A DNA stretch of 64,000 nucleotides. Origin: Aliikangiella coralliicola. GTDB lineage: Bacteria > Pseudomonadota > Gammaproteobacteria > Enterobacterales > Kangiellaceae. Where the stretch lies: NCBI RefSeq assembly GCF_007004725.1, contig NZ_ML660161.1, positions 687,683 to 751,682 on the forward strand, given 5' to 3'. The notes beneath the pieces are model-generated. The model saw only the letters and a list, made by a program, of their open reading frames with translations, did not search any database and was not told where the DNA came from. Numbering within the stretch: the stretch's first letter is position 1; each line of letters begins with the position of its first letter. A program made the translations under genes and the position numbers. Shown piece by piece: positions 1 to 64,000 of the stretch.

Positions 1-2
1 AT

Positions 3-200
3 GAGCAACAGGGTGGAGCACTGCTTGCACTGAGATATTTGATTAAGTTGCACAATATTAAACAGTCGGACTTGAAGGAAATTGGTAGTCAGGGCGTTGT
101 CTCTGAAATCCTGAATGGTAAACGCTCTTTGACTTTACGTCATGTGCGCGAACTATCTAAAAGATTTAACGTGTCTCCAAATACATTTATTGATTCGTAG
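3..200 (+). CDS. HigA-type antitoxin, C-terminal part (5' end outside window)
   Basis: An open frame enters from the left edge and ends at TAG 198-200, giving 65 residues. It contains an XRE-type helix-turn-helix: motifs IKQSDLKEIGSQGVVSEIL, GKRSLT and the ending RFNVSPNTF are typical of the C-terminal half of HigA/YgjM antitoxins. HigA family members bind and neutralise the HigB mRNA interferase and repress their own operon. The toxin gene normally sits directly upstream and would lie outside the window, so the pair cannot be confirmed. A general XRE regulator remains possible. A strong hairpin follows at 216-237. Confidence 0.7.
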   Translation, partial: EQQGGALLALRYLIKLHNIKQSDLKEIGSQGVVSEILNGKRSLTLRHVRELSKRFNVSPNTFIDS

Positions 201-215
201 ATTATCGCTTTTCCA

Positions 216-237
216 CGGGGGATAGTTATATCCCCCG
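216..237 (+). terminator. Hairpin after the antitoxin gene
   Basis: Perfect 9-bp stem CGGGGGATA (216-224) / TATCCCCCG (229-237) with a GTTA loop, 15 bases after the antitoxin stop. No U-tract follows, so it is either a weak terminator or an mRNA 3'-end stabiliser. Confidence 0.5.
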
Positions 238-522
238 GGCTGACTCTCTATTTACCTTCTTCATGGCGTTTGAATTCTGTTGCTATTTTTGCCTGCTAAA
301 AAATTCGATTTACAATCGCCTAATGCTTATGAATTTTTGAGATATTTCAAAAATAAAATCTCAAATAATTAAGTACACTTGTACAAAAATTGCTTCTCTT
401 CGCATGTTGCGATTTTAATCGAAAATCTCGCTGATCAATCTTCCCAAAGAAAGTTTTCTTTGCATAATAAATTTACTGGTTGCTGTTTTTTTGACCAGTT
501 AACTTCAAATGGAAAATATACC

Positions 523-754
523 TAACCTGAGTTCGGGATAAGAAAAGCCAGAAAGTCTTTAAATTTTAAAGCATCATTAAAATACCGCTCAATATTGTTG
601 GTAGAACAATCTAAAAAATTCGGTCAGTGCGAGGAGCTGAGCGGATATCAAGGTGAGGTTGCGTGGTAATAGCGAGCTATTGGCAGCAAACTCAACGCTG
701 AGAGCCGATTAAATCCTTGTGCTGGATGGCTGTTCTTATCCCGAACTCAGGTTA
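523..754. mobile_element. MITE-like element with 22-bp perfect terminal inverted repeats
   Basis: Bases 523-544 and 733-754 are exact reverse complements; the core of the left end reads AACCTGAGTTCGGGATAAG. The 188 bp between them holds no convincing gene. Long perfect terminal repeats, short length and no coding capacity fit a non-autonomous IS derivative (MITE). A clear target-site duplication was not found, and the IS family was not recognised. The right end stops 8 bases before the AGGAGA ribosome binding site of the protease gene, so the element forms most of that gene's upstream region. A degenerate relative lies at 48391-48413. The remaining gap, 238-522, is AT-rich and I see nothing in it. 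Confidence 0.6.
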
Positions 755-772
755 CCTACACAGGAGATTATA

Positions 773-2956
773 ATGAAAACGACAGCACGTTATAGCAGTA
801 GGTTGTACCGCCAATTAAGCAGATGGGTTTCGTTAGCAATATTACTATTCGCTCACGTTTTAACCGTTAGTGCAGATGTAAAAGAAACGCCAATCAATTT
901 TCAACCAGCTGCATTCTCTCAATTATCAAACGCCAATCAGTTGATTGTTAAGTTTAAAAACAACGCAAACTCTGGGACATTCAGCCAGGCCCAAATCCTT
1001 AACAGGGTTCAAGCCATTAACCAGGAGCTGAGTATTTCTTTAGAATTAAAACGAACCATGGGATCTGGTGCGCAATTATTTACCTTAGACACAAGTTCAA
1101 TAAATAATATTAGTATGGATAATGTCATTACTCAGCTCTCGAAGCGTAGTGACATAGAATACGCCGTGCCCAACATCCGGCTGTACACGATGGCAACGCC
1201 AAATGACACCCGTTATAACGAACAGTGGCATTATTATGAGGCAACCGGTGGCATTAATATGCCACCTGCATGGGATATTAACGAGGGTAACGGAGTCATT
1301 GTGGCAGTTATTGATACTGGTTACCGCCCACACGTTGATCTGGTGGCCAATATCGTCGGCGGCTACGATTTTATTTCAGATAGCGGCACTGCAAGAGATG
1401 GTGATGGTAGAGATTCCGACGCCAGTGACGAAGGTGATTGGTTTGGGCTTTTTGAGTGCCCCGGAGCACTATTTTTCCAGATGGATAGTAGTTGGCATGG
1501 CACTCACGTAGCAGGAACAATCAGCGCAGTCACTAATAACAGTCTTGGTGTGGCAGGAATTGCGCCGAAAGCAAAAGTTTTGCCCGTGCGTGTTTTGGGC
1601 AAGTGTGGCGGGACACTGGATGATATTCAAGACGGAATGCTTTGGGCTGCAGGGCTCTCGGTACCAGGAATTCCCGCCAATCCCAATCCTGCACAGGTTA
1701 TCAATTTGAGTTTAGGTGGACAGTCTGCCTGTGATGCTTCAATGCAGGACGTGGTTAACCAGGTTGTTGCAGCAGGAACAACCGTGGTAGCAGCTGCGGG
1801 TAATAGTAGTGCTGATGCTTCGGGATTTACCCCCGCCAGCTGTAATAATGTGGTGACCATCGCGGCCACTAATCGAAGTGGCGGTCGTGCCAGCTATTCC
1901 AATTTCGGTAGTGTCGTAGAAGTGGCTGCTCCAGGCGGAGAAACAGCTTCCGGCGCTTCCAATGGCGTTTTATCAACACTCAATACTGGTACGCAAACAC
2001 CTGAAAATGATAACTATGAGTTTTACCAGGGAACCAGTATGGCATCGCCTCATGCCGCAGGTGTCGCGGCACTTTTATATAGTCATCAATCGACGATAAC
2101 ACCTGCCCAGGTTAATCAAACACTCATTGATACTGCGCGAAGCTTCCCCGCTAGTTGTAGCGGTTGCGGCGCAGGAATTATCGACGCGGCCGCAGCGCTT
2201 GCGTCATTAAATGGAACCAATCAGCCACCGAATGCTGCTTTCAGTTTTGCAGCCAACTTGCTCAGTGTCAGTTTTACAGATGGTAGTTCGGATTCTGACG
2301 GAAGTATCGTTAGCTGGAGTTGGGATTTTGGCGATACAAACAGCGCGTCAACCCAAAACCCGGTGCACAGCTATGCCAGTGCCGGTACTTATAGCGTCAC
2401 GTTAACCGTCACTGATAATGAAGGTGCGCAAGATTCAACCACGCAAAATGTGACGGTCAGTGATTCAAGCAACCAACCACCTCAAGCAGCGTTTACTTAC
2501 AGCGCTAATAACCTTGACATATCGTTTACTGATCAAAGTTCTGACGCCGATGGAAACATTGTTGGATGGAGCTGGGATTTTGGTGACAGTAACAACGCTT
2601 CTTCTCAAAACCCAAATCATTCCTATGCTACTGCCGGAACTTATACCGTGACGTTAACTGTTACCGACGATGATGGTGCTCAAAGTTCAACGAGCCAACA
2701 AGTGACTGTGACTGCGCCTCCAGCAAACATTAATTTGACGGTTTCAACGGTTTCTATCTGGATATTTACTCAGGTCAGTTTAAATTGGAATGGGGCGACT
2801 GGAACAAACATTGATATCTATGAAAATGGCTCTTTATATACCACGACGGCTAATGATGGAGCATGGTCCGAGTGGCGGATCGGAACTGTTAACTCTACGT
2901 TCAAAGTGTGCGAAGCAGGAACTTCAAACTGTTCTGATGATGTCCCAAGTAATTAG
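773..2956 (+). CDS. Secreted subtilisin-like serine protease with two PKD domains
   Basis: S8 family protease of 727 aa, predicted extracellular. ATG 773 is chosen because AGGAGA lies 5 bases upstream and a signal peptide starts there; an upstream GTG at 719 would begin inside the inverted repeat. Order: signal peptide about 1-34, I9-like propeptide about 50-135, catalytic domain about 150-478 with Asp181 (VIDTGY), His242 (HGTHVAGT) and Ser422 (GTSMASPHAAG), PKD domain 1 about 483-563, PKD domain 2 about 567-648, and a last 75 residues of Fn3-like appearance. PKD domains of secreted proteases commonly bind insoluble protein or polysaccharide. The gene is monocistronic, followed by a hairpin terminator. 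Likely role: breakdown of environmental protein (family knowledge). Confidence 0.93.
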   Translation: MKTTARYSSRLYRQLSRWVSLAILLFAHVLTVSADVKETPINFQPAAFSQLSNANQLIVKFKNNANSGTFSQAQILNRVQAINQELSISLELKRTMGSGAQLFTLDTSSINNISMDNVITQLSKRSDIEYAVPNIRLYTMATPNDTRYNEQWHYYEATGGINMPPAWDINEGNGVIVAVIDTGYRPHVDLVANIVGGYDFISDSGTARDGDGRDSDASDEGDWFGLFECPGALFFQMDSSWHGTHVAGTISAVTNNSLGVAGIAPKAKVLPVRVLGKCGGTLDDIQDGMLWAAGLSVPGIPANPNPAQVINLSLGGQSACDASMQDVVNQVVAAGTTVVAAAGNSSADASGFTPASCNNVVTIAATNRSGGRASYSNFGSVVEVAAPGGETASGASNGVLSTLNTGTQTPENDNYEFYQGTSMASPHAAGVAALLYSHQSTITPAQVNQTLIDTARSFPASCSGCGAGIIDAAAALASLNGTNQPPNAAFSFAANLLSVSFTDGSSDSDGSIVSWSWDFGDTNSASTQNPVHSYASAGTYSVTLTVTDNEGAQDSTTQNVTVSDSSNQPPQAAFTYSANNLDISFTDQSSDADGNIVGWSWDFGDSNNASSQNPNHSYATAGTYTVTLTVTDDDGAQSSTSQQVTVTAPPANINLTVSTVSIWIFTQVSLNWNGATGTNIDIYENGSLYTTTANDGAWSEWRIGTVNSTFKVCEAGTSNCSDDVPSN

Positions 2957-2995
2957 CCTACTTTAGGTTGCCTTAATTGACAGACGTTGTTCATT

Positions 2996-3028
2996 ATGAA
3001 GGAGTCAATTGACTCCTTCATCTTTTCT
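2996..3028 (+). terminator. Rho-independent terminator after the protease gene
   Basis: Long palindrome 2996-3021 (GAAGGAGTCAATTGACTCCTTC core) followed by CTTTTCT, 40 bases after the stop codon. Confidence 0.8.
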
Positions 3029-3229
3029 GTTCGAAGTTTTCATAAATCATACGCCCATATTTTAAGTTGTAAGATCATCTAAAGTTCTAAAATTATTTTG
3101 AATAGTTTTTTACGACTGGCAGTAGTTTGAAGGATTTTGTTTTTGACAATACAATGAAGTGAAAAATAGGATGTTTCGAAAATAAACTATTCTTATGCCA
3201 CATGAATTTTCTATTTTGAGGGCTAAACT

Positions 3230-3670
3230 ATGATACTTTCACCTATTGAACCCGACGACTTTAAAATTTGGCAAGATATGCGCAAAGCGTTATATCAAAG
3301 TTGTGATGAAGATTTTCTTGAAGATGAACTCATTAAAATTAACCAGCGTTCAGACTGGTTTTGTTATCTGATCAAAGACGTCTATGGAGAAATGATTGGA
3401 ATGGTCGAGTTATCTTCTCGAAATGTTGTTGATGGATGTTTAAGTAGCCCTGTTGCCTACCTTGAAGGTTTGTACTTACTGCCAGAATATCGAGCGAAAG
3501 GAATCGGTCGACAAGTGATTCAGCTTGTTCTTCAGTGGAGTAAATCAAATGGTTTTTCAGAGTTAGCCACTGATACCGAATTAACCAACACCAAGGCTCA
3601 AAAGTTTTATAGCATGCTTGGCTTTGAGGAAGTTGATAGGGTTGTTGAATATCGAATTCAAGTTAAATAA
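3230..3670 (+). CDS. GNAT acetyltransferase, aminoglycoside 6'-N-acetyltransferase-like
   Basis: 146 aa, one GNAT domain. Seen: EGLYLLPEYRAKGIGRQVI (acetyl-CoA binding motif A, R/Q-x-x-G-x-G/A type), then ATDTELTNTKAQKFYSMLGFEE. The combination SSPVAYLEG...LPEYR...TDTELTN...LGFEE resembles the AAC(6')-I family, which acetylates the 6'-amino group of aminoglycosides. As a lone chromosomal gene it could act on another small amine; resistance cannot be claimed from sequence. ATG 3230 follows a weak GAGGG site. Nothing notable lies between the upstream terminator and this gene. Confidence 0.75.
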   Translation: MILSPIEPDDFKIWQDMRKALYQSCDEDFLEDELIKINQRSDWFCYLIKDVYGEMIGMVELSSRNVVDGCLSSPVAYLEGLYLLPEYRAKGIGRQVIQLVLQWSKSNGFSELATDTELTNTKAQKFYSMLGFEEVDRVVEYRIQVK

Positions 3671-3962
3671 TGTTAAACGTAACCTGATCAACTTTGCATA
3701 AAGTTGGACTTTTAAAAATATTCAGGGCGTGTTAATCCAAATAATTTCAACGAGCCTTAATTACCTATTATCTCCTATTCCAATTTGAAATATTACTGTA
3801 AAAAAATCGACATATTGTCGAAACAAATCTCAACTATCCTGCTCTTCGTTCACAAATAAATCATCGAACTTCCACAATTAAAATTATTACAAAGCTCAAT
3901 TGCGGAGTCCTTGTTCGGTTGTTCGATTTCCTAACTTTAATCATTCACATTGGAGTGAACCC

Positions 3963-5540
3963 ATGAAATTTACTAGAACCGTTATGTCTGGTCTTGTGAC
4001 ATTTGCTGTTGCATCCGGTTCATACGCGAGTGTTTTGCCTGACTATCAACAGCAGAGTAATTGGTATGTTGATTCGCAAAATATTATTAACCAAAAACAG
4101 CAGCAACAACCATCCAACCGTGCTAAGAATGTCATCTTGTTTGTCGGGGACGGAATGGGGATTTCAACTTTAACTGCCTCACGAATATTAGAAGGCCAAT
4201 TAGCCGGAAATTCAGGTGAAGAAAATTTATTAAGTTTTGAAAAATTCCCCTACACAGCACTGGTAAAAACATACAATGTTGATGCCCAAACGCCTGATTC
4301 TGCAGGAACTATGACAGCGATGATGTCTGGTATTAAAACCGATGTTGGTGTTATCGGTGTCGATGAAGATGTGGTGCGTCGTGACTGTTCCACATCTGCC
4401 GGAAACGAAGTTGTGACTGCGCTTGAGCTGGCCGAAATTAAAGGGCTGTCCACAGGCATCATATCAACTGCTCGCCTTACTCATGCGACGCCGGCTGCTA
4501 CTTACGCCAAGAGCGTTGAGCGTGGTTGGGAAGACAATGACGACATGCAAGATGTGACAGGAGGTTGTAAAGATATTGCCGATCAGTTTGTTAATTTTGA
4601 AGCCAATCTGGAAGCGCGTTTTGTTGGTATCGATGTCGACGGAATAGAAGTTGCTATGGGTGGCGGACGCCGTAATTTCTTACCTAAAGATCCCGCTTTT
4701 AACTCAGCCGATGCGGTCAGTAGTACCGAAGGTGACAGAACGGATGAGAGAGACCTGACTGCTGAGTGGCAAGAAAAATATGAAAATGGCGTTTATATCA
4801 TTGATCAAACGGGCTTTGATGCAATCGACCCGGAAACCACAGAAAGAGTTTTCGGCTTGTTTAATGAGTCTCACATGCAATACGAAGCGGATCGTGCCAA
4901 CGACGTTGCTGGTGAGCCTTCTCTTAGCGAAATGACTGAAAAAGCGGTTAAGCTTCTCGATAACAATGAAAAAGGTTTTTTCTTGATGGTTGAGAGCGGT
5001 CGTATTGACCATGGACACCATGCTGGTAGTGCGTCAACTGCGCTAACCGATACGATTGAATTTGCCAAAGCGGTTCAGACTGCAGTTGATAACACCAACC
5101 CAGAAGAAACACTCATTATCGTCACTGCGGATCACAGCCACGTAATGACGATCGGTGGTTATCCAAAACGCGGCAACCCTATTTTGGGTAAAGTAGTTGC
5201 GGTTGGGAAAACAGAGCCGTCATTAGCTGATGATGGACTGCCCTACACGACTTTGGGTTACACCAATGGCCGTGGTTTTCGAGACCTTGGTGCAGAGACC
5301 AATGGTGATGCTAGCTACAGTGAAGATCCTGTTGCAGGTCGAGTTGATTTGACCGGTGTTGATACTCAGCAACCTGGATTTCACCAGGAAACAACAGTTC
5401 CAAAAGGATCTGAAACTCATGCCGGTGAAGATATTACCATTCACGCGATTGGTCCCGGGGCGCACCGTGTTCAAGGTGTCGTTGAGCAAAGTGTTGTTTT
5501 CCACGTAATTAACCGAGCTCTCGGGCTAATTGCAGAGTAA
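3963..5540 (+). CDS. phoA: Alkaline phosphatase, exported (PhoA family), copy 1
   Basis: 525 aa, hydrolyses phosphate monoesters in the periplasm or outside the cell. ATG 3963 is preferred because GGAG lies 9 bases upstream and a typical Sec signal peptide (to about residue 23, GSYA/SV) starts there. Active-site elements of the PhoA family are visible in order: NVILFVGDGMG (metal Asp), PDSAGTMTA (nucleophile Ser113), GRIDHGHHAG (metal ligands), TADHSH (Asp-His) and ETHAGEDI (metal His near the C-terminus). The second copy starts 14 bases after the stop, so the two are probably co-transcribed. Much of the catalytic core is identical to copy 2, which indicates tandem duplication. No convincing Pho box was found upstream (3671-3962). 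Confidence 0.93.
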   Translation: MKFTRTVMSGLVTFAVASGSYASVLPDYQQQSNWYVDSQNIINQKQQQQPSNRAKNVILFVGDGMGISTLTASRILEGQLAGNSGEENLLSFEKFPYTALVKTYNVDAQTPDSAGTMTAMMSGIKTDVGVIGVDEDVVRRDCSTSAGNEVVTALELAEIKGLSTGIISTARLTHATPAATYAKSVERGWEDNDDMQDVTGGCKDIADQFVNFEANLEARFVGIDVDGIEVAMGGGRRNFLPKDPAFNSADAVSSTEGDRTDERDLTAEWQEKYENGVYIIDQTGFDAIDPETTERVFGLFNESHMQYEADRANDVAGEPSLSEMTEKAVKLLDNNEKGFFLMVESGRIDHGHHAGSASTALTDTIEFAKAVQTAVDNTNPEETLIIVTADHSHVMTIGGYPKRGNPILGKVVAVGKTEPSLADDGLPYTTLGYTNGRGFRDLGAETNGDASYSEDPVAGRVDLTGVDTQQPGFHQETTVPKGSETHAGEDITIHAIGPGAHRVQGVVEQSVVFHVINRALGLIAE

Positions 5541-5554
5541 AGAGGAATTTAAAA

Positions 5555-7372
5555 ATGAATAAGTTAATGACTTCAGTAGTTGCTGTATCTGCTGCGCTAA
5601 GCCTGGGTGGTTGTGTTGATGATGGTGACGATGGCACTAATGGTGTAAACGGTTTGAATAGTTTGGTGTCACAAACTGTACTAGCGATCGGCGATGCTGA
5701 TTGCCGGAACGGAGGCCTTAAAATTGATTCTGGCCTTGATGATAACAACAATAATCAACTGGATGCGACCGAAATTGATGACACGAATCTGGTTTGTAAT
5801 CCGCCGATTACCCAATTGTCTCAACAGGAAGTATTAAATAATACCAACAATTCCTGGTATATCGATTCTGCGCAAAAAGTTGAGTTGGCTGAAGAAAGTT
5901 TACAGGAAGTGATTAAACAGCGTGGTGGGGCGAAAAACATTATTTTATTTGTCGGCGACGGAATGGGTGCGTCAACGGTTACTGCTGCGAGAATTCTGGA
6001 TGGTCAGAATAAAGGCATGCAGGGCGAAGAAAATAATTTGAGTTTTGACGCTTTTCCATTTTCAGGTTTAGCTAAAACTTATAACGTCGATGCACAAACG
6101 CCTGACTCTGCAGGTACTATGACGGCGATGATGTCTGGCATTAAAACTGATGTTGGTGTGGTTGGTTTGAATGAAGCAGTGGTTAGAGGCGATTGTGGCA
6201 GTGCTTCAGGAATTGAACTGGCGACTGCTTTAGAATTGGCTGAAATTGCAGGCAAGTCTACCGGAATAATTTCAACAGCGCGGATCACGCACGCGACTCC
6301 CGCTGCAACTTACGCGAAATCTGCGCACCGAAACTGGGAAGATGTTTCCGACATGAAAGACGTGACCGGTGGTTGTAAAGATATTGCCGACCAATTGGTT
6401 AATTTTGAAGACAATCTCGAAGCGCGCTACGCCGGTTTGGATGTCGACGGAATTGAAGTGGTGATGGGAGGAGGGCGTCGTCATTTCCTTCCTAATGATC
6501 CCGCAGCTAATAGCCCGGATGCAGTCAGTGCCATTGAAGGAGATCGCACTGACAATCGTAACTTGATTACCGAATGGGAAGCAAAATACGCAAACGGTGT
6601 ATACGTTTACGACCAGAACGGTTTTGACGCCATCGACCCAGAATCTACAGAACGTGTTTTCGGTTTGTTCAACGAATCTCACATGCAGTATGAAGCAGAC
6701 AGAGCGAATGATGTGGCAGGTGAACCTTCACTGACTGAAATGACCGAAAAAGCGATTCAGGTACTTGATAATAATCAAGAAGGTTTCTTCCTGATGGTGG
6801 AGTCGGGGCGTATCGACCATGGCCATCATGCAGGTAGTGCATACAATGCATTAACTGACACCATTGAGTTCTCAGAAGCGGTTCAAAAAGCACTAGAGAT
6901 GACCAATCCTGAAGAAACACTAATTATTGTAACTGCTGACCACAGTCACGTATTTACCATCGCAGGTTATCCTAAACGTGGCAATCCAATTCTCGGGAAA
7001 GTCGTTGCTGTTGGAAAGTCTGCGCCGGACTACTCGCTAGCTTCTGATGGTATGCCTTATACCACGGTTGGTTATACCAACGGTCCAGGGTTTCGAGATT
7101 TAGGTTTGGAAACTGATGCAGACGTATCTTATGGGACTTCAGTGACGGGCCGAGTTGACCTGACTAATGTGGATACCACGGCACCTGGTTTTCACCAGGA
7201 AGCATTGGTGCCATTTAAATGGGGTGAAACTCATGCGGGGGAGGACGTTGGTATTTATGCTTCTGGTCCCGGAGCGCACCTGGTTTCCGGCACCAATGAG
7301 CAAAGTCTGATCTTTCATGTGATGGACTTTGCCGGTGACCTGGTTGCTAAGGCGAATGTGGTTCTAAAATAA
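5555..7372 (+). CDS. phoA: Alkaline phosphatase, lipoprotein form (PhoA family), copy 2
   Basis: 605 aa. The N-terminus has a lipobox (SLGGC, Cys20), an acidic collagen-like stretch GDDGTNGVNGLNS and a small cysteine-containing module (ADCRNGGLKIDSGLDDN...DDTNLVCN, about 48-91) of a kind often found after lipoprotein signals in marine bacteria (DUF7151-like, by memory). The alkaline phosphatase domain then starts near residue 125: IILFVGDGMGAS, PDSAGTMTAMMSG, GRIDHGHHAG, TADHSH, ETHAGEDV. All catalytic and metal motifs are intact. It is probably anchored in the outer membrane, whereas copy 1 is soluble. A GAGG site lies 8 bases before ATG 5555. Confidence 0.92.
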   Translation: MNKLMTSVVAVSAALSLGGCVDDGDDGTNGVNGLNSLVSQTVLAIGDADCRNGGLKIDSGLDDNNNNQLDATEIDDTNLVCNPPITQLSQQEVLNNTNNSWYIDSAQKVELAEESLQEVIKQRGGAKNIILFVGDGMGASTVTAARILDGQNKGMQGEENNLSFDAFPFSGLAKTYNVDAQTPDSAGTMTAMMSGIKTDVGVVGLNEAVVRGDCGSASGIELATALELAEIAGKSTGIISTARITHATPAATYAKSAHRNWEDVSDMKDVTGGCKDIADQLVNFEDNLEARYAGLDVDGIEVVMGGGRRHFLPNDPAANSPDAVSAIEGDRTDNRNLITEWEAKYANGVYVYDQNGFDAIDPESTERVFGLFNESHMQYEADRANDVAGEPSLTEMTEKAIQVLDNNQEGFFLMVESGRIDHGHHAGSAYNALTDTIEFSEAVQKALEMTNPEETLIIVTADHSHVFTIAGYPKRGNPILGKVVAVGKSAPDYSLASDGMPYTTVGYTNGPGFRDLGLETDADVSYGTSVTGRVDLTNVDTTAPGFHQEALVPFKWGETHAGEDVGIYASGPGAHLVSGTNEQSLIFHVMDFAGDLVAKANVVLK

Positions 7373-7414
7373 ATAGGGAAAAATAAACAGGGATGTTTTC
7401 CTAATGTTAAAAAA

Positions 7415-7432
7415 CTGTCATTAAACGAATGT
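7415..7432 (+). promoter_or_regulatory. Possible half-conserved Pho box
   Basis: CTGTCAT-TAAA-CGAATGT: the first 7-mer matches the PhoB half-site exactly with the normal 4-base spacer, but the second 7-mer is degenerate. It lies between the phosphatase pair and the next exported protein. Suggestive only. Confidence 0.25.
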
Positions 7433-7525
7433 AGACTAGCAAAACTAAACATTCATAACCCTAAATATTGTAAGGTTATGGCGTTTAGATTAACTAAGTT
7501 ATATTCGTTTTTTTGGGAGTACGGA

Positions 7526-8248
7526 GTGAAAAAAATTATCTTGTCTATCCTGTCATTATGGCCAACTTTCACAATCGCTAATGAATGCAGCCATTCTGCT
7601 AATATTGTGGGTGTTAACTATGTCGTTAGCAAAAAAAATGCGTTAAGCGGTGAAGTCATTTCTCAGGAGGCACTCAATTTCTGGCGTCTAAATGATCAAG
7701 TGGCTTATGAATATGCCGAAAGACAAGTGACCGAAATATGGAATCTGGTGTCCAACGGACAAATGCGACCAGTACGTTATTTTGATGAGTATCAACACGG
7801 TATTGAGTATCAACCGATGGAAATGAATAGTGATCGTGACTGGAGTGCGAAAAATAATATTGTCAGTAATTCTTTTCGTGATAAGTTAGTTAAGGGGCGA
7901 GCATTCGGTTTTGGTTGTGACAAAGTCGTGCGTTATAAACAGGACAAAGTTAAGCAAACAGAAACTGAATCAAAGAAGGCAAAGTATCAGGCAGCACTAG
8001 AATGGCTGAGTAGTTATCAACTTCCTAAAAAAATCAAAACTTCTGCTAATAATATTGTTGTTACCTGGGAAGCTAAAAAAATCATTACAGATTCAACTTT
8101 GATTAAAAAAGCGTTTACATTGAGGGAGAAATATCAAACGATTGACTATGCCGATGTTGGTGATAGCGAGTCTGACCCAATGGTGAGCAAAATGCTCAAT
8201 CATAAATTTATGAAAGCTCATTCTTCTCACGCCGGGCATCATCATTAG
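7526..8248 (+). CDS. Exported protein of unknown function downstream of the phosphatases
   Basis: 240 aa from GTG 7526, which has GGGAG 6 bases upstream and begins a clear signal peptide (MKKIILSILSLWPTFTIA, then NEC). An upstream ATG at 7478 (256 aa) has a weaker site and would bury the signal. I do not recognise the family. The mature part is hydrophilic, mixed alpha/beta in appearance, with two cysteines, a lysine-rich middle and a histidine-rich end (HSSHAGHHH) that could bind metal. It follows the alkaline phosphatases on the same strand, 153 bases after copy 2, with a possible Pho half-box between, so a link to phosphate scavenging is an inference. Confidence 0.6.
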   Translation: MKKIILSILSLWPTFTIANECSHSANIVGVNYVVSKKNALSGEVISQEALNFWRLNDQVAYEYAERQVTEIWNLVSNGQMRPVRYFDEYQHGIEYQPMEMNSDRDWSAKNNIVSNSFRDKLVKGRAFGFGCDKVVRYKQDKVKQTETESKKAKYQAALEWLSSYQLPKKIKTSANNIVVTWEAKKIITDSTLIKKAFTLREKYQTIDYADVGDSESDPMVSKMLNHKFMKAHSSHAGHHH

Positions 8249-8264
8249 TTGTATGGCTTTACTT

Positions 8265-9596
8265 TCAATCTGTTACCGGTTCGCTTGCGATAGTATTGCG
8301 GCCGGTTTGCTTGGCTTTGTACAGTGCTTTGTCAGCGGCAACGAGTAGTTGCTCGCTTGTCATATCTTGTTCTGGTAATACGTTACTGACTCCAATACTG
8401 ACAGTCACATATTGACTTAAGCTAGAGTGAATGTGTTCTATTGCTAACTGCTCAATTTCACACCTTAAGTCTTCTGCGACTTTCTCCGCACCTGGCTGAT
8501 TGGTTTCTGGTAATACGACAACAAATTCTTCCCCGCCATAGCGCGCCACAATGTCTGTTGGGCGTGAAACCGTTTTATTGAGAACTCGAGCAACACGTTT
8601 CAGACATTCGTCGCCAGCTTTATGCCCATAGTGATCGTTGTATTTCTTGAAATAATCAATGTCGACAAAAAGAATCGAAATCTCCGTTTTACACCTCGTT
8701 GCTCGTTGCCATTCCTTTTTTAGATACTCATCCAGCGAGCGCCGATTAGCTATATTGGTGAGCTTATCGATATGGCTAAGCCGCTTTAGTTCTTTCTCAT
8801 GTTGTTTGTGTAAAGTTAGATCGTGAAAATGGCACAAGTACAATGGATAGTTGAGACCGAGCTGATTGATTGATAAATCGACCGGAACATTGATGCCGTT
8901 TCGTGTAACAATTTTAACTTCTCTTGCGCCATTGTCGACAATCTTATTATCTTGTTCTTCGAAAATTGTATCGTTTACAAAACAGGTTTTGTATTCTTCA
9001 ACAAATTCTGTGTCAAGAAATCGCGAAAATGACTGACCAATTATTTCTTCTTTTTCGTAGCCTAAAAAGCTTGTCGCTGCTGGATTGACGGATGAAATTC
9101 TACCAGGTGGCGATACTGTTAACATTGGGTTTGATGCACTATTTATGATTGTTCTGTAGCGTTGTTCCTGCATGTTTAGTTGGTTAATCAACAATTCCTT
9201 TTTATTCAATAAATCCCTGATTTTTAGTTGATTTTCTATACGCGCCCAAACTTCAGGTTCGTTGATTGGTTTAGTGATGTAATCTTTCGCACCAGCGGCA
9301 AATCCTTTGGCTATTTCTTCGGGGTTAGTTTTAGCCGTTACGAAAATGATGGGAATTTCGCTGGTTAAGGGATCTTTACTTAATTTTTTACAGGTTTCAT
9401 AGCCATCCATATCTGGCATCATGACATCGAGTAAAATCAGGTGAGGGTCAAACTCCCTGACTATTTTTAACGCGATCTTACCCGATGGAACGCCCGATAC
9501 CGAATAACCTTTTTGAGTTAAAGTGTGATAAAGCAGGTTAACATTTTCGGCTTTGTCATCGACTACTAATATTCTTTTATGTTTATTACTTGTCAT
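8265..9596 (-). CDS. Response regulator diguanylate cyclase (REC-PAS-GGDEF)
   Basis: 443 aa. Receiver domain about 6-122 with phospho-acceptor Asp57 (LILLDVMMPDMDG) and the conserved switch Lys (YITKP); PAS about 140-265; GGDEF about 275-440. The active site is GGEEF, and an RxxD product-inhibition site (RPTD) lies five residues before it, so the enzyme should make c-di-GMP and be feedback inhibited. It lies downstream of a binding-protein/hybrid-kinase/binding-protein set on the same strand (157 bases from the nearest) and is the likely output partner, although the kinase also carries its own receiver. It converges with the plus-strand gene ending at 8248. Confidence 0.92.
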   Translation of the reverse strand: MTSNKHKRILVVDDKAENVNLLYHTLTQKGYSVSGVPSGKIALKIVREFDPHLILLDVMMPDMDGYETCKKLSKDPLTSEIPIIFVTAKTNPEEIAKGFAAGAKDYITKPINEPEVWARIENQLKIRDLLNKKELLINQLNMQEQRYRTIINSASNPMLTVSPPGRISSVNPAATSFLGYEKEEIIGQSFSRFLDTEFVEEYKTCFVNDTIFEEQDNKIVDNGAREVKIVTRNGINVPVDLSINQLGLNYPLYLCHFHDLTLHKQHEKELKRLSHIDKLTNIANRRSLDEYLKKEWQRATRCKTEISILFVDIDYFKKYNDHYGHKAGDECLKRVARVLNKTVSRPTDIVARYGGEEFVVVLPETNQPGAEKVAEDLRCEIEQLAIEHIHSSLSQYVTVSIGVSNVLPEQDMTSEQLLVAADKALYKAKQTGRNTIASEPVTD

Positions 9597-9753
9597 CGCT
9601 TTTTAAAATAGAAATGTTAAATCATCTGGCTTATTTTTCTTTGCCAACTATCAGTCCATGCTACTTCAAAATGCTGACTATAGCGCTTTAATAACCTAAT
9701 TCTAGCTTGTTATCGTGAGTATTTCCCGTCAAGTTTTATGATCGGTAATATGC

Positions 9754-10917
9754 CTACTCTGCTAGATATTCAACCGAGATAGTCTTATCGAGATTAACTT
9801 GCCGATTGCTTATTTTGACTATGACCATATCACGCAGCGGTGTTCCTTGTTCAAAGTGTTTTATGGTTCCCGTTATTCCTTGAAAATTTCTTACTTTTTG
9901 CAAATACTCGACCAAAGATTTACTCGTTGTTTCCGGTGAGCTACACAAAGTTTGCCATAGCAGTGCAATCGTGTCATGGGTAATAGGAGAAATACTATGG
10001 GGATCCGCTGGATCGAAATTAGCAGCTCTGGAACGATTTTCGTGCGTATTTATTTCTTTGTATTTCGAAGTATTTGAATACCAGTGGTCCAGTGCGATAG
10101 TGTTTTCCATAAAATCGAAGTTTTTTAGTTGGTGAACATTCCAGGCGTCAGTACCGACCAGCGTCGATTTTACCCCGGAGTTGATCAGACGAGGGACTAT
10201 TTTTTTTATATCTTCAGTAAAATTGGGAAGTAGAATAAAATCGGGCTGGTTCTTCTTGATCGCTTCAATTAAATGAGCGTCGATATCATCAGGTTGTTTG
10301 TATCCAAATTGCTGATTGATTTGCCCGCCCATTTCAGAAAAATAATGAGTAAAGTTTTCAACGAAATCGCGACTATAGTCACTTGTTACCCGATAGATGA
10401 CTGACGCACTTTGATAGTTTAGTTGTTGATAAATCAGTTGGCTGAGAAGTTGCGCCTGTGAGCGATTATCAACGACAAGCTGGAATACATATTGTTTATC
10501 TTTAGTTAATTCTGGATGAGAAGAACCGATTGAAATCATTGGAATCTTTGCCCGTTCTGCTATCACTGCTAATGGCAGAGCTGTATCACTAGTATTAGGT
10601 CCTAGTATCACGCTGACATGTTCATTGTTGATTAGGTCGTTGAAGGCCTGGTAAGCGCCTTCTTGCGTTGATAATGTATCTTTGTAGATAACTTTAAGCT
10701 TCTTTTTATGTTGGCACTGCATTTCATAACTTTGCTTATTGATAAAGTTCTCAATGGTTGGTTTAATTTTTTTTTGCCAGGAATATTGATTACCGTGTAA
10801 TACGCCAACTTTAACTTCTTCTACCTGTGCTTCGAACTGACAGGCTGAGATAGCGAGTACTAGTAACAGATAGAAAATCAAATATCCTTTTTTGCTAAAA
10901 TTTCCTGGTATGCTCAC
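9754..10917 (-). CDS. Periplasmic binding lipoprotein, Leu/Ile/Val (PBP type 1) family, orphan
   Basis: 387 aa. Lipoprotein signal with lipobox ISAC (Cys26), then a type-1 periplasmic binding fold: VGVLHGNQYSW, a VSVILGPNTSDTALPLA hinge segment, PMISIGSSHPEL, and a late VEYLQKVRNFQGITGTIKHFEQG segment characteristic of LivJ/AmiC-like proteins. Family members bind amino acids, amides or urea. No ABC permease or ATPase gene is nearby. The gene starts 3 bases after the hybrid kinase gene ends, indicating translational coupling, so it more likely presents a ligand to that kinase than feeds a transporter (inference). Confidence 0.85.
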   Translation of the reverse strand: MSIPGNFSKKGYLIFYLLLVLAISACQFEAQVEEVKVGVLHGNQYSWQKKIKPTIENFINKQSYEMQCQHKKKLKVIYKDTLSTQEGAYQAFNDLINNEHVSVILGPNTSDTALPLAVIAERAKIPMISIGSSHPELTKDKQYVFQLVVDNRSQAQLLSQLIYQQLNYQSASVIYRVTSDYSRDFVENFTHYFSEMGGQINQQFGYKQPDDIDAHLIEAIKKNQPDFILLPNFTEDIKKIVPRLINSGVKSTLVGTDAWNVHQLKNFDFMENTIALDHWYSNTSKYKEINTHENRSRAANFDPADPHSISPITHDTIALLWQTLCSSPETTSKSLVEYLQKVRNFQGITGTIKHFEQGTPLRDMVIVKISNRQVNLDKTISVEYLAE

Positions 10918-10920
10918 CGA

Positions 10921-13515
10921 CTAATCCTGTATGCGTTTGAGTTTTTGAAGTATTCGCGAGATTTCTAGCATATTCAAATCGCTTAAAAATAATTTCAATT
11001 TATCCGCTAATAATTCACCTGCTTCTCCGTGAGAAGAAATCTCTTCTATACATTCAGTCAACTGGGTTATATGGTAAAGGCGACAAGCTTCCAGTGCTGA
11101 ATTAATGACATTAAGTGGCAGCGTGATGGACTCTAGAGAAATCGAATTGGAGGCCGATTGAGTTTCAGCTGCGTTAAGTTGGTGCGGAGTCGGCGGCGAG
11201 CTGGTAATTTCATTAATCACTTCGATAATATCCGCAAAATCAACAGGTTTAGCGACAAAACCGTCAAAGCCAATATCGATAATATTTTGTTTCTCGTGAG
11301 ATAGCGTAGAGGCGGATACCGCGTAACAAAGAGGTGTTTGAATGGTTGGATCGTTTTTAAGGAGATTGAAAGCTGTGATTCCATCCATTACCGGCATGCG
11401 TATGTCTAAAAAAACGATATCAATGGTTTCGTCTTTATCATTATACTCCTTCAGTGTGTCTAGAAACTCCTGTCCGTTAGTCGCTTCAATCACTTGAATG
11501 CCAAGTTCGTCCAGGTAAGTTCGAAGAATTAGCCGATTGTCTTCCAGGTCATCAACAACTAAAGCCAAATGAACTTTCGGTGTATCAATGCTAAGTATTG
11601 AAGGGCTGGAAGTTTTTTCGGGTTCGGCGTGTTTTAAGTTAATGCTAAAATAGAACGAGCTACCTTGATTGACTTCAGATTTGACCTCAATTGAGGAGCC
11701 AAACATTTTTGCTAATCGCCTGGCAATAGATAACCCTAGGCCAGTTCCTGTACTTTGGTTTGCTTCGAATTCCTGTTCGAAAGGTTGAAATATTTTTTCA
11801 AGAGACTGATGACTTATGCCTGTTCCAGTATCTTTAATTTCAAAATAGTATTGTGACTCGAGATGATTGAGGTCTGCTTCTGTGGGGGCAGGTTCAATTT
11901 CTTCGATTTCTGCGGGAACTTGCTGTGTGAGGGTAAAGGTGATTTCTCCTGATTGAGTAAACTTGATCGCGTTATTGATCAAGTTGATCAAAATTTGCTT
12001 AAGCTTTAACTCGTCGCTACTAACGAAGTCCTGCTTGATATCTTTCACTACAGCCCATTTGAGATTTTTTTCATCACAGCGGACTTCAAACATGCTCGTC
12101 AATTCGTTGATCATGCCATTCAGGCTAAATGAAGTTTCATCTAAAATAGATTTTCCTGCCTCGATACGGCTTATGTCTAAGATGGTATTGATCAGCTCGA
12201 GTAAATGGTTGCCTGCGTATTCGATTCGCGTAAGGAAATTTTTACTTGTTTCATCAAGGTTGTCTTTCCGTAAAAGAATTTGGGAATAGCCAAGAATCGA
12301 ATTCATCGGCGTACGGATTTCATGGGACATGTTCGCGATAAAATTACTTTTCGCAATTGTGGCAGTTTCAGCTCTTTCCTTTGCGTTGCGCAAGTCATCG
12401 TATGACTCTTTTAATCTATCGGCCATCAGGTTAAATGTTGAGGCTAAAATACCCGCTTCGTCGCTCGAATTAATTGACACTCGAGCATCCAGATCGCCAT
12501 CGGCTATTTTGGTAACTGTTTTGGTAAGGCTCTTTAATGGGCGAGTGAGTTGGTTTGCTATGATATAAATTAAAAAAGCTAATGCAACAACGACCATGAC
12601 GCCGAAAACAAAAATGTTAATTGCCAGTTTTTGGGCTGGCTCAAATGCTATGCTTTGCGGTAATTCGACTAATAGCGCCGCGTCTAAAGAATCAACCCAG
12701 AGAAAACTGCCAATGACAGGGACGCCTCGATAGTTATCATATAAACGAGTGCCGCTTTTTCCAGCAACGGCTAAATTGATGCCAAGTGATTCGGCCCCGC
12801 GCAAAAACTCATCGCGTCCAAATCGTTCGCCGGAAACAAAAGCGCGATACCTGTCCACAAGGTAAGATTCACCGAGTTTTCCTAAACCCGTCTCTTCCAA
12901 TATTATCTGGTCAATTCTGTTCAAGTTAACATGCATGGCGATAACGCCAATCAAAGCACCCGTTTCGCTTTTAAGCGGTGCTGATATTGTTATTGTTGGG
13001 CCATAGGTAATAGGAGACGGGTAAATTTTTTGAATGAAAGCTGCTTTTAAACCTTCTTCAAAAAAGTTATCTAGCGTTCGATAGTCGCCTTCGTGAGACT
13101 GATCGGTTGAAACAACAATTTTCCCGTTAAGATCGAGCAGAAAAACTTCTTGCCAATCATGTTGTAGCTGCTTTAAGTCTAGCAAGTGCTCGCGTAGGGA
13201 TTTTAATTTTTCTTGATAACTACCATTATCACCTTTCGTATTGAGTATTTCGCTCGAAATGTTAATGAGTGTTTTTATTTTGGATAACCAAATCAAATCG
13301 GTTTTTAATCCGTCTAACCATAATTTTAGCGAGTCTTGCTTGAGGGCAATTGAAACTTCAAGTCGGGAGAACACTGTTTGTTGAAGTGTACTTTTAGCGG
13401 TAACGAAAACAAAGCTTCCAATAATGATGATGGTGAATAAGAAGAGTAAAGCGTTAGAGAGAATAACCTTCGCTTTAAGGCTATTTTTACCAATTTGCTT
13501 AAGAAATTCACTCAT
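10921..13515 (-). CDS. Hybrid sensor histidine kinase (Cache-HAMP-HisKA-HATPase-REC)
   Basis: 864 aa inner-membrane kinase. TM1 about 17-40; periplasmic double-Cache-like region about 45-295 ([27 protein letters not shown]); TM2 about 298-320; HAMP about 320-375; HisKA with His398 ([12 protein letters not shown]); HATPase with N box [19 protein letters not shown] and GTGLGLSIA; receiver about 655-785 with [12 protein letters not shown] and a FVAKPVDF switch Lys; then a 90-residue helical tail without an obvious Hpt histidine motif. It is flanked by two binding lipoprotein genes (10 and 3 bases away), an arrangement in which ligand-loaded binding proteins dock onto the sensor. The likely target is the REC-PAS-GGDEF protein encoded downstream. 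Confidence 0.92.
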
Positions 13516-13525
13516 AATATCAAAT

Positions 13526-14683
13526 TTAATCCAGCACCCAGTTAGGTGAGCGATAGATTTTGTTGGCGTTATTTTTCACATTGATAATGATTGGTTTTTT
13601 ATAATGCTTATTATTTTTATTCAGGTTGATTTTTCCGGTTACACCACTAAAGTCTCCAATCGATTTTAGTGCTGTAGTAATTTCTGTATTTGCGGTAAAA
13701 CTGTGTTCAATTGCCTTACCTAATATTCCCAACGCATCATAGGTTAAGGCGGACATACTTGTTGGGTCTTGTGAATGCTTGCTCCGATATTCATCGAGGA
13801 ACTGTTTGGCTTTCTTATTGTATTTTGCATACTCAGGGTGCCAGTGATGAGCATAATAGGCATCATTGAATTGTTCGTCAGTAGTAACTTTAAGAGGGCT
13901 CCAATTATCACTTCCTAAAATAAACCCTTTAAAACCCGATTGTTTTAATCCTTCGAGTTGTGCTTTACTTTCTTTTGTTGCATTTGGTAACAGAACTGCC
14001 TGCGTATTTTCTAAACGTATTTGTGATATTTGTTTGCTGAAATCCTTGGTGCCAGAAATATAGAATTCGAAAGCTGAAATTTTACCACCAAGTGATACAT
14101 AGCGCTCTTTAAATGCCTCGGCAACTACTCGGCTGGAAGGATTTCCAATGTTATATAGCACGGCGGTGTTCGGGAGACTAAGCTCTTGCTGGGCAAATTT
14201 AGCTAGCAGGTTTCCTTGTTCAGAATTACTAAACGCGATACGGAAGACGAACTTTTTATTTTTATCAACAACGGTTGATGTTGCGCCAGGAGAAATCATT
14301 AATTGTCCTGCAGATTCTGCCACCGCTGATGCCGAATAGGCTGTGCTACTCATATTAGGACCAACTATTGCGGTAACTTTATGCTCAAAAATGAGGCGCC
14401 TTGCAGCCTCTACTGCGGAATCTTTTTGGTTTAAAGTATCTTCTATAACTAGTTCTAACTGTCTTTTTTGTTTTCCTGTATTAAGACCACCCTGTGCATT
14501 GATTTTGTCGATGTAGAGTTTAGCTGCGTTAATTGATGGCGGACCACCAGGTGTAGATTTATCGATCAATAAACCGATAATGATCGGCTTGTCATTTTCT
14601 GGTGGAGTGAAGCAAGCTATTAACAGAGAGCTAAGGAAAACGAGGAATATACTTCTGAAAGTGGTTTTTATCGTAATAGGCAT
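13526..14683 (-). CDS. Periplasmic binding lipoprotein, Leu/Ile/Val (PBP type 1) family, orphan
   Basis: 385 aa when started at ATG 14683, where a lipoprotein signal ([14 protein letters not shown], Cys24) begins; an upstream start at 14788 would add 35 residues in front of it. Family motifs: [48 protein letters not shown] and [20 protein letters not shown], then [15 protein letters not shown]...[14 protein letters not shown]. It is the first gene of the apparent operon binding protein - hybrid kinase - binding protein - diguanylate cyclase, and no transporter genes accompany it. Its divergence from the protein encoded at 9754-10917 suggests different ligands. Transport via an ABC system encoded elsewhere is not excluded. 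Confidence 0.87.
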
Positions 14684-15226
14684 TCCACGAGCAAATTTTT
14701 TATTCTGTGTGGTAAATAATGTTTGGATAACGAGAAATTGTGCACCCTTTATTGAGGTGGTAGTACTTGTGAGTAAGTTAGTTAGCATTGTTATTGATTT
14801 TGTTGTGAGCTTGGTATTTTGTGTTGCCTTTGGTTTTAATCGCTTGAGTTGATGTTTTTGTTTCTTTCAAGAGCCAATACTCCGAATTGATTCAGCTATC
14901 TGTTAGCGACTCCATTCGGCTTACCTACTGACCTTATAAGGCGTTACTAAAAGTATAGAAGACTCAGCAGATCTTGTTTAAATATGTTTATGACTTTTTG
15001 TTTGTAATAACAAGTGTTTTTTAAGGCGGGTTACGAAAAGTGAAAGCAAGATATTTATGGTCATTTCATCCGCAGCATGAAGCGTTAAGAAAGGATGGTT
15101 TCAGGGGCACAGAAAAACTATAAGTTATTGATAGTTAAAGCAAAGCGTCAGCTAATTAACCTCAGATTAATTATCAATAAATAAGCTTGAGTAATTAGCT
15201 TCGCTGTATTTTGTTGTTTGATTGGC
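14684..15226. other. Intergenic region upstream of the binding-protein/kinase operon
   Basis: No convincing gene on either strand. It should hold the promoter of the minus-strand operon starting at 14683. An inverted repeat AGCTAATTA (15150-15158) / TAATTAGCT (15192-15200), extended by AGCG/CGCT, lies just after the minus-strand gene ending at 15227 and may serve as its 3' hairpin, although the loop is long. Confidence 0.4.
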
Positions 15227-15562
15227 TTAGTGAGATTTAGCTTTTGCTCGTTTTTGCCTGTCATGTTTGTTTTTCGCTATTTTGGCAGATTCTTTATCTG
15301 CTTTGTTGTGTAATCTTGCTTTTTCCTTTTTTGTGACTATGCCGTCAGATTTGGCGCGTTTTTCCATGCGGTTCAATTCGCGCTGGCCCTGAACAAGCCT
15401 GTTGGCTTCTTTTTTCGTGAGTTCGCCTGAATCAATTCCTTGAATGATGCGGTTTTTTTGATTCGCCTGGCGGGCATCCAGTTTTGGCGTTTCTGCAAAG
15501 GTCTGACTGCTCAACAGGATTGCTAAGCTTGCTGGTATAACTGATTTTATTGGGAATTTCAT
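15227..15562 (-). CDS. Small exported basic protein of unknown function
   Basis: 111 aa from ATG 15562, preceded by AAGGA; a start at 15601 would add 13 residues before the signal peptide. Signal peptide to about residue 24 (SSQTFA/ET), then a lysine- and arginine-rich helical region with the pattern RQANQKNRIIQGIDSGELTKKEA...GIVTKKEKARLHNKADKES. Two similar segments, I-x-x-G-x-x-x-x-x-L-T-x-x-E and D-G-x-x-T-x-x-E-K, suggest paired EF-hand-like or helix-loop-helix units. Proteins of this look are common in gammaproteobacteria as uncharacterised periplasmic proteins. No operon partner; narL follows 169 bases away on the same strand. Confidence 0.7.
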   Translation of the reverse strand: MKFPIKSVIPASLAILLSSQTFAETPKLDARQANQKNRIIQGIDSGELTKKEANRLVQGQRELNRMEKRAKSDGIVTKKEKARLHNKADKESAKIAKNKHDRQKRAKAKSH

Positions 15563-15730
15563 GGTATTTCCTTGTTGGTCGTTTTTAGGTTTGTTCTCCA
15601 TAACGGCTCTGAAACAATTTGGTTGACAAAAAAAGCCTGACGAGGACGATTTTCCAGGTGTTTTAACGGCTAAGAAATGTTTGATGGCTAAGGTCCTTGG
15701 TTGTCAGCTGTTTTTATTAACCTTTGGTTT

Positions 15731-16432
15731 TCAATAAGAAATGTTGTTTTCAACGGCCCATACAGCGGCCTCTACGCGAGTTTTCAATTCCAGTTTCTTG
15801 AGCAGGTTTTTAACATGTACTTTAACGGTTGATTCAGCAATTCCCAGTTTATTAGCTATCATCTTATTACTCTTGCCTGAAGCAATGTACTTGAGTGTTT
15901 CGAATTCCCTATGGGTAAGCTTATCAACAAGATTGGTTTCTTTAGACTCTGTTTGAAAAGAGCGAACCAGTATTTGAGTCAGCGGGCTACTAATGACTAG
16001 CTCACCCTTGAGTGCCTGGTTTATTTTTTCGATTAATTCTTCAGGTTCTGAGTCTTTTAAAATGTATCCGTCAACCCCCGATTTCAATGCCCTTAAAACA
16101 TCTGATTCGCTATCCGAGACGCTAAAGATAATCACTTTGCTGCTCACATTAGCTCGCTTTAAGGCATTTAAGGTATCGATACCGCTTAACCCTTTCATGT
16201 TGAGATCAAGCAAAATAAGATCTGGGTTATGTTCAATTGCCAGACTAATGGCTTCTTCTCCAGAACCGGCTTCAGCAACTACTTTGAGATTGTCTTCAAG
16301 TTCGATCAGCTGAGCGACACCTTTACGTAGCATTGGATGATCGTCAACGAGAATGATTCTGAAATGATCGGTACTATTGTCATTTGCCTTCAAACTATCT
16401 AATTTTAACTCTGCTATGTTCATGCTGCTCAT
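15731..16432 (-). CDS. narL: Nitrate/nitrite response regulator NarL
   Basis: 233 aa. Receiver domain about 24-140 (LILLDLNMKGLSGI holds the phospho-acceptor Asp; YILKDSEPEEL follows the switch Lys) and a LuxR-type HTH about 165-228 (LTHREFETLKYIASGKSNKMIANKLGIAEST). Together with narX upstream and the nitrate reductase operon on the opposite strand this is NarL, which activates nar genes when nitrate is present. The gene starts 24 bases after narX ends. ATG 16432 gives a 23-residue N-terminal extension before the receiver; the internal ATG four codons later is an equally possible start. Confidence 0.93.
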   Translation of the reverse strand: MSSMNIAELKLDSLKANDNSTDHFRIILVDDHPMLRKGVAQLIELEDNLKVVAEAGSGEEAISLAIEHNPDLILLDLNMKGLSGIDTLNALKRANVSSKVIIFSVSDSESDVLRALKSGVDGYILKDSEPEELIEKINQALKGELVISSPLTQILVRSFQTESKETNLVDKLTHREFETLKYIASGKSNKMIANKLGIAESTVKVHVKNLLKKLELKTRVEAAVWAVENNISY

Positions 16433-16456
16433 TGATTGACTCTTTCTTATCCTGGT

Positions 16457-18250
16457 TTAGTGTTTAAACTCAACAACGACATGAGTTCCTTTGGGCTTCT
16501 TTGACAAAAATTCTATTTTCGCACCGAGCGATTTGGCTCTTTCCTGCATAATGTTCAGACCAAAATGTCCGTGCTGCTCTAATTGATGGGGAAGCCCAAT
16601 TCCATCATCCCAAACTTCGAGTTTGATGAGATCATTTTCTTGGTAGAGAGAAACTTTTGCCTGTTGCGCCTGTGCATGGCGTTGAATGTTAGACAAAGCT
16701 TCGCGAGCGATCTGTAAAACGTGAATTTCCTGGTTGGCGGTTAAATAATTTTGCGGTAGCTGAAAATCGAGTTCAATTGGATGATGGCACTTAGTGCTAA
16801 ACTCGGTAACCGTTCCTTGTAGGGCATTTTCAATCGAAGGGTCTTCGAGTTTCAGGCGGAATGTGGTTAGCAACTCTCTGAGTTGTTGATAGGCTTTGTT
16901 AAGGCCCTGTTTGATATCGTCAATCGTTTCGCTCACTTGTTCTTTAGCAACTTCTTTTTGCATTTTTCGAGTCAACAAGCTCATTTGTACTTTTAGATAA
17001 GAGAGTGATTGAGCAAGCGAATCATGGAGCTCTCTGGCAATAACTGCACGCTCTTCCACAATTAATAAACGATTATCTGTATTTCTTTTTTGCTCCAGTT
17101 CAAATGCTGTCGCGATGATGTCTGCCATTGCCTGAAGCATTTGAGTTTGCCACTCTTCAGCGACCTTGTTTTTGGGAACCTGCCATTCCAGGTAACCGAA
17201 TAACTGAGTCTGTTTCTCCAGCGGAAACTGCTGACTGGCAAAACAATAGTTCTTAATATTTTGATGGGGGGTAATGACACCAATCAGGCGCTTGTTTTGC
17301 GGCGTACAGACTCGCTTTATTGTTATTTTTCCATAACCTAAAGCGCGCTCAAGCTCTGCAATAATCTCGGAATCAATTTCGGCATTATTTTTTGTTGCCA
17401 GGTTGCGGGCTCCGCGATAAAGAACTTTTAGTGACTGATTGCTATGAGTGAGCTGCCTGGTTTTTTGGGCGACACGTTTCTCAAAGTCTTGATAAGTTGA
17501 TTTTAATTCCTCTGACATTTTATTGAACGTGCGCGCCAGAACGCCGAGTTCATTATTGCTGCTATCATCGGCTTTAATATCAAAGTTTCCTTTTCCTGCT
17601 TCAGAAGCAACTTTGACTAAAAGTTTTAAGGGAGAAATAACCAGCCGATTAAGTCTGAATAAAACAACGAAAGCGATTATCACTACTAAAAACAGGCTTG
17701 CTCCCTGAATTAGGCGAAGCATTTCCAATTTTTTTTCTGACTCTGTCTGCAACAGGGTAACCAGCCGATCAACCGACGCAACAAACTGATCGAAGGAAAA
17801 AATAGGCGTCGGTATATCAGTTTGTTTCAGTCTCTCCCATGAAGATAATATGTGTTGATATTGCGCTTCAACATCAGGGTTTTCTCTGGCGCTGGTTAAA
17901 CCTCCGCTTAGTAAATGACTGAGCCTTTCTTCAAAACCGGCAATTTCTTTTTGGATAAAATTTTTATCGGAGCTTTTATCAGACAGGTGCGCACGAGAAA
18001 TTCGTATGGCGTGCATACGCAAAGCGCCAGCATTATTTATTTGTGCAGCATCACCGCTTAAGCTTTCCGTTACTAGCATAGAAGAAACCATGCTAACCAG
18101 CCCTAAAGTGACAATGATCGCCATTATCTGGCTGGCGCGAGTAACCAGTGAAGTGTGAGTAAACTTAACCTCTTGATCGACTGTCTTGTCGAGTTCATCT
18201 TGAGTGTTTGTCATTGACTGGTTTGCCATCATCTCATTGTTAATCGTCAT
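16457..18250 (-). CDS. narX: Nitrate/nitrite sensor histidine kinase NarX
   Basis: 597 aa. TM1 about 40-60; periplasmic four-helix sensor with the diagnostic P-box NNAGALRMHAIRIS directly after TM1, whose arginine contacts nitrate in NarX/NarQ; TM2 about 180-200; HAMP; a central GAF-like/cysteine-poor region; HisKA_3 with His409 (ARELHDSLAQSLSYLK) and a C-terminal HATPase (VWDDGIGLP, GHFGLNIMQERA). It phosphorylates NarL. The gene begins the narX-narL operon, divergent from narK1 across a 326-bp control region. GGTGG precedes ATG 18250. Confidence 0.94.
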   Translation of the reverse strand: MTINNEMMANQSMTNTQDELDKTVDQEVKFTHTSLVTRASQIMAIIVTLGLVSMVSSMLVTESLSGDAAQINNAGALRMHAIRISRAHLSDKSSDKNFIQKEIAGFEERLSHLLSGGLTSARENPDVEAQYQHILSSWERLKQTDIPTPIFSFDQFVASVDRLVTLLQTESEKKLEMLRLIQGASLFLVVIIAFVVLFRLNRLVISPLKLLVKVASEAGKGNFDIKADDSSNNELGVLARTFNKMSEELKSTYQDFEKRVAQKTRQLTHSNQSLKVLYRGARNLATKNNAEIDSEIIAELERALGYGKITIKRVCTPQNKRLIGVITPHQNIKNYCFASQQFPLEKQTQLFGYLEWQVPKNKVAEEWQTQMLQAMADIIATAFELEQKRNTDNRLLIVEERAVIARELHDSLAQSLSYLKVQMSLLTRKMQKEVAKEQVSETIDDIKQGLNKAYQQLRELLTTFRLKLEDPSIENALQGTVTEFSTKCHHPIELDFQLPQNYLTANQEIHVLQIAREALSNIQRHAQAQQAKVSLYQENDLIKLEVWDDGIGLPHQLEQHGHFGLNIMQERAKSLGAKIEFLSKKPKGTHVVVEFKH

Positions 18251-18415
18251 CGAAATATGCCACCCGGTTTTGGCGATAACTCCATTTTAGCAGCGATGCC
18301 ATGTCACAAACTTACAACTACCACTAAATAGTCTCACCAACTCGCGTGCCACAGAGATATTTACTCGAAAACAAAAATAACCAATAAATACAAGCTGTTA
18401 CCTTAAAAGTGTGTC

Positions 18416-18431
18416 TACCACTTTAGTAGTA
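18416..18431 (+). promoter_or_regulatory. Candidate NarL/NarP 7-2-7 site
   Basis: TACCACT-TT-AGTAGTA: two heptamers in inverted orientation with a 2-base spacer. Each half matches the TACYYMT heptamer at six of seven positions, with A at position 5 in both. It lies in the narX-narK1 divergent region, upstream of the FNR-like box. Confidence 0.55.
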
Positions 18432-18468
18432 GTTGTGCCTATTAGACAACGGAAAGGCATTCGGGGGA

Positions 18469-18482
18469 GTGATCCAGATCAA
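18469..18482 (+). promoter_or_regulatory. FNR/ANR-type box of the nar operon
   Basis: GTGATCCAGATCAA matches the FNR consensus TTGAT-N4-ATCAA at nine of ten positions. A -10-like TGATAT at 18501-18506 puts the box near -38 to -41 of the narK1 promoter, the class II activator position. It fits oxygen-controlled expression of narK1-narK2-narGHJI. Confidence 0.75.
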
Positions 18483-18576
18483 GATAGCTAACAGTGTGGC
18501 TGATATTTTTAAATCGAAGTTTTGAAATCAAAGTTTTGAAATCGAAGTGTCGTAAAGAAATTTAGAGGATAACTAA

Positions 18577-19824
18577 ATGGCCAGTTATAAAACCAAGCAG
18601 TATTCCGTTTTAACGATGAATACCACCGCTTTTGCCTTTAACTTCGCGGTGTGGACAATGTTTTCGATTATTGGAGTGAAAATAAAACAGGAATTGGGCT
18701 TAACCGATACTGAGTTTGGAATATTGGTGGCAACTCCAATTCTAACGGGATCGTTAACGCGTTTGCCATTAGGAATACTAACGGATCATTTTGGCGGAAG
18801 AATTGTTTTTTTCATTCAAATGATTTTAGTTGCCGTGGCGACTTATAGCTTAGCGTTTGCCTCACAATACTGGCAATACCTGTTAAGTGGATTATTTATT
18901 GGTTTGGCCGGTGGCTCATTCGCCATTGGTATTGCTTATACCTCTGCCTGGTTTGAAAAAGAAAAACAAGGTACCGCGATGGGAATTTTTGGTGCGGGCA
19001 ACGCGGGAGCCGCTATTACCAACCTGGTTGCGCCAATGATTGTTGTGGCTGCTGGCTGGCAAATGGTACCGAAAATATACTCAATTGCTATGGCGATAAT
19101 GGCGATTGTTTTCTGGTTTTTTACTTTTAACGATCCACATCAGGAGAAAAGAAAAGCTTCTGGTACTCATAAATCAATGGCCGAGCAACTTGCACCGCTA
19201 AAAGAGTTACGAGTGTGGCGGTTTGGATTGTACTACTACTTTGTTTTCGGTGGATTTGTGGCGCTAGCGCTTTGGTTACCCAAGTACTACATCGGCGAAT
19301 TTGGTCTTGATTTAAAAACAGCTTCCTTCATTACTTTAATTTTTACTTTGCCCTCAGGACTCATTCGGGCGCTAGGTGGTTACGTGTCTGACAAAGTTGG
19401 CGCCAGAGCAGTTAACTGGTGGGTCTTCTGGATTTCAGCAGCCTGTTTGTTCTTCCTTTCTTATCCTGAAACAAGTTTCACCGTAAAAGGCGTGGAAGGA
19501 AATATCAATTTTAATATAGGGCTAAGTGTCTGGATTTTCACTGCATTGGTTTTTGTGGTCGGCATTGCACAGGGTTTCGGTAAGGCGAGTGTCTACAAAA
19601 TTCTACACGATTACTACCCAAATAATATGGGTTCTGTCGGCGGAATGGTTGGTGTACTTGGTGGACTGGGCGGCTTTACCTTGCCTATTTTCTTTGGAAT
19701 TTTATCAGACTATACCAATGTTCGATCTTCATGTTTCATGTTGCTGTTTGCATTGGTTGCGGCCTGCATGTTGTGGATGAACTACTCAATCATTCAACAG
19801 AAGAAAGAAAGCGAAATATTGTAA
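18577..19824 (+). CDS. narK: Nitrate transporter, NarK1-type (MFS)
   Basis: 415 aa, twelve predicted transmembrane segments. MFS nitrate/nitrite porter signatures: RLPLGILTDHFGGR, GLAGGSFAIGIAYTSAWFEKEKQGTAMGIFGAGNAGAA (nitrate signature 1) and GGMVGVLGGLGGFTLP (signature 2). The short length and sequence fit the NarK1 subgroup, thought to be a proton-linked nitrate importer. It is the first gene after the FNR-like box. ATG 18577 has AGAGGA 8 bases upstream. A palindromic repeat separates it from narK2. Confidence 0.9.
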   Translation: MASYKTKQYSVLTMNTTAFAFNFAVWTMFSIIGVKIKQELGLTDTEFGILVATPILTGSLTRLPLGILTDHFGGRIVFFIQMILVAVATYSLAFASQYWQYLLSGLFIGLAGGSFAIGIAYTSAWFEKEKQGTAMGIFGAGNAGAAITNLVAPMIVVAAGWQMVPKIYSIAMAIMAIVFWFFTFNDPHQEKRKASGTHKSMAEQLAPLKELRVWRFGLYYYFVFGGFVALALWLPKYYIGEFGLDLKTASFITLIFTLPSGLIRALGGYVSDKVGARAVNWWVFWISAACLFFLSYPETSFTVKGVEGNINFNIGLSVWIFTALVFVVGIAQGFGKASVYKILHDYYPNNMGSVGGMVGVLGGLGGFTLPIFFGILSDYTNVRSSCFMLLFALVAACMLWMNYSIIQQKKESEIL

Positions 19825-19842
19825 TTGTAAAAAAGCTTTCTA

Positions 19843-19919
19843 CCTCTCCCTAACCCTCTCCTTCAAAGGAGAGGGGACTAAACTCCCTCGCCCTTTGGGA
19901 GAGGGCTGGGGAGAGGGGA
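19843..19919. repeat. REP-like palindromic intergenic repeat
   Basis: C-rich then G-rich nested palindrome: hairpin CCCTCTCCTT (19854-19863) / AAGGAGAGGG (19866-19875), a second CCCTCGCCC/GGGAGAGGG hairpin, and an outer pairing of CCTCTCCCTAA with GGGGAGAGG. This type of dispersed intergenic palindrome is frequent in gammaproteobacteria. Between narK1 and narK2 it could attenuate transcription or protect mRNA ends. A partial relative is at about 50257-50290. Confidence 0.65.
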
Positions 19920-20002
19920 TTTTTTAAAGTTCACTAAAGTAGATACAAACTGGGAACTTCTGCTTTAGAAAAAAATTTAAATTTTAAACATTGGAGCAAA
20001 CA

Positions 20003-21607
20003 ATGTCAGATATCAAGAAGTGGGATGTCGAAGATTCTAAGTTTTGGGAGTCTGAAGGAAAAAAGATTGCCAGTCGCAATCTATGGATTTCAATTCCGAG
20101 TCTTCTCTGCGGTTTCGCAGTGTGGTTGTACTGGGGAATTATTACAGTACAAATGTTAAACCTGGGTTTCCCGTTCGAGAAGTCTGAGTTATTTACATTG
20201 ATGGCTATTGCGGGATTAACCGGCGCGACTTTGCGTATACCGAGTAGCTTTTTCATTCGTTTGTGCGGCGGTCGTAACACCATTGTTTTCACCACTGCCT
20301 TATTGATGTTACCGGCTGCCGGAGCGGGGATTGCATTGCAAGATCAAAATACACCGCTGTGGGTATTTCAGGCGCTGGCGTTGTTGTCTGGTTTAGGTGG
20401 CGGAAACTTTGCTTCTTCAATGTCAAACATCAGCTTTTTCTATCCAAAAAAACAACAAGGCTTGGCGCTTGGGCTGAATGCTGGTTTAGGTAATTTTGGC
20501 GTGACGACCATGCAAATACTTGTTCCACTTGTTATGACGTTCGGTATCTTTGGCGGAGACTCTATGAGTCTTGTAAATACCTCAGGAACACTTATTGGAA
20601 AAATACCTGCCGGCGCTGATGCCTGGATTCACAACGCGGGTTTTGTATGGCTTCTTTTTCTTATTCCATTAGCACTTGTTGGATGGTGGGGCATGAACAA
20701 CATAAAAGCGCCTCATGTTACACCTGACCTGCCAAACCCAGTTGTTTCTTTCTCGATGATCACGATTATGTTGCTAATCGGTTTCGCTGCTGCAACTGTT
20801 GGCTTGTGGTTAATGTTGCCAGAAAATGTTAACGGCTCCGGCTTTGGTGTTCCTAAAGAGTTAGTTTTGGTTGGCGTCGTTGGTGCTACGGTAATGCTCT
20901 TAAAATTACTACCTGGAAAAATAAGTGAAAACCTGGAGCGTCAATATAAAATTTTTAATAATCCGCACACTTGGGTCATGAGTATTATTTATACCATGAC
21001 CTTCGGTTCGTTTATCGGTTTTGCAGCAGCTTTTCCATTATCAATTAAAGTCATCTTTGGTTATCAACATATCATGGTTGATGGTGTGATGACCCATGAC
21101 ACTGTTAATGCGAACGGACCTAGCGCATTAATGTTCGCCTGGATGGGCGCGTTTATCGGCGCTTTAATTCGCCCGGTTGGCGGCTGGATCGCAGACAAAA
21201 TGGGCGGCGCTAAAGTGACCCAGATTTGTTCGATTGTTATGGTTGCGAGTGCCTTGGGTGTTGCTTATTACATGAAAGCTGCCTACAGCTCTGCAACGCC
21301 AGAAGAGTTCTTTGTTCCCTTCTTTATCTTGTTTCTGGTTTTATTTGCAGCTACCGGTATTGGCAATGGTTCTACTTTTAGAACGATTTCAATGGTGTTT
21401 AATAAAGAACAGGCGGGTCCAGTTTTAGGTTGGACATCAGCCATCGCAGCTTACGGTGCATTTTACATTCCTAAAGTTTTAGGTGAGCAAATTAAGCTAA
21501 CCACTCCCGAAGTTGCATTAATAGGTTTTGCTGCTTTCTACGCGGTTTGCATCGGAATTAACTGGTGGTTTTATTTGAGAAAGGGGGCCGAATTCCATAA
21601 TCCATAA
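20003..21607 (+). CDS. narK: Nitrate/nitrite antiporter, NarK2-type (MFS)
   Basis: 534 aa from ATG 20003, with TTGGAG 7 bases upstream. Twelve to fourteen predicted TM segments. Signatures: RIPSSFFIRLCGGRNT, GLGGGNFASSMSNISFFYPKKQQGLALGLNAGLGNFG and RPVGGWIADKMGGAKV. Residues about 228-320 hold an extra pair of hydrophobic segments and a loop typical of the longer NarK2 group, which exchanges nitrate for nitrite. Two different NarK proteins ahead of narG are common in denitrifiers; here they are separate genes rather than fused. The last codons are followed by a GCGCTG-TTCG-CAGCGC hairpin. Confidence 0.9.
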   Translation: MSDIKKWDVEDSKFWESEGKKIASRNLWISIPSLLCGFAVWLYWGIITVQMLNLGFPFEKSELFTLMAIAGLTGATLRIPSSFFIRLCGGRNTIVFTTALLMLPAAGAGIALQDQNTPLWVFQALALLSGLGGGNFASSMSNISFFYPKKQQGLALGLNAGLGNFGVTTMQILVPLVMTFGIFGGDSMSLVNTSGTLIGKIPAGADAWIHNAGFVWLLFLIPLALVGWWGMNNIKAPHVTPDLPNPVVSFSMITIMLLIGFAAATVGLWLMLPENVNGSGFGVPKELVLVGVVGATVMLLKLLPGKISENLERQYKIFNNPHTWVMSIIYTMTFGSFIGFAAAFPLSIKVIFGYQHIMVDGVMTHDTVNANGPSALMFAWMGAFIGALIRPVGGWIADKMGGAKVTQICSIVMVASALGVAYYMKAAYSSATPEEFFVPFFILFLVLFAATGIGNGSTFRTISMVFNKEQAGPVLGWTSAIAAYGAFYIPKVLGEQIKLTTPEVALIGFAAFYAVCIGINWWFYLRKGAEFHNP

Positions 21608-21646
21608 AATATTAAATAAAAAAATAGGAATTCGAAATTTGTAGGA

Positions 21647-21662
21647 GCGCTGTTCGCAGCGC
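21647..21662. repeat. Hairpin with TTCG tetraloop (REP-like unit)
   Basis: GCGCTG-TTCG-CAGCGC, preceded by GTAGGA. The pattern is typical of REP units associated with RAYT transposases (family knowledge). It lies between narK2 and narG, where it could adjust downstream expression or stabilise mRNA. Confidence 0.6.
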
Positions 21663-21732
21663 GAATCATTATTAAAGTATTTACTAGGTGGCCGTCAATG
21701 ACACAACGGTTACGGGTCAACGGAGAAAAAAG

Positions 21733-24700
21733 ATGAGTCAATTTCTTGATCGCTTACAGTTTTTTAAAAAGAAAACTGGCGAGTTTGCAGATGGACATGG
21801 TGAAACAACCAATGAAAGTCGCGAATGGGAAGATAGTTATCGCCAGCGCTGGCAGCATGACAAAATTGTTCGGTCTACTCACGGCGTTAATTGCACGGGA
21901 TCTTGTTCCTGGAAAATCTATGTAAAAAATGGTCTGGTTACCTGGGAAACCCAACAAACCGATTATCCTCGAACTCGACCTGACTTACCGAACCACGAGC
22001 CACGTGGTTGTCCGCGAGGAGCAAGTTATTCGTGGTATTTATATAGTGCTAACAGGCTAAAGTATCCCAAGGTTCGTAAACCATTATTAAAACTTTGGCG
22101 TGAAGCTCGCGCAACGATGAACCCGGTAGATGCCTGGGCCTCGATTGTTGAAGATAAAGAGAAAGCAACCTCTTATAAATCAAAACGCGGCTTAGGTGGA
22201 TTTGTGCGGTCAAGTTGGGATGAGGTGAATGAAATCATCGCTTCGGCCAATGTTTACACGGCCAAAACTTATGGACCTGATCGCGTTATCGGTTTTTCTC
22301 CAATTCCCGCTATGTCGATGGTTTCCTACGCTGCCGGTTCGCGCTACCTTTCGTTGATCGGTGGCGTTTGCATGAGCTTCTACGATTGGTACTGTGACCT
22401 ACCGCCATCATCGCCAATGGTTTGGGGAGAGCAAACTGATGTTCCCGAGTCTGCCGACTGGTATAACTCAAACTATATTATTGCCTGGGGATCAAATGTT
22501 CCACAGACACGTTCGCCGGATGCTCACTTTTTTACAGAGGTAAGATATAAAGGTGCAAAAACTGTTTCGATCACACCTGATTATGCCGAAGTTTCCAAAC
22601 TAACTGACGAATGGTTGAATCCAAAACAGGGGAGTGACGCGGCACTCGGAATGGCGTTTGGACATGTCATTCTCAAAGAGTTTCATTTAGACAACCCGAG
22701 TGAATACTTCACCGATTATGTTCGTCAATACACCGACTTTCCGATGTTAGTGGTGTTAGATAAACATGAAAATGGAGCACTTAAATCTACGCGTTTCTTA
22801 AGAGCTTCAGATTTGGCTGATAACCTGGGACAAGAAAATAATCCGGAATGGAAAACCATTGGAATTGATGAAAATTCAAATGATGAACTAGTTTCTCCGC
22901 TTGGTTCCATCGGCTATCGTTGGGGAGAAAAAGGTAAATGGAATATTGAAGAAAGAGAAGGCAAAGACGGTAAGCCTACAAAGTTAAAACTATCACTTAT
23001 TGGCGGTGATGTTTCTGCAGTTGCTTTTCCACATTTCGCTGCAGATGATACCAACAAACATTGGGTTTCCTGTGAACATGACGAAGTTCTGGTGCGAAAT
23101 GTTCCCACTAAAACGCTGACAGGAAGTAATGGCGAAGAAATTGTAGTTGCGACCGTTTATGATTTGATGATGGCCAACTATGGTCTTGATCGAGGGCTTG
23201 GTGGCGATAATGTTGCTTCAAGTTATGACGATAACACTCCGTTCACGCCAGCATGGCAAGAAAAAATTACCGGAGTGGCCAGGGATAAAGTGATCAAGGT
23301 TGCCCGTGAGTTTGCTGACACGGCTAACAAAACCAAGGGTAAGTCGATGATTATTGTTGGGGCGGCGATGAACCATTGGTATCACATGGATATGAACTAT
23401 CGCGCCTTGATCAATATGTTGATGATGTGTGGTTGTGTTGGTCAATCTGGTGGTGGTTGGGCGCACTATGTTGGACAAGAAAAGCTACGCCCGCAAACTG
23501 GCTGGTTGCCTCTTGCGTTTGGTTTGGATTGGTCTCGACCGCCGCGCCAGATGAACTCAACTTCATTTTTCTATAACCATTCTTCACAGTGGCGTCATGA
23601 GAAAGTCAGTATTCATGAGGTGCTTTCACCGCTTGCTGATAAAAATGAATTTTCTGAGCATATGCTCGATTACAACATTAAAGCAGAAAGAATGGGGTGG
23701 CTGCCTTCTGCTCCCCAATTAAATAGAAATCCATTGCAGATCACTAAAGACGCAGAAGCAGCCGGCATGGACCCGAAAGATTATGTGGTGCAGGAGTTGA
23801 AAAGCGGCGGCATTAAATTTGCGGCTGAAGCGCCGGATGCGCCTGAAAACTTCCCTCGTAATCTATTTGTATGGCGGTCCAATTTACTCGGTTCTTCCGG
23901 TAAAGGGCATGAGTACATGTTGAAGTATTTGCTCGGCGCAAAAAATGGTGTCATGAACGAAGATCTGGGCAAGAGAGATGGGTTTAAACCAGAAGAAGCC
24001 GAGTGGGTTGATGAAGGGGCGACCGGTAAACTTGATTTGGTTACAACCCTGGATTTCCGTATGTCATCCACTTGCATGTTTTCGGACATTGTTTTGCCAA
24101 CGGCGTGTTGGTATGAAAAAGATGACCTCAATACTTCTGATATGCATCCGTTTATTCATCCCCTGTCAACTGCTGTTGACCCGGCGTGGGAAGCGAAATC
24201 TGACTGGGAAATTTATAAAGGCATTGCGAAGAAATTTTCGGAAGTCTCTGAGGGGCAGTTGGGTGTTGAAAAAGATTTTGTGACTGTGCCGATGCTGCAT
24301 GACACTCCCGGAGAACTGGCACAACCATTTGACGTAAAAGATTGGAAAAAAGGTGAGTGTGATTTAATTCCTGGAATGACTGCACCGAATATGATGGTGG
24401 TTGAAAGAGATTATCCAAACACTTACAAAAAATTTACTTCACTCGGCCCATTGATGGATAAGCTAGGTAATGGCGGAAAAGGTATTAGCTGGAACACTGA
24501 TGATGAAATTGAGTTGTTAGGAGATTTAAACCATCGCAACCTGGATGAAGGCGTAAGCGAAGGCCGACCTATTATAGAATCGGCAATTGATGCTGCTGAA
24601 ACCATATTAACCTTTGCGCCGGAAACGAACGGAAATGTAGCAGTTAAAGCCTGGGAAGCGTTAGGCGAATTTACCGGTCGAGAACATACGCATTTAGCAA

Positions 24701-25500
24701 CACCGAAGCACGAAGAAAAAATTCGATTCCGTGACGTTCAGGCCCAGCCAAGAAAAATTATTTCTTCGCCAACCTGGTCAGGATTAGAAGACGAACATGT
24801 GAGTTACAACGCAGGATATACCAATGTTCACGAACTGATCCCTTGGCGAACAATCACCGGTCGACAACAGTTCTATCAAGATCACAAATGGATGCAGGCT
24901 TTCGGTGAGCAGTTTGTTTCTTATCGTCCGCCTATCAATACCAAGACAGTTGATCTGGTTAAAGGCACCAAACAAAACGGTAATAAAGAAGTCGTGCTTA
25001 ATTGGATTACACCTCATCAAAAGTGGGGAATTCATAGTACTTACTCAGACAATTTGCTGATGTTAACGCTTTCTCGTGGTGGCCCGATTATCTGGATGAG
25101 TGAAACAGATGCCAAAGAAGCTGAAATTGAAGATAACGATTGGGTTGAAGTATTTAATGCCAATGGTGCTATTGCTTGTCGCGCAGTTGTTTCTCAAAGG
25201 GTTAACCAGGGAATGGTCATGATGTATCACGCGCAAGAGCGGATTGTCAATGTGCCTGGAAGCGAAATGACTGGAACTCGTGGTGGTCATCATAACTCGG
25301 TGACCCGTGTAGTAATGAAGCCGACCCATATGATTGGCGGTTATGCGCAACAAGCCTGGGGTTTTAACTACTATGGAACGGTTGGCTGTAACCGTGATGA
25401 GTTTGTTGTGGTAAGAAAAATGGCGAAAGTTGACTGGCTGGATGGATCGGACAGCGACGACTTACCACGACCACTTCCAACAGATCCCGATAACGCTTAA
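21733..25500 (+). CDS. narG: Respiratory nitrate reductase alpha subunit
   Basis: 1255 aa from ATG 21733 (CGGAGA 7 bases upstream), the usual NarG length; an in-frame start at 21688 would add 15 residues. Catalytic subunit that reduces nitrate to nitrite at a Mo-bisMGD centre on the cytoplasmic side. The FS0 cluster motif HGVNCTGSCSW...GCPRG is present near the N-terminus. The Mo-ligand Asp is within YCDLPPSSPMVWGEQTDVPE. The C-terminal cofactor-binding part (TGRQQFYQDH, GTRGGHHNSVTR) is intact. Second-position twin Arg is absent from the N-terminus, as usual for NarG, which stays cytoplasmic. First of four tightly packed narGHJI genes. Confidence 0.97.
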   Translation: MSQFLDRLQFFKKKTGEFADGHGETTNESREWEDSYRQRWQHDKIVRSTHGVNCTGSCSWKIYVKNGLVTWETQQTDYPRTRPDLPNHEPRGCPRGASYSWYLYSANRLKYPKVRKPLLKLWREARATMNPVDAWASIVEDKEKATSYKSKRGLGGFVRSSWDEVNEIIASANVYTAKTYGPDRVIGFSPIPAMSMVSYAAGSRYLSLIGGVCMSFYDWYCDLPPSSPMVWGEQTDVPESADWYNSNYIIAWGSNVPQTRSPDAHFFTEVRYKGAKTVSITPDYAEVSKLTDEWLNPKQGSDAALGMAFGHVILKEFHLDNPSEYFTDYVRQYTDFPMLVVLDKHENGALKSTRFLRASDLADNLGQENNPEWKTIGIDENSNDELVSPLGSIGYRWGEKGKWNIEEREGKDGKPTKLKLSLIGGDVSAVAFPHFAADDTNKHWVSCEHDEVLVRNVPTKTLTGSNGEEIVVATVYDLMMANYGLDRGLGGDNVASSYDDNTPFTPAWQEKITGVARDKVIKVAREFADTANKTKGKSMIIVGAAMNHWYHMDMNYRALINMLMMCGCVGQSGGGWAHYVGQEKLRPQTGWLPLAFGLDWSRPPRQMNSTSFFYNHSSQWRHEKVSIHEVLSPLADKNEFSEHMLDYNIKAERMGWLPSAPQLNRNPLQITKDAEAAGMDPKDYVVQELKSGGIKFAAEAPDAPENFPRNLFVWRSNLLGSSGKGHEYMLKYLLGAKNGVMNEDLGKRDGFKPEEAEWVDEGATGKLDLVTTLDFRMSSTCMFSDIVLPTACWYEKDDLNTSDMHPFIHPLSTAVDPAWEAKSDWEIYKGIAKKFSEVSEGQLGVEKDFVTVPMLHDTPGELAQPFDVKDWKKGECDLIPGMTAPNMMVVERDYPNTYKKFTSLGPLMDKLGNGGKGISWNTDDEIELLGDLNHRNLDEGVSEGRPIIESAIDAAETILTFAPETNGNVAVKAWEALGEFTGREHTHLATPKHEEKIRFRDVQAQPRKIISSPTWSGLEDEHVSYNAGYTNVHELIPWRTITGRQQFYQDHKWMQAFGEQFVSYRPPINTKTVDLVKGTKQNGNKEVVLNWITPHQKWGIHSTYSDNLLMLTLSRGGPIIWMSETDAKEAEIEDNDWVEVFNANGAIACRAVVSQRVNQGMVMMYHAQERIVNVPGSEMTGTRGGHHNSVTRVVMKPTHMIGGYAQQAWGFNYYGTVGCNRDEFVVVRKMAKVDWLDGSDSDDLPRPLPTDPDNA

Positions 25501-25511
25501 GGAGACAGACC

Positions 25512-27050
25512 ATGAAAATAAGATCTCAAATAGGTATGGTACTTAACCTCGATAAGTGTATCGGTTGTCATACCTGTTCAATTACCTGCAAAAATGTTTG
25601 GACTTCACGTGAAGGCATGGAATACGCCTGGTTTAATAATGTCGAAACCAAACCTGGTATCGGCTATCCCAAAGAGTGGGAAAATCAGGACAAATGGAAT
25701 GGTGGCTGGGTGAGAAAATCCAACGGTGATATTCAACCTAAGATTGGTGGAAAATTCCGTGTGTTAGCTAATATTTTTGCTAACCCGGATCTACCGGAAA
25801 TTGACGATTATTACGAACCCTTTGATTACGATTACCAACATTTGCATACCGCGCCTGAAGTGAAACATCAGCCAACGGCTCGTCCGCGTTCGGTTATTTC
25901 CGGAAAACGAATGCAAAAAATCGAGTGGGGGCCAAATTGGGAAGAAATTCTCGGCACTGAGTTTGCAAAAAGAAGCAAAGATAAAAACTTCGACAACATG
26001 CAAAAAGAAATTTACGGCGAGTATGAAAATACATTCATGATGTATTTACCTCGTTTGTGCGAACATTGTCTTAATCCTACTTGTGCTGCATCTTGTCCTT
26101 CCGGTGCGATTTATAAGCGTGAAGAAGATGGTATTGTTTTGATTGACCAGGAAAAATGTCGCGGATGGAGAATGTGCGTTAGTGGATGCCCGTATAAAAA
26201 AATCTACTACAACTGGAAATCAGGAAAATCAGAAAAATGTATTTTCTGTTACCCGAGAATTGAAGCGGGTATGCCGACAATCTGTTCTGAAACTTGTGTT
26301 GGAAGAATTCGTTATCTTGGCGTTTTACTCTACGATGCAGACAAAATTAAAGAGGTGGCTTCCACGGCATCGGAAACCGATTTATACGAAAAGCAGTTAG
26401 AGGTTTTCCTTGATCCTAATGATCCTGAAGTTATCGCTCAGGCTCGTAAAGATGGCATTACCGACTCAGTCATTGAAGCTGCGCAGAAGTCGCCGGTTTA
26501 CAAAATGGCTGTTGATTGGAAGCTAGCATTGCCGCTACATCCTGAGTATCGCACTTTACCGATGGTTTGGTACGTTCCGTCTCTAAGCCCAATTCAAAAC
26601 GCAGTTGAAGCTGGCACTTTAGGAATGGCTGGCGTTATTCCTGACATTCGTTCCTTGCGAATTCCGCTTAAGTATTTGGCTAACTTACTAACTGCTGGTG
26701 ATGAAGAGCCTATCGTTCGCGCATTGGAAAGACTACTGGCGATGCGCGCTTATAAACGGGCTGAACACGTAGAAGGTATTGAAGATCTAGAAGTGTTACG
26801 GCAAGTTGGATTAAGTAAAAAGCAGGCAGAGGAAATGTACCGCTACCTGGCGATTGCCAACTATGAAGATCGTTATGTGATACCGACAGGGCATCGAGAA
26901 ATGAATGTGCCAGAAGCCTATGGTGAAAAAAGCGGCTGTGGTTTTACTTTTGGCAATGGCTGCGGTACAGGAAAGAGCGATGTCAATATGTTTGGCGCGA
27001 AAAAAGTATCCCGTCGTGACGTTATTAAAACCGTGAACGTAGGAGAATAA
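25512..27050 (+). CDS. narH: Respiratory nitrate reductase beta subunit
   Basis: 512 aa electron-transfer subunit carrying four Fe-S clusters between NarI haems and NarG. Ferredoxin-like Cys groups: CIGCHTCSITCKNVW (near residue 16), CEHCLNPTCAASCPSGA, CRGWRMCVSGCPYKK and KCIFCYPRIEAG...CSETCVG. The Trp in CRGWRMC replaces a cysteine, the hallmark of the [3Fe-4S] cluster in NarH. It starts 11 bases after narG with GGAGA. Confidence 0.97.
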   Translation: MKIRSQIGMVLNLDKCIGCHTCSITCKNVWTSREGMEYAWFNNVETKPGIGYPKEWENQDKWNGGWVRKSNGDIQPKIGGKFRVLANIFANPDLPEIDDYYEPFDYDYQHLHTAPEVKHQPTARPRSVISGKRMQKIEWGPNWEEILGTEFAKRSKDKNFDNMQKEIYGEYENTFMMYLPRLCEHCLNPTCAASCPSGAIYKREEDGIVLIDQEKCRGWRMCVSGCPYKKIYYNWKSGKSEKCIFCYPRIEAGMPTICSETCVGRIRYLGVLLYDADKIKEVASTASETDLYEKQLEVFLDPNDPEVIAQARKDGITDSVIEAAQKSPVYKMAVDWKLALPLHPEYRTLPMVWYVPSLSPIQNAVEAGTLGMAGVIPDIRSLRIPLKYLANLLTAGDEEPIVRALERLLAMRAYKRAEHVEGIEDLEVLRQVGLSKKQAEEMYRYLAIANYEDRYVIPTGHREMNVPEAYGEKSGCGFTFGNGCGTGKSDVNMFGAKKVSRRDVIKTVNVGE

Positions 27051-27053
27051 ACC

Positions 27054-27812
27054 GTGTTAATTTTAAAAGTGATTTCACGATTACTCGATTATCCTACCGC
27101 AGAACTATTTCGTGCCGCGGATGAGATAATTGAAGTTGTTGAGCAAACAGAAGAAATAAATCAACAGCAGCGAAACCAGTTAATTCAATTTATTGATGTG
27201 CTTACCAACAAAGATTTATTCGACGCTCAGGAACGCTTCGATTTACTTTTTGACCGCGGTCGTGCGTTGTCTTTGTTGTTGTTTGAACACGTTCACGGAG
27301 AATCCCGTGATCGTGGTCAGGCGATGGTTGATTTAATGAACGTCTATAAAACCAAAGGGTTTGAAGTTGAAGCGGCTCAGCTGCCGGATTACATCCCTTT
27401 ATTTCTGGAATTTTTAAGCGAACAAGACAAGCCTTATGTTCAAGAATGGTTAGGCGATGTTTGTCACATATTAATGATGTTGTCTGAAAGACTGATTGAT
27501 CGAGATTGTGATTATTCGATTTTGTTTGATTGCCTTATAGAAATATCAGGTCATGAAGTTGATCGAGAAGAAATTGCGGAAAGTGTTCGTCAGGAAAAAC
27601 GTGACGACACCATCGAAGCAATCGACAAAGAGTGGGAAGATAAAGAGATCCGTTTTGATGAGCCGGCTGCTGGTCAGTGTTCTAGTGCCAGTATCCGCAA
27701 CAGTGCCAGTTCACTCGACCCAGATGCTGTCCAGCAAGTGCCAATAACCTGGCACGACGACTTTATTAATAAGCGTTCTAATAACAACGCCACTGAAACA
27801 GCAGGAATGTAA
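27054..27812 (+). CDS. narJ: Nitrate reductase molybdenum cofactor assembly chaperone
   Basis: 252 aa, all-helical TorD/NarJ family. It binds NarG and allows Mo cofactor insertion before membrane attachment; it is not part of the final enzyme. Seen: the SRLLDYPTAELF start, LFEHVHGESRDRGQAMVDL, a conserved NarJ motif, and LPDYIPLFLEFLS. GTG 27054 starts 3 bases after the narH stop. The last 60 residues are acidic and low in complexity. Confidence 0.95.
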   Translation: MLILKVISRLLDYPTAELFRAADEIIEVVEQTEEINQQQRNQLIQFIDVLTNKDLFDAQERFDLLFDRGRALSLLLFEHVHGESRDRGQAMVDLMNVYKTKGFEVEAAQLPDYIPLFLEFLSEQDKPYVQEWLGDVCHILMMLSERLIDRDCDYSILFDCLIEISGHEVDREEIAESVRQEKRDDTIEAIDKEWEDKEIRFDEPAAGQCSSASIRNSASSLDPDAVQQVPITWHDDFINKRSNNNATETAGM

Positions 27813-27822
27813 GGAGCCTATT

Positions 27823-28500
27823 ATGTCTAATTTTAACAATCTACTCTTCGGCGTTTATCCCTACATCACTATCTTCATCTGCATAGTGGGTTGCTGGATC
27901 CGGTTTGATCGTGAGCCTTACACCTGGAAAGCCGATTCCAGTCAAATGCTTAATGGAAAAGGTTTTCGTATAGCGAGTAATCTATTTCATGTTGGCGTCA
28001 TATTTATTTTACTTGGGCATTTTGTTGGCCTATTAACACCGGTTTCCATTTATCATCATTTTATTTCAACGGCTGACAAGCAAATGTTAGCAATGGTCAG
28101 TGGTGGATTTTTTGGTGTGCTTTGCCTGATAGGTTTATTGATGTTAATTAAGCGTCGATTGACTGATCCCAGAGTGAGAGCGTCATCAAAGACATCAGAT
28201 ATCCTGATTCTGATTATGTTACTTGTTCAGCTCGTACTGGGGCTGATGACTATTTTTGTTTCAATGGATCATCTGGATGGTTCTGTAATGGTGCTGTTGG
28301 GTGAGTGGGCTCAAAGTATTGTGACTTTCCAGGGAATGCAAGCTGCTGCAGCCATTGAATCTGTTCATATCATTTACAAGCTTCATATACTTGTTGGTTT
28401 AACCATGATTTTGATGTTTCCATTTACTCGTCTGGTGCATGTTATCAGTGTTCCGATTTGGTACTTAGGCCGACGTTATCAAGTTGTTAGACAGCGATAA
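27823..28500 (+). CDS. narI: Respiratory nitrate reductase gamma subunit (cytochrome b)
   Basis: 225 aa, five predicted TM helices. It oxidises quinol on the periplasmic side and carries two b haems to NarH. Haem-ligand histidine regions: NLFHVGVIFILLGHFVGL near residues 55-70 and IIYKLHILVG...FTRLVHVIS near the C-terminus. The C-terminal length is normal. GGAG lies upstream of ATG 27823. A palindrome TTTAAAGG-TGCG-CCTTTAAA follows the stop. Confidence 0.95.
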   Translation: MSNFNNLLFGVYPYITIFICIVGCWIRFDREPYTWKADSSQMLNGKGFRIASNLFHVGVIFILLGHFVGLLTPVSIYHHFISTADKQMLAMVSGGFFGVLCLIGLLMLIKRRLTDPRVRASSKTSDILILIMLLVQLVLGLMTIFVSMDHLDGSVMVLLGEWAQSIVTFQGMQAAAAIESVHIIYKLHILVGLTMILMFPFTRLVHVISVPIWYLGRRYQVVRQR

Positions 28501-28515
28501 ATTTGCAAGTAATTA

Positions 28516-28535
28516 TTTAAAGGTGCGCCTTTAAA
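28516..28535 (+). terminator. Hairpin after narI
   Basis: TTTAAAGG-TGCG-CCTTTAAA, 8-bp stem, 16 bases after the narI stop. Only a GTTGT tail follows, so termination is probably partial and ppiC can be co-transcribed. Confidence 0.5.
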
Positions 28536-28550
28536 GTTGTACCCGAGTTG

Positions 28551-28619
28551 TTGTAAGAGAGCCGCCCCAATAAGCCAATTCAGACGGGCTGAATCCTTTC
28601 GGAGTTGGGGCATTTACAA
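28551..28619 (+). ncRNA. Predicted structured RNA element (three-way junction) between narI and ppiC
   Basis: Nested complementary segments: TTGTAA 28551-28556 / TTACAA 28614-28619; GCCCCAA 28564-28570 / TTGGGGC 28605-28611; inside them a hairpin ATTCAG-ACGGG-CTGAAT (28578-28594) and a small TCC-TTTC-GGA hairpin (28595-28604). A 7-base versus 2-base internal loop separates the two outer stems. No poly-U follows, so it is not a standard terminator. I do not recognise it as a known riboswitch; a cis-acting element or a REP-like palindrome are the alternatives. Confidence 0.35.
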
Positions 28620-28689
28620 GTCAGCTTAATGGTGAGTGTAGATTCGTTACACTTGAAAAATATTTAGAGATAGTTAAGAGATAAACTTT

Positions 28690-29511
28690 ATGACTCAATG
28701 CCAGCATAGTAGCCATGTGGAGCCAAAACCTCAATTCAACAACCCGCTGCCGGAGATCAGAGTCAACGGTGTGGTGATTGATGAGGAGTCGTTAGCGAGC
28801 GAACTACAGTATCATCAGGGTCCTGACTTTAGTGTGGTTGTTCAACAAGCGGGACAGGCTTTAGTGATTAAACAACTGTTGTTTGAAGAAGCCAGACGAA
28901 AAGGTTTTCAGGCTGCCAATGAAGATGAAGAAGTTGCTGTTCAAAAACTGTTAGAAAAAGAAGTAAAATACGACGATGTCGATGAGTCAATCTGCCAACG
29001 CTATTTCGAAAATAATCGCCAAAAATTCACTACGTCACCGTTGCTGGAAGTCGATCACATACTATTAGCTGCTGCTAAAGATGACATTCCAGCTAGAGAA
29101 GTCGCCAAAAACCAGGCGAAAGATATCATTTCTCAGTTACAAGGTGATCCTTTGTTATTTCCCACCTTGGCGACTGAGTTTTCCGCATGTCCATCCAAGA
29201 AAATGGGAGGCTCTTTAGGGCAAATTAGTCATGGCCAAACAGTACCCGAGTTTGAGCGTCAAATATCTCGATTACCCCAGGGGCTTGCTAAAAGTCCAAT
29301 TGAATCTCGTTACGGTTTTCACGTTGTGAATGTGACACGAAAGATCGAAGGCAAGCTATTGGATTATTCCATGGTTGCGGATAAAGTACGCGGTTACCTC
29401 GTACATAGAAGTTCTCATCTGGCAGTGCAGGCGTATATTCAACAGTTAGTGGAAGCCGCAGAAATTCAAGGAATTGAGATGTTGTTTATGGAAGAGAATA
29501 TTCACATCTAA
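28690..29511 (+). CDS. Peptidyl-prolyl cis-trans isomerase, parvulin type, nar-associated
   Basis: 273 aa, no signal peptide, so probably cytoplasmic. N-terminal helical part about 1-115; parvulin (PpiC) domain about 120-220: LEVDHILLAA, FPTLATEFSACPSKKMGGSLGQISHGQTVPEFERQI and SRYGFHVVNVTRK. Parvulin genes at the end of narGHJI operons are frequent in proteobacteria and are thought to help nitrate reductase fold (NifM-like role); this is context-based. It lies 189 bases after narI, behind a hairpin and a structured element. Confidence 0.88.
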   Translation: MTQCQHSSHVEPKPQFNNPLPEIRVNGVVIDEESLASELQYHQGPDFSVVVQQAGQALVIKQLLFEEARRKGFQAANEDEEVAVQKLLEKEVKYDDVDESICQRYFENNRQKFTTSPLLEVDHILLAAAKDDIPAREVAKNQAKDIISQLQGDPLLFPTLATEFSACPSKKMGGSLGQISHGQTVPEFERQISRLPQGLAKSPIESRYGFHVVNVTRKIEGKLLDYSMVADKVRGYLVHRSSHLAVQAYIQQLVEAAEIQGIEMLFMEENIHI

Positions 29512-29712
29512 AATATTTGTCAAGAAGCGTCATGGGCGGTTTTGACTGAGGTTGAATCCGCTCTTTTCTCTCCTGTCTTGTTTGTTAATGAACAGGCAAT
29601 ATCGCTCGCCAATTACAAAATCTCAATTCAGATATCTTGTAATCGACAATATTCGACTATATTCAATAAAACAGCGTCATTTTGTTTCATTGGATCAATA
29701 AAGGATATTGTT

Positions 29713-29928
29713 ATGTCAGAGCATCATACTTATAAGAAAATTGAAGTTGTCGGTTCGTCGAAAGTGAGTATTGACGATGCGATTAGAAATGCGATTGCTG
29801 AATGTAATAAGTCAGTTAAGAATATGGATTGGTTTGAGGTGACAGAAACTCGGGGCCATATCAAAGATGGAAAAGTTGGGCATTTTCAGGTGACATTGAA
29901 GATTGGTTTTAGAATTGAGGGGAGTTAA
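29713..29928 (+). CDS. Dodecin, flavin-binding storage protein
   Basis: 71 aa from ATG 29713 (AAGGA 9 bases upstream). Dodecin fold: YKKIEVVGSSKVSIDDAIRNAI, then MDWFEVTETRGHIKDGKVGHFQVTLKIGFRI. The Trp in DWFEVTE stacks on the flavin or CoA ligand in this family. Dodecins form 12-mers that store riboflavin, FMN or FAD. Longer in-frame upstream reading to 29542 has no start signal and looks non-coding. Confidence 0.93.
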   Translation: MSEHHTYKKIEVVGSSKVSIDDAIRNAIAECNKSVKNMDWFEVTETRGHIKDGKVGHFQVTLKIGFRIEGS

Positions 29929-30083
29929 GTCTTTATCATCCCAAGTAACCCTCATTAAGAATTTCCTCGTGAAATCCGAACTTACTGTGAACTAACCATA
30001 TTTATCAATGACTAAAGCTTGAGATATAGTTTCTCACCTGAATTTTTATTAAATATTTATCATTTTTAAAAAGGGTTTTCTTA

Positions 30084-30239
30084 ATGAGTTCAAAAACAAA
30101 AAAAGCAACAGCGTCGTCAATTCTGATTGTTTTAATGATTGGTGTTGTTTTTTATGCTTCTATGGAAGATTATCAAAAGGAACGTGTGTCTGAATTTTTT
30201 GGTAGCTTTTTTGCTAGCGCTGAGGTTATTGAGAAATAA
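30084..30239 (+). CDS. Small single-pass membrane protein, 51 aa
   Basis: ATG 30084 with AAGGG 7 bases upstream; TAA at 30237-30239. A Lys/Ser/Thr-rich start (MSSKTKKATASS) is followed by one hydrophobic helix (ILIVLMIGVVFYA) and a polar C-terminus with charged residues. No family recognised. It sits alone between dodecin and the methyltransferase. The correct spacing of ribosome site and the clear N-in/C-out membrane pattern support it; short length keeps the call tentative. Confidence 0.5.
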   Translation: MSSKTKKATASSILIVLMIGVVFYASMEDYQKERVSEFFGSFFASAEVIEK

Positions 30240-30340
30240 CTCAATGCATTGGTGGATGGTGCGTGAGGCTAGAAACGAGACCTGGAATTAATATTGTAGA
30301 TTTTTACCATTAAGCAGAAAACTTGTTTACAATAGTTAGT

Positions 30341-31114
30341 ATGCTACTCAAAGTGATGAAACAAATAAGGATTGTTGGCGGATTATATCTGGCTGTTTGC
30401 TTTGCTGGGTTTAGTCAGGCGCAGGAGCCCATCACAAAGCGTGGTCATGCTGGAGACTTTCACAAAATGCAGCAACAGATGCTCGAAAAAATTCGCCGGG
30501 ACGCAATACTCACCAGCGCGGAAACAGGGCGTCGTGTACTTGATAAAAAAGTTATGCAGGCAATGAGTGATGTTGCTCGGCATAAGTTTGTCAGCGAAGC
30601 TTATGCCGAATATAGTTACGAGAACAGGCCGTTGCCTATTGGACAAGGACAAACCATTTCCCAACCGTTTATCGTCGCTCTCATGACTGACTTTCTTGAA
30701 CTTGAAAAAACGCACAAGGTTTTAGAAGTCGGGACAGGCTCAGGGTATCAGGCCGCTGTTTTAGCGGTGTTATCCGGGCAAGTTTACAGTATCGAGATTA
30801 TTCCTGAGCTAGGCAAGTCTGCTGCCAGTCGTCTGAAAGAGCTGGGCTATGGTAATGTTGAAGTGACCATTGGTGATGGTTATCGAGGACGACCAGAGTT
30901 AGCGCCTTTTGATGCAATTATCGTGACCGCTGCTGCGGATAAAATTCCTCCACCGCTGATTGAACAACTCAAGCCGGGTGGCAGAATGATGATTCCTGTC
31001 GGCCCCCAACATAAAGTACAACAACTAACCCTGGTTGAAAAAAATAGCCAGGGTGAAATTTCAGTTCGAGAAGTTTTACCTGTCAGTTTTGTTCCCTTAA
31101 CGGGTGAGCATTAG
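30341..31114 (+). CDS. pcm: Protein-L-isoaspartate O-methyltransferase with apparent signal peptide
   Basis: About 257 aa. PCMT fold: FVSEAYAEYSYENRPLPIGQGQTISQPFIVA (substrate and SAM region), LEVGTGSGYQAAVLA (SAM motif I), and IIVTAAADKIPPPLIEQLKPGGRM. The enzyme repairs isoaspartyl residues in aged proteins. The N-terminus MKQIRIVGGLYLAVCFAGFSQA/QEP looks like a Sec signal, so the product may be exported, which is odd for a SAM-dependent enzyme. Starts at 30341 or 30356 are both possible; neither has a strong ribosome site. Not linked to surE, rpoS or nlpD as in E. coli, so it may be an extra paralogue. Confidence 0.87.
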   Translation: MLLKVMKQIRIVGGLYLAVCFAGFSQAQEPITKRGHAGDFHKMQQQMLEKIRRDAILTSAETGRRVLDKKVMQAMSDVARHKFVSEAYAEYSYENRPLPIGQGQTISQPFIVALMTDFLELEKTHKVLEVGTGSGYQAAVLAVLSGQVYSIEIIPELGKSAASRLKELGYGNVEVTIGDGYRGRPELAPFDAIIVTAAADKIPPPLIEQLKPGGRMMIPVGPQHKVQQLTLVEKNSQGEISVREVLPVSFVPLTGEH

Positions 31115-31222
31115 TTCCGTTTACTTATTCCTGAAAGCTTTGATACATACTCATAAGAGACCCATAGAACTCTCCGAAATATATACCACCTCTTTTTATT
31201 TCAATTTCTCCCGTTACTGTTA

Positions 31223-32506
31223 TTGGTGAAATATCTCTGGAATGGATATTCTGTTTGGCCTATATTAATTTTAACGCTATGGCATGTAGGCTGGTCATTT
31301 ATGGTAGAAGGATTTGATGTAAGAACTTTAGCGATAATAAATTTGGTATTGGGGATTGTTCTTGGAGTAGGATTATTTATCTTCGCGAAGTCACATCCTT
31401 CTTTCAGTGGCTTCAGGAGAATTGGAACCGGTTATCTGTTGTTAGCCCTTGGGTTCGTTTTAATGGGGTTCCGAAATTATATTTCTGACTGGTATTCGAT
31501 AGTTACTGCAAATGCTATTATTTTTAGCGGCGTCTCTGCGGTCGGTGTCGGACTTCTTCGGTTTTATGGCCGTCCGCACAAACTGTTTCTGATATTTTCC
31601 GCATTTCTGCTTGTTTGTTTAGTTCCCATTTTCTTCTATTTTACTTTTGTTCAAAACGATATCAATCAACGAATTATTGTTATCAGTAGTTTTTTCAGCA
31701 TTCAATGTTTGTATCTTGCGGCCGAACTATGGCGCTATCCGGCAAACATCCGTCGAGGATTCACTCGGTTTTTATCGATTTCCTTTGCTATTTATGGTGT
31801 CGTTTTTGCCTTCAGAAGTTTGTGGACCATGGAGGAAGCCAATATCATCAACTTTATGAATGCAGGCCCAATTCATGGTGTCAGTTTGATCATATTTCAA
31901 ATTCTCATTGTCACTACAGGATATGTCGCATCATGGAGTGCCTGTCTAAAACTCGAAAATGAAATTACTATTCAAGCTACCATTGATCCACTAACGCAAA
32001 CTTATAATCGACGGGCTCTGGATGAGATGGCCAGTAAAGAAGTTTCACGCTCCAGAAGGTTAGGACTACCGGTTTCAGTGATTCTTACTGATATTGATTT
32101 GTTTAAACAGGTTAATGATCAACATGGCCATCAGGTAGGAGATACCGTTTTGGTTAGTTTTGCTCGCCGTCTTAAACATAATCTGCGAGAACATGATATT
32201 TTAGCGCGTTTTGGGGGAGAGGAGTTTCTAGTATTATTACCCGATACAGATGCGCCGACAGCTTTGAAGATTGCAGAAAAACTAAGAGTTTTGGTTTCAC
32301 AAAAAACAATGACAGCCGATGATGAGGCTTTCGATTTAGAGATTACCGCCAGCTTTGGTGTATCGGCAAGTTTCGGTAAGGATATCGACTGGAAGGCTCT
32401 TGTTAGCAAGGCTGACCATGCTTTATACCAGGCAAAAGCAAATGGAAGAAATAAAGTGAAAGGGAAGTTTGACTACATTCAATTAGTGGCTTGGAATGAT
32501 ATTTAA
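31223..32506 (+). CDS. Membrane diguanylate cyclase (multi-TM-GGDEF)
   Basis: 427 aa. The N-terminal about 235 residues hold seven or eight hydrophobic segments (WPILILTLWHVGWSFMV, LAIINLVLGIVLGVGLFIF and others); I do not recognise a named sensor domain there. The C-terminal GGDEF domain (about 250-420) begins at DPLTQTYNRRAL and has the active site GGEEF with an RxxD inhibitory site (REHD) five residues before. It should make c-di-GMP from GTP. The start is uncertain: TTG 31223 or GTG 31226, both without a good ribosome site. Monocistronic. Confidence 0.88.
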   Translation: MVKYLWNGYSVWPILILTLWHVGWSFMVEGFDVRTLAIINLVLGIVLGVGLFIFAKSHPSFSGFRRIGTGYLLLALGFVLMGFRNYISDWYSIVTANAIIFSGVSAVGVGLLRFYGRPHKLFLIFSAFLLVCLVPIFFYFTFVQNDINQRIIVISSFFSIQCLYLAAELWRYPANIRRGFTRFLSISFAIYGVVFAFRSLWTMEEANIINFMNAGPIHGVSLIIFQILIVTTGYVASWSACLKLENEITIQATIDPLTQTYNRRALDEMASKEVSRSRRLGLPVSVILTDIDLFKQVNDQHGHQVGDTVLVSFARRLKHNLREHDILARFGGEEFLVLLPDTDAPTALKIAEKLRVLVSQKTMTADDEAFDLEITASFGVSASFGKDIDWKALVSKADHALYQAKANGRNKVKGKFDYIQLVAWNDI

Positions 32507-32786
32507 AAAACTCCAATAGACACATGTCAAAAAGAATCATACCAGCAAAAGCTGGATTTCACTGTTATATTTTATTCTGGTAAGCTATTCGAGTTATTTC
32601 TATAGCAAGATTTTCATGCTATAAAGTCGAAGCGTTTATTGTCTTAATTTTCTCGATATAAGAATTGGAATTTTTACTTGTGGGTAATAACAAAATGTCC
32701 GCAATTCTCACAAATAAAAGCTCATTGCAGAATTAGTAATAGGTTAGTGTTATTTCAATCGATTAATTAACTTTAGGGTACAACAG

Positions 32787-33407
32787 ATGAATGTCAAAAA
32801 GCTTATGCAGGCAGAGAGTCTATTTCTTAAGAAAATCCCCGGCGGCTTTAGTAATCCTGAAATGGTAAAAATCGGGAAAAAACATAAGATGGAAAAAATG
32901 ATTGAAACCGCGAATGAATTCTTTTCGAAAAAAAATTGTAAGAACATCCAGGTGACATCAGAAAATATGGTGAAAGTAATAAGCCGCTCATCAATGGTTT
33001 CTATGTTTGAGAAACCTAAGTTTCGAGACTTTGTTAAAAGCCTCAAGAATGACGACAAGGAATTTTTGGTTAAAGGGTTGAGTAACTTACTTCACGGAAA
33101 AAAACAGCTTGGGTTTGAAGCAATAGTCGATATTTTGAAAACAGAGAAGCTCGCCAAGTGGAGTTTAGTAACAGTAATTCCTGCTTATTATTTTCCTGAC
33201 GATGAAGTTTTTGTTAAGCCGACAACCGCGAAAGATGTTATAAAATATTTTGAAGTTGAAGATATGATTTATAAACCAGCGCCGACCTGGGATTTTTATC
33301 AAAAATATCGTGACTTAATTCATACAATGAAGTCAAAGGTCGATAGCAGTTTAGCGCCATCCAATGCTGCATTTTCCGGCTTTTTAATGATGTCGATGAA
33401 AATGTAG
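32787..33407 (+). CDS. Protein of unknown function, 206 aa
   Basis: ATG 32787 with AGGG 11 bases upstream. Lys-rich and soluble, no signal peptide or TM segment. A helical region about 1-110 (HKMEKMIETANEFFSKKN, FRDFVKSLKNDDKEFLVKGL) is followed by a hydrophobic patch (KWSLVTVIPAYYFPDDEVFVKPTTAKDVIKYFEV). The KPTTAKDVIKYF phrase recalls DNA-binding or small-domain proteins but I cannot assign a family. It lies 95 bases before a PLD-family nuclease gene on the same strand. The 280 bases upstream are AT-rich with no visible gene. Confidence 0.7.
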   Translation: MNVKKLMQAESLFLKKIPGGFSNPEMVKIGKKHKMEKMIETANEFFSKKNCKNIQVTSENMVKVISRSSMVSMFEKPKFRDFVKSLKNDDKEFLVKGLSNLLHGKKQLGFEAIVDILKTEKLAKWSLVTVIPAYYFPDDEVFVKPTTAKDVIKYFEVEDMIYKPAPTWDFYQKYRDLIHTMKSKVDSSLAPSNAAFSGFLMMSMKM

Positions 33408-33502
33408 TCAGGTGCAGTATGTTGCGGCTGCTAGTCAAAATAAAAATATACTGACATCGAAATTATTTCTTATCTTTGCTTCTGATAACTTAATGGAAAA
33501 TT

Positions 33503-34204
33503 ATGGAACTACAAAACCTCGAACAAACATTGGTTGATACTTACCAGGATTTTAGACTCGATAAAGATGAAAAGCATCTACTTCAGAAACTACTATCAAC
33601 TTTTAAAAGCGAGCCGACAAAGCTTAATTTTGCTAGAAATAAAGCGTTTTCTCTGGTAGCCGAAAACTACCGTTCGGGAGATGCTTCTTACCTTGATTCG
33701 CTTAAGTGGTTAGAACAAGTGGTAAAGGCGATTGATTCTGTGAGAACACCGAAAACGAGCGCTGTTGCATCGGCGTACTTTAGCCCAGGGGAGCATTGTG
33801 TTAAAAAAATTATTTCATTAATCAGTCGCGCCAAAAAGTCAATTGATGTTTGTGTATTTACAATCTCAGATGACAGGCTTAGCGAAGCGCTTCTCAAGGC
33901 TTTTCAACGGGGGATTGAGGTTAAGATCGTTACCGACAATGATAAGGCAAATGATACGGGTAGTGATATTTATTATTTGGCAGACAACAAGGTACCCATA
34001 AGAATTGATCAAACGCCCAATCATATGCACCATAAGTTTGCTATTTTTGATAGTGAAATACTGGTCAATGGAAGTTTTAACTGGACTAGAAGTGCTTCCA
34101 AATACAATCATGAAAATATTGTGGTTGAATATTCATCGGGTCTAATTAATAAGTTTTCGAAAACTTTTGAGCAGCTTTGGGATGAAAGTGTTTTGATCGA
34201 ATGA
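33503..34204 (+). CDS. PLD-superfamily (HKD) nuclease-like protein
   Basis: 233 aa. N-terminal about 80 residues are helical and acidic (TYQDFRLDKDEKHLLQKLLSTF), somewhat TerB-like. C-terminal half is a single phospholipase D domain: the HxKxxxxD motif is H176-x-K178-x4-D183 (MHHKFAIFDSEILVNGSFNWTR), with ISRAKKSIDVCVFTISDD earlier. One-motif PLD proteins of this size (Nuc, mitoPLD, BfiI group) work as dimers and cut DNA, RNA or cardiolipin. No signal peptide, so it acts in the cytoplasm. It may form a two-gene unit with the unknown gene before it. Converges with a diguanylate cyclase, 7 bases away. Confidence 0.88.
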   Translation: MELQNLEQTLVDTYQDFRLDKDEKHLLQKLLSTFKSEPTKLNFARNKAFSLVAENYRSGDASYLDSLKWLEQVVKAIDSVRTPKTSAVASAYFSPGEHCVKKIISLISRAKKSIDVCVFTISDDRLSEALLKAFQRGIEVKIVTDNDKANDTGSDIYYLADNKVPIRIDQTPNHMHHKFAIFDSEILVNGSFNWTRSASKYNHENIVVEYSSGLINKFSKTFEQLWDESVLIE

Positions 34205-34211
34205 AAGCGCG

Positions 34212-35279
34212 TTAACCTAATATATTAGCGCCCATTCTGGTTGCTTGAACTGCCCCATCGGCCACCAGGGTTTCATAATTATAAATTCGATTGCGACCAT
34301 TTTCTTTTGCGTGGTAAAGGGCTTTGTCTGCCGAGTGAAGTATGGCGGGAGGGTAGTCAGTATCAGTAATTCTCGCATAACCAATACTCACGGTGACATG
34401 CCCGACTAGTGGAAAATTATGAGTGGCAATGGCGTCTCTAAATCTATCTAGCGTGTCATAGGCATGCTGCCTTTGATTGGGTTCTAATATAACGACAAAC
34501 TCTTCTCCACCAAAACGAAAGAGATAATCAGTTTGGCGAAAACATAACTTCATTTTGTGAGCGAGTAACAGCAAAACACCGTCTCCGAAAACATGGCCAT
34601 ATTTGTCGTTAATTTGCTTAAAATTATCAACATCAATGATCGCAAGCCAGGTTTCAGAATAGGGTTTTATGGTACGCTTCTCTTGATTTTTAGAGCCTTC
34701 AATAAGGTAAATCTGTTTGTTTCTCTGAATTTGTAACAGCCGGTCCAGTTTTTTGTCGAATGTTCGCCGGTTGTATAGACCTGTTAACTTGTCTCGCTCA
34801 CTTTCGTTGAGAATATAAAGGTAGTTTTCGTATACCTTGATCATACCTTCAAGCACTTTGAGCGTTGGGTTCAAATCAGTTTCTGACTGGATATTTAATG
34901 CTGCAACAACTTTACTATCACAGGCAATTGGGAGAATAATTCGAGTTAATTGCTCTTTCTGAGAGAAGCGAACCGGTTGTCCGCTGTCCATACAGTCTTG
35001 TATGTCCTGATCATTACATATTTGCTTTGGTCCTTCAGTCCACTCAAGATCATCTGAGTGATCATCGTTTTGCTTCATATCCAGACGGACGGTTTCTTCC
35101 AGAATAATTTTTATTCCGTCATCAACAAGTTTGTAAATTGCAATTGATTCCGCCGAGAGCATTTCGGCGAGAGTTGCCACCAGACCGTATTCTAGGGAAT
35201 CAACATCACGTTGACTGGTAATTTTGATAACAGAGTCCAGTATCGTATGATCCACTATGACATTCCTTTGTTGCTCCAA
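34212..35279 (-). CDS. Diguanylate cyclase with N-terminal GAF-like domain
   Basis: 355 aa, soluble. N-terminal about 1-165 looks like a GAF sensor (LDSVIKITSQRDVDSLEYGL, AESIAIYKLVDDGI, RIILPIACDSKVVAALNIQSE). GGDEF domain about 175-345 begins DKLTGLYNRRTFD and has GGEEF with RxxD (RQTD) five residues before. It should synthesise c-di-GMP under feedback control. A 35-residue insertion after the first GGDEF helix (QRNKQIYLIEGSKNQEKRT) is longer than usual. It lies 106 bases downstream of a binding-protein gene on the same strand, the second such pairing in the window. Confidence 0.9.
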   Translation of the reverse strand: MEQQRNVIVDHTILDSVIKITSQRDVDSLEYGLVATLAEMLSAESIAIYKLVDDGIKIILEETVRLDMKQNDDHSDDLEWTEGPKQICNDQDIQDCMDSGQPVRFSQKEQLTRIILPIACDSKVVAALNIQSETDLNPTLKVLEGMIKVYENYLYILNESERDKLTGLYNRRTFDKKLDRLLQIQRNKQIYLIEGSKNQEKRTIKPYSETWLAIIDVDNFKQINDKYGHVFGDGVLLLLAHKMKLCFRQTDYLFRFGGEEFVVILEPNQRQHAYDTLDRFRDAIATHNFPLVGHVTVSIGYARITDTDYPPAILHSADKALYHAKENGRNRIYNYETLVADGAVQATRMGANILG

Positions 35280-35385
35280 GGATGTTAAAAAGGATGAATT
35301 ATTACTATAGCGCGGCTAACTGACTTTATGTTATTTATACTGATAAATAATTATAGTGTTAGTTTTTATGGCGTTATCGGTAATT

Positions 35386-36807
35386 TTATTCAATTGTTAG
35401 CTTATTTAAGTTTAATACTGTAAGTGTTTTAGGTTTTTCAGTCAATGTGCGTAATTTTTTACGATCGCAACCAGCGCCGTAAACTTTATGAAATTCTCTT
35501 ACAACTAATTGAACCATCTTATTATCACCCTTTCCATCAAAGTGAATTGGACCGCTCTGTCCGAGAAAAGAAGTTGTGTTGTGTTGGGCAAGTTGTTTGG
35601 AAAAATTAGCAAAACTCAAGGTCGATATTGTAGGTCGATTGTTTGCAGTTATTTGGCGCAATGAGGTACTGAATTCAGTTGACTTTCTTTCAGCGAGACT
35701 TAGTGCGCTGGCGATGAGATAAGTTAAATCGTTAACAAATACCGCTGTATAGGAGGTATGGCTGACATCTAGCGTTTTGGTGATGCCTTTTATGATCCTT
35801 AAATCTTTATTTGACTGAGTAGGAACAACAGAAAATACGCAAACGGAGCGACTAAATTTGGGCGTTTCAGGAATTGTTAGATTGGCGTGCTCCGGCAATA
35901 ACAAGATAGGGAGTTTTCCTTGCCAGTGTTTGGCTATTTGTTCGAAGAAACTATCAAATTGTCCACTGGGAACAACCAACATCAAAACTTCACTACCGAG
36001 CTTTTGCGCTTGTTTGATTTCGTATGCAAGACTATAAGAGTCAAAGGTAACAGATTTACTTAAAGACTCTGAAAAAACGACTTCACCTCCACTTAATTTT
36101 ATTGATTGCGATAATCCTTGGTAAAGCTCGCGTCCGAAAACATCTCGTTGGTAAAACACGGCCACTTTATTTAATTGGTTTTGACTGAGAAATTCTACCA
36201 TTTTATCGGTGATTTGACGGTTGGTCGCAGTGACGCGAAAAACCAGATCATTGTCCTTAAGTTCTGAAAGTTCATTGGCATTAGCTGCTGGGGCAAAAAG
36301 CGGAATGCCGGCCGGAATGGTTACTGCTTTGGCGACCGCTAATACATGCTGTGAGGCGACCGGCCCAATGAGCGCTTTAATGTCATGGTTTTTTATCATT
36401 CGGCTGGCGACCTTTATACCTGTCTCTTCGTCAAGGTTGTCGTCACCGCGAATGATTGCGAGTTTCTTGCCATTAATTCCACCAAGGCTATTAATTTCCG
36501 CTGCGGCAAACTCCGCCGCCGCAATTATTTCTACCGAGGCTTTTTTTTCCGCGGTAAAAGGAACTAAAAGCCCTATATTGATTGTAGAAGAAGTCGGTGC
36601 GGTGGCTCGTGACCAGAATAAGCCTTGTGGTCTTGACTGTTGAACCTTGACGTTCATGAGTTCTCTGAGTGAAAGGTCAAGCAAACTACTGGTTAGTACA
36701 AGTGGACTCCAGGCAACCATGCCTGTCAGAGATAAAATAATTATCAAGTTTTTACCGGCCGTCCAAGTTGTACCCAAAGTCGTCATACCTAATGATAAGT
36801 GCGTCAA
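35386..36807 (-). CDS. Periplasmic binding protein, Leu/Ile/Val (PBP type 1) family, orphan
   Basis: 473 aa. N-terminal hydrophobic segment about 20-45 acts as signal or anchor; no lipobox seen. Binding fold about 75-440: INIGLLVPFTAEKKASVEII, INSLGGINGKKLAIIRGDDN, DIKALIGPVASQHVLAVAK, IPLFAPAANANELSELKDND, VAVFYQRDVFGRELYQGL. The family binds amino acids or related ligands for ABC uptake, but no permease or ATPase gene is close. The neighbour downstream is a diguanylate cyclase, so a sensory role is suggested by context. Confidence 0.82.
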   Translation of the reverse strand: MTHLSLGMTTLGTTWTAGKNLIIILSLTGMVAWSPLVLTSSLLDLSLRELMNVKVQQSRPQGLFWSRATAPTSSTINIGLLVPFTAEKKASVEIIAAAEFAAAEINSLGGINGKKLAIIRGDDNLDEETGIKVASRMIKNHDIKALIGPVASQHVLAVAKAVTIPAGIPLFAPAANANELSELKDNDLVFRVTATNRQITDKMVEFLSQNQLNKVAVFYQRDVFGRELYQGLSQSIKLSGGEVVFSESLSKSVTFDSYSLAYEIKQAQKLGSEVLMLVVPSGQFDSFFEQIAKHWQGKLPILLLPEHANLTIPETPKFSRSVCVFSVVPTQSNKDLRIIKGITKTLDVSHTSYTAVFVNDLTYLIASALSLAERKSTEFSTSLRQITANNRPTISTLSFANFSKQLAQHNTTSFLGQSGPIHFDGKGDNKMVQLVVREFHKVYGAGCDRKKLRTLTEKPKTLTVLNLNKLTIE

Positions 36808-37149
36808 GATTGGTTTTAGTTCTCAATTATAGATTATGATCCAAATCTGTCTAACAAACATAAAACTAACTCACATTTAACGTAAGAATTAGTGTCGTGC
36901 TCTGACTTGATTCAACTATATCAGGAATTGAGTTTTATTGATTGTGATCTTGGGTTGAAATGAAGTTCGTTTGTTTCTTATTAGTTATGCACGTTCGCTC
37001 GCTGAAAATTCAGGTGTTTTTGGGTAACTCTTCTTTTCCTTAATTATCAATCGCTTATGCTTTAGTGTTTTATAAAACAGAGAACCCCATGTCATTAAGT
37101 TCTATTTAATCGATATAGAGTCGTCATGAAATATCTACTTTTTAGTAGC
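36808..37149. other. Intergenic region between the Pil-Chp-like operon and the binding-protein gene
   Basis: AT-rich, no gene seen on either strand. It should carry the promoter of the minus-strand gene starting at 36807 and the 3' end of the chemosensory operon. A short palindrome GTTTTATAAAAC lies near 37067-37078; no clear terminator. Confidence 0.4.
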
Positions 37150-37620
37150 TCAGTTAAGTAGAGTCATTGATTGTTTTATATTGGCGGTTAGGAATAAAGT
37201 CGCGAGATCGAGGATTGGTACAGCGGAATTTTCATAGGAGAAACAGGATAGGGCGATGCGGCTCCAGAATTTTTCCTTATCTGGCAATTCGCAATACTGA
37301 TTGTCATTAACCGTTATCAACTCTGGTTTGTAAGGAAGGCTGAGGCCACCAAAATGCAATTGTTGTTGATATTGAAATGAAACAACAACCAGTTCCTCGC
37401 AAGGTAATGCTTCCTCGTTGATCAAAAGATTCAAATTCATGACCGGGACGACCATTTGATTCCATCGAAAAAGATGACGACAATAATCTGGTGTAAAAGG
37501 TAATGGCGTTAATTCACTATGGTATAGAAGCTCCTGAATCGCATGAACGCCGATAGCAACATATTGCTCAGGGCTGTATTGTAGCAACCAGGCCTTAGTT
37601 TTTTTCTCTTCGTTACTCAT
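37150..37620 (-). CDS. CheW-like coupling protein, last gene of chemosensory operon
   Basis: 156 aa, a single weak CheW domain (YVAIGVHAIQELLYHSELTPLPFTPDYCRHLFRWNQMVVPVMNLNLLI; AVPILDLATLF). Such domains join the kinase to receptor arrays. It follows another CheW-like gene by 42 bases. In the P. aeruginosa Pil-Chp system, ChpC is a CheW-like protein encoded after ChpA; this gene and its neighbour hold comparable places. Sequence is divergent, so the partner is inferred. Confidence 0.72.
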   Translation of the reverse strand: MSNEEKKTKAWLLQYSPEQYVAIGVHAIQELLYHSELTPLPFTPDYCRHLFRWNQMVVPVMNLNLLINEEALPCEELVVVSFQYQQQLHFGGLSLPYKPELITVNDNQYCELPDKEKFWSRIALSCFSYENSAVPILDLATLFLTANIKQSMTLLN

Positions 37621-37662
37621 TCTAGCCGCCAGATAACTGATTCAAATAGTTTTACTTTTATC

Positions 37663-38130
37663 TTATAAATGTTTTAACAACTTTTCCGGGTCGATGAAAA
37701 AATAGTCGGTTTTTTCATAGCGTAAAATGCCATTAATCGGAAATTGTTCGGTCTGCATGGCTAATGGAATTGATTGGCTGTCGCATGGTTGATTACTTTC
37801 CGTGAAAGATATTTCATGGCAGTAAAGCCCGATTTTTTTCCTCATTAGTTGAAGGATGGCAATTCTTTTCCGAGTTGGATCAACTTGCTGTTCATTAGTA
37901 AGTTGACTGTTGAGACATAGTAATTGAATGGGGTTTTCTTTTGCGTCTTTATGGGAGGAATGTATAAAACTCTCATCAAGTTGAATTGACTCAATATTAT
38001 TTGCAGCGATTGCAACGCGACACTGATCCCAGCGCAATAAACAGTATGTTTTTTGGCTAGACAGAGTAGATGGCTGAGCGGGTTTTAAAAAAGAGCCAAC
38101 TGGTTGAGATGCTTGGGCAAATGAGCTCAT
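37663..38130 (-). CDS. CheW-like coupling protein
   Basis: 155 aa. CheW-type pattern: YCLLRWDQCRVAIAANNIESIQLDE, then IPLAMQTEQFPINGILRYEKTDYFFIDPEKLL. Residues 1-28 are a disordered Ser/Gln/Pro-rich lead. Its first base overlaps the last base of the ChpA-like gene, indicating translational coupling. Probable ChpC/PilI-type adaptor. Confidence 0.72.
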   Translation of the reverse strand: MSSFAQASQPVGSFLKPAQPSTLSSQKTYCLLRWDQCRVAIAANNIESIQLDESFIHSSHKDAKENPIQLLCLNSQLTNEQQVDPTRKRIAILQLMRKKIGLYCHEISFTESNQPCDSQSIPLAMQTEQFPINGILRYEKTDYFFIDPEKLLKHL

Positions 38131-41100
38131 CAGGCATGTACCTCCGTCATCATTTCAATATTTGAAAGCACATCAGTTTCTGAAAATGGTTTGGTTAAGT
38201 AAGCATTAACGCCAACTTTTCTCGCGTGTTCGCGGTGCTTATCGGTGTAGCGAGAAGTAATCATGATAACGGGCGTATTTTCTAATTCGTCATTCGCCCT
38301 AACGTGTGCAGTGAGTTCAAGGCCATTGAGTCTTGGTAGCTCTAAGTCTGAGAGAATGACATCTGGATGCCAGCTTTTAAGGATTTGAATGGCTTCAATT
38401 CCGTCAATAGCGGTTTTCACTTCATAGCCTGTGTCAGAAACTAACTGTTCTAACATTCGTCGTGTACTTAAAGAGTCTTCAACGATGAGAACTTTATTGG
38501 TTGATGCTACCGGGACGACTCTATCTTGTAACACATCAGCATTTTTATTCTGCAGATGAGTTGAAGATTGTAAAAGTTCATTGAGTTCTAGTATCGCAAC
38601 GATCTGGCCGTCACCGAGAGTTGCAGCGCCATGGACTCCTGGAATATGGGGAAGAAATTCGCCAAATTTTTTCAATACAATGTCTCGGCAATTTAAAACT
38701 TCGTCGACAAAAAGCGCTTTTGGCCCGCTGTCAGTGCGCACAATGACCCCCGCTCTTTTGGCAAATTCTTCTTCACTCAGAGATGTTTTTTCGCCACCAA
38801 TATAATTATTGAGATAGTAAGTCGTGTAATTCTCGTTACCGAAAAAGAAATTGAGTTTATCGCCAATAGTCTTAAAAGAGCCACTGTTAGGCGCGAAAGC
38901 CTGAATTAATGTATTGGTAGGAAGTGCATATAAAACGCCTGCCGACTTAACAATCAGTACATGTTGAGAAACCATAGTGATCGGTAATGTAAGCACAACT
39001 TCACACCCCTGCTCAGGTTTCGAGTTGATTTCCAGGTAACCGCCGGACTCTGTGATTTTTTGCGAAACGACATCCATCCCGATGCCGCGGCCTGAAGTGG
39101 CGGTAACACTATCACTGGTGGAAAAGCCCGGCTGCAATAAATATTGTATGAGCGTTTTTTCCGGTAAGTTTTGTTCCTTTGTTATTAAACCAGACGCTAT
39201 CAATTTTTGTTTGATTTTCTCATAATCAATACCACGTCCATCATCTTTGCAACTGACAACTATGGAGTGGCCTTTTTGTTTAAACGATAGTGCTATTTCA
39301 CCGGTGGGTAATTTATCCGAGCTTTGGCGTTCTTCGGGGAGTTCTATGCCATGGTCAACCGAATTTCTCAACACATGCATTAGCGGATCCATCAGCATGT
39401 TGAGTACATCTAGATCAATATTAATTGACTGTCCAGTTATCTCAAAATCGACCTGTTTGTTGAGTAACCTGGATACCTGGCGAACGCAACGTTCCAGTCG
39501 GGGAACAATCGTTTTAACCGGTATCATTCGTGTTCTCAAAACGTCACTTTCCATGCTCTTGTTAAGATTGACCTGTTTTTGAAAAATTGAATCGAGACCG
39601 CCCAGCCTGTTTTTGATTGAGTTTTCCACTTGTTTGATATCCGATAGAGATTCGACTATTTGATTCAGGTAAGTATGTAGTTCGTTCATCCGGTTGACTT
39701 CTAGCGGGTCAAATTCTTCTTGTTTCACCGAGCTTCTTGTTAGCTTTCTTTCTGAATCACTAACCGCCCGAATATCAATATAGTTTTCAAATTCGAATAC
39801 CGTTTTTTGCATTTTTTCGGATAGCTGATCGAGTGTTCCTATCATGCTTTTTACATGTTGGTACTCGTCGTCAAGATGGCCTTGTAGAACCGTCGTTTCT
39901 CCGACATTTCTCAGAATTTTTTCCAGGTCATTTTTAGCAACCCTGACCATTGCCGCATTTTCGTGATGTTTTTTTTCGGCGGGAGATTTACTGATTAAAA
40001 TGGGATTATCAACAGCCGGGGAGATAGCTTCCTCCGATATTTTTTCCTGTTCCAGATTTGACTCACTATTCGCAGTTGTTTGACTAGCTGTTGAGTTGCT
40101 TTGCTCCGGCGCTTCGAGCGTTGTTGGCATCGACTCTTGCGTAGTCCTTTCGGCTGTTGAGAGCAGGCCAAACTTCATGTCATAATCTAGCTGGATTTGA
40201 GCTGCTGTTTGGGACACAGATAGCCCTTTGTTGTAGCCGCTAATGACATCGATTAAGGTTTGTAACACTAACTGTAGATCTTTCGGTTCTTCAGTATTGC
40301 CGAGCAGGTATTCGCAGGTGTCAGCCAGGCTGTCTGCTATTCGAAAAATAAAGTTGACGATTTCTTTTGAGAAGGGACCATTCTCCTCTGCCAGATAACC
40401 TAATATATCTTCAAAACGATGTGAAATATTAACCAGCCCGGTTATACCAATAGTACCCGCGGCACCTTTGAGAGTGTGCACACATCTTTGCGCGGAAACC
40501 AGGTGTTCCATTTTGTCGGGCTCTGCACTATAAAGCTGGAGGTGCTCGGTTAGTTCTTCAATATGCAACGGTGCTTCTTGTAAGAACATTTCAACCAAAA
40601 TTGTCTGTGCGTCTGCAGGGATAGTTAAATCGATGTCATTTTCGAGTGCTTCTTCAAGTGTGTCTTTCGATTGAGTATCATTTTCGTTAAATAATTCTTC
40701 GCAAAGTAAAACAGAAGCATCTTCTATTTGTGATTCGGGCAGATCACAAAAACCATCATTAAGCAGCTCTCGCATAAAAGTTAATAAATTCGTTTCGTTA
40801 ATATTGGTTGTGCAAATGATGTAATCGGTTAAGTGCTTTTGTACTGTAGCTATATACTTTTTTGTTGTTGACTGACTTAAATCAAACTCCGAGAAGCTGG
40901 TTTTTAAATGATTGAAAAACCAGGCACTACCCTTTAGACTATTTTGTTCAGTCACTTCGTTGAGACTGTCAAAAAGAATTATGCACTGCTTTTTTTGTTG
41001 GGTAAGCTGCTCAACATTTGAGTTGTTTTCATCGGTTTTGTTCAGAACAATTTGCGCAAGTAATTGGTGAAGTTCTATGGTCAACTCACCTATTGTTTGC

Positions 41101-42191
41101 CGATAGAGGTTTTGCTCGCCTAATTCCTGAGAATCTGGAAAACTTGGAGAGATTGAAGAGTCTTGCTCTCCGTTTTCGGTGAGTAGCGGAGGCACATTTT
41201 TGAGAATATCCTCAGCGGTGTTATTCTCTATGGACTGGTTTTCTTCAGCATTGGTATCGAATTTTAATTCGTTACTTTCGGGGTCATCTGTTGTGAAAGC
41301 CATCAACTCATCCAGACTGATTCCAGAATTATCTTTCAAATCCTGTTCAGCATCTTGGACAAGTGGCGCGCTTTCTTTATCTTCTTCGAGCTGGACGTCA
41401 AGTTGCATTTCAGTTTCGCCGGTCACATGAGTAAATGATTCATCCTCTCGTTCGTTGCATAATAGTGTTTTATTTTCGTTTGCTCGATCATCCTCTTCTG
41501 TTTGTGGCGTCATTATCAAAGCTTCGAGTGGCAAGTCGACAATATCATTAACTAGCGGTATGTCTTGGCTGTCTGGCTCGAAACTGTCTGATTCGAAACT
41601 GTCCGCTTCAAAGTTAGATAGTTTAGAATTATCCTGTACTAATTCTTCAGATTCCCACTTCTCGGAAATTAAATCGGGATCAATATTCTGGTCGAGCAAC
41701 TGCGGTTTGCTTTCTGAGTGAATTGGGGATGAGTTAGTTGAGTTGCGTCTAACTTCTTTAAATCGTGCTAACCTTTTTTTGAGCAAGTTTAAATGCGATT
41801 GACTAATGGGATCTATCCAGCATTGAGTCGACACTAAGGCAAGTAACCGATTAGTTCGAGCGTCGCTTTCAGGTTCGTCCAGCACCGCACCGAGCGCGTT
41901 TGGCCAGTCTAGTAGCAGCCTTAACCTGGCCGCACCTAGCGGTTTATCACTGTCCTGATATGCCATTAAATTTCGCTTCACGAACTGACTTACTGCGCTA
42001 GCGAAATCAAGCCCACTTAAACAACATTGGCGACGAAACTCCTCCACGATATCGCTATATTCCCTCAGCAGTGCGTTATCCTTGGGAACGTCAAGGTCAC
42101 CTTTAGCGTAGCTATCCGCTCGATCTTGGAGCTTCACAAGAAGCGTACTTAATTCGGCTTCTTGCTCGCTTAATTCTCTTTGACTTAACAT
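38130..42191 (-). CDS. chpA: ChpA-like hybrid CheA kinase of a Pil-Chp-type system
   Basis: 1353 aa. N-terminal about 1-150 ordered helical region; about 150-350 acidic low-complexity linker with a repeated DSFESDSFEPDS phrase; a second helical region about 360-500; Hpt domain with His572 (CVHTLKGAAGTIGI); P3 dimerisation about 780-890; HATPase with VLRNSVDHGIELPEE, DDGRGIDYE and GRGIGMDVV; CheW-like P5 about 1055-1195; receiver about 1230-1350 (VILSDLELPRLNG, YLTKPF). The Hpt-kinase-CheW-REC order is ChpA. Only one intact Hpt is clear, whereas P. aeruginosa ChpA has several. It would phosphorylate the two receivers encoded upstream. The symbol is by analogy. Confidence 0.85.
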   Translation of the reverse strand: MLSQRELSEQEAELSTLLVKLQDRADSYAKGDLDVPKDNALLREYSDIVEEFRRQCCLSGLDFASAVSQFVKRNLMAYQDSDKPLGAARLRLLLDWPNALGAVLDEPESDARTNRLLALVSTQCWIDPISQSHLNLLKKRLARFKEVRRNSTNSSPIHSESKPQLLDQNIDPDLISEKWESEELVQDNSKLSNFEADSFESDSFEPDSQDIPLVNDIVDLPLEALIMTPQTEEDDRANENKTLLCNEREDESFTHVTGETEMQLDVQLEEDKESAPLVQDAEQDLKDNSGISLDELMAFTTDDPESNELKFDTNAEENQSIENNTAEDILKNVPPLLTENGEQDSSISPSFPDSQELGEQNLYRQTIGELTIELHQLLAQIVLNKTDENNSNVEQLTQQKKQCIILFDSLNEVTEQNSLKGSAWFFNHLKTSFSEFDLSQSTTKKYIATVQKHLTDYIICTTNINETNLLTFMRELLNDGFCDLPESQIEDASVLLCEELFNENDTQSKDTLEEALENDIDLTIPADAQTILVEMFLQEAPLHIEELTEHLQLYSAEPDKMEHLVSAQRCVHTLKGAAGTIGITGLVNISHRFEDILGYLAEENGPFSKEIVNFIFRIADSLADTCEYLLGNTEEPKDLQLVLQTLIDVISGYNKGLSVSQTAAQIQLDYDMKFGLLSTAERTTQESMPTTLEAPEQSNSTASQTTANSESNLEQEKISEEAISPAVDNPILISKSPAEKKHHENAAMVRVAKNDLEKILRNVGETTVLQGHLDDEYQHVKSMIGTLDQLSEKMQKTVFEFENYIDIRAVSDSERKLTRSSVKQEEFDPLEVNRMNELHTYLNQIVESLSDIKQVENSIKNRLGGLDSIFQKQVNLNKSMESDVLRTRMIPVKTIVPRLERCVRQVSRLLNKQVDFEITGQSINIDLDVLNMLMDPLMHVLRNSVDHGIELPEERQSSDKLPTGEIALSFKQKGHSIVVSCKDDGRGIDYEKIKQKLIASGLITKEQNLPEKTLIQYLLQPGFSTSDSVTATSGRGIGMDVVSQKITESGGYLEINSKPEQGCEVVLTLPITMVSQHVLIVKSAGVLYALPTNTLIQAFAPNSGSFKTIGDKLNFFFGNENYTTYYLNNYIGGEKTSLSEEEFAKRAGVIVRTDSGPKALFVDEVLNCRDIVLKKFGEFLPHIPGVHGAATLGDGQIVAILELNELLQSSTHLQNKNADVLQDRVVPVASTNKVLIVEDSLSTRRMLEQLVSDTGYEVKTAIDGIEAIQILKSWHPDVILSDLELPRLNGLELTAHVRANDELENTPVIMITSRYTDKHREHARKVGVNAYLTKPFSETDVLSNIEMMTEVHA

Positions 42192-42285
42192 AATGACTTA
42201 CTCAAATTTCATAAAGAACATTTGGAAATGTAGACGTAGATTAACTTCAATTCACTTCGCCTTAACAACATTATCCAAAAGCTGA

Positions 42286-44829
42286 TTAACCGTTAGCCGA
42301 TTTCGCTCTTTCAGGCAGTTTAAATAATTGAACTGACTCGAGTAATTTCTCCGAATTTTTAACTAACTTTAATGTTTCGTTACTTTGAAGTTCTAGTTTT
42401 GACTGGGTTTCCCTCGCGTTTTCTTGCAGCTTGATTGAGCGGTTTTTCAAATCATCGCTCACTTGAGACTGGGTGTTACAAGAGTCAGAAATTAAGCGCA
42501 CCTTTTCCACGAGTTGGGTTGCCGTATTGGTTGTTTTTTCCATTTCCTGACCGGCTTTTTCTACCAGCGAGGCACCTTCAATAACTTTGGATATAGTGTT
42601 ACCCATTGTCTCTGATGTATCTGACGTTTCAACCTGGATATTATCAACCAGCGAAGTGATTTGGGCGGTTGCGCCACGGGCACTTTCAGCCAGTCTTTGT
42701 ACTTCGTCGGCGATGACTGAGAAGGCACGTCCTTCTTCACCGGCGGCGGCCGCTTGCATACTTGCGTTAAGTGCGAGTACATGAGTTTTTTCCGCGATGT
42801 TATTAATAATATCAACGACGTTATTGATTTCTTGTGATCGCTCACCCAGACGTTTAATCCGTTTTTCTGTTTCGTGAATGTTCGCCCTGATATCTGACAT
42901 ACTTTCAATAGTGTTCTTTACAGCGCCGTAGGCTGAGTTTGTCATGTTGGACATGTTGTTAGTCAAGTCACTACATAGCGTTGCCAGTTCGGCATTTTTC
43001 TTCATCGCACCAGTCGCTTTTACCAACCGTTGGGAAGATTTTTCTAACTGGGTAAAATCGGTTTCTGCCGAGTTGGATACGACGGTTGATAAAGACTTCA
43101 CGTTGTTTGAGGATTTTTCGACGGTTAATGCTATATCGTTAACTTCGTGCAATACATCACTGATAGCGTCAACTACCTGGGCAATCGCATCGGATAGTGG
43201 ACCAGTAATATCTTCTGACACCGGTAATTTGGTTGTCAAATCTCTTTCCGAAAGTAGCATGGTTCCTTCGAGTAACCGAATAATTGATTCATTCAGCTCA
43301 TCATTTTTTCGTTCTGTTTCGGCTAATGCCGCGATTCGATCATCGAGTAATCCATTGAGCGTTTTGCTCAGTGTTCCGAGTTCATCATCGGTTTCCACCT
43401 GAGCACGTGCGCCGAAATCACCTTCGGCCACTTTGATTACCGTATCTTCCAATTCTTTTACTGGCCGAACTAAGGCTTTTACCAGAAACCATGCGATAGT
43501 ACCACTGAGTGCTAACACTAATAGTCCAATTAAAATTGCCGCATTTTGAATAGATTCGCGCAAAGAAAAAGTTGGTGCAAAAGCTTCCGCTTCGTCAATT
43601 TCAGCCATAATTGCCCACTTGGCGCCTAAGAATTCTAACGGTGTATACGCTGATAACACTTGCTCGCCGCGGTAGTCAGCAAAAGTGTCAAAACCCGTTT
43701 TGTTTAACATGGCAGCCTGAGTTCCAGGAGTCGAAACTGTTTGTAACCCGATACTGGTATTTTTAGCGCGAATAGTATCAATGATTTTTTTACTTAAATT
43801 TGCATTGCCCAGGGCGTTAATGTAGTTGTCTTTATCTTCAATCAAAAAGCGGCTGTCGTTTCGAATTAAGTTATCTGAACCAACAATATAAGTTTCTCCT
43901 GATTCACCCAGTCCATAATCGCGCCATTGCTGATTAACCGTCATAATCTGGTTAATCGTTGCTATTGGTGCCTGGAAAACTAAAATACCAATTTTTTCGC
44001 CTTTATCAAAAATAGGAGATGCGATAAAAACTGCCTGGTCATTGTAGGACGGCAAATAAGTCGCGAAATCTTCGAAAACGACACCATCGGGATCGGTTAA
44101 TCGATTCGCTTTTTGAAAGGCTCTACCTAAACCGGTTTCTGCGTAAGGGCCATTGATAAGTGATGTTGTGTAGTCTAACTCTTTAAATACTGAGTAAATA
44201 ATATCGCCGGTATCAGGTTCAACCAGGAAAATATCGTAATAGTTAAAGGTTTTTAAGTATTGTCTGATATGAGGATGATATTTTTTATGGGCCTTTGAAT
44301 AATCGGATTGATCGCCCGCACTGGTTAAATTGTCTTTTTGCCCCAGCGATTCTGGATTAGCAGAGATATAGTGATATTGTAATGCGATTGATTCTGCATC
44401 CAGCGGCAATAAATACTTGGTCATATCTGGCGCTTCACCGATATTACGGTTGGTGTACTCATTGACAAAATCAGTGGTGTAATAGTTAGAGAGGTTTTCT
44501 CTGTATTCGCGAAGCATTTGGGCATCAATTGGCTGGTTTCTATCGGCCTGTTCTCTGAACTTTCCGAAACTACTCGAAAACTCTTTTGTTGCTTCAATAA
44601 TCATTAGATCATTTGAAAAAGTCTTCACCTGATTTTGCAAACTGTTCAGGTAGGTTTCAAGTTGGTCCTTACGCGCGTCGCGTACCGAAACTAATTGGTT
44701 TTTTGCCTGTTCCTCCAATGACGAACGGCCCGCGTTGAAAGAGATGGTATCAAGTGAGACCGAGACTAAGACAACGGGGATAATCGTAATTGAAAGCGCA
44801 CCAAGCACTAGTTTTTGCTTCAGTTTCAT
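42286..44829 (-). CDS. pilJ: Methyl-accepting chemoreceptor, Cache type with PilJ-like signalling tip
   Basis: 847 aa. TM1 about 8-30; large periplasmic double-Cache sensor about 35-425 (YLKTFNYYDIFLVEPDTGDIIYSV, GESGETYIVGSDNLIRNDSRFL, EQVLSAYTPLEFLGAKWAIMAEID); TM2 about 432-455; HAMP about 455-510; signalling domain about 560-840 with tip LNASMQAAAAGEEGRAFSVIADEVQRLAESARGAT. The AAAAGEEGRAFSV tip is PilJ-type, but PilJ itself has shorter periplasmic PilJ domains, so this is a Cache-sensing variant. Same strand and order as in pil-chp clusters. Symbol by analogy. Confidence 0.83.
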   Translation of the reverse strand: MKLKQKLVLGALSITIIPVVLVSVSLDTISFNAGRSSLEEQAKNQLVSVRDARKDQLETYLNSLQNQVKTFSNDLMIIEATKEFSSSFGKFREQADRNQPIDAQMLREYRENLSNYYTTDFVNEYTNRNIGEAPDMTKYLLPLDAESIALQYHYISANPESLGQKDNLTSAGDQSDYSKAHKKYHPHIRQYLKTFNYYDIFLVEPDTGDIIYSVFKELDYTTSLINGPYAETGLGRAFQKANRLTDPDGVVFEDFATYLPSYNDQAVFIASPIFDKGEKIGILVFQAPIATINQIMTVNQQWRDYGLGESGETYIVGSDNLIRNDSRFLIEDKDNYINALGNANLSKKIIDTIRAKNTSIGLQTVSTPGTQAAMLNKTGFDTFADYRGEQVLSAYTPLEFLGAKWAIMAEIDEAEAFAPTFSLRESIQNAAILIGLLVLALSGTIAWFLVKALVRPVKELEDTVIKVAEGDFGARAQVETDDELGTLSKTLNGLLDDRIAALAETERKNDELNESIIRLLEGTMLLSERDLTTKLPVSEDITGPLSDAIAQVVDAISDVLHEVNDIALTVEKSSNNVKSLSTVVSNSAETDFTQLEKSSQRLVKATGAMKKNAELATLCSDLTNNMSNMTNSAYGAVKNTIESMSDIRANIHETEKRIKRLGERSQEINNVVDIINNIAEKTHVLALNASMQAAAAGEEGRAFSVIADEVQRLAESARGATAQITSLVDNIQVETSDTSETMGNTISKVIEGASLVEKAGQEMEKTTNTATQLVEKVRLISDSCNTQSQVSDDLKNRSIKLQENARETQSKLELQSNETLKLVKNSEKLLESVQLFKLPERAKSANG

Positions 44830-44910
44830 TTTTTCATTCCTTCCTCAAATCGCTAAAATTTATTTAATATTTATTAAAATAAAATTACTAGAAGCAACTT
44901 GCCAAAGTCG

Positions 44911-45477
44911 CTAATGTTTTGATAGTTGCCGAAAAAAATTACCGCCATCTAATTGAAACCAGATTTCACCGTTATTTTCCTGGTAAACATTTGATGTAGA
45001 TTGTTTTAGTTTTTTGTTGATATCGAGGCTATCTGATTTTAATTGAGAGGTTGAGAATTGCTTTCGAACGGGAAGTGTATCGCTATAAATTGCAACATAA
45101 GATTCTTCAATCTTAAAAATAAGAAGGTATAGATTATTTTTCAGGCTGACCTCTGTATCTGTTAGGTATTTATGAATGCTATAAACAGGAATAATATTAC
45201 CTTTGTGGCTAGTGACCCCTACAAGAGAGGGAGCGCCATTGGGCATAGGGAATACTTTACTATTTAAGTTAATCTGACAATTAATCGTGGCGCTGACCAT
45301 CAGATTGAGATTACCTACTTTAAAACCATTGAGTTTCTGTTGATTGGTTCGATTTGCATCACTGCCAGACTGATCCGACAGTGGTTTAAATTTAGCTGGT
45401 TTTATGGAAAGTGCCTGACTGGGAAGAATCAATCCGGAATCTTGCTTCTCACTAGAAGATATTTCTATGTCTGTCAT
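44911..45477 (-). CDS. CheW-domain protein, PilI-like
   Basis: 188 aa. The first 55 residues are Ser/Lys-rich and probably unstructured; a CheW domain follows: GFKVGNLNLMVSATINCQINLNSKVFPMPNGAPSLVGVTSHKGNIIPVYSIHKYL. Position between the receiver genes and the receptor gene matches pilI. It would connect the receptor to the ChpA-like kinase. Gaps of 38 and 81 bases to neighbours support one operon. Confidence 0.78.
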   Translation of the reverse strand: MTDIEISSSEKQDSGLILPSQALSIKPAKFKPLSDQSGSDANRTNQQKLNGFKVGNLNLMVSATINCQINLNSKVFPMPNGAPSLVGVTSHKGNIIPVYSIHKYLTDTEVSLKNNLYLLIFKIEESYVAIYSDTLPVRKQFSTSQLKSDSLDINKKLKQSTSNVYQENNGEIWFQLDGGNFFRQLSKH

Positions 45478-45515
45478 GGCGCTTTCCTATAGAAATTGAT
45501 ACAACGAATAACTAA

Positions 45516-45875
45516 TTAAGCGTAGTTTTTAAGAGAGTCAACTATCTGATCGACTGAGTATGGTTTTGTAATATATCCTTTGGCTCCCAGCATTTCTCCC
45601 CAACGCTTATCTGCTTTTTCCTTTTTGCTGGTGACGAATACAACTGGTGTATCTTTAATGGCGTCTTCTGCTTTTATTGTGCGGCAAACTTTAAAGCCAT
45701 CGAGATCGTCCATAACAACATCTAGAAAAACAAGGCTTGGCTTATTCCTTCTGATTTGTTCAACTGCATCCTGCCCGCAAGTAGCGACGTCGACTTGATA
45801 ACCTGCGTCAGAAACAATTTGATAGAGATTTTCTCTTTCAGTTTTTGAATCATCAACAATTAGTATCTTTCCCAT
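45516..45875 (-). CDS. CheY-like single-domain response regulator, PilH-like
   Basis: 119 aa, one receiver domain: ILIVDDSKTERENLYQIVSDAG (acid pocket), LVFLDVVMDDLDG (phospho-acceptor Asp near 53), VVFVTSKKEKADKRWGEMLGAKGYITKPY. The ADKRWGxxxGAxxYxTKP phrase is typical of PilH. In Pil-Chp systems PilH controls pilus retraction or acts as phosphate sink. Spacing of 29 bases to the gene before it. Confidence 0.85.
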   Translation of the reverse strand: MGKILIVDDSKTERENLYQIVSDAGYQVDVATCGQDAVEQIRRNKPSLVFLDVVMDDLDGFKVCRTIKAEDAIKDTPVVFVTSKKEKADKRWGEMLGAKGYITKPYSVDQIVDSLKNYA

Positions 45876-45904
45876 TTCAGTACTCCTTATGTTAATTAAA
45901 AATG

Positions 45905-46726
45905 TTATGCAGTCTTAAGTTGTTTAAATGAACTGATGTTAAGCATTTTAAGTATTGCGTCTGCAAGTTCATTAGAGCTTGCCGGTTTGGTAATGTATTT
46001 ATCGCATCCGGCGAGCTTTCCTTTAACCATGTTGAACATATTGGATTTTCCTGTCAGCATGCATACAGGCGTATTCTTTTGAATTGGTGACTGTCGGATC
46101 ATTTTACAAATTTCATAACCGTCGATACCTGGTAAAACGATATCAAGGAAAATCAGGTCATAACGCAACTTATTAATTCGCTCCATGGCTTGTTCACCGG
46201 TAGCACAGCAATCTGGGTGAATGCCTAGTAAATCAAGTTGCAGTTCCATTGACTTTAAGATAGTGGGACAGTCATCTACGACCAAAGCCGAAACTTTGGA
46301 ATGCACTTTTTTGGCGCCAATCGAGTTGAGTTTCTTAACGTCACTTGATTCAGTTGTATCACTAATTTCAAATGAAGGAAGTTTTTCGAAAGCGCGGTAA
46401 AGTGCCTGTTGCATGCCATCGATGACTCGATTGGGAGTGAATGGCTTTTTTATGCTAGCCGGCGCATTTTTAGGGGCTATATCGGAATGTGCGTAAATCG
46501 AAAAAATCGGATTAACTCTCGCATTCCAAACTCGCCACTTGCGTAGTATTTGTGGATTGTCCGCATTAACAACGGCAAAGTGGGACTGCTCTGCGAGCTC
46601 GCCTTCTACTAGTCTGAATTCCGTATCTGAATTTTGCCCAAAGTTAAGAAATATGGCGCCAAGGTTATTGACTTCTTGCCGAGATAACCCAATGGCTATA
46701 ACGTCATAAATATCGCGTTGTTTCAT
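45905..46726 (-). CDS. Response regulator with extended N-terminus, PilG-like
   Basis: 273 aa. The C-terminal receiver about 143-262 has VDDCPTILKSMELQL, LIFLDIVLPGIDGYEI and YITKPASSNEL, resembling PilG. The first about 135 residues (DVIAIGLSRQEVNNLGAIFLNFGQ...YAHSDIAPKNAPASIKKPFTPNRVIDGMQQAL) look like a degenerate second receiver: the SIKKPF phrase matches the K-P switch motif, but acidic-pocket residues are not seen. So it may be a two-receiver protein with an inactive first domain. First gene of the operon; promoter expected in 46727-47331. Confidence 0.82.
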   Translation of the reverse strand: MKQRDIYDVIAIGLSRQEVNNLGAIFLNFGQNSDTEFRLVEGELAEQSHFAVVNADNPQILRKWRVWNARVNPIFSIYAHSDIAPKNAPASIKKPFTPNRVIDGMQQALYRAFEKLPSFEISDTTESSDVKKLNSIGAKKVHSKVSALVVDDCPTILKSMELQLDLLGIHPDCCATGEQAMERINKLRYDLIFLDIVLPGIDGYEICKMIRQSPIQKNTPVCMLTGKSNMFNMVKGKLAGCDKYITKPASSNELADAILKMLNISSFKQLKTA

Positions 46727-47331
46727 AACGCTATCCTCGCGTACTGCTGGTCGCTAGTATTAAAAAAGCTGACAAAAACAAAATGTTGGAAAAAAAGTTT
46801 AGCACAAAAAAAATAATGCAAGATTTTATTGGAAGCTATGAATTCTCTGTTTTTTATCCCACAAAAAGAAAAAGTGACGTTAAGGTTTTGTTTTAAAAAA
46901 GGTATCTCAAATTTTGGGGTTTGTGCTAAGGAAAAGCTGTGAAAAAAATAATTTAAAAGTATTGAAGGGTGCGATAAAAATTAAATTATTTTGTGAGTTT
47001 TTATCGGTTTTTATCACTGTTAAGTGATGCAAAAAAATCAGACTGGAAAGTTTTAAAAAAACATTTTCGGGCGCTGTATTGGTAGTCGATATAAAAATAA
47101 AAAATAGACAATCAAAGAATGTGATGATGTTGTAGTGATGGACAAACTTGTTTTGACTGATTTTGATGGAAGTTAAATTTTTAAATTGAAGCTTAGAAGT
47201 TGAATATTGATCAAATCATGACAAGACAATCCATCCCTGGATTAGTTTTTTTGATAACTTTGAGTACAAAAAATACTAAAATAGATTTGCTCTAATAACA
47301 AAGTAAGAGCTGAAAATTATTGAAATCAGTT
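46727..47331. other. AT-rich intergenic region upstream of the chemosensory operon
   Basis: 605 bases with no convincing gene in any frame. Very A/T-rich, with several runs of A (for example around 46780-46810 and 47030-47100). It lies upstream of the minus-strand operon starting at 46726 and downstream of the minus-strand porin gene ending at 47332. It is longer than needed for one promoter. No hairpin terminator stands out. Confidence 0.4.
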
Positions 47332-47976
47332 TTAGAAGGTAAAGGTAAATCCTCCAATGAAATAGTCTTCGGCACCTGGGATATCGAGGTCATTTGATGA
47401 ATAAGCAACAAAAAACTGCGCGTTATCGGTAAGATCATACGCGTAGGTTATTGAGTAGTCATTATTATCTCCACCGGCATCAAAATCGAGACGCCCTGCA
47501 TGTAGCGTTAGACTAGACTTGTTATTAATAGCAATTTCGTAGCCTAGCTCAATATAGTCTGCGTCGAGATCTTGATCTGAATAGTAGGTGATTGAGAAAT
47601 CATGAAATGAAGCGCCGATATTAAACTCTGTTGTCGAATCAGTGTCGCCTGTATAAGTATATTCAGTGAAACCGACACTAACAGAAACGTTATCAGATAT
47701 TTCATGGGAATACCCACCCGCTATGTCAATTTCAACGCCGTCATCAGTAACGACATCATAAGTTGATGCCCAGAGTGAAAACCAGAGGCCACTGCTGTGG
47801 TCTAACGAGATGTCGCCTTGTACAGCAGGATCTTCATCGCTTAAGTCGAACCCACGAAATAAGTATTGGCTGACAATCGTTGCGGAAGCGCCAAATTCAT
47901 TATCGCCGGCCATGACACATGGAGAGACTACGCTGCTTAGTAAAAGCGGTGTGAAAGTAATTGACTTATATTTCAT
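47332..47976 (-). CDS. TorF-family putative porin (Gcw_chp type)
   Basis: 214 aa from ATG 47976, which has GAGGG upstream; a start 12 bases earlier lacks a site. Signal peptide to about residue 23 (SPCVMA/GDN). The mature part is a short beta-barrel with the family start FGASATIVSQYLFRGFDLSDEDPAVQGDISLDHSSGLWFSLWAS and ends in aromatic-terminated FIGGFTFTF, the C-terminal pattern recognised by the outer-membrane assembly machinery. Family TIGR02001/Gcw_chp. Substrate unknown. Monocistronic. Confidence 0.87.
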   Translation of the reverse strand: MKYKSITFTPLLLSSVVSPCVMAGDNEFGASATIVSQYLFRGFDLSDEDPAVQGDISLDHSSGLWFSLWASTYDVVTDDGVEIDIAGGYSHEISDNVSVSVGFTEYTYTGDTDSTTEFNIGASFHDFSITYYSDQDLDADYIELGYEIAINNKSSLTLHAGRLDFDAGGDNNDYSITYAYDLTDNAQFFVAYSSNDLDIPGAEDYFIGGFTFTF

Positions 47977-48390
47977 GTGCACCCTCATTGTTTTTGCTTT
48001 GAACCAGGTCTGATTAAAAAATTCCTGTCAGAATAATAATCAGAGTTCAAAGTTTTTAAAAAGAACAGTCTTATTGTGTCAGCGATTTAAAACTTGAGAA
48101 TTTCAGCAATTTAATTTGCAAACACTGACGAGTTGCCGACATTTTTTATCAGTTTTAAGTTAGAGAATATCGCATCACACATAAACTACCCATGAAACAA
48201 ATAGTCGCTGGTGGTAATAAATCAAATTTATTTTAAAATAGATTTAAGATTGAGATAAATCGAAGGATCTGTATTTCAAAATGAGGTAAGTAGTGTTTTT
48301 TCTTTACAAAAAAGTTTTTAACAGGTGCCAGTGGTTTATTCTCATTTCGATGTTTGTTGAGACCTGAACACCGACAATAAGTAACCTGAG

Positions 48391-48415
48391 TTTGAGATAA
48401 GAACTCAGGCTAAAT
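48391..48415. repeat. Degenerate relative of the 523-754 inverted repeat, forming a hairpin
   Basis: TAACCTGAGTTTGAGATAAG (48391-48410), 18 of 20 positions like the left end at 523-542, runs directly into AACTCAGG, like the right end. The result is an 8-bp hairpin CCTGAGTT/AACTCAGG read from the minus strand, just after the SDR gene stop, and it could act as its 3' hairpin. The rest of 47977-48390 holds only the porin promoter region and AT-rich sequence. Confidence 0.45.
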
Positions 48416-48421
48416 AACAAT

Positions 48422-49186
48422 CTAAAGACGCGCGCCGCCATCAATTTCCAATACTCGCCCGGTCAGGTAATCATTTTGAAAAATAAATGCGACCGTCTCT
48501 GCAATTTCTTTACTTTTTCCCATGCGTTTGAGTGGTATTGCAGACTCTGCTTGTTGAATCGCTTTCGCAGGCATACTGGCAGTCATTTCTGTTGCGATAA
48601 AACCAGGAGCAATCGCACATGCCCTGATATTATGTTTGGCTAATTCCTTAGCCCAGGTCACTGTCATTGCTGCTACGCCGGCTTTGGCTGCGCTATAATT
48701 GGTTTGGCCGAAATTTCCAGAACGGCAAATACTGGAAATATTAACAATGACACCTTCAGATTGAGTTTCAATCATTTTGGCGGCAGCTTCACGACCACAT
48801 AAAAAAACGCCAGTCAGGTTGACGTCAATCACGGCTTGCCAGTCACTCAGTGATAATTTTTCAGAGACATGTCCATCTTTTGCTTTGACTAATAATCCAT
48901 CTCTTAATATACCCGCATTATTGATCAAACCATTCAGGCAACCGAAGTGATTGACAATACTCTCGAACAACTGCTCAACCTGACTTTCTTTGGATACATT
49001 GGCTTTAAAGCACTCGACTGATTGGGCACCCAACTCCAGGCAGCTATCTTGAACTAATTTTAGTGCTTCTATGTTGGTATCAATCAGCGCTAACTTTGCC
49101 TGTTGTCTGGCCAGATTTTTTGCCATTGCGAGACCTAAACCTCTTGCCGCACCGGTGATAGCGATAACTTTATTGTTGAGTTCCAC
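48422..49186 (-). CDS. SDR-family oxidoreductase, FabG-like
   Basis: 254 aa, classical short-chain dehydrogenase: Rossmann motif TGAARGLG near residue 11, NNAGI, catalytic Ser (NISSICRSG) and YSAAKAG (Tyr-x-x-x-Lys), then IAPGFIATEMTASMP and LTGRVLEIDGGARL at the end. Closest in appearance to 3-oxoacyl-ACP reductases that use NADP(H). As a lone gene it is not the fab-operon FabG and may act in PHB or other ketoacyl metabolism. TATTTTCG region upstream is the promoter zone. Confidence 0.88.
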   Translation of the reverse strand: MELNNKVIAITGAARGLGLAMAKNLARQQAKLALIDTNIEALKLVQDSCLELGAQSVECFKANVSKESQVEQLFESIVNHFGCLNGLINNAGILRDGLLVKAKDGHVSEKLSLSDWQAVIDVNLTGVFLCGREAAAKMIETQSEGVIVNISSICRSGNFGQTNYSAAKAGVAAMTVTWAKELAKHNIRACAIAPGFIATEMTASMPAKAIQQAESAIPLKRMGKSKEIAETVAFIFQNDYLTGRVLEIDGGARL

Positions 49187-49391
49187 TGTTTATATTCTCC
49201 ACGAAAATAGCGTCTTGCTGGTTGCCTGTTAGTTGCTGAGCAAAAATAGATAATGAATAAAAGCTGTTAAGCATAGAATTCGGTAATCTTAATCTGCTAT
49301 ATTACTCTAACTCAGACAAATAAGTGAAATATAGTCGCGTGCTAATTACCGATGTTTATAGAATCGCTAAGTACCAATCATTGGACCGTGT

Positions 49392-49457
49392 TAAATATTA
49401 GGACACTATAAATATTGGTACATTAAATATTGGGACATTATAAACATCAGGCCCTAT
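49392..49457. repeat. Four-unit imperfect tandem repeat
   Basis: Units TAAATATTAGGACACTA (49392), TAAATATTGGTACAT (49409), TAAATATTGGGACATTA (49424) and TAAACATCAGGCCCTAT (49441). Period 15-17 bases. It lies in the 379-base gap between divergent genes; possible binding array, or slippage product. The remaining 49187-49391 and 49458-49565 show nothing clear. Confidence 0.65.
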
Positions 49458-49565
49458 ATTAGAGCTAGATTAATACTGAAACTCAATATAGTAGAAATGT
49501 ATTTAGCACACTGAAAAGGCGAAGACTGTTCGTCACTTTGAAAACGAAATGATGATGGGTTTTGA

Positions 49566-49853
49566 ATGATGAAATTAAAGATATCTGAATATTTTAAGTC
49601 AGCTTTATTTAGTGTTTTGGTTTTGAGTGGGGCTACCTGCTTATCTGCATGTGTTGGCGATCACTATGGCTACTCAAAACAAGAATGGCAACTAATGAGT
49701 AAAATGCAACAAGAAAAAGCCAAAAAGTCATTTCAAGCGCTTGTGGCAGAGAAGGATAAAATAGTCAAAGGCGATGCTATTAGCCAAACAACAGAAGCAT
49801 TTATCGAAAGAAATATTGGTAAGCGTGGCGGACAAACTCAGGACCATTTATAG
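49566..49853 (+). CDS. Small lipoprotein of unknown function
   Basis: 95 aa (or 94 from the next ATG). Lipoprotein signal with lipobox LSAC (Cys29). The mature part is short, polar and helical: YSKQEWQLMSKMQQEKAKKSFQALVAEKDKIVKG. No Asp after the lipid Cys, so outer-membrane sorting is likely. No family recognised. A cupin gene starts 31 bases later on the same strand. Confidence 0.7.
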   Translation: MMKLKISEYFKSALFSVLVLSGATCLSACVGDHYGYSKQEWQLMSKMQQEKAKKSFQALVAEKDKIVKGDAISQTTEAFIERNIGKRGGQTQDHL

Positions 49854-49884
49854 CAATATTTCAGTTGCTCAAAGGTAATAGCGG

Positions 49885-50214
49885 GTGAGACTTAATAATA
49901 TTTTCAATAATATTCCAAAAGATATACCTGATGAATTGTTTGAGGAATTGACCGTCGGCGACAATATTAAAATCGAACGAATTATCTCGAAGGGGCATTC
50001 GTCGCCAGAAAGCGGTTGGTATGATCAGGAAAATAACGAGTGGGTGATGGTACTGAAAGGCGAGGCAAGTCTTACCATGATCAATGCAAACGGTTTAGAA
50101 GAAAATATTACACTTGTTGCAGGTGATTATTTAAATATTCCGGCACATCAAAAGCATAAAGTGAGTTGGACTCATCCCACTCTCGAAACCATATGGTTGG
50201 CTGTTCATTACTAA
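49885..50214 (+). CDS. Small single-domain cupin
   Basis: 109 aa. One cupin barrel: KGHSSPESGWYDQENNEWVMVLKGEASLTM (motif 1 with GHSSP and E) and GDYLNIPAHQKHKVSWT (motif 2 with PAHxxH). It carries the usual metal-ligand histidines and glutamate. Family members are cupins of unknown substrate. GTG 49885 follows AAAGG by 9 bases. It may be co-transcribed with the lipoprotein upstream. Confidence 0.87.
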   Translation: MRLNNIFNNIPKDIPDELFEELTVGDNIKIERIISKGHSSPESGWYDQENNEWVMVLKGEASLTMINANGLEENITLVAGDYLNIPAHQKHKVSWTHPTLETIWLAVHY

Positions 50215-50319
50215 GTTGTAATACTCAATAAACTATCTAATTGGATCTACTCAAACCCTCCCCAGCCTTTCTTTGCTTAAGAAGGGAGTAACAAATGAAG
50301 AACATGTCGTTAGAGTCGT

Positions 50320-50748
50320 CTAATCCAAACAGAATCCCTTGATTTTATATTGACCTTCTAATCTGACAAATTCATCCTGTTCGATCTGGATGTCTTTATC
50401 GCAATATTTGATTTCACTGAGCTTTATCATCATTCTCTTGTGAGCGATTTCTTCCATGTGAAATTTGGAAGGCTGCTGGGCATTTTTATGTTTATTCTCG
50501 CGAGGACTCAATTGATCATTTTGACGACGCCCTTTCCTGTTTCCACCGTTTTTTCGAGGTGTGGTTGTTTGACCGCTGACTTTCTTGGGAGCACGCTTTA
50601 GCGCACCATCTAACTGTAAAATAAAAGAAAAATATTTTTTACCATCGTGATCCTGATAAGTAAAAAAGCTCTCGCTAAACTTTTCTTCAGGCGCACTGGC
50701 ACAACCACTAACAATCAGCATCATGACCATAGCAAAATAGCATCTCAT
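50320..50748 (-). CDS. Lipoprotein of unknown function with basic linker
   Basis: 142 aa from ATG 50748, where a lipoprotein signal starts (MRCYFAMVMMLIVSGC, Cys16). After the lipid anchor come a short Glu/Ser stretch, a Lys/Arg/Asn/Gln-rich linker about 55-100 and a C-terminal segment with two cysteines (EIKYCDKDIQIEQDEFVRLEGQYKIKGFCLD) that could form a disulfide. No family recognised. Its promoter and the thiC promoter face opposite ways within 50749-50980. Confidence 0.65.
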   Translation of the reverse strand: MRCYFAMVMMLIVSGCASAPEEKFSESFFTYQDHDGKKYFSFILQLDGALKRAPKKVSGQTTTPRKNGGNRKGRRQNDQLSPRENKHKNAQQPSKFHMEEIAHKRMMIKLSEIKYCDKDIQIEQDEFVRLEGQYKIKGFCLD

Positions 50749-50965
50749 TTCATCTTTACCCGTGTTGCGATTTTGATAATTCAATTAGAGACAAGTATCG
50801 ATGCAAAGTTTTGTAATGTTTTGTAAAGGCTCATTGCATACGCCTGAACTACCTTTAAGACGAAGAGAGCAAGACTAAAACTGAATGTGGACGACGGAGA
50901 ATTTATTTGAAAATGATGATAACCGAGAAATATAAGCTTCGCTGGTAATTTGCTCAGACTGGGCT

Positions 50966-50971
50966 TATAAT
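50966..50971 (+). promoter_or_regulatory. -10 element of the thi operon promoter
   Basis: TATAAT at 50966-50971 with a weak -35-like TGGTAA about 17 bases before. A start near 50978 would put the transcript just before the TPP aptamer. Confidence 0.55.
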
Positions 50972-50980
50972 CTGCCCAAC

Positions 50981-53217
<2,237 letters not shown>

Positions 53218-53241
53218 CAGGACGGTTTTCGGTACGCTTAA

Positions 53242-54405
53242 ATGAGTCTGGCACGAAAAAAAGTTGGTATTGTCGGCGCCGGAATTATGGGGCGCCTGTT
53301 AGCTTGGCAGTTGGCTAACAATGGTTACCAAATAACTTTGTTTGATAAAGATCCAATTGAATCTGGAGATGCCGCGGCATACACGGCAGCTGGTATGCTA
53401 ACGCCTTATTCCGAAATTGAATCTGCCGAAATGCTGATTTATCACCTGGGAATGCGATCGCTTCAATTGTGGCCGATAATTGCCAAAAAACTCAATGCTG
53501 ATATTGGGTTTCATCAGTTAGGAAGTTTGATTGTAAGCCATGCCAATGATAAACCTGATTTAGTTAGATTTAACCAGCAACTTAACTTCAAGTTATCTGA
53601 GCTGTCTAATTCTTCTCATTCAAATACAGAGTCGTCATATTCATCTCGACACTCCCCAAAGCAAATTGAACATGATGATTTGGCGGAGCTTGAGCCTGAA
53701 TTAAGCTCGAAGTTTTCAGAAGCAACCTGGTTACCGCAGGAGGCCTGGCTGTGTCCTCGTTGTGTGATGGGCGTTCTTGCTGATCAATTACTTGATAAAA
53801 GAATTAGCTGGCACGCCCACACAAAAATTGATGGTTTGAAGGTGGATAGTGGCAAAAATCAAGTGACGGTAAAAAGGCAAAATTACCAGTTCGATTGGAT
53901 AATCGATTGTCGAGGACTTGGCGCTAAACCGGATATGAGCGAGCTAAGAGGTGTGCGCGGTGAACTGGTTTTGTTGCAGGCACCTGATGTCAAAATTAAC
54001 CGCCTGGTTCGCCTGATGCATCCTCGATATCGTTTGTATGTTGTCCCGAAATATAAAGATGATCTTTACACCCTTGGCGCGACACAAATTGAAAGTGATG
54101 ATAGTGGACCGATTACCGTACGATCAACTTTGGAATTGCTAACTGCGGCTTATAGTTTACATCCTGGTTTTGCCGAGGCCAGACTGATAGAAACGAAAAC
54201 TAACTGTCGACCGGCGCTGTCAGATAATTTGCCCAGAGTTGAAGTCCAGAATAATTTAATTCGAATCAATGGGCTCTATCGACACGGTTTTTTACTCGCA
54301 CCGGCAATCGCAAATGAAGTGCAAAATTTTCTCACGCACGATGGTGATTATTCATCAGGTTACCAGGGATTATTTCGAGCATCAGCAAAAGAGGTTAGCG
54401 AGTGA
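53242..54405 (+). CDS. thiO: Glycine oxidase ThiO (FAD-dependent)
   Basis: 387 aa. FAD Rossmann motif VGIVGAGIMGRLLAWQLA at the start, then AAAYTAAGMLTPYSEIESAE and the C-terminal INGLYRHGFLLAPAIA. ThiO oxidises glycine to the imine used in thiazole synthesis, replacing ThiH in aerobic-type pathways. The gene lies 24 bases after thiC and its TGA overlaps the thiS start. A serine-rich insertion about 115-135 (SNSSHSNTESSYSSRHS) is unusual. Confidence 0.93.
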   Translation: MSLARKKVGIVGAGIMGRLLAWQLANNGYQITLFDKDPIESGDAAAYTAAGMLTPYSEIESAEMLIYHLGMRSLQLWPIIAKKLNADIGFHQLGSLIVSHANDKPDLVRFNQQLNFKLSELSNSSHSNTESSYSSRHSPKQIEHDDLAELEPELSSKFSEATWLPQEAWLCPRCVMGVLADQLLDKRISWHAHTKIDGLKVDSGKNQVTVKRQNYQFDWIIDCRGLGAKPDMSELRGVRGELVLLQAPDVKINRLVRLMHPRYRLYVVPKYKDDLYTLGATQIESDDSGPITVRSTLELLTAAYSLHPGFAEARLIETKTNCRPALSDNLPRVEVQNNLIRINGLYRHGFLLAPAIANEVQNFLTHDGDYSSGYQGLFRASAKEVSE

Positions 54406-54605
54406 TGATTAAACTTTGGTTGAACGGCGAACAAATTACGAGTGAAGCGTTAAATTTAAAAGTGTTTTTAAAAGAACACTATAATGATAGCGCGAGTTTT
54501 GCGGTTGCAGTTAATGAATACTTTGTGCCGAAATTCGATTATGAAAATATTGAATTAAGAGAAGGTGACAGGGTCGAGATGGTTGTGCCGATGGCCGGCG
54601 GTTAA
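54405..54605 (+). CDS. thiS: Sulfur carrier protein ThiS
   Basis: 66 aa from ATG 54405 (TGATG overlap with thiO; an in-frame GTG at 54402 is possible). Ubiquitin-like fold ending in the required Gly-Gly (VVPMAGG), which is adenylated and thiocarboxylated before giving sulfur to ThiG. No ThiF gene is nearby to perform the activation. Confidence 0.94.
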   Translation: MIKLWLNGEQITSEALNLKVFLKEHYNDSASFAVAVNEYFVPKFDYENIELREGDRVEMVVPMAGG

Positions 54606-54688
54606 ATGCTTATGAGTGTAGATGCCAATAGGATTTTTCACGACAGTATGAGGGTGAGAATGACGGTATCAGTTAAGAGAGAATATCT

Positions 54689-55468
54689 ATGTGGAAACTA
54701 GCAGACGAAGAAATCGATAGCCGCTTATTAATTGGCACCGCTTTATATCCCTCGCCGGACATAATGCAGCAGGCAATCCGCGCTTCCAACGCAAAGGTAG
54801 TAACTGTTTCATTACGCCGACAAAATCCTGCTAGTGGTAGCGGCCAGGATTTTTGGCAGCTTATTCAGTCTTTGGGACTTAATTTACTGCCGAATACAGC
54901 GGGTTGTCATTCGGTAAAAGAAGCCGTTGCCACAGCACAAATGGCGCGTGAATTATTTGGCACTCGGTGGATTAAGTTAGAAGTTATCGGGGATGATTAC
55001 AATTTACAGCCAGATCCATTTGGTTTGTTGGAAGCAACCAAAGAACTGATTTCTCAAGGGTTTGAGGTGTTTCCATATTGCACTGACGATTTAGTGTTAT
55101 GCGAGAAACTGGCGGAAGCCGGTTGCCGAATTTTAATGCCATGGGGGGCACCCATTGGGACAGGGAAAGGATTGGTTAATCCCTATGCGTTGAAAACCCT
55201 GCGGGAACGTTTGAATAACATTACCTTGATAGTAGATGCGGGCATAGGCGCACCGTCTCATGCCGCACAGGCAATGGAATTAGGGTATGACGGGGTTTTA
55301 CTGAACACGGCGGTGGCGCAGGCCAGTGATCCGGTTAAAATGGCCGCTGCATTTGACCTATCGATAAAAGCCGGTCGACTGGCTTATGAGTCTGGCGTTA
55401 TGCCAGAAAGAGACCTGGCCCAGCCTAGCACACCAACAATTGGGACACCTTTCTGGCATAAGAACTAA
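54689..55468 (+). CDS. thiG: Thiazole synthase ThiG
   Basis: 259 aa TIM-barrel enzyme that assembles the thiazole phosphate from DXP, dehydroglycine and ThiS thiocarboxylate. The Schiff-base Lys96 is in [10 protein letters not shown]. Other signatures: [28 protein letters not shown] and [28 protein letters not shown]. It starts 83 bases after thiS. AGAGA precedes ATG 54689. Confidence 0.96.
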
Positions 55469-55496
55469 ATCACTAACTTTTCCAGGGCTATGTGGG

Positions 55497-55502
55497 TATA
55501 AT
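55497..55502 (+). promoter_or_regulatory. Possible internal promoter before thiDE
   Basis: TATAAT with a G-rich TGTGGG directly before, 29 bases after the thiG stop. The 233-base gap to the next gene also has an imperfect GGGGCG/CGCCC hairpin near 55540-55560. No -35 was clear. Confidence 0.3.
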
Positions 55503-55701
55503 GCGGCACCCGTTTTTAGAGCGTTGAAATGGGTGAATTGGGGCGTGAGTGCTCGCCCAAATTAGAGTTTGCCAGCCAGGGGCGACGTTTTTAGTACAGA
55601 GCCATGTTCCTGAACTGTTTTTGTTTACAGTGTTTATTGATAACAAGCTGGTGAAACTGGACATCAATCCCTGTATTAAAGTAGTGAATTTGAAGTAGAC
55701 A

Positions 55702-57195
55702 ATGTTGCCAACGAGCAAAAATAAACCGGTTATTTTAACTATTGCAGCCAATGATTCCGCTGGCATGGCTGGTATCGCGACCGATATCAAAACTCAGCAG
55801 GCTTTTGGTATTCATAGTGCTGTGGCCGTCACAGCGAACACCGCTCAGAATAATTATGAAGTTCTATCGGTTAACCCTGTTGATGCGAGTGTTTTAAAGC
55901 AGCAGCTAGAAGCAGTTAAAGAATTACCCATTGCGGTTGTAAAGGTTGGTCTGGTTTGCAATCTGGAGCAGGTAAAAGTGATTGCAGATTTTATTCGCTC
56001 CACTGGTTTGCCGCTGATTTTAGACCCGGTTTTATCGTCAACTAGCGGAGAAGGCTTCTTTCCAGACAAAGATATTGCGACCTATGTTGATACGCTGTTA
56101 CCCCTTTCAACCCTGGTCACGCCAAACCGCGAAGAAACCTCATTACTTACCTATTTGCCCGCTTCCTCCGCTGGAGAAATTGAATTGGCTGCGGATTCTA
56201 TGTTGCTGCTGGGTGCGAAAAATATATTAATAAAGGGCGGACACGGCGAAGATGAAGCCTGCCAGGATTACTTCGCCAGCGATGAAAAATGCTTCTGGTT
56301 ATCCAGCCCTCGCAAAAATTTTAAAAACACGCGTGGAACTGGGTGTGCGATGGCGTCAAGTATTGCCGCCTGTTTAACTTTGGGCTACTCACTTTATGAT
56401 TCGGTTGTAATCGGAAAGATGGCGATTAACCAGGGATTAAGAGAGGGATATTCAGTCGGAGAGCAAAAAGGCCCGGTGGCGATTACTCGTTTTCCTGATC
56501 AGGAAGTTGATTTACCGATTTTATCTGATACTTCGAGTGTTAATCTGCAAAGCGAAAATTTTCCATGTTGCAATCAAATTCGACTGGGTCTTTATCCCGT
56601 TGTTGATAGAGCTGTCTGGCTGAAAAAATTGTTGCCTGTTGGCGTTTCAACTATCCAGCTTAGAATAAAAGACTTACGCGGTGAAGCACTTGAACGTGAA
56701 ATAAAAAGCGCCATTGAGCTGGCGGAAAAATATGATTGTCGTTTGTTTATTAATGATTATTGGGAGTTAGCGATTAAGCACCATGCTTATGGTGTTCACC
56801 TTGGCCAGGAAGATCTGGACTCAGTTGATATCGATGCGATCCGTAACGCGGGTTTGCGTTTAGGGATAAGTACCCATTGTCATTATGAAGTGGCAAGAGC
56901 AATGCAACACAAACCTTCCTATATTGCCTGTGGCCCGGTTTATCACACCAATACTAAACAGATGCCGTGGGTGCCCCATGGGTTAGATGGACTTGCTTAC
57001 TGGCGTAAAGTTTTAGATTACCCACTAGTGGCCATTGGCGGAATTAACCGAGAAAGACTTGAATCTGTCGCAGAAGTTGGCGTAGACGGTGTGGCGATGA
57101 TTACTGCAATTACTGAGGCAGCTGAGCCAGAAGCTGTTGCTCGGGAAATGATGGCGTTGCTAAATAAAAGTCGGTATGAAAAAGCGATACAGTAA
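55702..57195 (+). CDS. thiDE: Bifunctional HMP(-P) kinase / thiamine-phosphate synthase (ThiD-ThiE fusion)
   Basis: 497 aa. ThiD half about 1-265: ILTIAANDSAGMAGIATDIKT, DPVLSSTSGEGFF, TPNREET, KNILIKGGHGEDEACQDYF and NTRGTGCAMASSIAACLTLG (anion hole). ThiE half about 288-490: GLYPVVDR, VSTIQLRIKD, LFINDYWELAI, GVHLGQEDL, GISTHCHYEV, ACGPVYHT, GGINRERL. It phosphorylates HMP twice and couples HMP-PP with thiazole phosphate. Last gene of the operon. The catalytic motifs of both halves look intact. Confidence 0.95.
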   Translation: MLPTSKNKPVILTIAANDSAGMAGIATDIKTQQAFGIHSAVAVTANTAQNNYEVLSVNPVDASVLKQQLEAVKELPIAVVKVGLVCNLEQVKVIADFIRSTGLPLILDPVLSSTSGEGFFPDKDIATYVDTLLPLSTLVTPNREETSLLTYLPASSAGEIELAADSMLLLGAKNILIKGGHGEDEACQDYFASDEKCFWLSSPRKNFKNTRGTGCAMASSIAACLTLGYSLYDSVVIGKMAINQGLREGYSVGEQKGPVAITRFPDQEVDLPILSDTSSVNLQSENFPCCNQIRLGLYPVVDRAVWLKKLLPVGVSTIQLRIKDLRGEALEREIKSAIELAEKYDCRLFINDYWELAIKHHAYGVHLGQEDLDSVDIDAIRNAGLRLGISTHCHYEVARAMQHKPSYIACGPVYHTNTKQMPWVPHGLDGLAYWRKVLDYPLVAIGGINRERLESVAEVGVDGVAMITAITEAAEPEAVAREMMALLNKSRYEKAIQ

Positions 57196-58135
57196 TTACT
57201 GGCAGTATTTTAACGGGTGTTAAAAAACCATGGTTTAAAATTAACCGAGGTTCTTTTGTTTTTTTATATGCCTGAAAAGTACACACATCAATTGTCCACA
57301 AAAATTAGCCTTTGCCACCCTGGTGTTTTTTAAATATTATTTGAATCACCTAAGCAAGAATATTTAAGTTTTGCAATCAGTCAATTTGAACGAACAGTTG
57401 AATTAACCAGGTTAGTCGGGATAAAACAATTTGAACTATTTTGTGTATTGAGTTTATCCAAATATTGTTTTTATCCGGCCATTGCAACTTAATCTGGCAT
57501 TGGTTATTCTTTTTTTGGTTATAGCAATTTAATAGCCAGTCAGTTCAAAATAATGACAAATTCAAAAAAAACAATAATAAGAAAATCAATAACAAAGTGC
57601 CGACCTAAAGCACTCACCATAATAACGAGAATGAAATAATCTTTAATCGTTGGAAGGGAAAAAGGAAATATTGTTCAGGGGTGTAGACCAAAAAAGGGAC
57701 AGGGATAGAAGACCAGTTTAAACAATCAATCGAATGAAAGTGAAATTGAATTTTCTACGATGAAAATTCGATTTTATGGCGAGTTTTGCTTAGAGAAAAA
57801 TTTCTTGATTGTTGAGCTGTTGGCCAACCTGCGCATTGAAGTCTTGAATGCCCCACTCGAACTATTTCAGTTAACTCAATATTGAAGCGTTTTTTAACGC
57901 TTTGGGCTCGCTTGCGCCATGAAAAAATCACTACAGTTGGTTGTCGGTCAGGGTGGGGGGCGGATTTTTTGTCTCTGGAGCTCTTGTATTTTGGGCGTTT
58001 GATAAAGAATGTCCGAATTTTGTTAGTGGATGTCCGAATATTGATAGTGGTATGTCGGGCAAATCCTGTAGTTTAAAAATATACAAGAAATGAGATGTTT
58101 TGAAATTGAGTAGTCGGTTTAATCGGGGGATTAAT
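57196..58135. other. Long intergenic region with short repeats and hairpins
   Basis: About 940 bases with no convincing gene on either strand; the short open frames here lack start signals or sensible composition. Seen: perfect hairpin AAGCGTT-TTTT-AACGCTT (57885-57902); a 2.4-copy tandem repeat at 58009-58058; and a GGGACAGGGATAG segment near 57701-57713 of the sort found around REP/transposase remnants. It may be a degraded mobile element or the control region of the giant gene. Confidence 0.4.
58009..58058. repeat. Short tandem repeat (21-22 bp, about 2.4 copies)
   Basis: ATGTCCGAATTTTGTTAGTG (58009), ATGTCCGAATATTGATAGTG (58030) and a partial ATGTCGG (58052). It lies about 80 bases before the small frame at 58136 and could be a regulator binding array. 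Confidence 0.6.
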
Positions 58136-58339
58136 ATGGAGTTGCAAGGTCGCATAGCCTGGCGTTATTTATCAGGCGTGGTAATCGTTATTAAAGGGTT
58201 ATTGTCATCATTATCTTTTGCGGGAAGTTTCACAGCCCGTTCTGCCATCATCAATAGTCAAACGGGCAAGTTATCTGCCTTTGGTTTTGGCCAGTTGAGT
58301 CTTGGTTATCAATGTCACTCATATGGAGAAGTCAAATGA
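58136..58339 (+). CDS. Possible small membrane/leader protein overlapping the giant gene
   Basis: 67 aa from ATG 58136, with GGGGGA 6 bases upstream. One hydrophobic stretch (YLSGVVIVIKGLLSSLSFAGSF) is followed by a Gly/Ser/Tyr-rich tail. Its TGA overlaps the ATG of the giant gene (ATGA at 58336-58339), a classical translational-coupling junction. No family recognised. Spurious coding cannot be excluded. Confidence 0.4.
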   Translation: MELQGRIAWRYLSGVVIVIKGLLSSLSFAGSFTARSAIINSQTGKLSAFGFGQLSLGYQCHSYGEVK

Positions 58340-61300
58340 TAAGGAAATTAAATTATTTATGGTTGTTGGTATTCGTTTCATTGAGTCCGGTAAGCTTTTT
58401 TGGTGTGTTGTCAGGAATACCGACTGTTTATGCGTGGGATCAGGATTGTGACTTTTTGCCACAAGGTTGTGGGCCGGTTGTACCGCTGACGAATTTTCGC
58501 GTCGTAGAGCATGATGGTACTTCGATAGCCAGGCTCCAATGGGATTACATGGGGACTCAACGAAACTACCTGGTCGAACGGAAAGCGTCGAGCGGAACCT
58601 GGACTCCTATCTATTTCGGCACGAGCACGCTTTATACCGACATGGATTTACCTCAGGGAACCTACCAGTATCGCGGTAAAAACTGTAACAACTTAAACGA
58701 GTGTAGTGACTGGTCACTGAGTGAAGAAATTTCAGTGATTGGTGCGCCGCTCCGTCCATGGATAAATTTATCGGGCTCGACTTATATTGATGATACTTTC
58801 ACCCTCACCTATGCCTCTGAGCCCGCGATTGTTGAGTATACGGTCGAGAGAGATGGCGAGACTATTTACGTTGGCGCTTCACCAAGTTTAGCGCAGACAT
58901 TGCCGTTGGGCAGTTATGACTATCGAGTCAAGGCACGCAATAATGTCGGCTCCAGTGATTGGGGAGTACGTACTGTCACGGTGCGAGACAGGGTCTCAAT
59001 TGCGACGTCTGAGAGTGTTTATAACAGCGATGATAATATCCTGATAACGGTTGATGCAGGCGGACTGAGTGCTTCGGATTTAATTCACTATCAATTAGAC
59101 GATGGTGAGGTGATTACCAAGACTGAACGGACTCATCAATTTGGTGTTTTAAGTGGCGGTAGCCACCTGGTGAAAGTCTGGGGCGAATACACCGACAATA
59201 ACGGACAACACCGACTGACATCTGTCGCTCAGAAAACTATCAGTATCAGGCATCGCCCGATAATTACTGCACAAAATCCGCTTTCTGTTGATGAAGAAAA
59301 TAGTCTGACCATTAGTCTGGATGACTTTACCGTGGAGGATGCCGATAGCCCGCCACACCATATGATATTTTCAGTGGGTGACGGCGACAATTACGCCAGA
59401 GAAGGCACTCAGATTACGCCCAATGCTGACTTTGATGGCACTTTATCGGTTCCAATTATTGTCAGTGATGGACAGGCTGCCAATGAGCCTTATCATGCTA
59501 TGGTGACAGTTAATCCGGTGAATGATAAACCCGTGATTAGTGCTGGTGCGCCACTTCCGGCCATTGATGAAGATACCAGCCTAGCGATTGCTTTATCGAA
59601 TCTGGTGATTACCGATGTTGATAGCAGTCACTTTACCGTCAATGTTCAGAGTAATATGGAATATACGCCCGTTGGCGATACGGTTATTCCCCATCCGAAT
59701 TTTCATGGCACACTCACTGTTAAAGTTTCAGTGAGCGACGGACAAGACAGTAGTAATATTATCCAATTGCCGCTGGTGGTGAACTCAGTCAATGACAAGC
59801 CGGTGATTCATCGGGCGACACTGCCCGCGATAAATGAAGATGGAAGTTTGGCGATTGACTTGTCTCAATTGTTAGTTACCGATGTTGATAGCAGTGACTT
59901 AACTTTAACAGTGCTAGGCGGGTCGAATTATTCAACAACCGGCAACACTGTCACCCCCAATGCGGATTTCAACGGGACTCTAACCGTACCACTTCAAGTG
60001 AGTGATGGCATTGCTATGAGTGATGTATTCAATGCGTCTGTTACAGTCAATGCGGTTAATGATAAACCGGTCATTAACAGCCACTCGATTCCGGCAGTCA
60101 ATGAAGATTCCAGTCTAACCATTCAGTTATCCCATCTGAATATCACTGATGTAGACAGCAGCAGTTTTACTTTGACAGTGGGCGATGGTGCCAATTATTC
60201 GCGGGTAGGTAATGTCATTACTCCTGATGCCAATTTTCATGGAGCATTGACGGTCTCGTTAACCGTCAGTGATGGTAGTGCAACCAGTGACCCATTCAAT
60301 GCAACTGTCACAGTTAACGCGGTAAACGATAAGCCGGTGATTAACAGTCACACGATTCCAGCAGTCAATGAAGATTCCAGTCTGACGATTCAGTTATCCC
60401 ATCTGGATATCAGCGATGTGGATAGCAATAGCTTTACCGTTACTGTTCATGACGGGGCCAACTATTCCAAAGTTGGTAATACCATTGCGCCTGAAGCGAA
60501 TTTCAATGGCACCATAACGATACCCGTTACCGTTAATGATGGTAGTGCCACTAGTGACACGCTAAATGCTTCGGTCACAGTCAATGCAATCAATGACGCA
60601 CCGGTCATTGCTGAAGGAGATTCTCAATCCATCGCGACGGACCAGGAGCAAGCACAAAGTCTCACTTTAAATGCAAGTGATATTGATAGCGGTACTTTGA
60701 CCTGGAGTGAATACACATCACCCAGTCATGGTGGTGTGTCGGGTTATGGTCAAGGATTGTCAAAGGTTCTGACTTATACACCGAGTACGGGTTTCGGCGG
60801 TGTTGATTCCTTTGTGGTTCAGGTGAGCGATGGGATTGCAGTTGACCGAGTGACTGTCACTGTACAAGTTAACCAGGTCGACCAGGAGTTTGCTGAGAAG
60901 TTTAGTGGAATTGTGGATGATGCGGCGCTAGTCACGCCAAGTGTTCCTGCTAACGAAGCCGTGGGGGCGGTTGAAAGTCAGGCCGGTGTGTCGGGTGGTG
61001 CGGCGACTTATTCGGTGCCGATTGCCATCCCACCGGGACGCAATGGGATGCAACCGAATGTCTCGCTCAATTATTCTTCTCGAAGTGGAAACGGTATTGT
61101 CGGCGTTGGCTGGTCGCTTGCCGCGGGTGCTGCCATTCATCGTTGTACAGCCACCTATGCGCAAGATGGTTTTACCCAACAGATCCAATACTCAGCAAAA
61201 GATCGTTTATGTCTGAACGGTTCGCGCTTAATGGCGGTGAGTGGCGTTTATGGTATGACTGGCACTGAATACCGGACTGAGCTGGATAGTTTTGTTCGCG

Positions 61301-64000
61301 TTAAACAGCATGGCGGTGACATTAATGATACCGGCACCTGGTTTAGCGCTGAGTTCAAAGGTGGCTCAGTGGCCTATTTTGGTAAAAACGGCGATAGCCG
61401 TCTCGTACACGAAGGGATGGAAAGTACATTCAAATGGTTAATTGAATTTAAACATGATCTGGTGGGGAATTCTGCAGGGGAAGCATTTAATGGCACTGTC
61501 CCGTCTGATGCGTCCAATTTTATTCACTATGTTTATCAAGACTATGGTGCTGGTGAAAAGTTGCTACGCCATATCTATTATACCGGCAGTGGGGAGAGTA
61601 ACTCGCAACGCGGCGATCGCCGAGTTGAACTGAATTATGAGTCGCGAATTAACACGCAAACACCGAGTTTAAGCGACAAGCGAAGTGGTTATATTGCAGG
61701 TGGGTATTATGAGCAAACCCAGCGATTGAAATCGATAAAAACTTTTGTCGGCGCATCGCAGGTGAATGAGTACGAATTAACTTATCAGCAAAGTGATGCA
61801 TCGAAGCGTTCATTACTCGCTAATGTGAAACGTTGCGCTTTTGATGTGGGTGCCAGCAAGCATTGCCTACCGGTAACCAGCTTCAACTGGATGGATAAAC
61901 GCCATTTTGGTGCACCTGAAAAATTAACCATTGGTGGTGTTGAAAGATATCAAGATGTGCTCGAAATTAATAAAGTCATTCCAATCGGGGATTTTGATGG
62001 CGATGGCACACAGGATTTTCCCGGCTTTAATACCAATGCCGAGCAAGCGCTGATATCAACCAATGACATTACTCGCAATAGTAATTGTCATCGCATTTTA
62101 GAAGCGCTACGTTTCCAATGTATTGAAATGGATCTTGATCGAGATGGAGTAACCGACAACTACAAAATTGAAGATTACAAACTCAAAGTGCGTTCTTCAT
62201 CGAACAAAAGTGCGGGCTATGTGACGCAAATGGATTTGTATATTCCATCTGAGAGTAATGATAATTCTACCATCCGAAAAATACTGTTTACTCGCTATGA
62301 TCGGATCATGTCTGTGACTGATATGAATGGAGATGGGTATCCTGATCTGGTGGCGTACATTGTTAACCGAAGTGCGCCTAACCGCGGAAAAGGCAGTGTG
62401 AAAGTTTTCCTGCACAATCAGTCTGGTAGCTCTCCTTATTTTGAAACGACTGCGAGTTATAGTTTAGCGCTCAACTCAAAAATTGTTTACCCTGCCAACG
62501 GTGTTTTCGATTATGACCCGACTCAAAGCGCGGAAGTTATCGGTGATATCGATGGCAATGGTTTACCGGATCTGAAAATCACTACGATTAATACCTCAGG
62601 TTATGGCTCGTTACCTTTTGGTAGCGACGTCTATTTCTTACTGAATCAAAGCACGCCATCAGACCTAAGTTTTGAAAACGCTGACGGTCCCGATATGCTC
62701 CGAACTAATCGTGCCTATAATGGCGAGCATGCCATGTATGAGCAATATTTTGCCAAGTATATTGATATCAACGGTGACGGTTTACAGGATGTGATTGGTT
62801 GGCAGGATCGCAAACTAGTCGTCAAGCTAAATCAGGGGGGAACCTTCGGTGATGCGATGACTTTGGCGCCCGATACATTTTTTGAACAGCGATTTTATAC
62901 CATGAAAGTCGGTGTTGGTGTGCCGCTTGATATTGTTTATCCGAAATACAATGAGAGTATGAGTGTCATCGATATTAACGGCGATGGTCGTTCGGAATTG
63001 TTAGTGCCGGGCGAACGAATTGTGACTGGTTGTGCGGAAGTTGCCGGACCGGTTCCAGCAGATACTAGTAACTGCGGTGATGGTCTTTATGGCGCCCAAA
63101 AAAATCCCGGTCAACACGACGATGCGCCCAATACAGCAATCAACAGCCACATTCTTGATGACTCTATCTATCGGTATGATGTGATTTATTTTGACGAAGA
63201 TGCTGATGGGAATTTCACTGCCAGAAAAGAGACAAGCCCTTTTATTGGCTCGGCTTTTCAAGTGGCAACATTGGATGCGTTTGGCGATGGTAATGTCGAT
63301 ATGATTTTTACTTTCGGCCCAAGAAAACATCATCCTGATAACCCTGATTCTGATGAAGCCAACTGGATTGATGAAAGTCTGACAACCGCTGAAGGTAAGC
63401 AGATATTCGGTGAAAATTCTGATCAATACGGCGCTTACATTATTCGAAATTATGGTGGTGGTCAGGGAACCAGTGCGAGCGATTACAATCAAGTCGATGT
63501 GATCCAGTCGGTAACCAACGGATTGAATGCCACGCATCAATGGCGATATCGTCCATTGTCAACAGGAGAAAAGTTGCCTTCGGGCTGGCCGATATACAAA
63601 ACTGCTCACGAGCAAAATGGCGACGGGTATTTTCACTTTTCCAGCAGTTTGTATGTGGTTAACCAGTTGATTGAGCCTGATGGTATTGGTGGCAACCTGG
63701 CGACCAATTATGCCTATCGTGGGGCAATGTTTAATCATCAGGGCCGTGGCTTCCAGGGCTTTAGAACGATTATCACCGATACACCAGCAACGGTTGATAG
63801 CAGCGGTGCGGTGACAGAAAACATTCGTTCGGTGACCGACTTTCATCAAAAATTTCCGAAGGCCGGCAAAATTGAAGAAGTCCGCACCTGTCTGGCCAGT
63901 GACGGGATTGAAACCTGTAGTCCAACGACACCGCTGAGCTACACCAAGAATATCTATTTCGAGAAGAAGACCGCCGAGTCGTCAGACACTAATAGCGAGG
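58336..64000 (+). CDS. Giant exported SpvB/TcdB-middle-type protein with cadherin-like repeats (3' end outside window)
   Basis: Open for at least 1888 codons without a stop, running off the right edge. Signal peptide 1-33 (GIPTVYA/WD). About 48-300: Fn3-like modules. About 306-847: tandem cadherin-like repeats of 89-90 residues; the NDKPVI phrase recurs at 59521, 59791, 60058 and 60325, then NDAPVI at 60592. About 876-1200: SpvB-type domain (GGAATYSVPIAIPPGRNGMQ, GNGIVGVGWSLAAG). About 1215-1700: FG-GAP/VCBS calcium-binding motifs (DFDGDGTQDF, DMNGDGYPDL, DIDGNGLPDL, DINGDGLQDV, DINGDGRSEL). From about 1700: TcdB middle-type region (YGGGQG, NGLNATHQWRYRP, RGRGFQGFRTI-like). RHS repeats probably follow outside. 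Family members are shell-forming secreted proteins or toxin carriers. The Sec signal and adhesive repeats are unlike cytoplasmic TcB. Confidence 0.9.
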   Translation, partial: MIRKLNYLWLLVFVSLSPVSFFGVLSGIPTVYAWDQDCDFLPQGCGPVVPLTNFRVVEHDGTSIARLQWDYMGTQRNYLVERKASSGTWTPIYFGTSTLYTDMDLPQGTYQYRGKNCNNLNECSDWSLSEEISVIGAPLRPWINLSGSTYIDDTFTLTYASEPAIVEYTVERDGETIYVGASPSLAQTLPLGSYDYRVKARNNVGSSDWGVRTVTVRDRVSIATSESVYNSDDNILITVDAGGLSASDLIHYQLDDGEVITKTERTHQFGVLSGGSHLVKVWGEYTDNNGQHRLTSVAQKTISIRHRPIITAQNPLSVDEENSLTISLDDFTVEDADSPPHHMIFSVGDGDNYAREGTQITPNADFDGTLSVPIIVSDGQAANEPYHAMVTVNPVNDKPVISAGAPLPAIDEDTSLAIALSNLVITDVDSSHFTVNVQSNMEYTPVGDTVIPHPNFHGTLTVKVSVSDGQDSSNIIQLPLVVNSVNDKPVIHRATLPAINEDGSLAIDLSQLLVTDVDSSDLTLTVLGGSNYSTTGNTVTPNADFNGTLTVPLQVSDGIAMSDVFNASVTVNAVNDKPVINSHSIPAVNEDSSLTIQLSHLNITDVDSSSFTLTVGDGANYSRVGNVITPDANFHGALTVSLTVSDGSATSDPFNATVTVNAVNDKPVINSHTIPAVNEDSSLTIQLSHLDISDVDSNSFTVTVHDGANYSKVGNTIAPEANFNGTITIPVTVNDGSATSDTLNASVTVNAINDAPVIAEGDSQSIATDQEQAQSLTLNASDIDSGTLTWSEYTSPSHGGVSGYGQGLSKVLTYTPSTGFGGVDSFVVQVSDGIAVDRVTVTVQVNQVDQEFAEKFSGIVDDAALVTPSVPANEAVGAVESQAGVSGGAATYSVPIAIPPGRNGMQPNVSLNYSSRSGNGIVGVGWSLAAGAAIHRCTATYAQDGFTQQIQYSAKDRLCLNGSRLMAVSGVYGMTGTEYRTELDSFVRVKQHGGDINDTGTWFSAEFKGGSVAYFGKNGDSRLVHEGMESTFKWLIEFKHDLVGNSAGEAFNGTVPSDASNFIHYVYQDYGAGEKLLRHIYYTGSGESNSQRGDRRVELNYESRINTQTPSLSDKRSGYIAGGYYEQTQRLKSIKTFVGASQVNEYELTYQQSDASKRSLLANVKRCAFDVGASKHCLPVTSFNWMDKRHFGAPEKLTIGGVERYQDVLEINKVIPIGDFDGDGTQDFPGFNTNAEQALISTNDITRNSNCHRILEALRFQCIEMDLDRDGVTDNYKIEDYKLKVRSSSNKSAGYVTQMDLYIPSESNDNSTIRKILFTRYDRIMSVTDMNGDGYPDLVAYIVNRSAPNRGKGSVKVFLHNQSGSSPYFETTASYSLALNSKIVYPANGVFDYDPTQSAEVIGDIDGNGLPDLKITTINTSGYGSLPFGSDVYFLLNQSTPSDLSFENADGPDMLRTNRAYNGEHAMYEQYFAKYIDINGDGLQDVIGWQDRKLVVKLNQGGTFGDAMTLAPDTFFEQRFYTMKVGVGVPLDIVYPKYNESMSVIDINGDGRSELLVPGERIVTGCAEVAGPVPADTSNCGDGLYGAQKNPGQHDDAPNTAINSHILDDSIYRYDVIYFDEDADGNFTARKETSPFIGSAFQVATLDAFGDGNVDMIFTFGPRKHHPDNPDSDEANWIDESLTTAEGKQIFGENSDQYGAYIIRNYGGGQGTSASDYNQVDVIQSVTNGLNATHQWRYRPLSTGEKLPSGWPIYKTAHEQNGDGYFHFSSSLYVVNQLIEPDGIGGNLATNYAYRGAMFNHQGRGFQGFRTIITDTPATVDSSGAVTENIRSVTDFHQKFPKAGKIEEVRTCLASDGIETCSPTTPLSYTKNIYFEKKTAESSDTNSE

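What the first reader, a model, noticed from the sequence alone, without database searches (positions are those of the whole stretch)
8265..14683. Binding protein - hybrid kinase - binding protein - diguanylate cyclase module without transporter
Two LivJ-type lipoproteins sit tightly on either side of a Cache-HAMP hybrid kinase gene (10 and 3 bases), followed by a REC-PAS-GGDEF regulator. No ABC permease or ATPase is present. The most economical reading is that two different small-molecule ligands are reported by two binding proteins to one kinase, which controls c-di-GMP. Two orphan type-1 binding proteins with one kinase is an uncommon arrangement.
Basis: partly seen in the sequence, partly recalled or inferred. 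Interest (0 to 1): 0.7.

Follow-up and report, generated by a model that had tools for sequence, protein, structure and literature searches.

The report
Binding-protein array feeding one kinase
A four-gene block places two related, predicted periplasmic binding lipoproteins around one sensor kinase and a predicted c-di-GMP-making enzyme, related species carry three or five such binding proteins in the same block, and no import-permease gene of the matching family was found in the genome, so one kinase likely reads several different small molecules without importing them.

Summary
Confirmed and extended. Order, strand and the 10- and 3-base gaps are right: Peripla_BP_6 lipoprotein, dCache-HAMP-HisKA-HATPase-REC kinase, second Peripla_BP_6 lipoprotein, REC-PAS-GGDEF. 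The second fails too: 3 of the 7 genus genomes (own included) keep the order, with 2, 3 or 5 binding proteins around one kinase. Binding proteins at corresponding places are orthologous, and recalled ligand-contact positions differ by place. Close kinase relatives (40 family genomes) and regulator orthologues (7 genus genomes) were found only where the array is, and the block sits at two chromosomal sites. The kinase's dCache subfamily has solute-binding proteins of several unrelated Pfam families next door in 9 of 34 sampled loci. Best reading: a transporter-free, multi-input version of SBP-kinase 'three-component' systems (LuxPQ, CuaDSR), with c-di-GMP output. Ligands, docking and phosphotransfer are untested, and neighbouring SBPs failed to bind two P. 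aeruginosa kinases (PMC11113362). Novelty: new variant of a known kind.

The parts
13526..14683 (-). BP1: Peripla_BP_6 lipoprotein, 'up' slot immediately upstream of the kinase; lipobox Cys24 at 14612-14614
10921..13515 (-). Hybrid histidine kinase: predicted TM - dCache - TM - HAMP - HisKA - HATPase_c - REC - C-terminal helical segment
   Evidence: ORF; Pfam; model pLDDT 80.6, pTM 0.41; orthologues 49% and 42% identical in the alignment
12667..13278 (-). Periplasmic dCache_1 region of the kinase (residues 80-283), proposed docking site for the binding proteins
12322..12324 (-). Predicted phospho-acceptor His398 (NMSHEIRTP)
   Evidence: invariant in the three orthologues
11215..11562 (-). REC domain of the hybrid kinase (residues 652-767)
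   Evidence: Pfam
9754..10917 (-). BP2: Peripla_BP_6 lipoprotein, 'dn' slot immediately downstream of the kinase; lipobox Cys26 at 10840-10842
   Evidence: ORF; Pfam 2.2e-30; homologous to BP1 (27%, E 1.7e-35); lipobox
8265..9596 (-). REC-PAS-GGDEF response regulator, predicted diguanylate cyclase with GGEEF and RxxD I-site
   Evidence: Pfam; motif
9426..9428 (-). Predicted phospho-acceptor Asp57 of the regulator
   Evidence: sequence

Best explanation
This is most likely a transporter-free, multi-input 'three-component' signalling system in which two related, predicted periplasmic lipoproteins would each bind a different amino-acid-like ligand and would dock on the dCache domain of one hybrid histidine kinase, which is predicted to phosphorylate a REC-PAS-GGDEF regulator and so change c-di-GMP. 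Shown: the gene block, its conservation with 2, 3 or 5 binding proteins around one kinase, no match to the LIV-type permease family in the genus genomes searched, orthology of the binding proteins by place, and place-specific differences at recalled ligand-contact positions. Inferred: that each binding protein binds a ligand, that they contact the dCache domain, that the kinase signals to the neighbouring regulator, and that the regulator is an active diguanylate cyclase. Mechanistically the kinase would be the common reader and the set of binding proteins the exchangeable front end, so that species change what they sense by gaining or losing binding-protein genes rather than by changing the kinase.
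For: (1) No BPD_transp_2 permease match in the genome (control rings in 12 of 14) or in 7 of 7 genus genomes. (2) Same gene order in 3 of 7 genus genomes with 2, 3 and 5 binding proteins, short gaps or overlaps. (3) Strong kinase-sensor matches (E<=2.4e-145; 40 family genomes) and regulator orthologues (E<=3.5e-124; 7 genus genomes) are in those same 3 genomes; extras are a weak sensor match in G570 (6.5e-15) and a truncated regulator copy in G200. (4) The 12 genus binding proteins and 5 database relatives form one group (100/99) apart from seven ABC-linked LivJ proteins; each slot is its own group (up 100/99, far-up 100/99, dn 100/100, dn2 100/99). (5) Recalled amino-acid anchor positions (Ser79, Thr/Ser102, Asp226, LivK numbering) kept in 12 of 12; Tyr150 lost in 4 of 4 'up' and kept in 8 of 8 others; position 202 varies. 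(6) The dCache subfamily has an SBP as immediate neighbour in 9 of 34 sampled loci outside the three module genomes, and on a Nostoc plasmid. (7) PDB 5ere carries a part matched by the BP1-family profile and a dCache-fold part in one chain. [quoted passage not shown]
Against: PMC11113362 (abstract and introduction read) tested three SBPs near two P. aeruginosa kinases and saw no binding. 25 of 34 sampled sensor relatives have no detected adjacent SBP. Several positions of the distal dCache lobe are invariant or nearly so across the subfamily, which would also fit direct small-molecule sensing. None of the 12 lipoproteins has Asp at +2, so by the recalled E. coli rule they would go to the outer membrane, away from the kinase. 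The kinase has no Pfam Hpt domain, so the phosphate route is unclear. G200 also carries a binding-protein pair with no kinase beside it. 4 of 7 genus genomes lack the block, one of them 82% complete.
Confidence: 0.6

Rival explanations
1. The dCache domain senses its ligand directly; the binding proteins are periplasmic scavengers or concentrators that only raise local ligand and do not touch the kinase.
For: Conserved positions in the distal dCache lobe across a subfamily whose neighbouring SBPs differ; 25 of 34 sampled relatives have no detected adjacent SBP.
Against: Lipoprotein paralogues with place-specific pockets, found beside the kinase in 3 of 3 genomes that have the kinase, are not needed for a passive sink.
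Confidence: 0.17
2. Only one of the two binding proteins signals through the kinase; the other is a decoy, an antagonist or serves another receptor in trans.
For: The kinase-less pair in G200 contig C130 shows that members of these slots can stand away from the kinase.
Against: Both up and dn slots are kept next to the kinase in 3 of 3 genomes with the block.
Confidence: 0.13
3. The neighbourhood is not a functional unit: the binding proteins serve an undetected transporter or have no role in signalling.
For: AgtS and AruS showed no interaction with neighbouring SBPs (PMC11113362 abstract).
Against: No BPD_transp_2 family permease match in 7 of 7 genus genomes; the block is conserved in order and found at two chromosomal sites as a unit.
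Confidence: 0.1

Closest known systems
LuxP-LuxQ (Vibrio autoinducer-2 receptor)
   Same: Periplasmic binding protein reporting to a hybrid kinase with a double-PDC (dCache-like) periplasmic domain; LuxQ does not bind AI-2 itself but recognises it via LuxP (PMC8534201, passages).
   Different: One binding protein, not an array; kinase scores 250.7 bits against the LuxQ cut-off of 1200 with only the kinase core matched; no Peripla_BP_4 hit for BP1/BP2 at E 0.001 (that LuxP is of that family is recalled); the GGDEF regulator is in the block.
CuaD-CuaS-CuaR of Ruminiclostridium cellulolyticum
   Same: Lipoprotein SBP with its gene next to its kinase; CuaD binds the CuaS extracellular domain, which showed no affinity for the sugars tested by ITC (PMC10384115, passages).
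   Different: Single sugar SBP, AraC-type regulator, and a separate ABC transporter for the same sugar; the authors think CuaS may also sense cellobiose weakly without CuaD. Here several paralogues, GGDEF output and no LIV-type permease found.
TorT-TorS and XylFII-LytS
   Same: SBP-kinase couples known from structures (TorS/TorT in PMC8534201 passages; XylFII-LytS in PMC9602780 and PMC10384115 passages).
   Different: One SBP per kinase as far as those passages tell; TorS sensor is all-helical; kinase here scores 310.3 bits against the TorS cut-off of 676.5.
LivJ/LivK branched-chain amino acid binding proteins (HAAT family)
   Different: No permease/ATPase partner beside them; 80.6 and 35.8 bits against the PRK15404 cut-off of 477; separate group from seven ABC-linked members.
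PDB 5ere, extracellular receptor of Desulfohalobium retbaense
   Different: Fused rather than separate genes; 12% identity over the dCache part.

Membership tests
SBP-dependent (three-component) sensor kinase systems | SBP gene next to a sensor kinase gene | tested here: met
   10- and 3-base gaps; conserved in G198 and G200
SBP-dependent (three-component) sensor kinase systems | Kinase with a periplasmic sensor domain of a kind known to read SBPs | tested here: met
   dCache_1; structural match to dCache-fold sensors; LuxQ is a double-PDC sensor that reads LuxP (passages)
SBP-dependent (three-component) sensor kinase systems | Physical SBP-sensor complex | not testable with these tools
   no complex prediction or binding assay available
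SBP-dependent (three-component) sensor kinase systems | Ligand-dependent change in kinase activity through the SBP | not testable with these tools
   needs experiment
LuxPQ | Kinase passes the LuxQ equivalog cut-off | tested here: not met
   NF041947 250.7 bits, cut-off 1200; match only to the kinase core, residues 376-761
TorTS | Kinase passes the TorS equivalog cut-off | tested here: not met
   TIGR02956 310.3 bits, cut-off 676.5
HAAT-type ABC uptake system (LivJHMGF) | Type-1 binding protein of the Peripla_BP_6 family | tested here: met
HAAT-type ABC uptake system (LivJHMGF) | BPD_transp_2 permease in the genome | tested here: not met
   0 of 7 genus genomes, own included; control rings in 12 of 14
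dCache_1 sensor domain | Pfam gathering score for PF02743 | tested here: met
   45.6 bits vs 45 for the window kinase; the G200 orthologue falls just short, 42.8 bits
REC-GGDEF diguanylate cyclase | GG(D/E)EF signature, I-site RxxD and phospho-acceptor Asp | tested here: met
   RPTDIVARYGGEEF at residue 345 and Asp57
REC-GGDEF diguanylate cyclase | Enzyme activity controlled by phosphorylation | not testable with these tools
   needs experiment

The most novel reading that the evidence does not exclude
A modular 'chemical nose': one dCache kinase is a general reader of binding proteins, and a row of paralogous, place-specific binding lipoproteins (2, 3 or 5 depending on the species) plugs different amino-acid-like signals into it, competing or adding at one docking surface to set c-di-GMP. 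The same dCache subfamily would be a general SBP-reader used across phyla with SBPs of unrelated families.
Probability: 0.42. Interest if true: 0.78.

Novelty: new variant of a known kind. Interest (0 to 1): 0.62.

Why it matters
Only about ten cases of SBPs binding and activating sensor kinases have been characterised (PMC9602780, passage), and the signals of the large majority of receptors are unknown (PMC11113362 introduction). A naturally varying series (2, 3, 5 binding proteins, one kinase, one output) is a ready comparative system for how one sensor domain integrates several binding proteins. If the dCache subfamily described here is a general SBP reader, it gives a sequence rule for finding SBP-stimulated kinases, cyclases and chemoreceptors, where gene vicinity alone has misled (PMC11113362). 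It would also explain why a genome with no LIV-type permease found keeps LIV-type binding proteins.

Tried and rejected
ABC transporter remnant: rejected, since PF02653 gives no match in 7 of 7 genus genomes and the module binding proteins form a group apart from seven ABC-linked ones.

LuxPQ or TorTS orthologue: rejected on equivalog cut-offs. LuxQ or other named sensors not being among the 50 rows is no evidence, because kinase cores fill that list.

The viral, metagenome, phage and E. coli DNA collections were not searched. The one genome-contig scan, seeded with BP1 relatives, kept the best 80 of 220 loci. I read ORFs for two of the 80 (L031 and L029); L031 is a LivJHMGF cluster by eye. 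A sensor profile run over my ORF calls of those 80 loci hit two at weak E-values (L093 8.7e-7 and L071 2e-6). Their gene contexts were not otherwise tabulated, so I claim nothing more from them.

BP2 protein search: 2 proteins at E<=0.001, one of them the window's own. BP1 search: 39, one the window's own. I could not fetch contigs for these database proteins.

Class survey with the 3-row sensor alignment: 14 of 369 genomes, own included; all 14 matches outside the own genome were fetched, and none shows a Peripla_BP_6 neighbour. Class survey with the 12 binding proteins: 67 of 369 genomes at E<=1e-20; 40 loci were fetched, and 25 of 40 carry a permease or ATPase hit, 23 a permease hit. My ORF calls drop overlapping ORFs, so these are lower bounds.

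Plasmid search with the sensor: 7 records, of which the Nostoc hybrid kinase and two Salinivibrio chemoreceptors cover at least 80%; a second round with the Nostoc sensor returned only the Nostoc record.

Sensor-neighbour count: 14 loci of the class survey, 20 of the 70 phylum matches outside the own genome (the best-scoring ones) and 1 family match, 35 in all; L281 was dropped because no sensor ORF was recovered. Some loci are cut at contig ends, so a neighbour may be missed. Not every neighbour was Pfam-scanned. I scanned those that looked like SBPs or were unclear, ran 10 SBPs against the ORFs of these loci, and read the rest by their first 90 residues.

Regulator search in the genus: in 4 genomes only 150 of 166-248 first-look candidates were scored, so its absence from G197 is less firm.

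Rows left out of the tree: P0006 (fragment), W_third, own_C9. Four rows have long branches and their place is unsure.

A possible phospho-acceptor His815 in the kinase's C-terminal helical segment was considered and not pursued; Pfam finds no Hpt there.
Full report

No transporter. The window lies in a 7.04 Mb, 99.88% complete genome. PF02653, the LivH/LivM permease family, gives 0 matches there, while the same search rings in 12 of 14 control genomes. It gives 0 of 7 in the genus, 6 of which are at least 90% complete. The genome has 7 Peripla_BP_6 matches: the two here, a third in this window (35386-36807), one on C2 beside a REC protein, one on C5 and one on C9 that I read as lying next to TonB-dependent receptors, and one on C1 that looks like LpoA (readings by eye). 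So all of them stand in a genome with no LIV-type permease found.

Gene order is conserved and the number of binding proteins varies. In one search, 4 of 7 genus genomes (own included) gave BP1 relatives. G198 has BP-BP-kinase-BP-REC-PAS-GGDEF and G200 has BP-BP-BP-kinase-BP-BP-REC-PAS-GGDEF, all genes on one strand with overlaps or short gaps (Pfam of the G200 kinase and of both regulators). The window has two binding proteins. The fourth genome, G199, has a divergent PBP beside a different hybrid kinase (L027). One search repeated the search with a 12-row profile of these proteins over 40 family genomes: module-grade matches (E<=1.6e-120, by construction for the 12 rows) occur only in G000, G198 and G200; the next best match is 8.1e-33. 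The kinase sensor (40 family genomes) is strong only in the same three; G570 has a weak relative at 6.5e-15. The regulator orthologue (7 genus genomes) is found in the same three, with one truncated extra copy in G200. Kinases are 43-50% and regulators 46-53% identical between species.

The block sits at two chromosomal sites. In G198 (L026) the module lies between an EAL-like gene and an acyltransferase-like gene followed by SirB2-, YigZ- and PepQ-like genes (names by eye). In the window's own genome that stretch (L298) has the same flanking genes and no module. G200 has the same acyltransferase side next to its module (L024). The block therefore behaves as a unit.

The places are orthologous. 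A maximum-likelihood tree of 31 binding proteins puts the 12 genus proteins and five database relatives in one group (100/99), apart from seven ABC-linked LivJ proteins. Inside it, 'up', 'far-up', 'dn' and 'dn2' places are each one group (100/99, 100/99, 100/100, 100/99). Pairwise identity is 31-43% within a place (14 pairs) and 24-32% between places (52 pairs). A kinase-less pair in G200 (contig C130) belongs to dn and dn2.

The predicted pockets differ by place. On a LivK reference and contact list recalled from memory, the positions taken to hold the amino-acid head group (Ser79, Thr/Ser102, acidic 226) are kept in 12 of 12 genus proteins. Position 150 is Ser or Ala in 4 of 4 'up' proteins and Tyr in 8 of 8 others. 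Position 202 is A, R, L, R (up), F, F, K, A (dn), F, F (far-up) and F, F (dn2). This fits amino-acid-like ligands that differ between BP1 and BP2. It does not name them.

The dCache subfamily often has an SBP next door. A database search with kinase residues 20-330 gave 158 relatives; the 120 listed have kinase, adenylate/guanylate cyclase and other outputs. P0042 and P0045 carry the same recorded contig lengths (13797, 22702) as the BP1 relatives P0006 and P0007, which suggests shared contigs but does not prove it. P0045 has an Hpt domain. In genome samples I took flanks of 35 sensor loci outside the three module genomes: all 14 from the class survey, the best 20 of 70 matches of the phylum survey (58 of 398 genomes) and 1 from the family. 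L281 was dropped, leaving 34. An SBP is the immediate neighbour in 9 of 34: Phosphonate-bd (L123), NMT1_2 (L124, L267, L268), Peripla_BP_5/6 (L278), SBP_bac_5 with a chemoreceptor (L132), SBP_bac_1/8 with a dCache-GGDEF-EAL protein in the same family (L296), and a dCache-only ORF between an NMT1_3 and an SBP_bac_8 protein (L128, L136, two genomes of one genus). Among the 14 with a kinase core it is 5 of 14. The loci are the best-scoring hits, not a random draw, and no background rate was measured here. A published figure for orientation is two cases among the 58 kinases of P. aeruginosa PAO1 (PMC11113362, introduction read). A relative on a Nostoc plasmid stands back-to-back with an SBP_bac_8 protein. 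PDB entry 5ere has a part matched by the BP1-family profile and a dCache-fold part in one chain.

How it would work. Ligand-loaded BP1 or BP2 would dock on the dCache dimer and change kinase output, as LuxP does on LuxQ (PMC8534201 passages) and CuaD on CuaS (PMC10384115 passages). The kinase would phosphorylate Asp57 of the neighbouring regulator, directly or through its own REC domain and an unlinked Hpt protein; the kinase itself has no Pfam Hpt. The regulator would make c-di-GMP. The application to this system is inference throughout.

Results against. In P. aeruginosa, AgtS and AruS did not bind neighbouring SBPs (abstract). 25 of 34 sampled sensor relatives have no detected adjacent SBP. 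Several distal dCache positions are conserved across the subfamily, which would suit direct sensing. No lipoprotein of the 12 has Asp at +2, which by the recalled E. coli rule points to the outer membrane. 4 of 7 genus genomes lack the block.

Known or new. SBP-kinase couples are known, about ten characterised (PMC9602780 passage). None of the titles or abstract openings listed by my literature searches (capped lists) describes one kinase with an array of several SBPs; the library is open-access only, so this is weak evidence. I file it as a new variant of a known kind.

Organism. The window's genus is unnamed in these tools.

Noticed in passing
window 34212-36807 and 37150-45477 (-): A third Peripla_BP_6 protein (473 aa, 35386-36807; Pfam) with a TonB-box-like N-terminal stretch (by eye) precedes a GGDEF-like gene and follows CheW/CheW/CheA/MCP-like genes (by eye); the MCP-like ORF at 42286-44829 matches the broad sensor profile at 1.1e-19: possibly a second binding-protein/dCache/GGDEF cluster.
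   Followed up: partly
L184, L185, L201, L189 (genomes G378, G234, G484, G234): Peripla_BP_6 fused to a mechanosensitive-channel (MscS) module plus a cyclic-nucleotide-binding domain (three ORFs of 1142, 1167 and 1184 aa), and in L189 a match just under the cut-off to a neurotransmitter-gated channel membrane region (27.1 vs 28.1 bits).
   Followed up: partly
L128:6698-10127 and L136:6821-10256: A dCache-only ORF (357 aa) sits between an NMT1_3 SBP and an SBP_bac_8 SBP: two SBPs of different families flanking one Cache protein.
   Followed up: partly
L296:3224-7505 (same family, G570): SBP_bac_1/8 protein 28 bases upstream of a dCache-HAMP-PAS-GGDEF-EAL protein.
   Followed up: partly
L025:7781-10031 and L295:377-1156 (G200): A kinase-less dn1-dn2 binding-protein pair and a separate truncated regulator copy (259 aa) in G200, possible remnants or trans parts of a second module.
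   Followed up: no
L193:1403-12400 (G422): A Peripla_BP_6-type protein lies among three kinase-like ORFs on one strand, another neighbourhood without a permease hit.
   Followed up: no
window 3900-7372 (+): Two tandem paralogous alkaline-phosphatase-like ORFs (546 and 605 aa; read by eye).
   Followed up: no
window 10921-11130 (-): C-terminal helical segment of the kinase after REC, conserved in three species with an invariant YH pair, no Pfam family.
   Followed up: no
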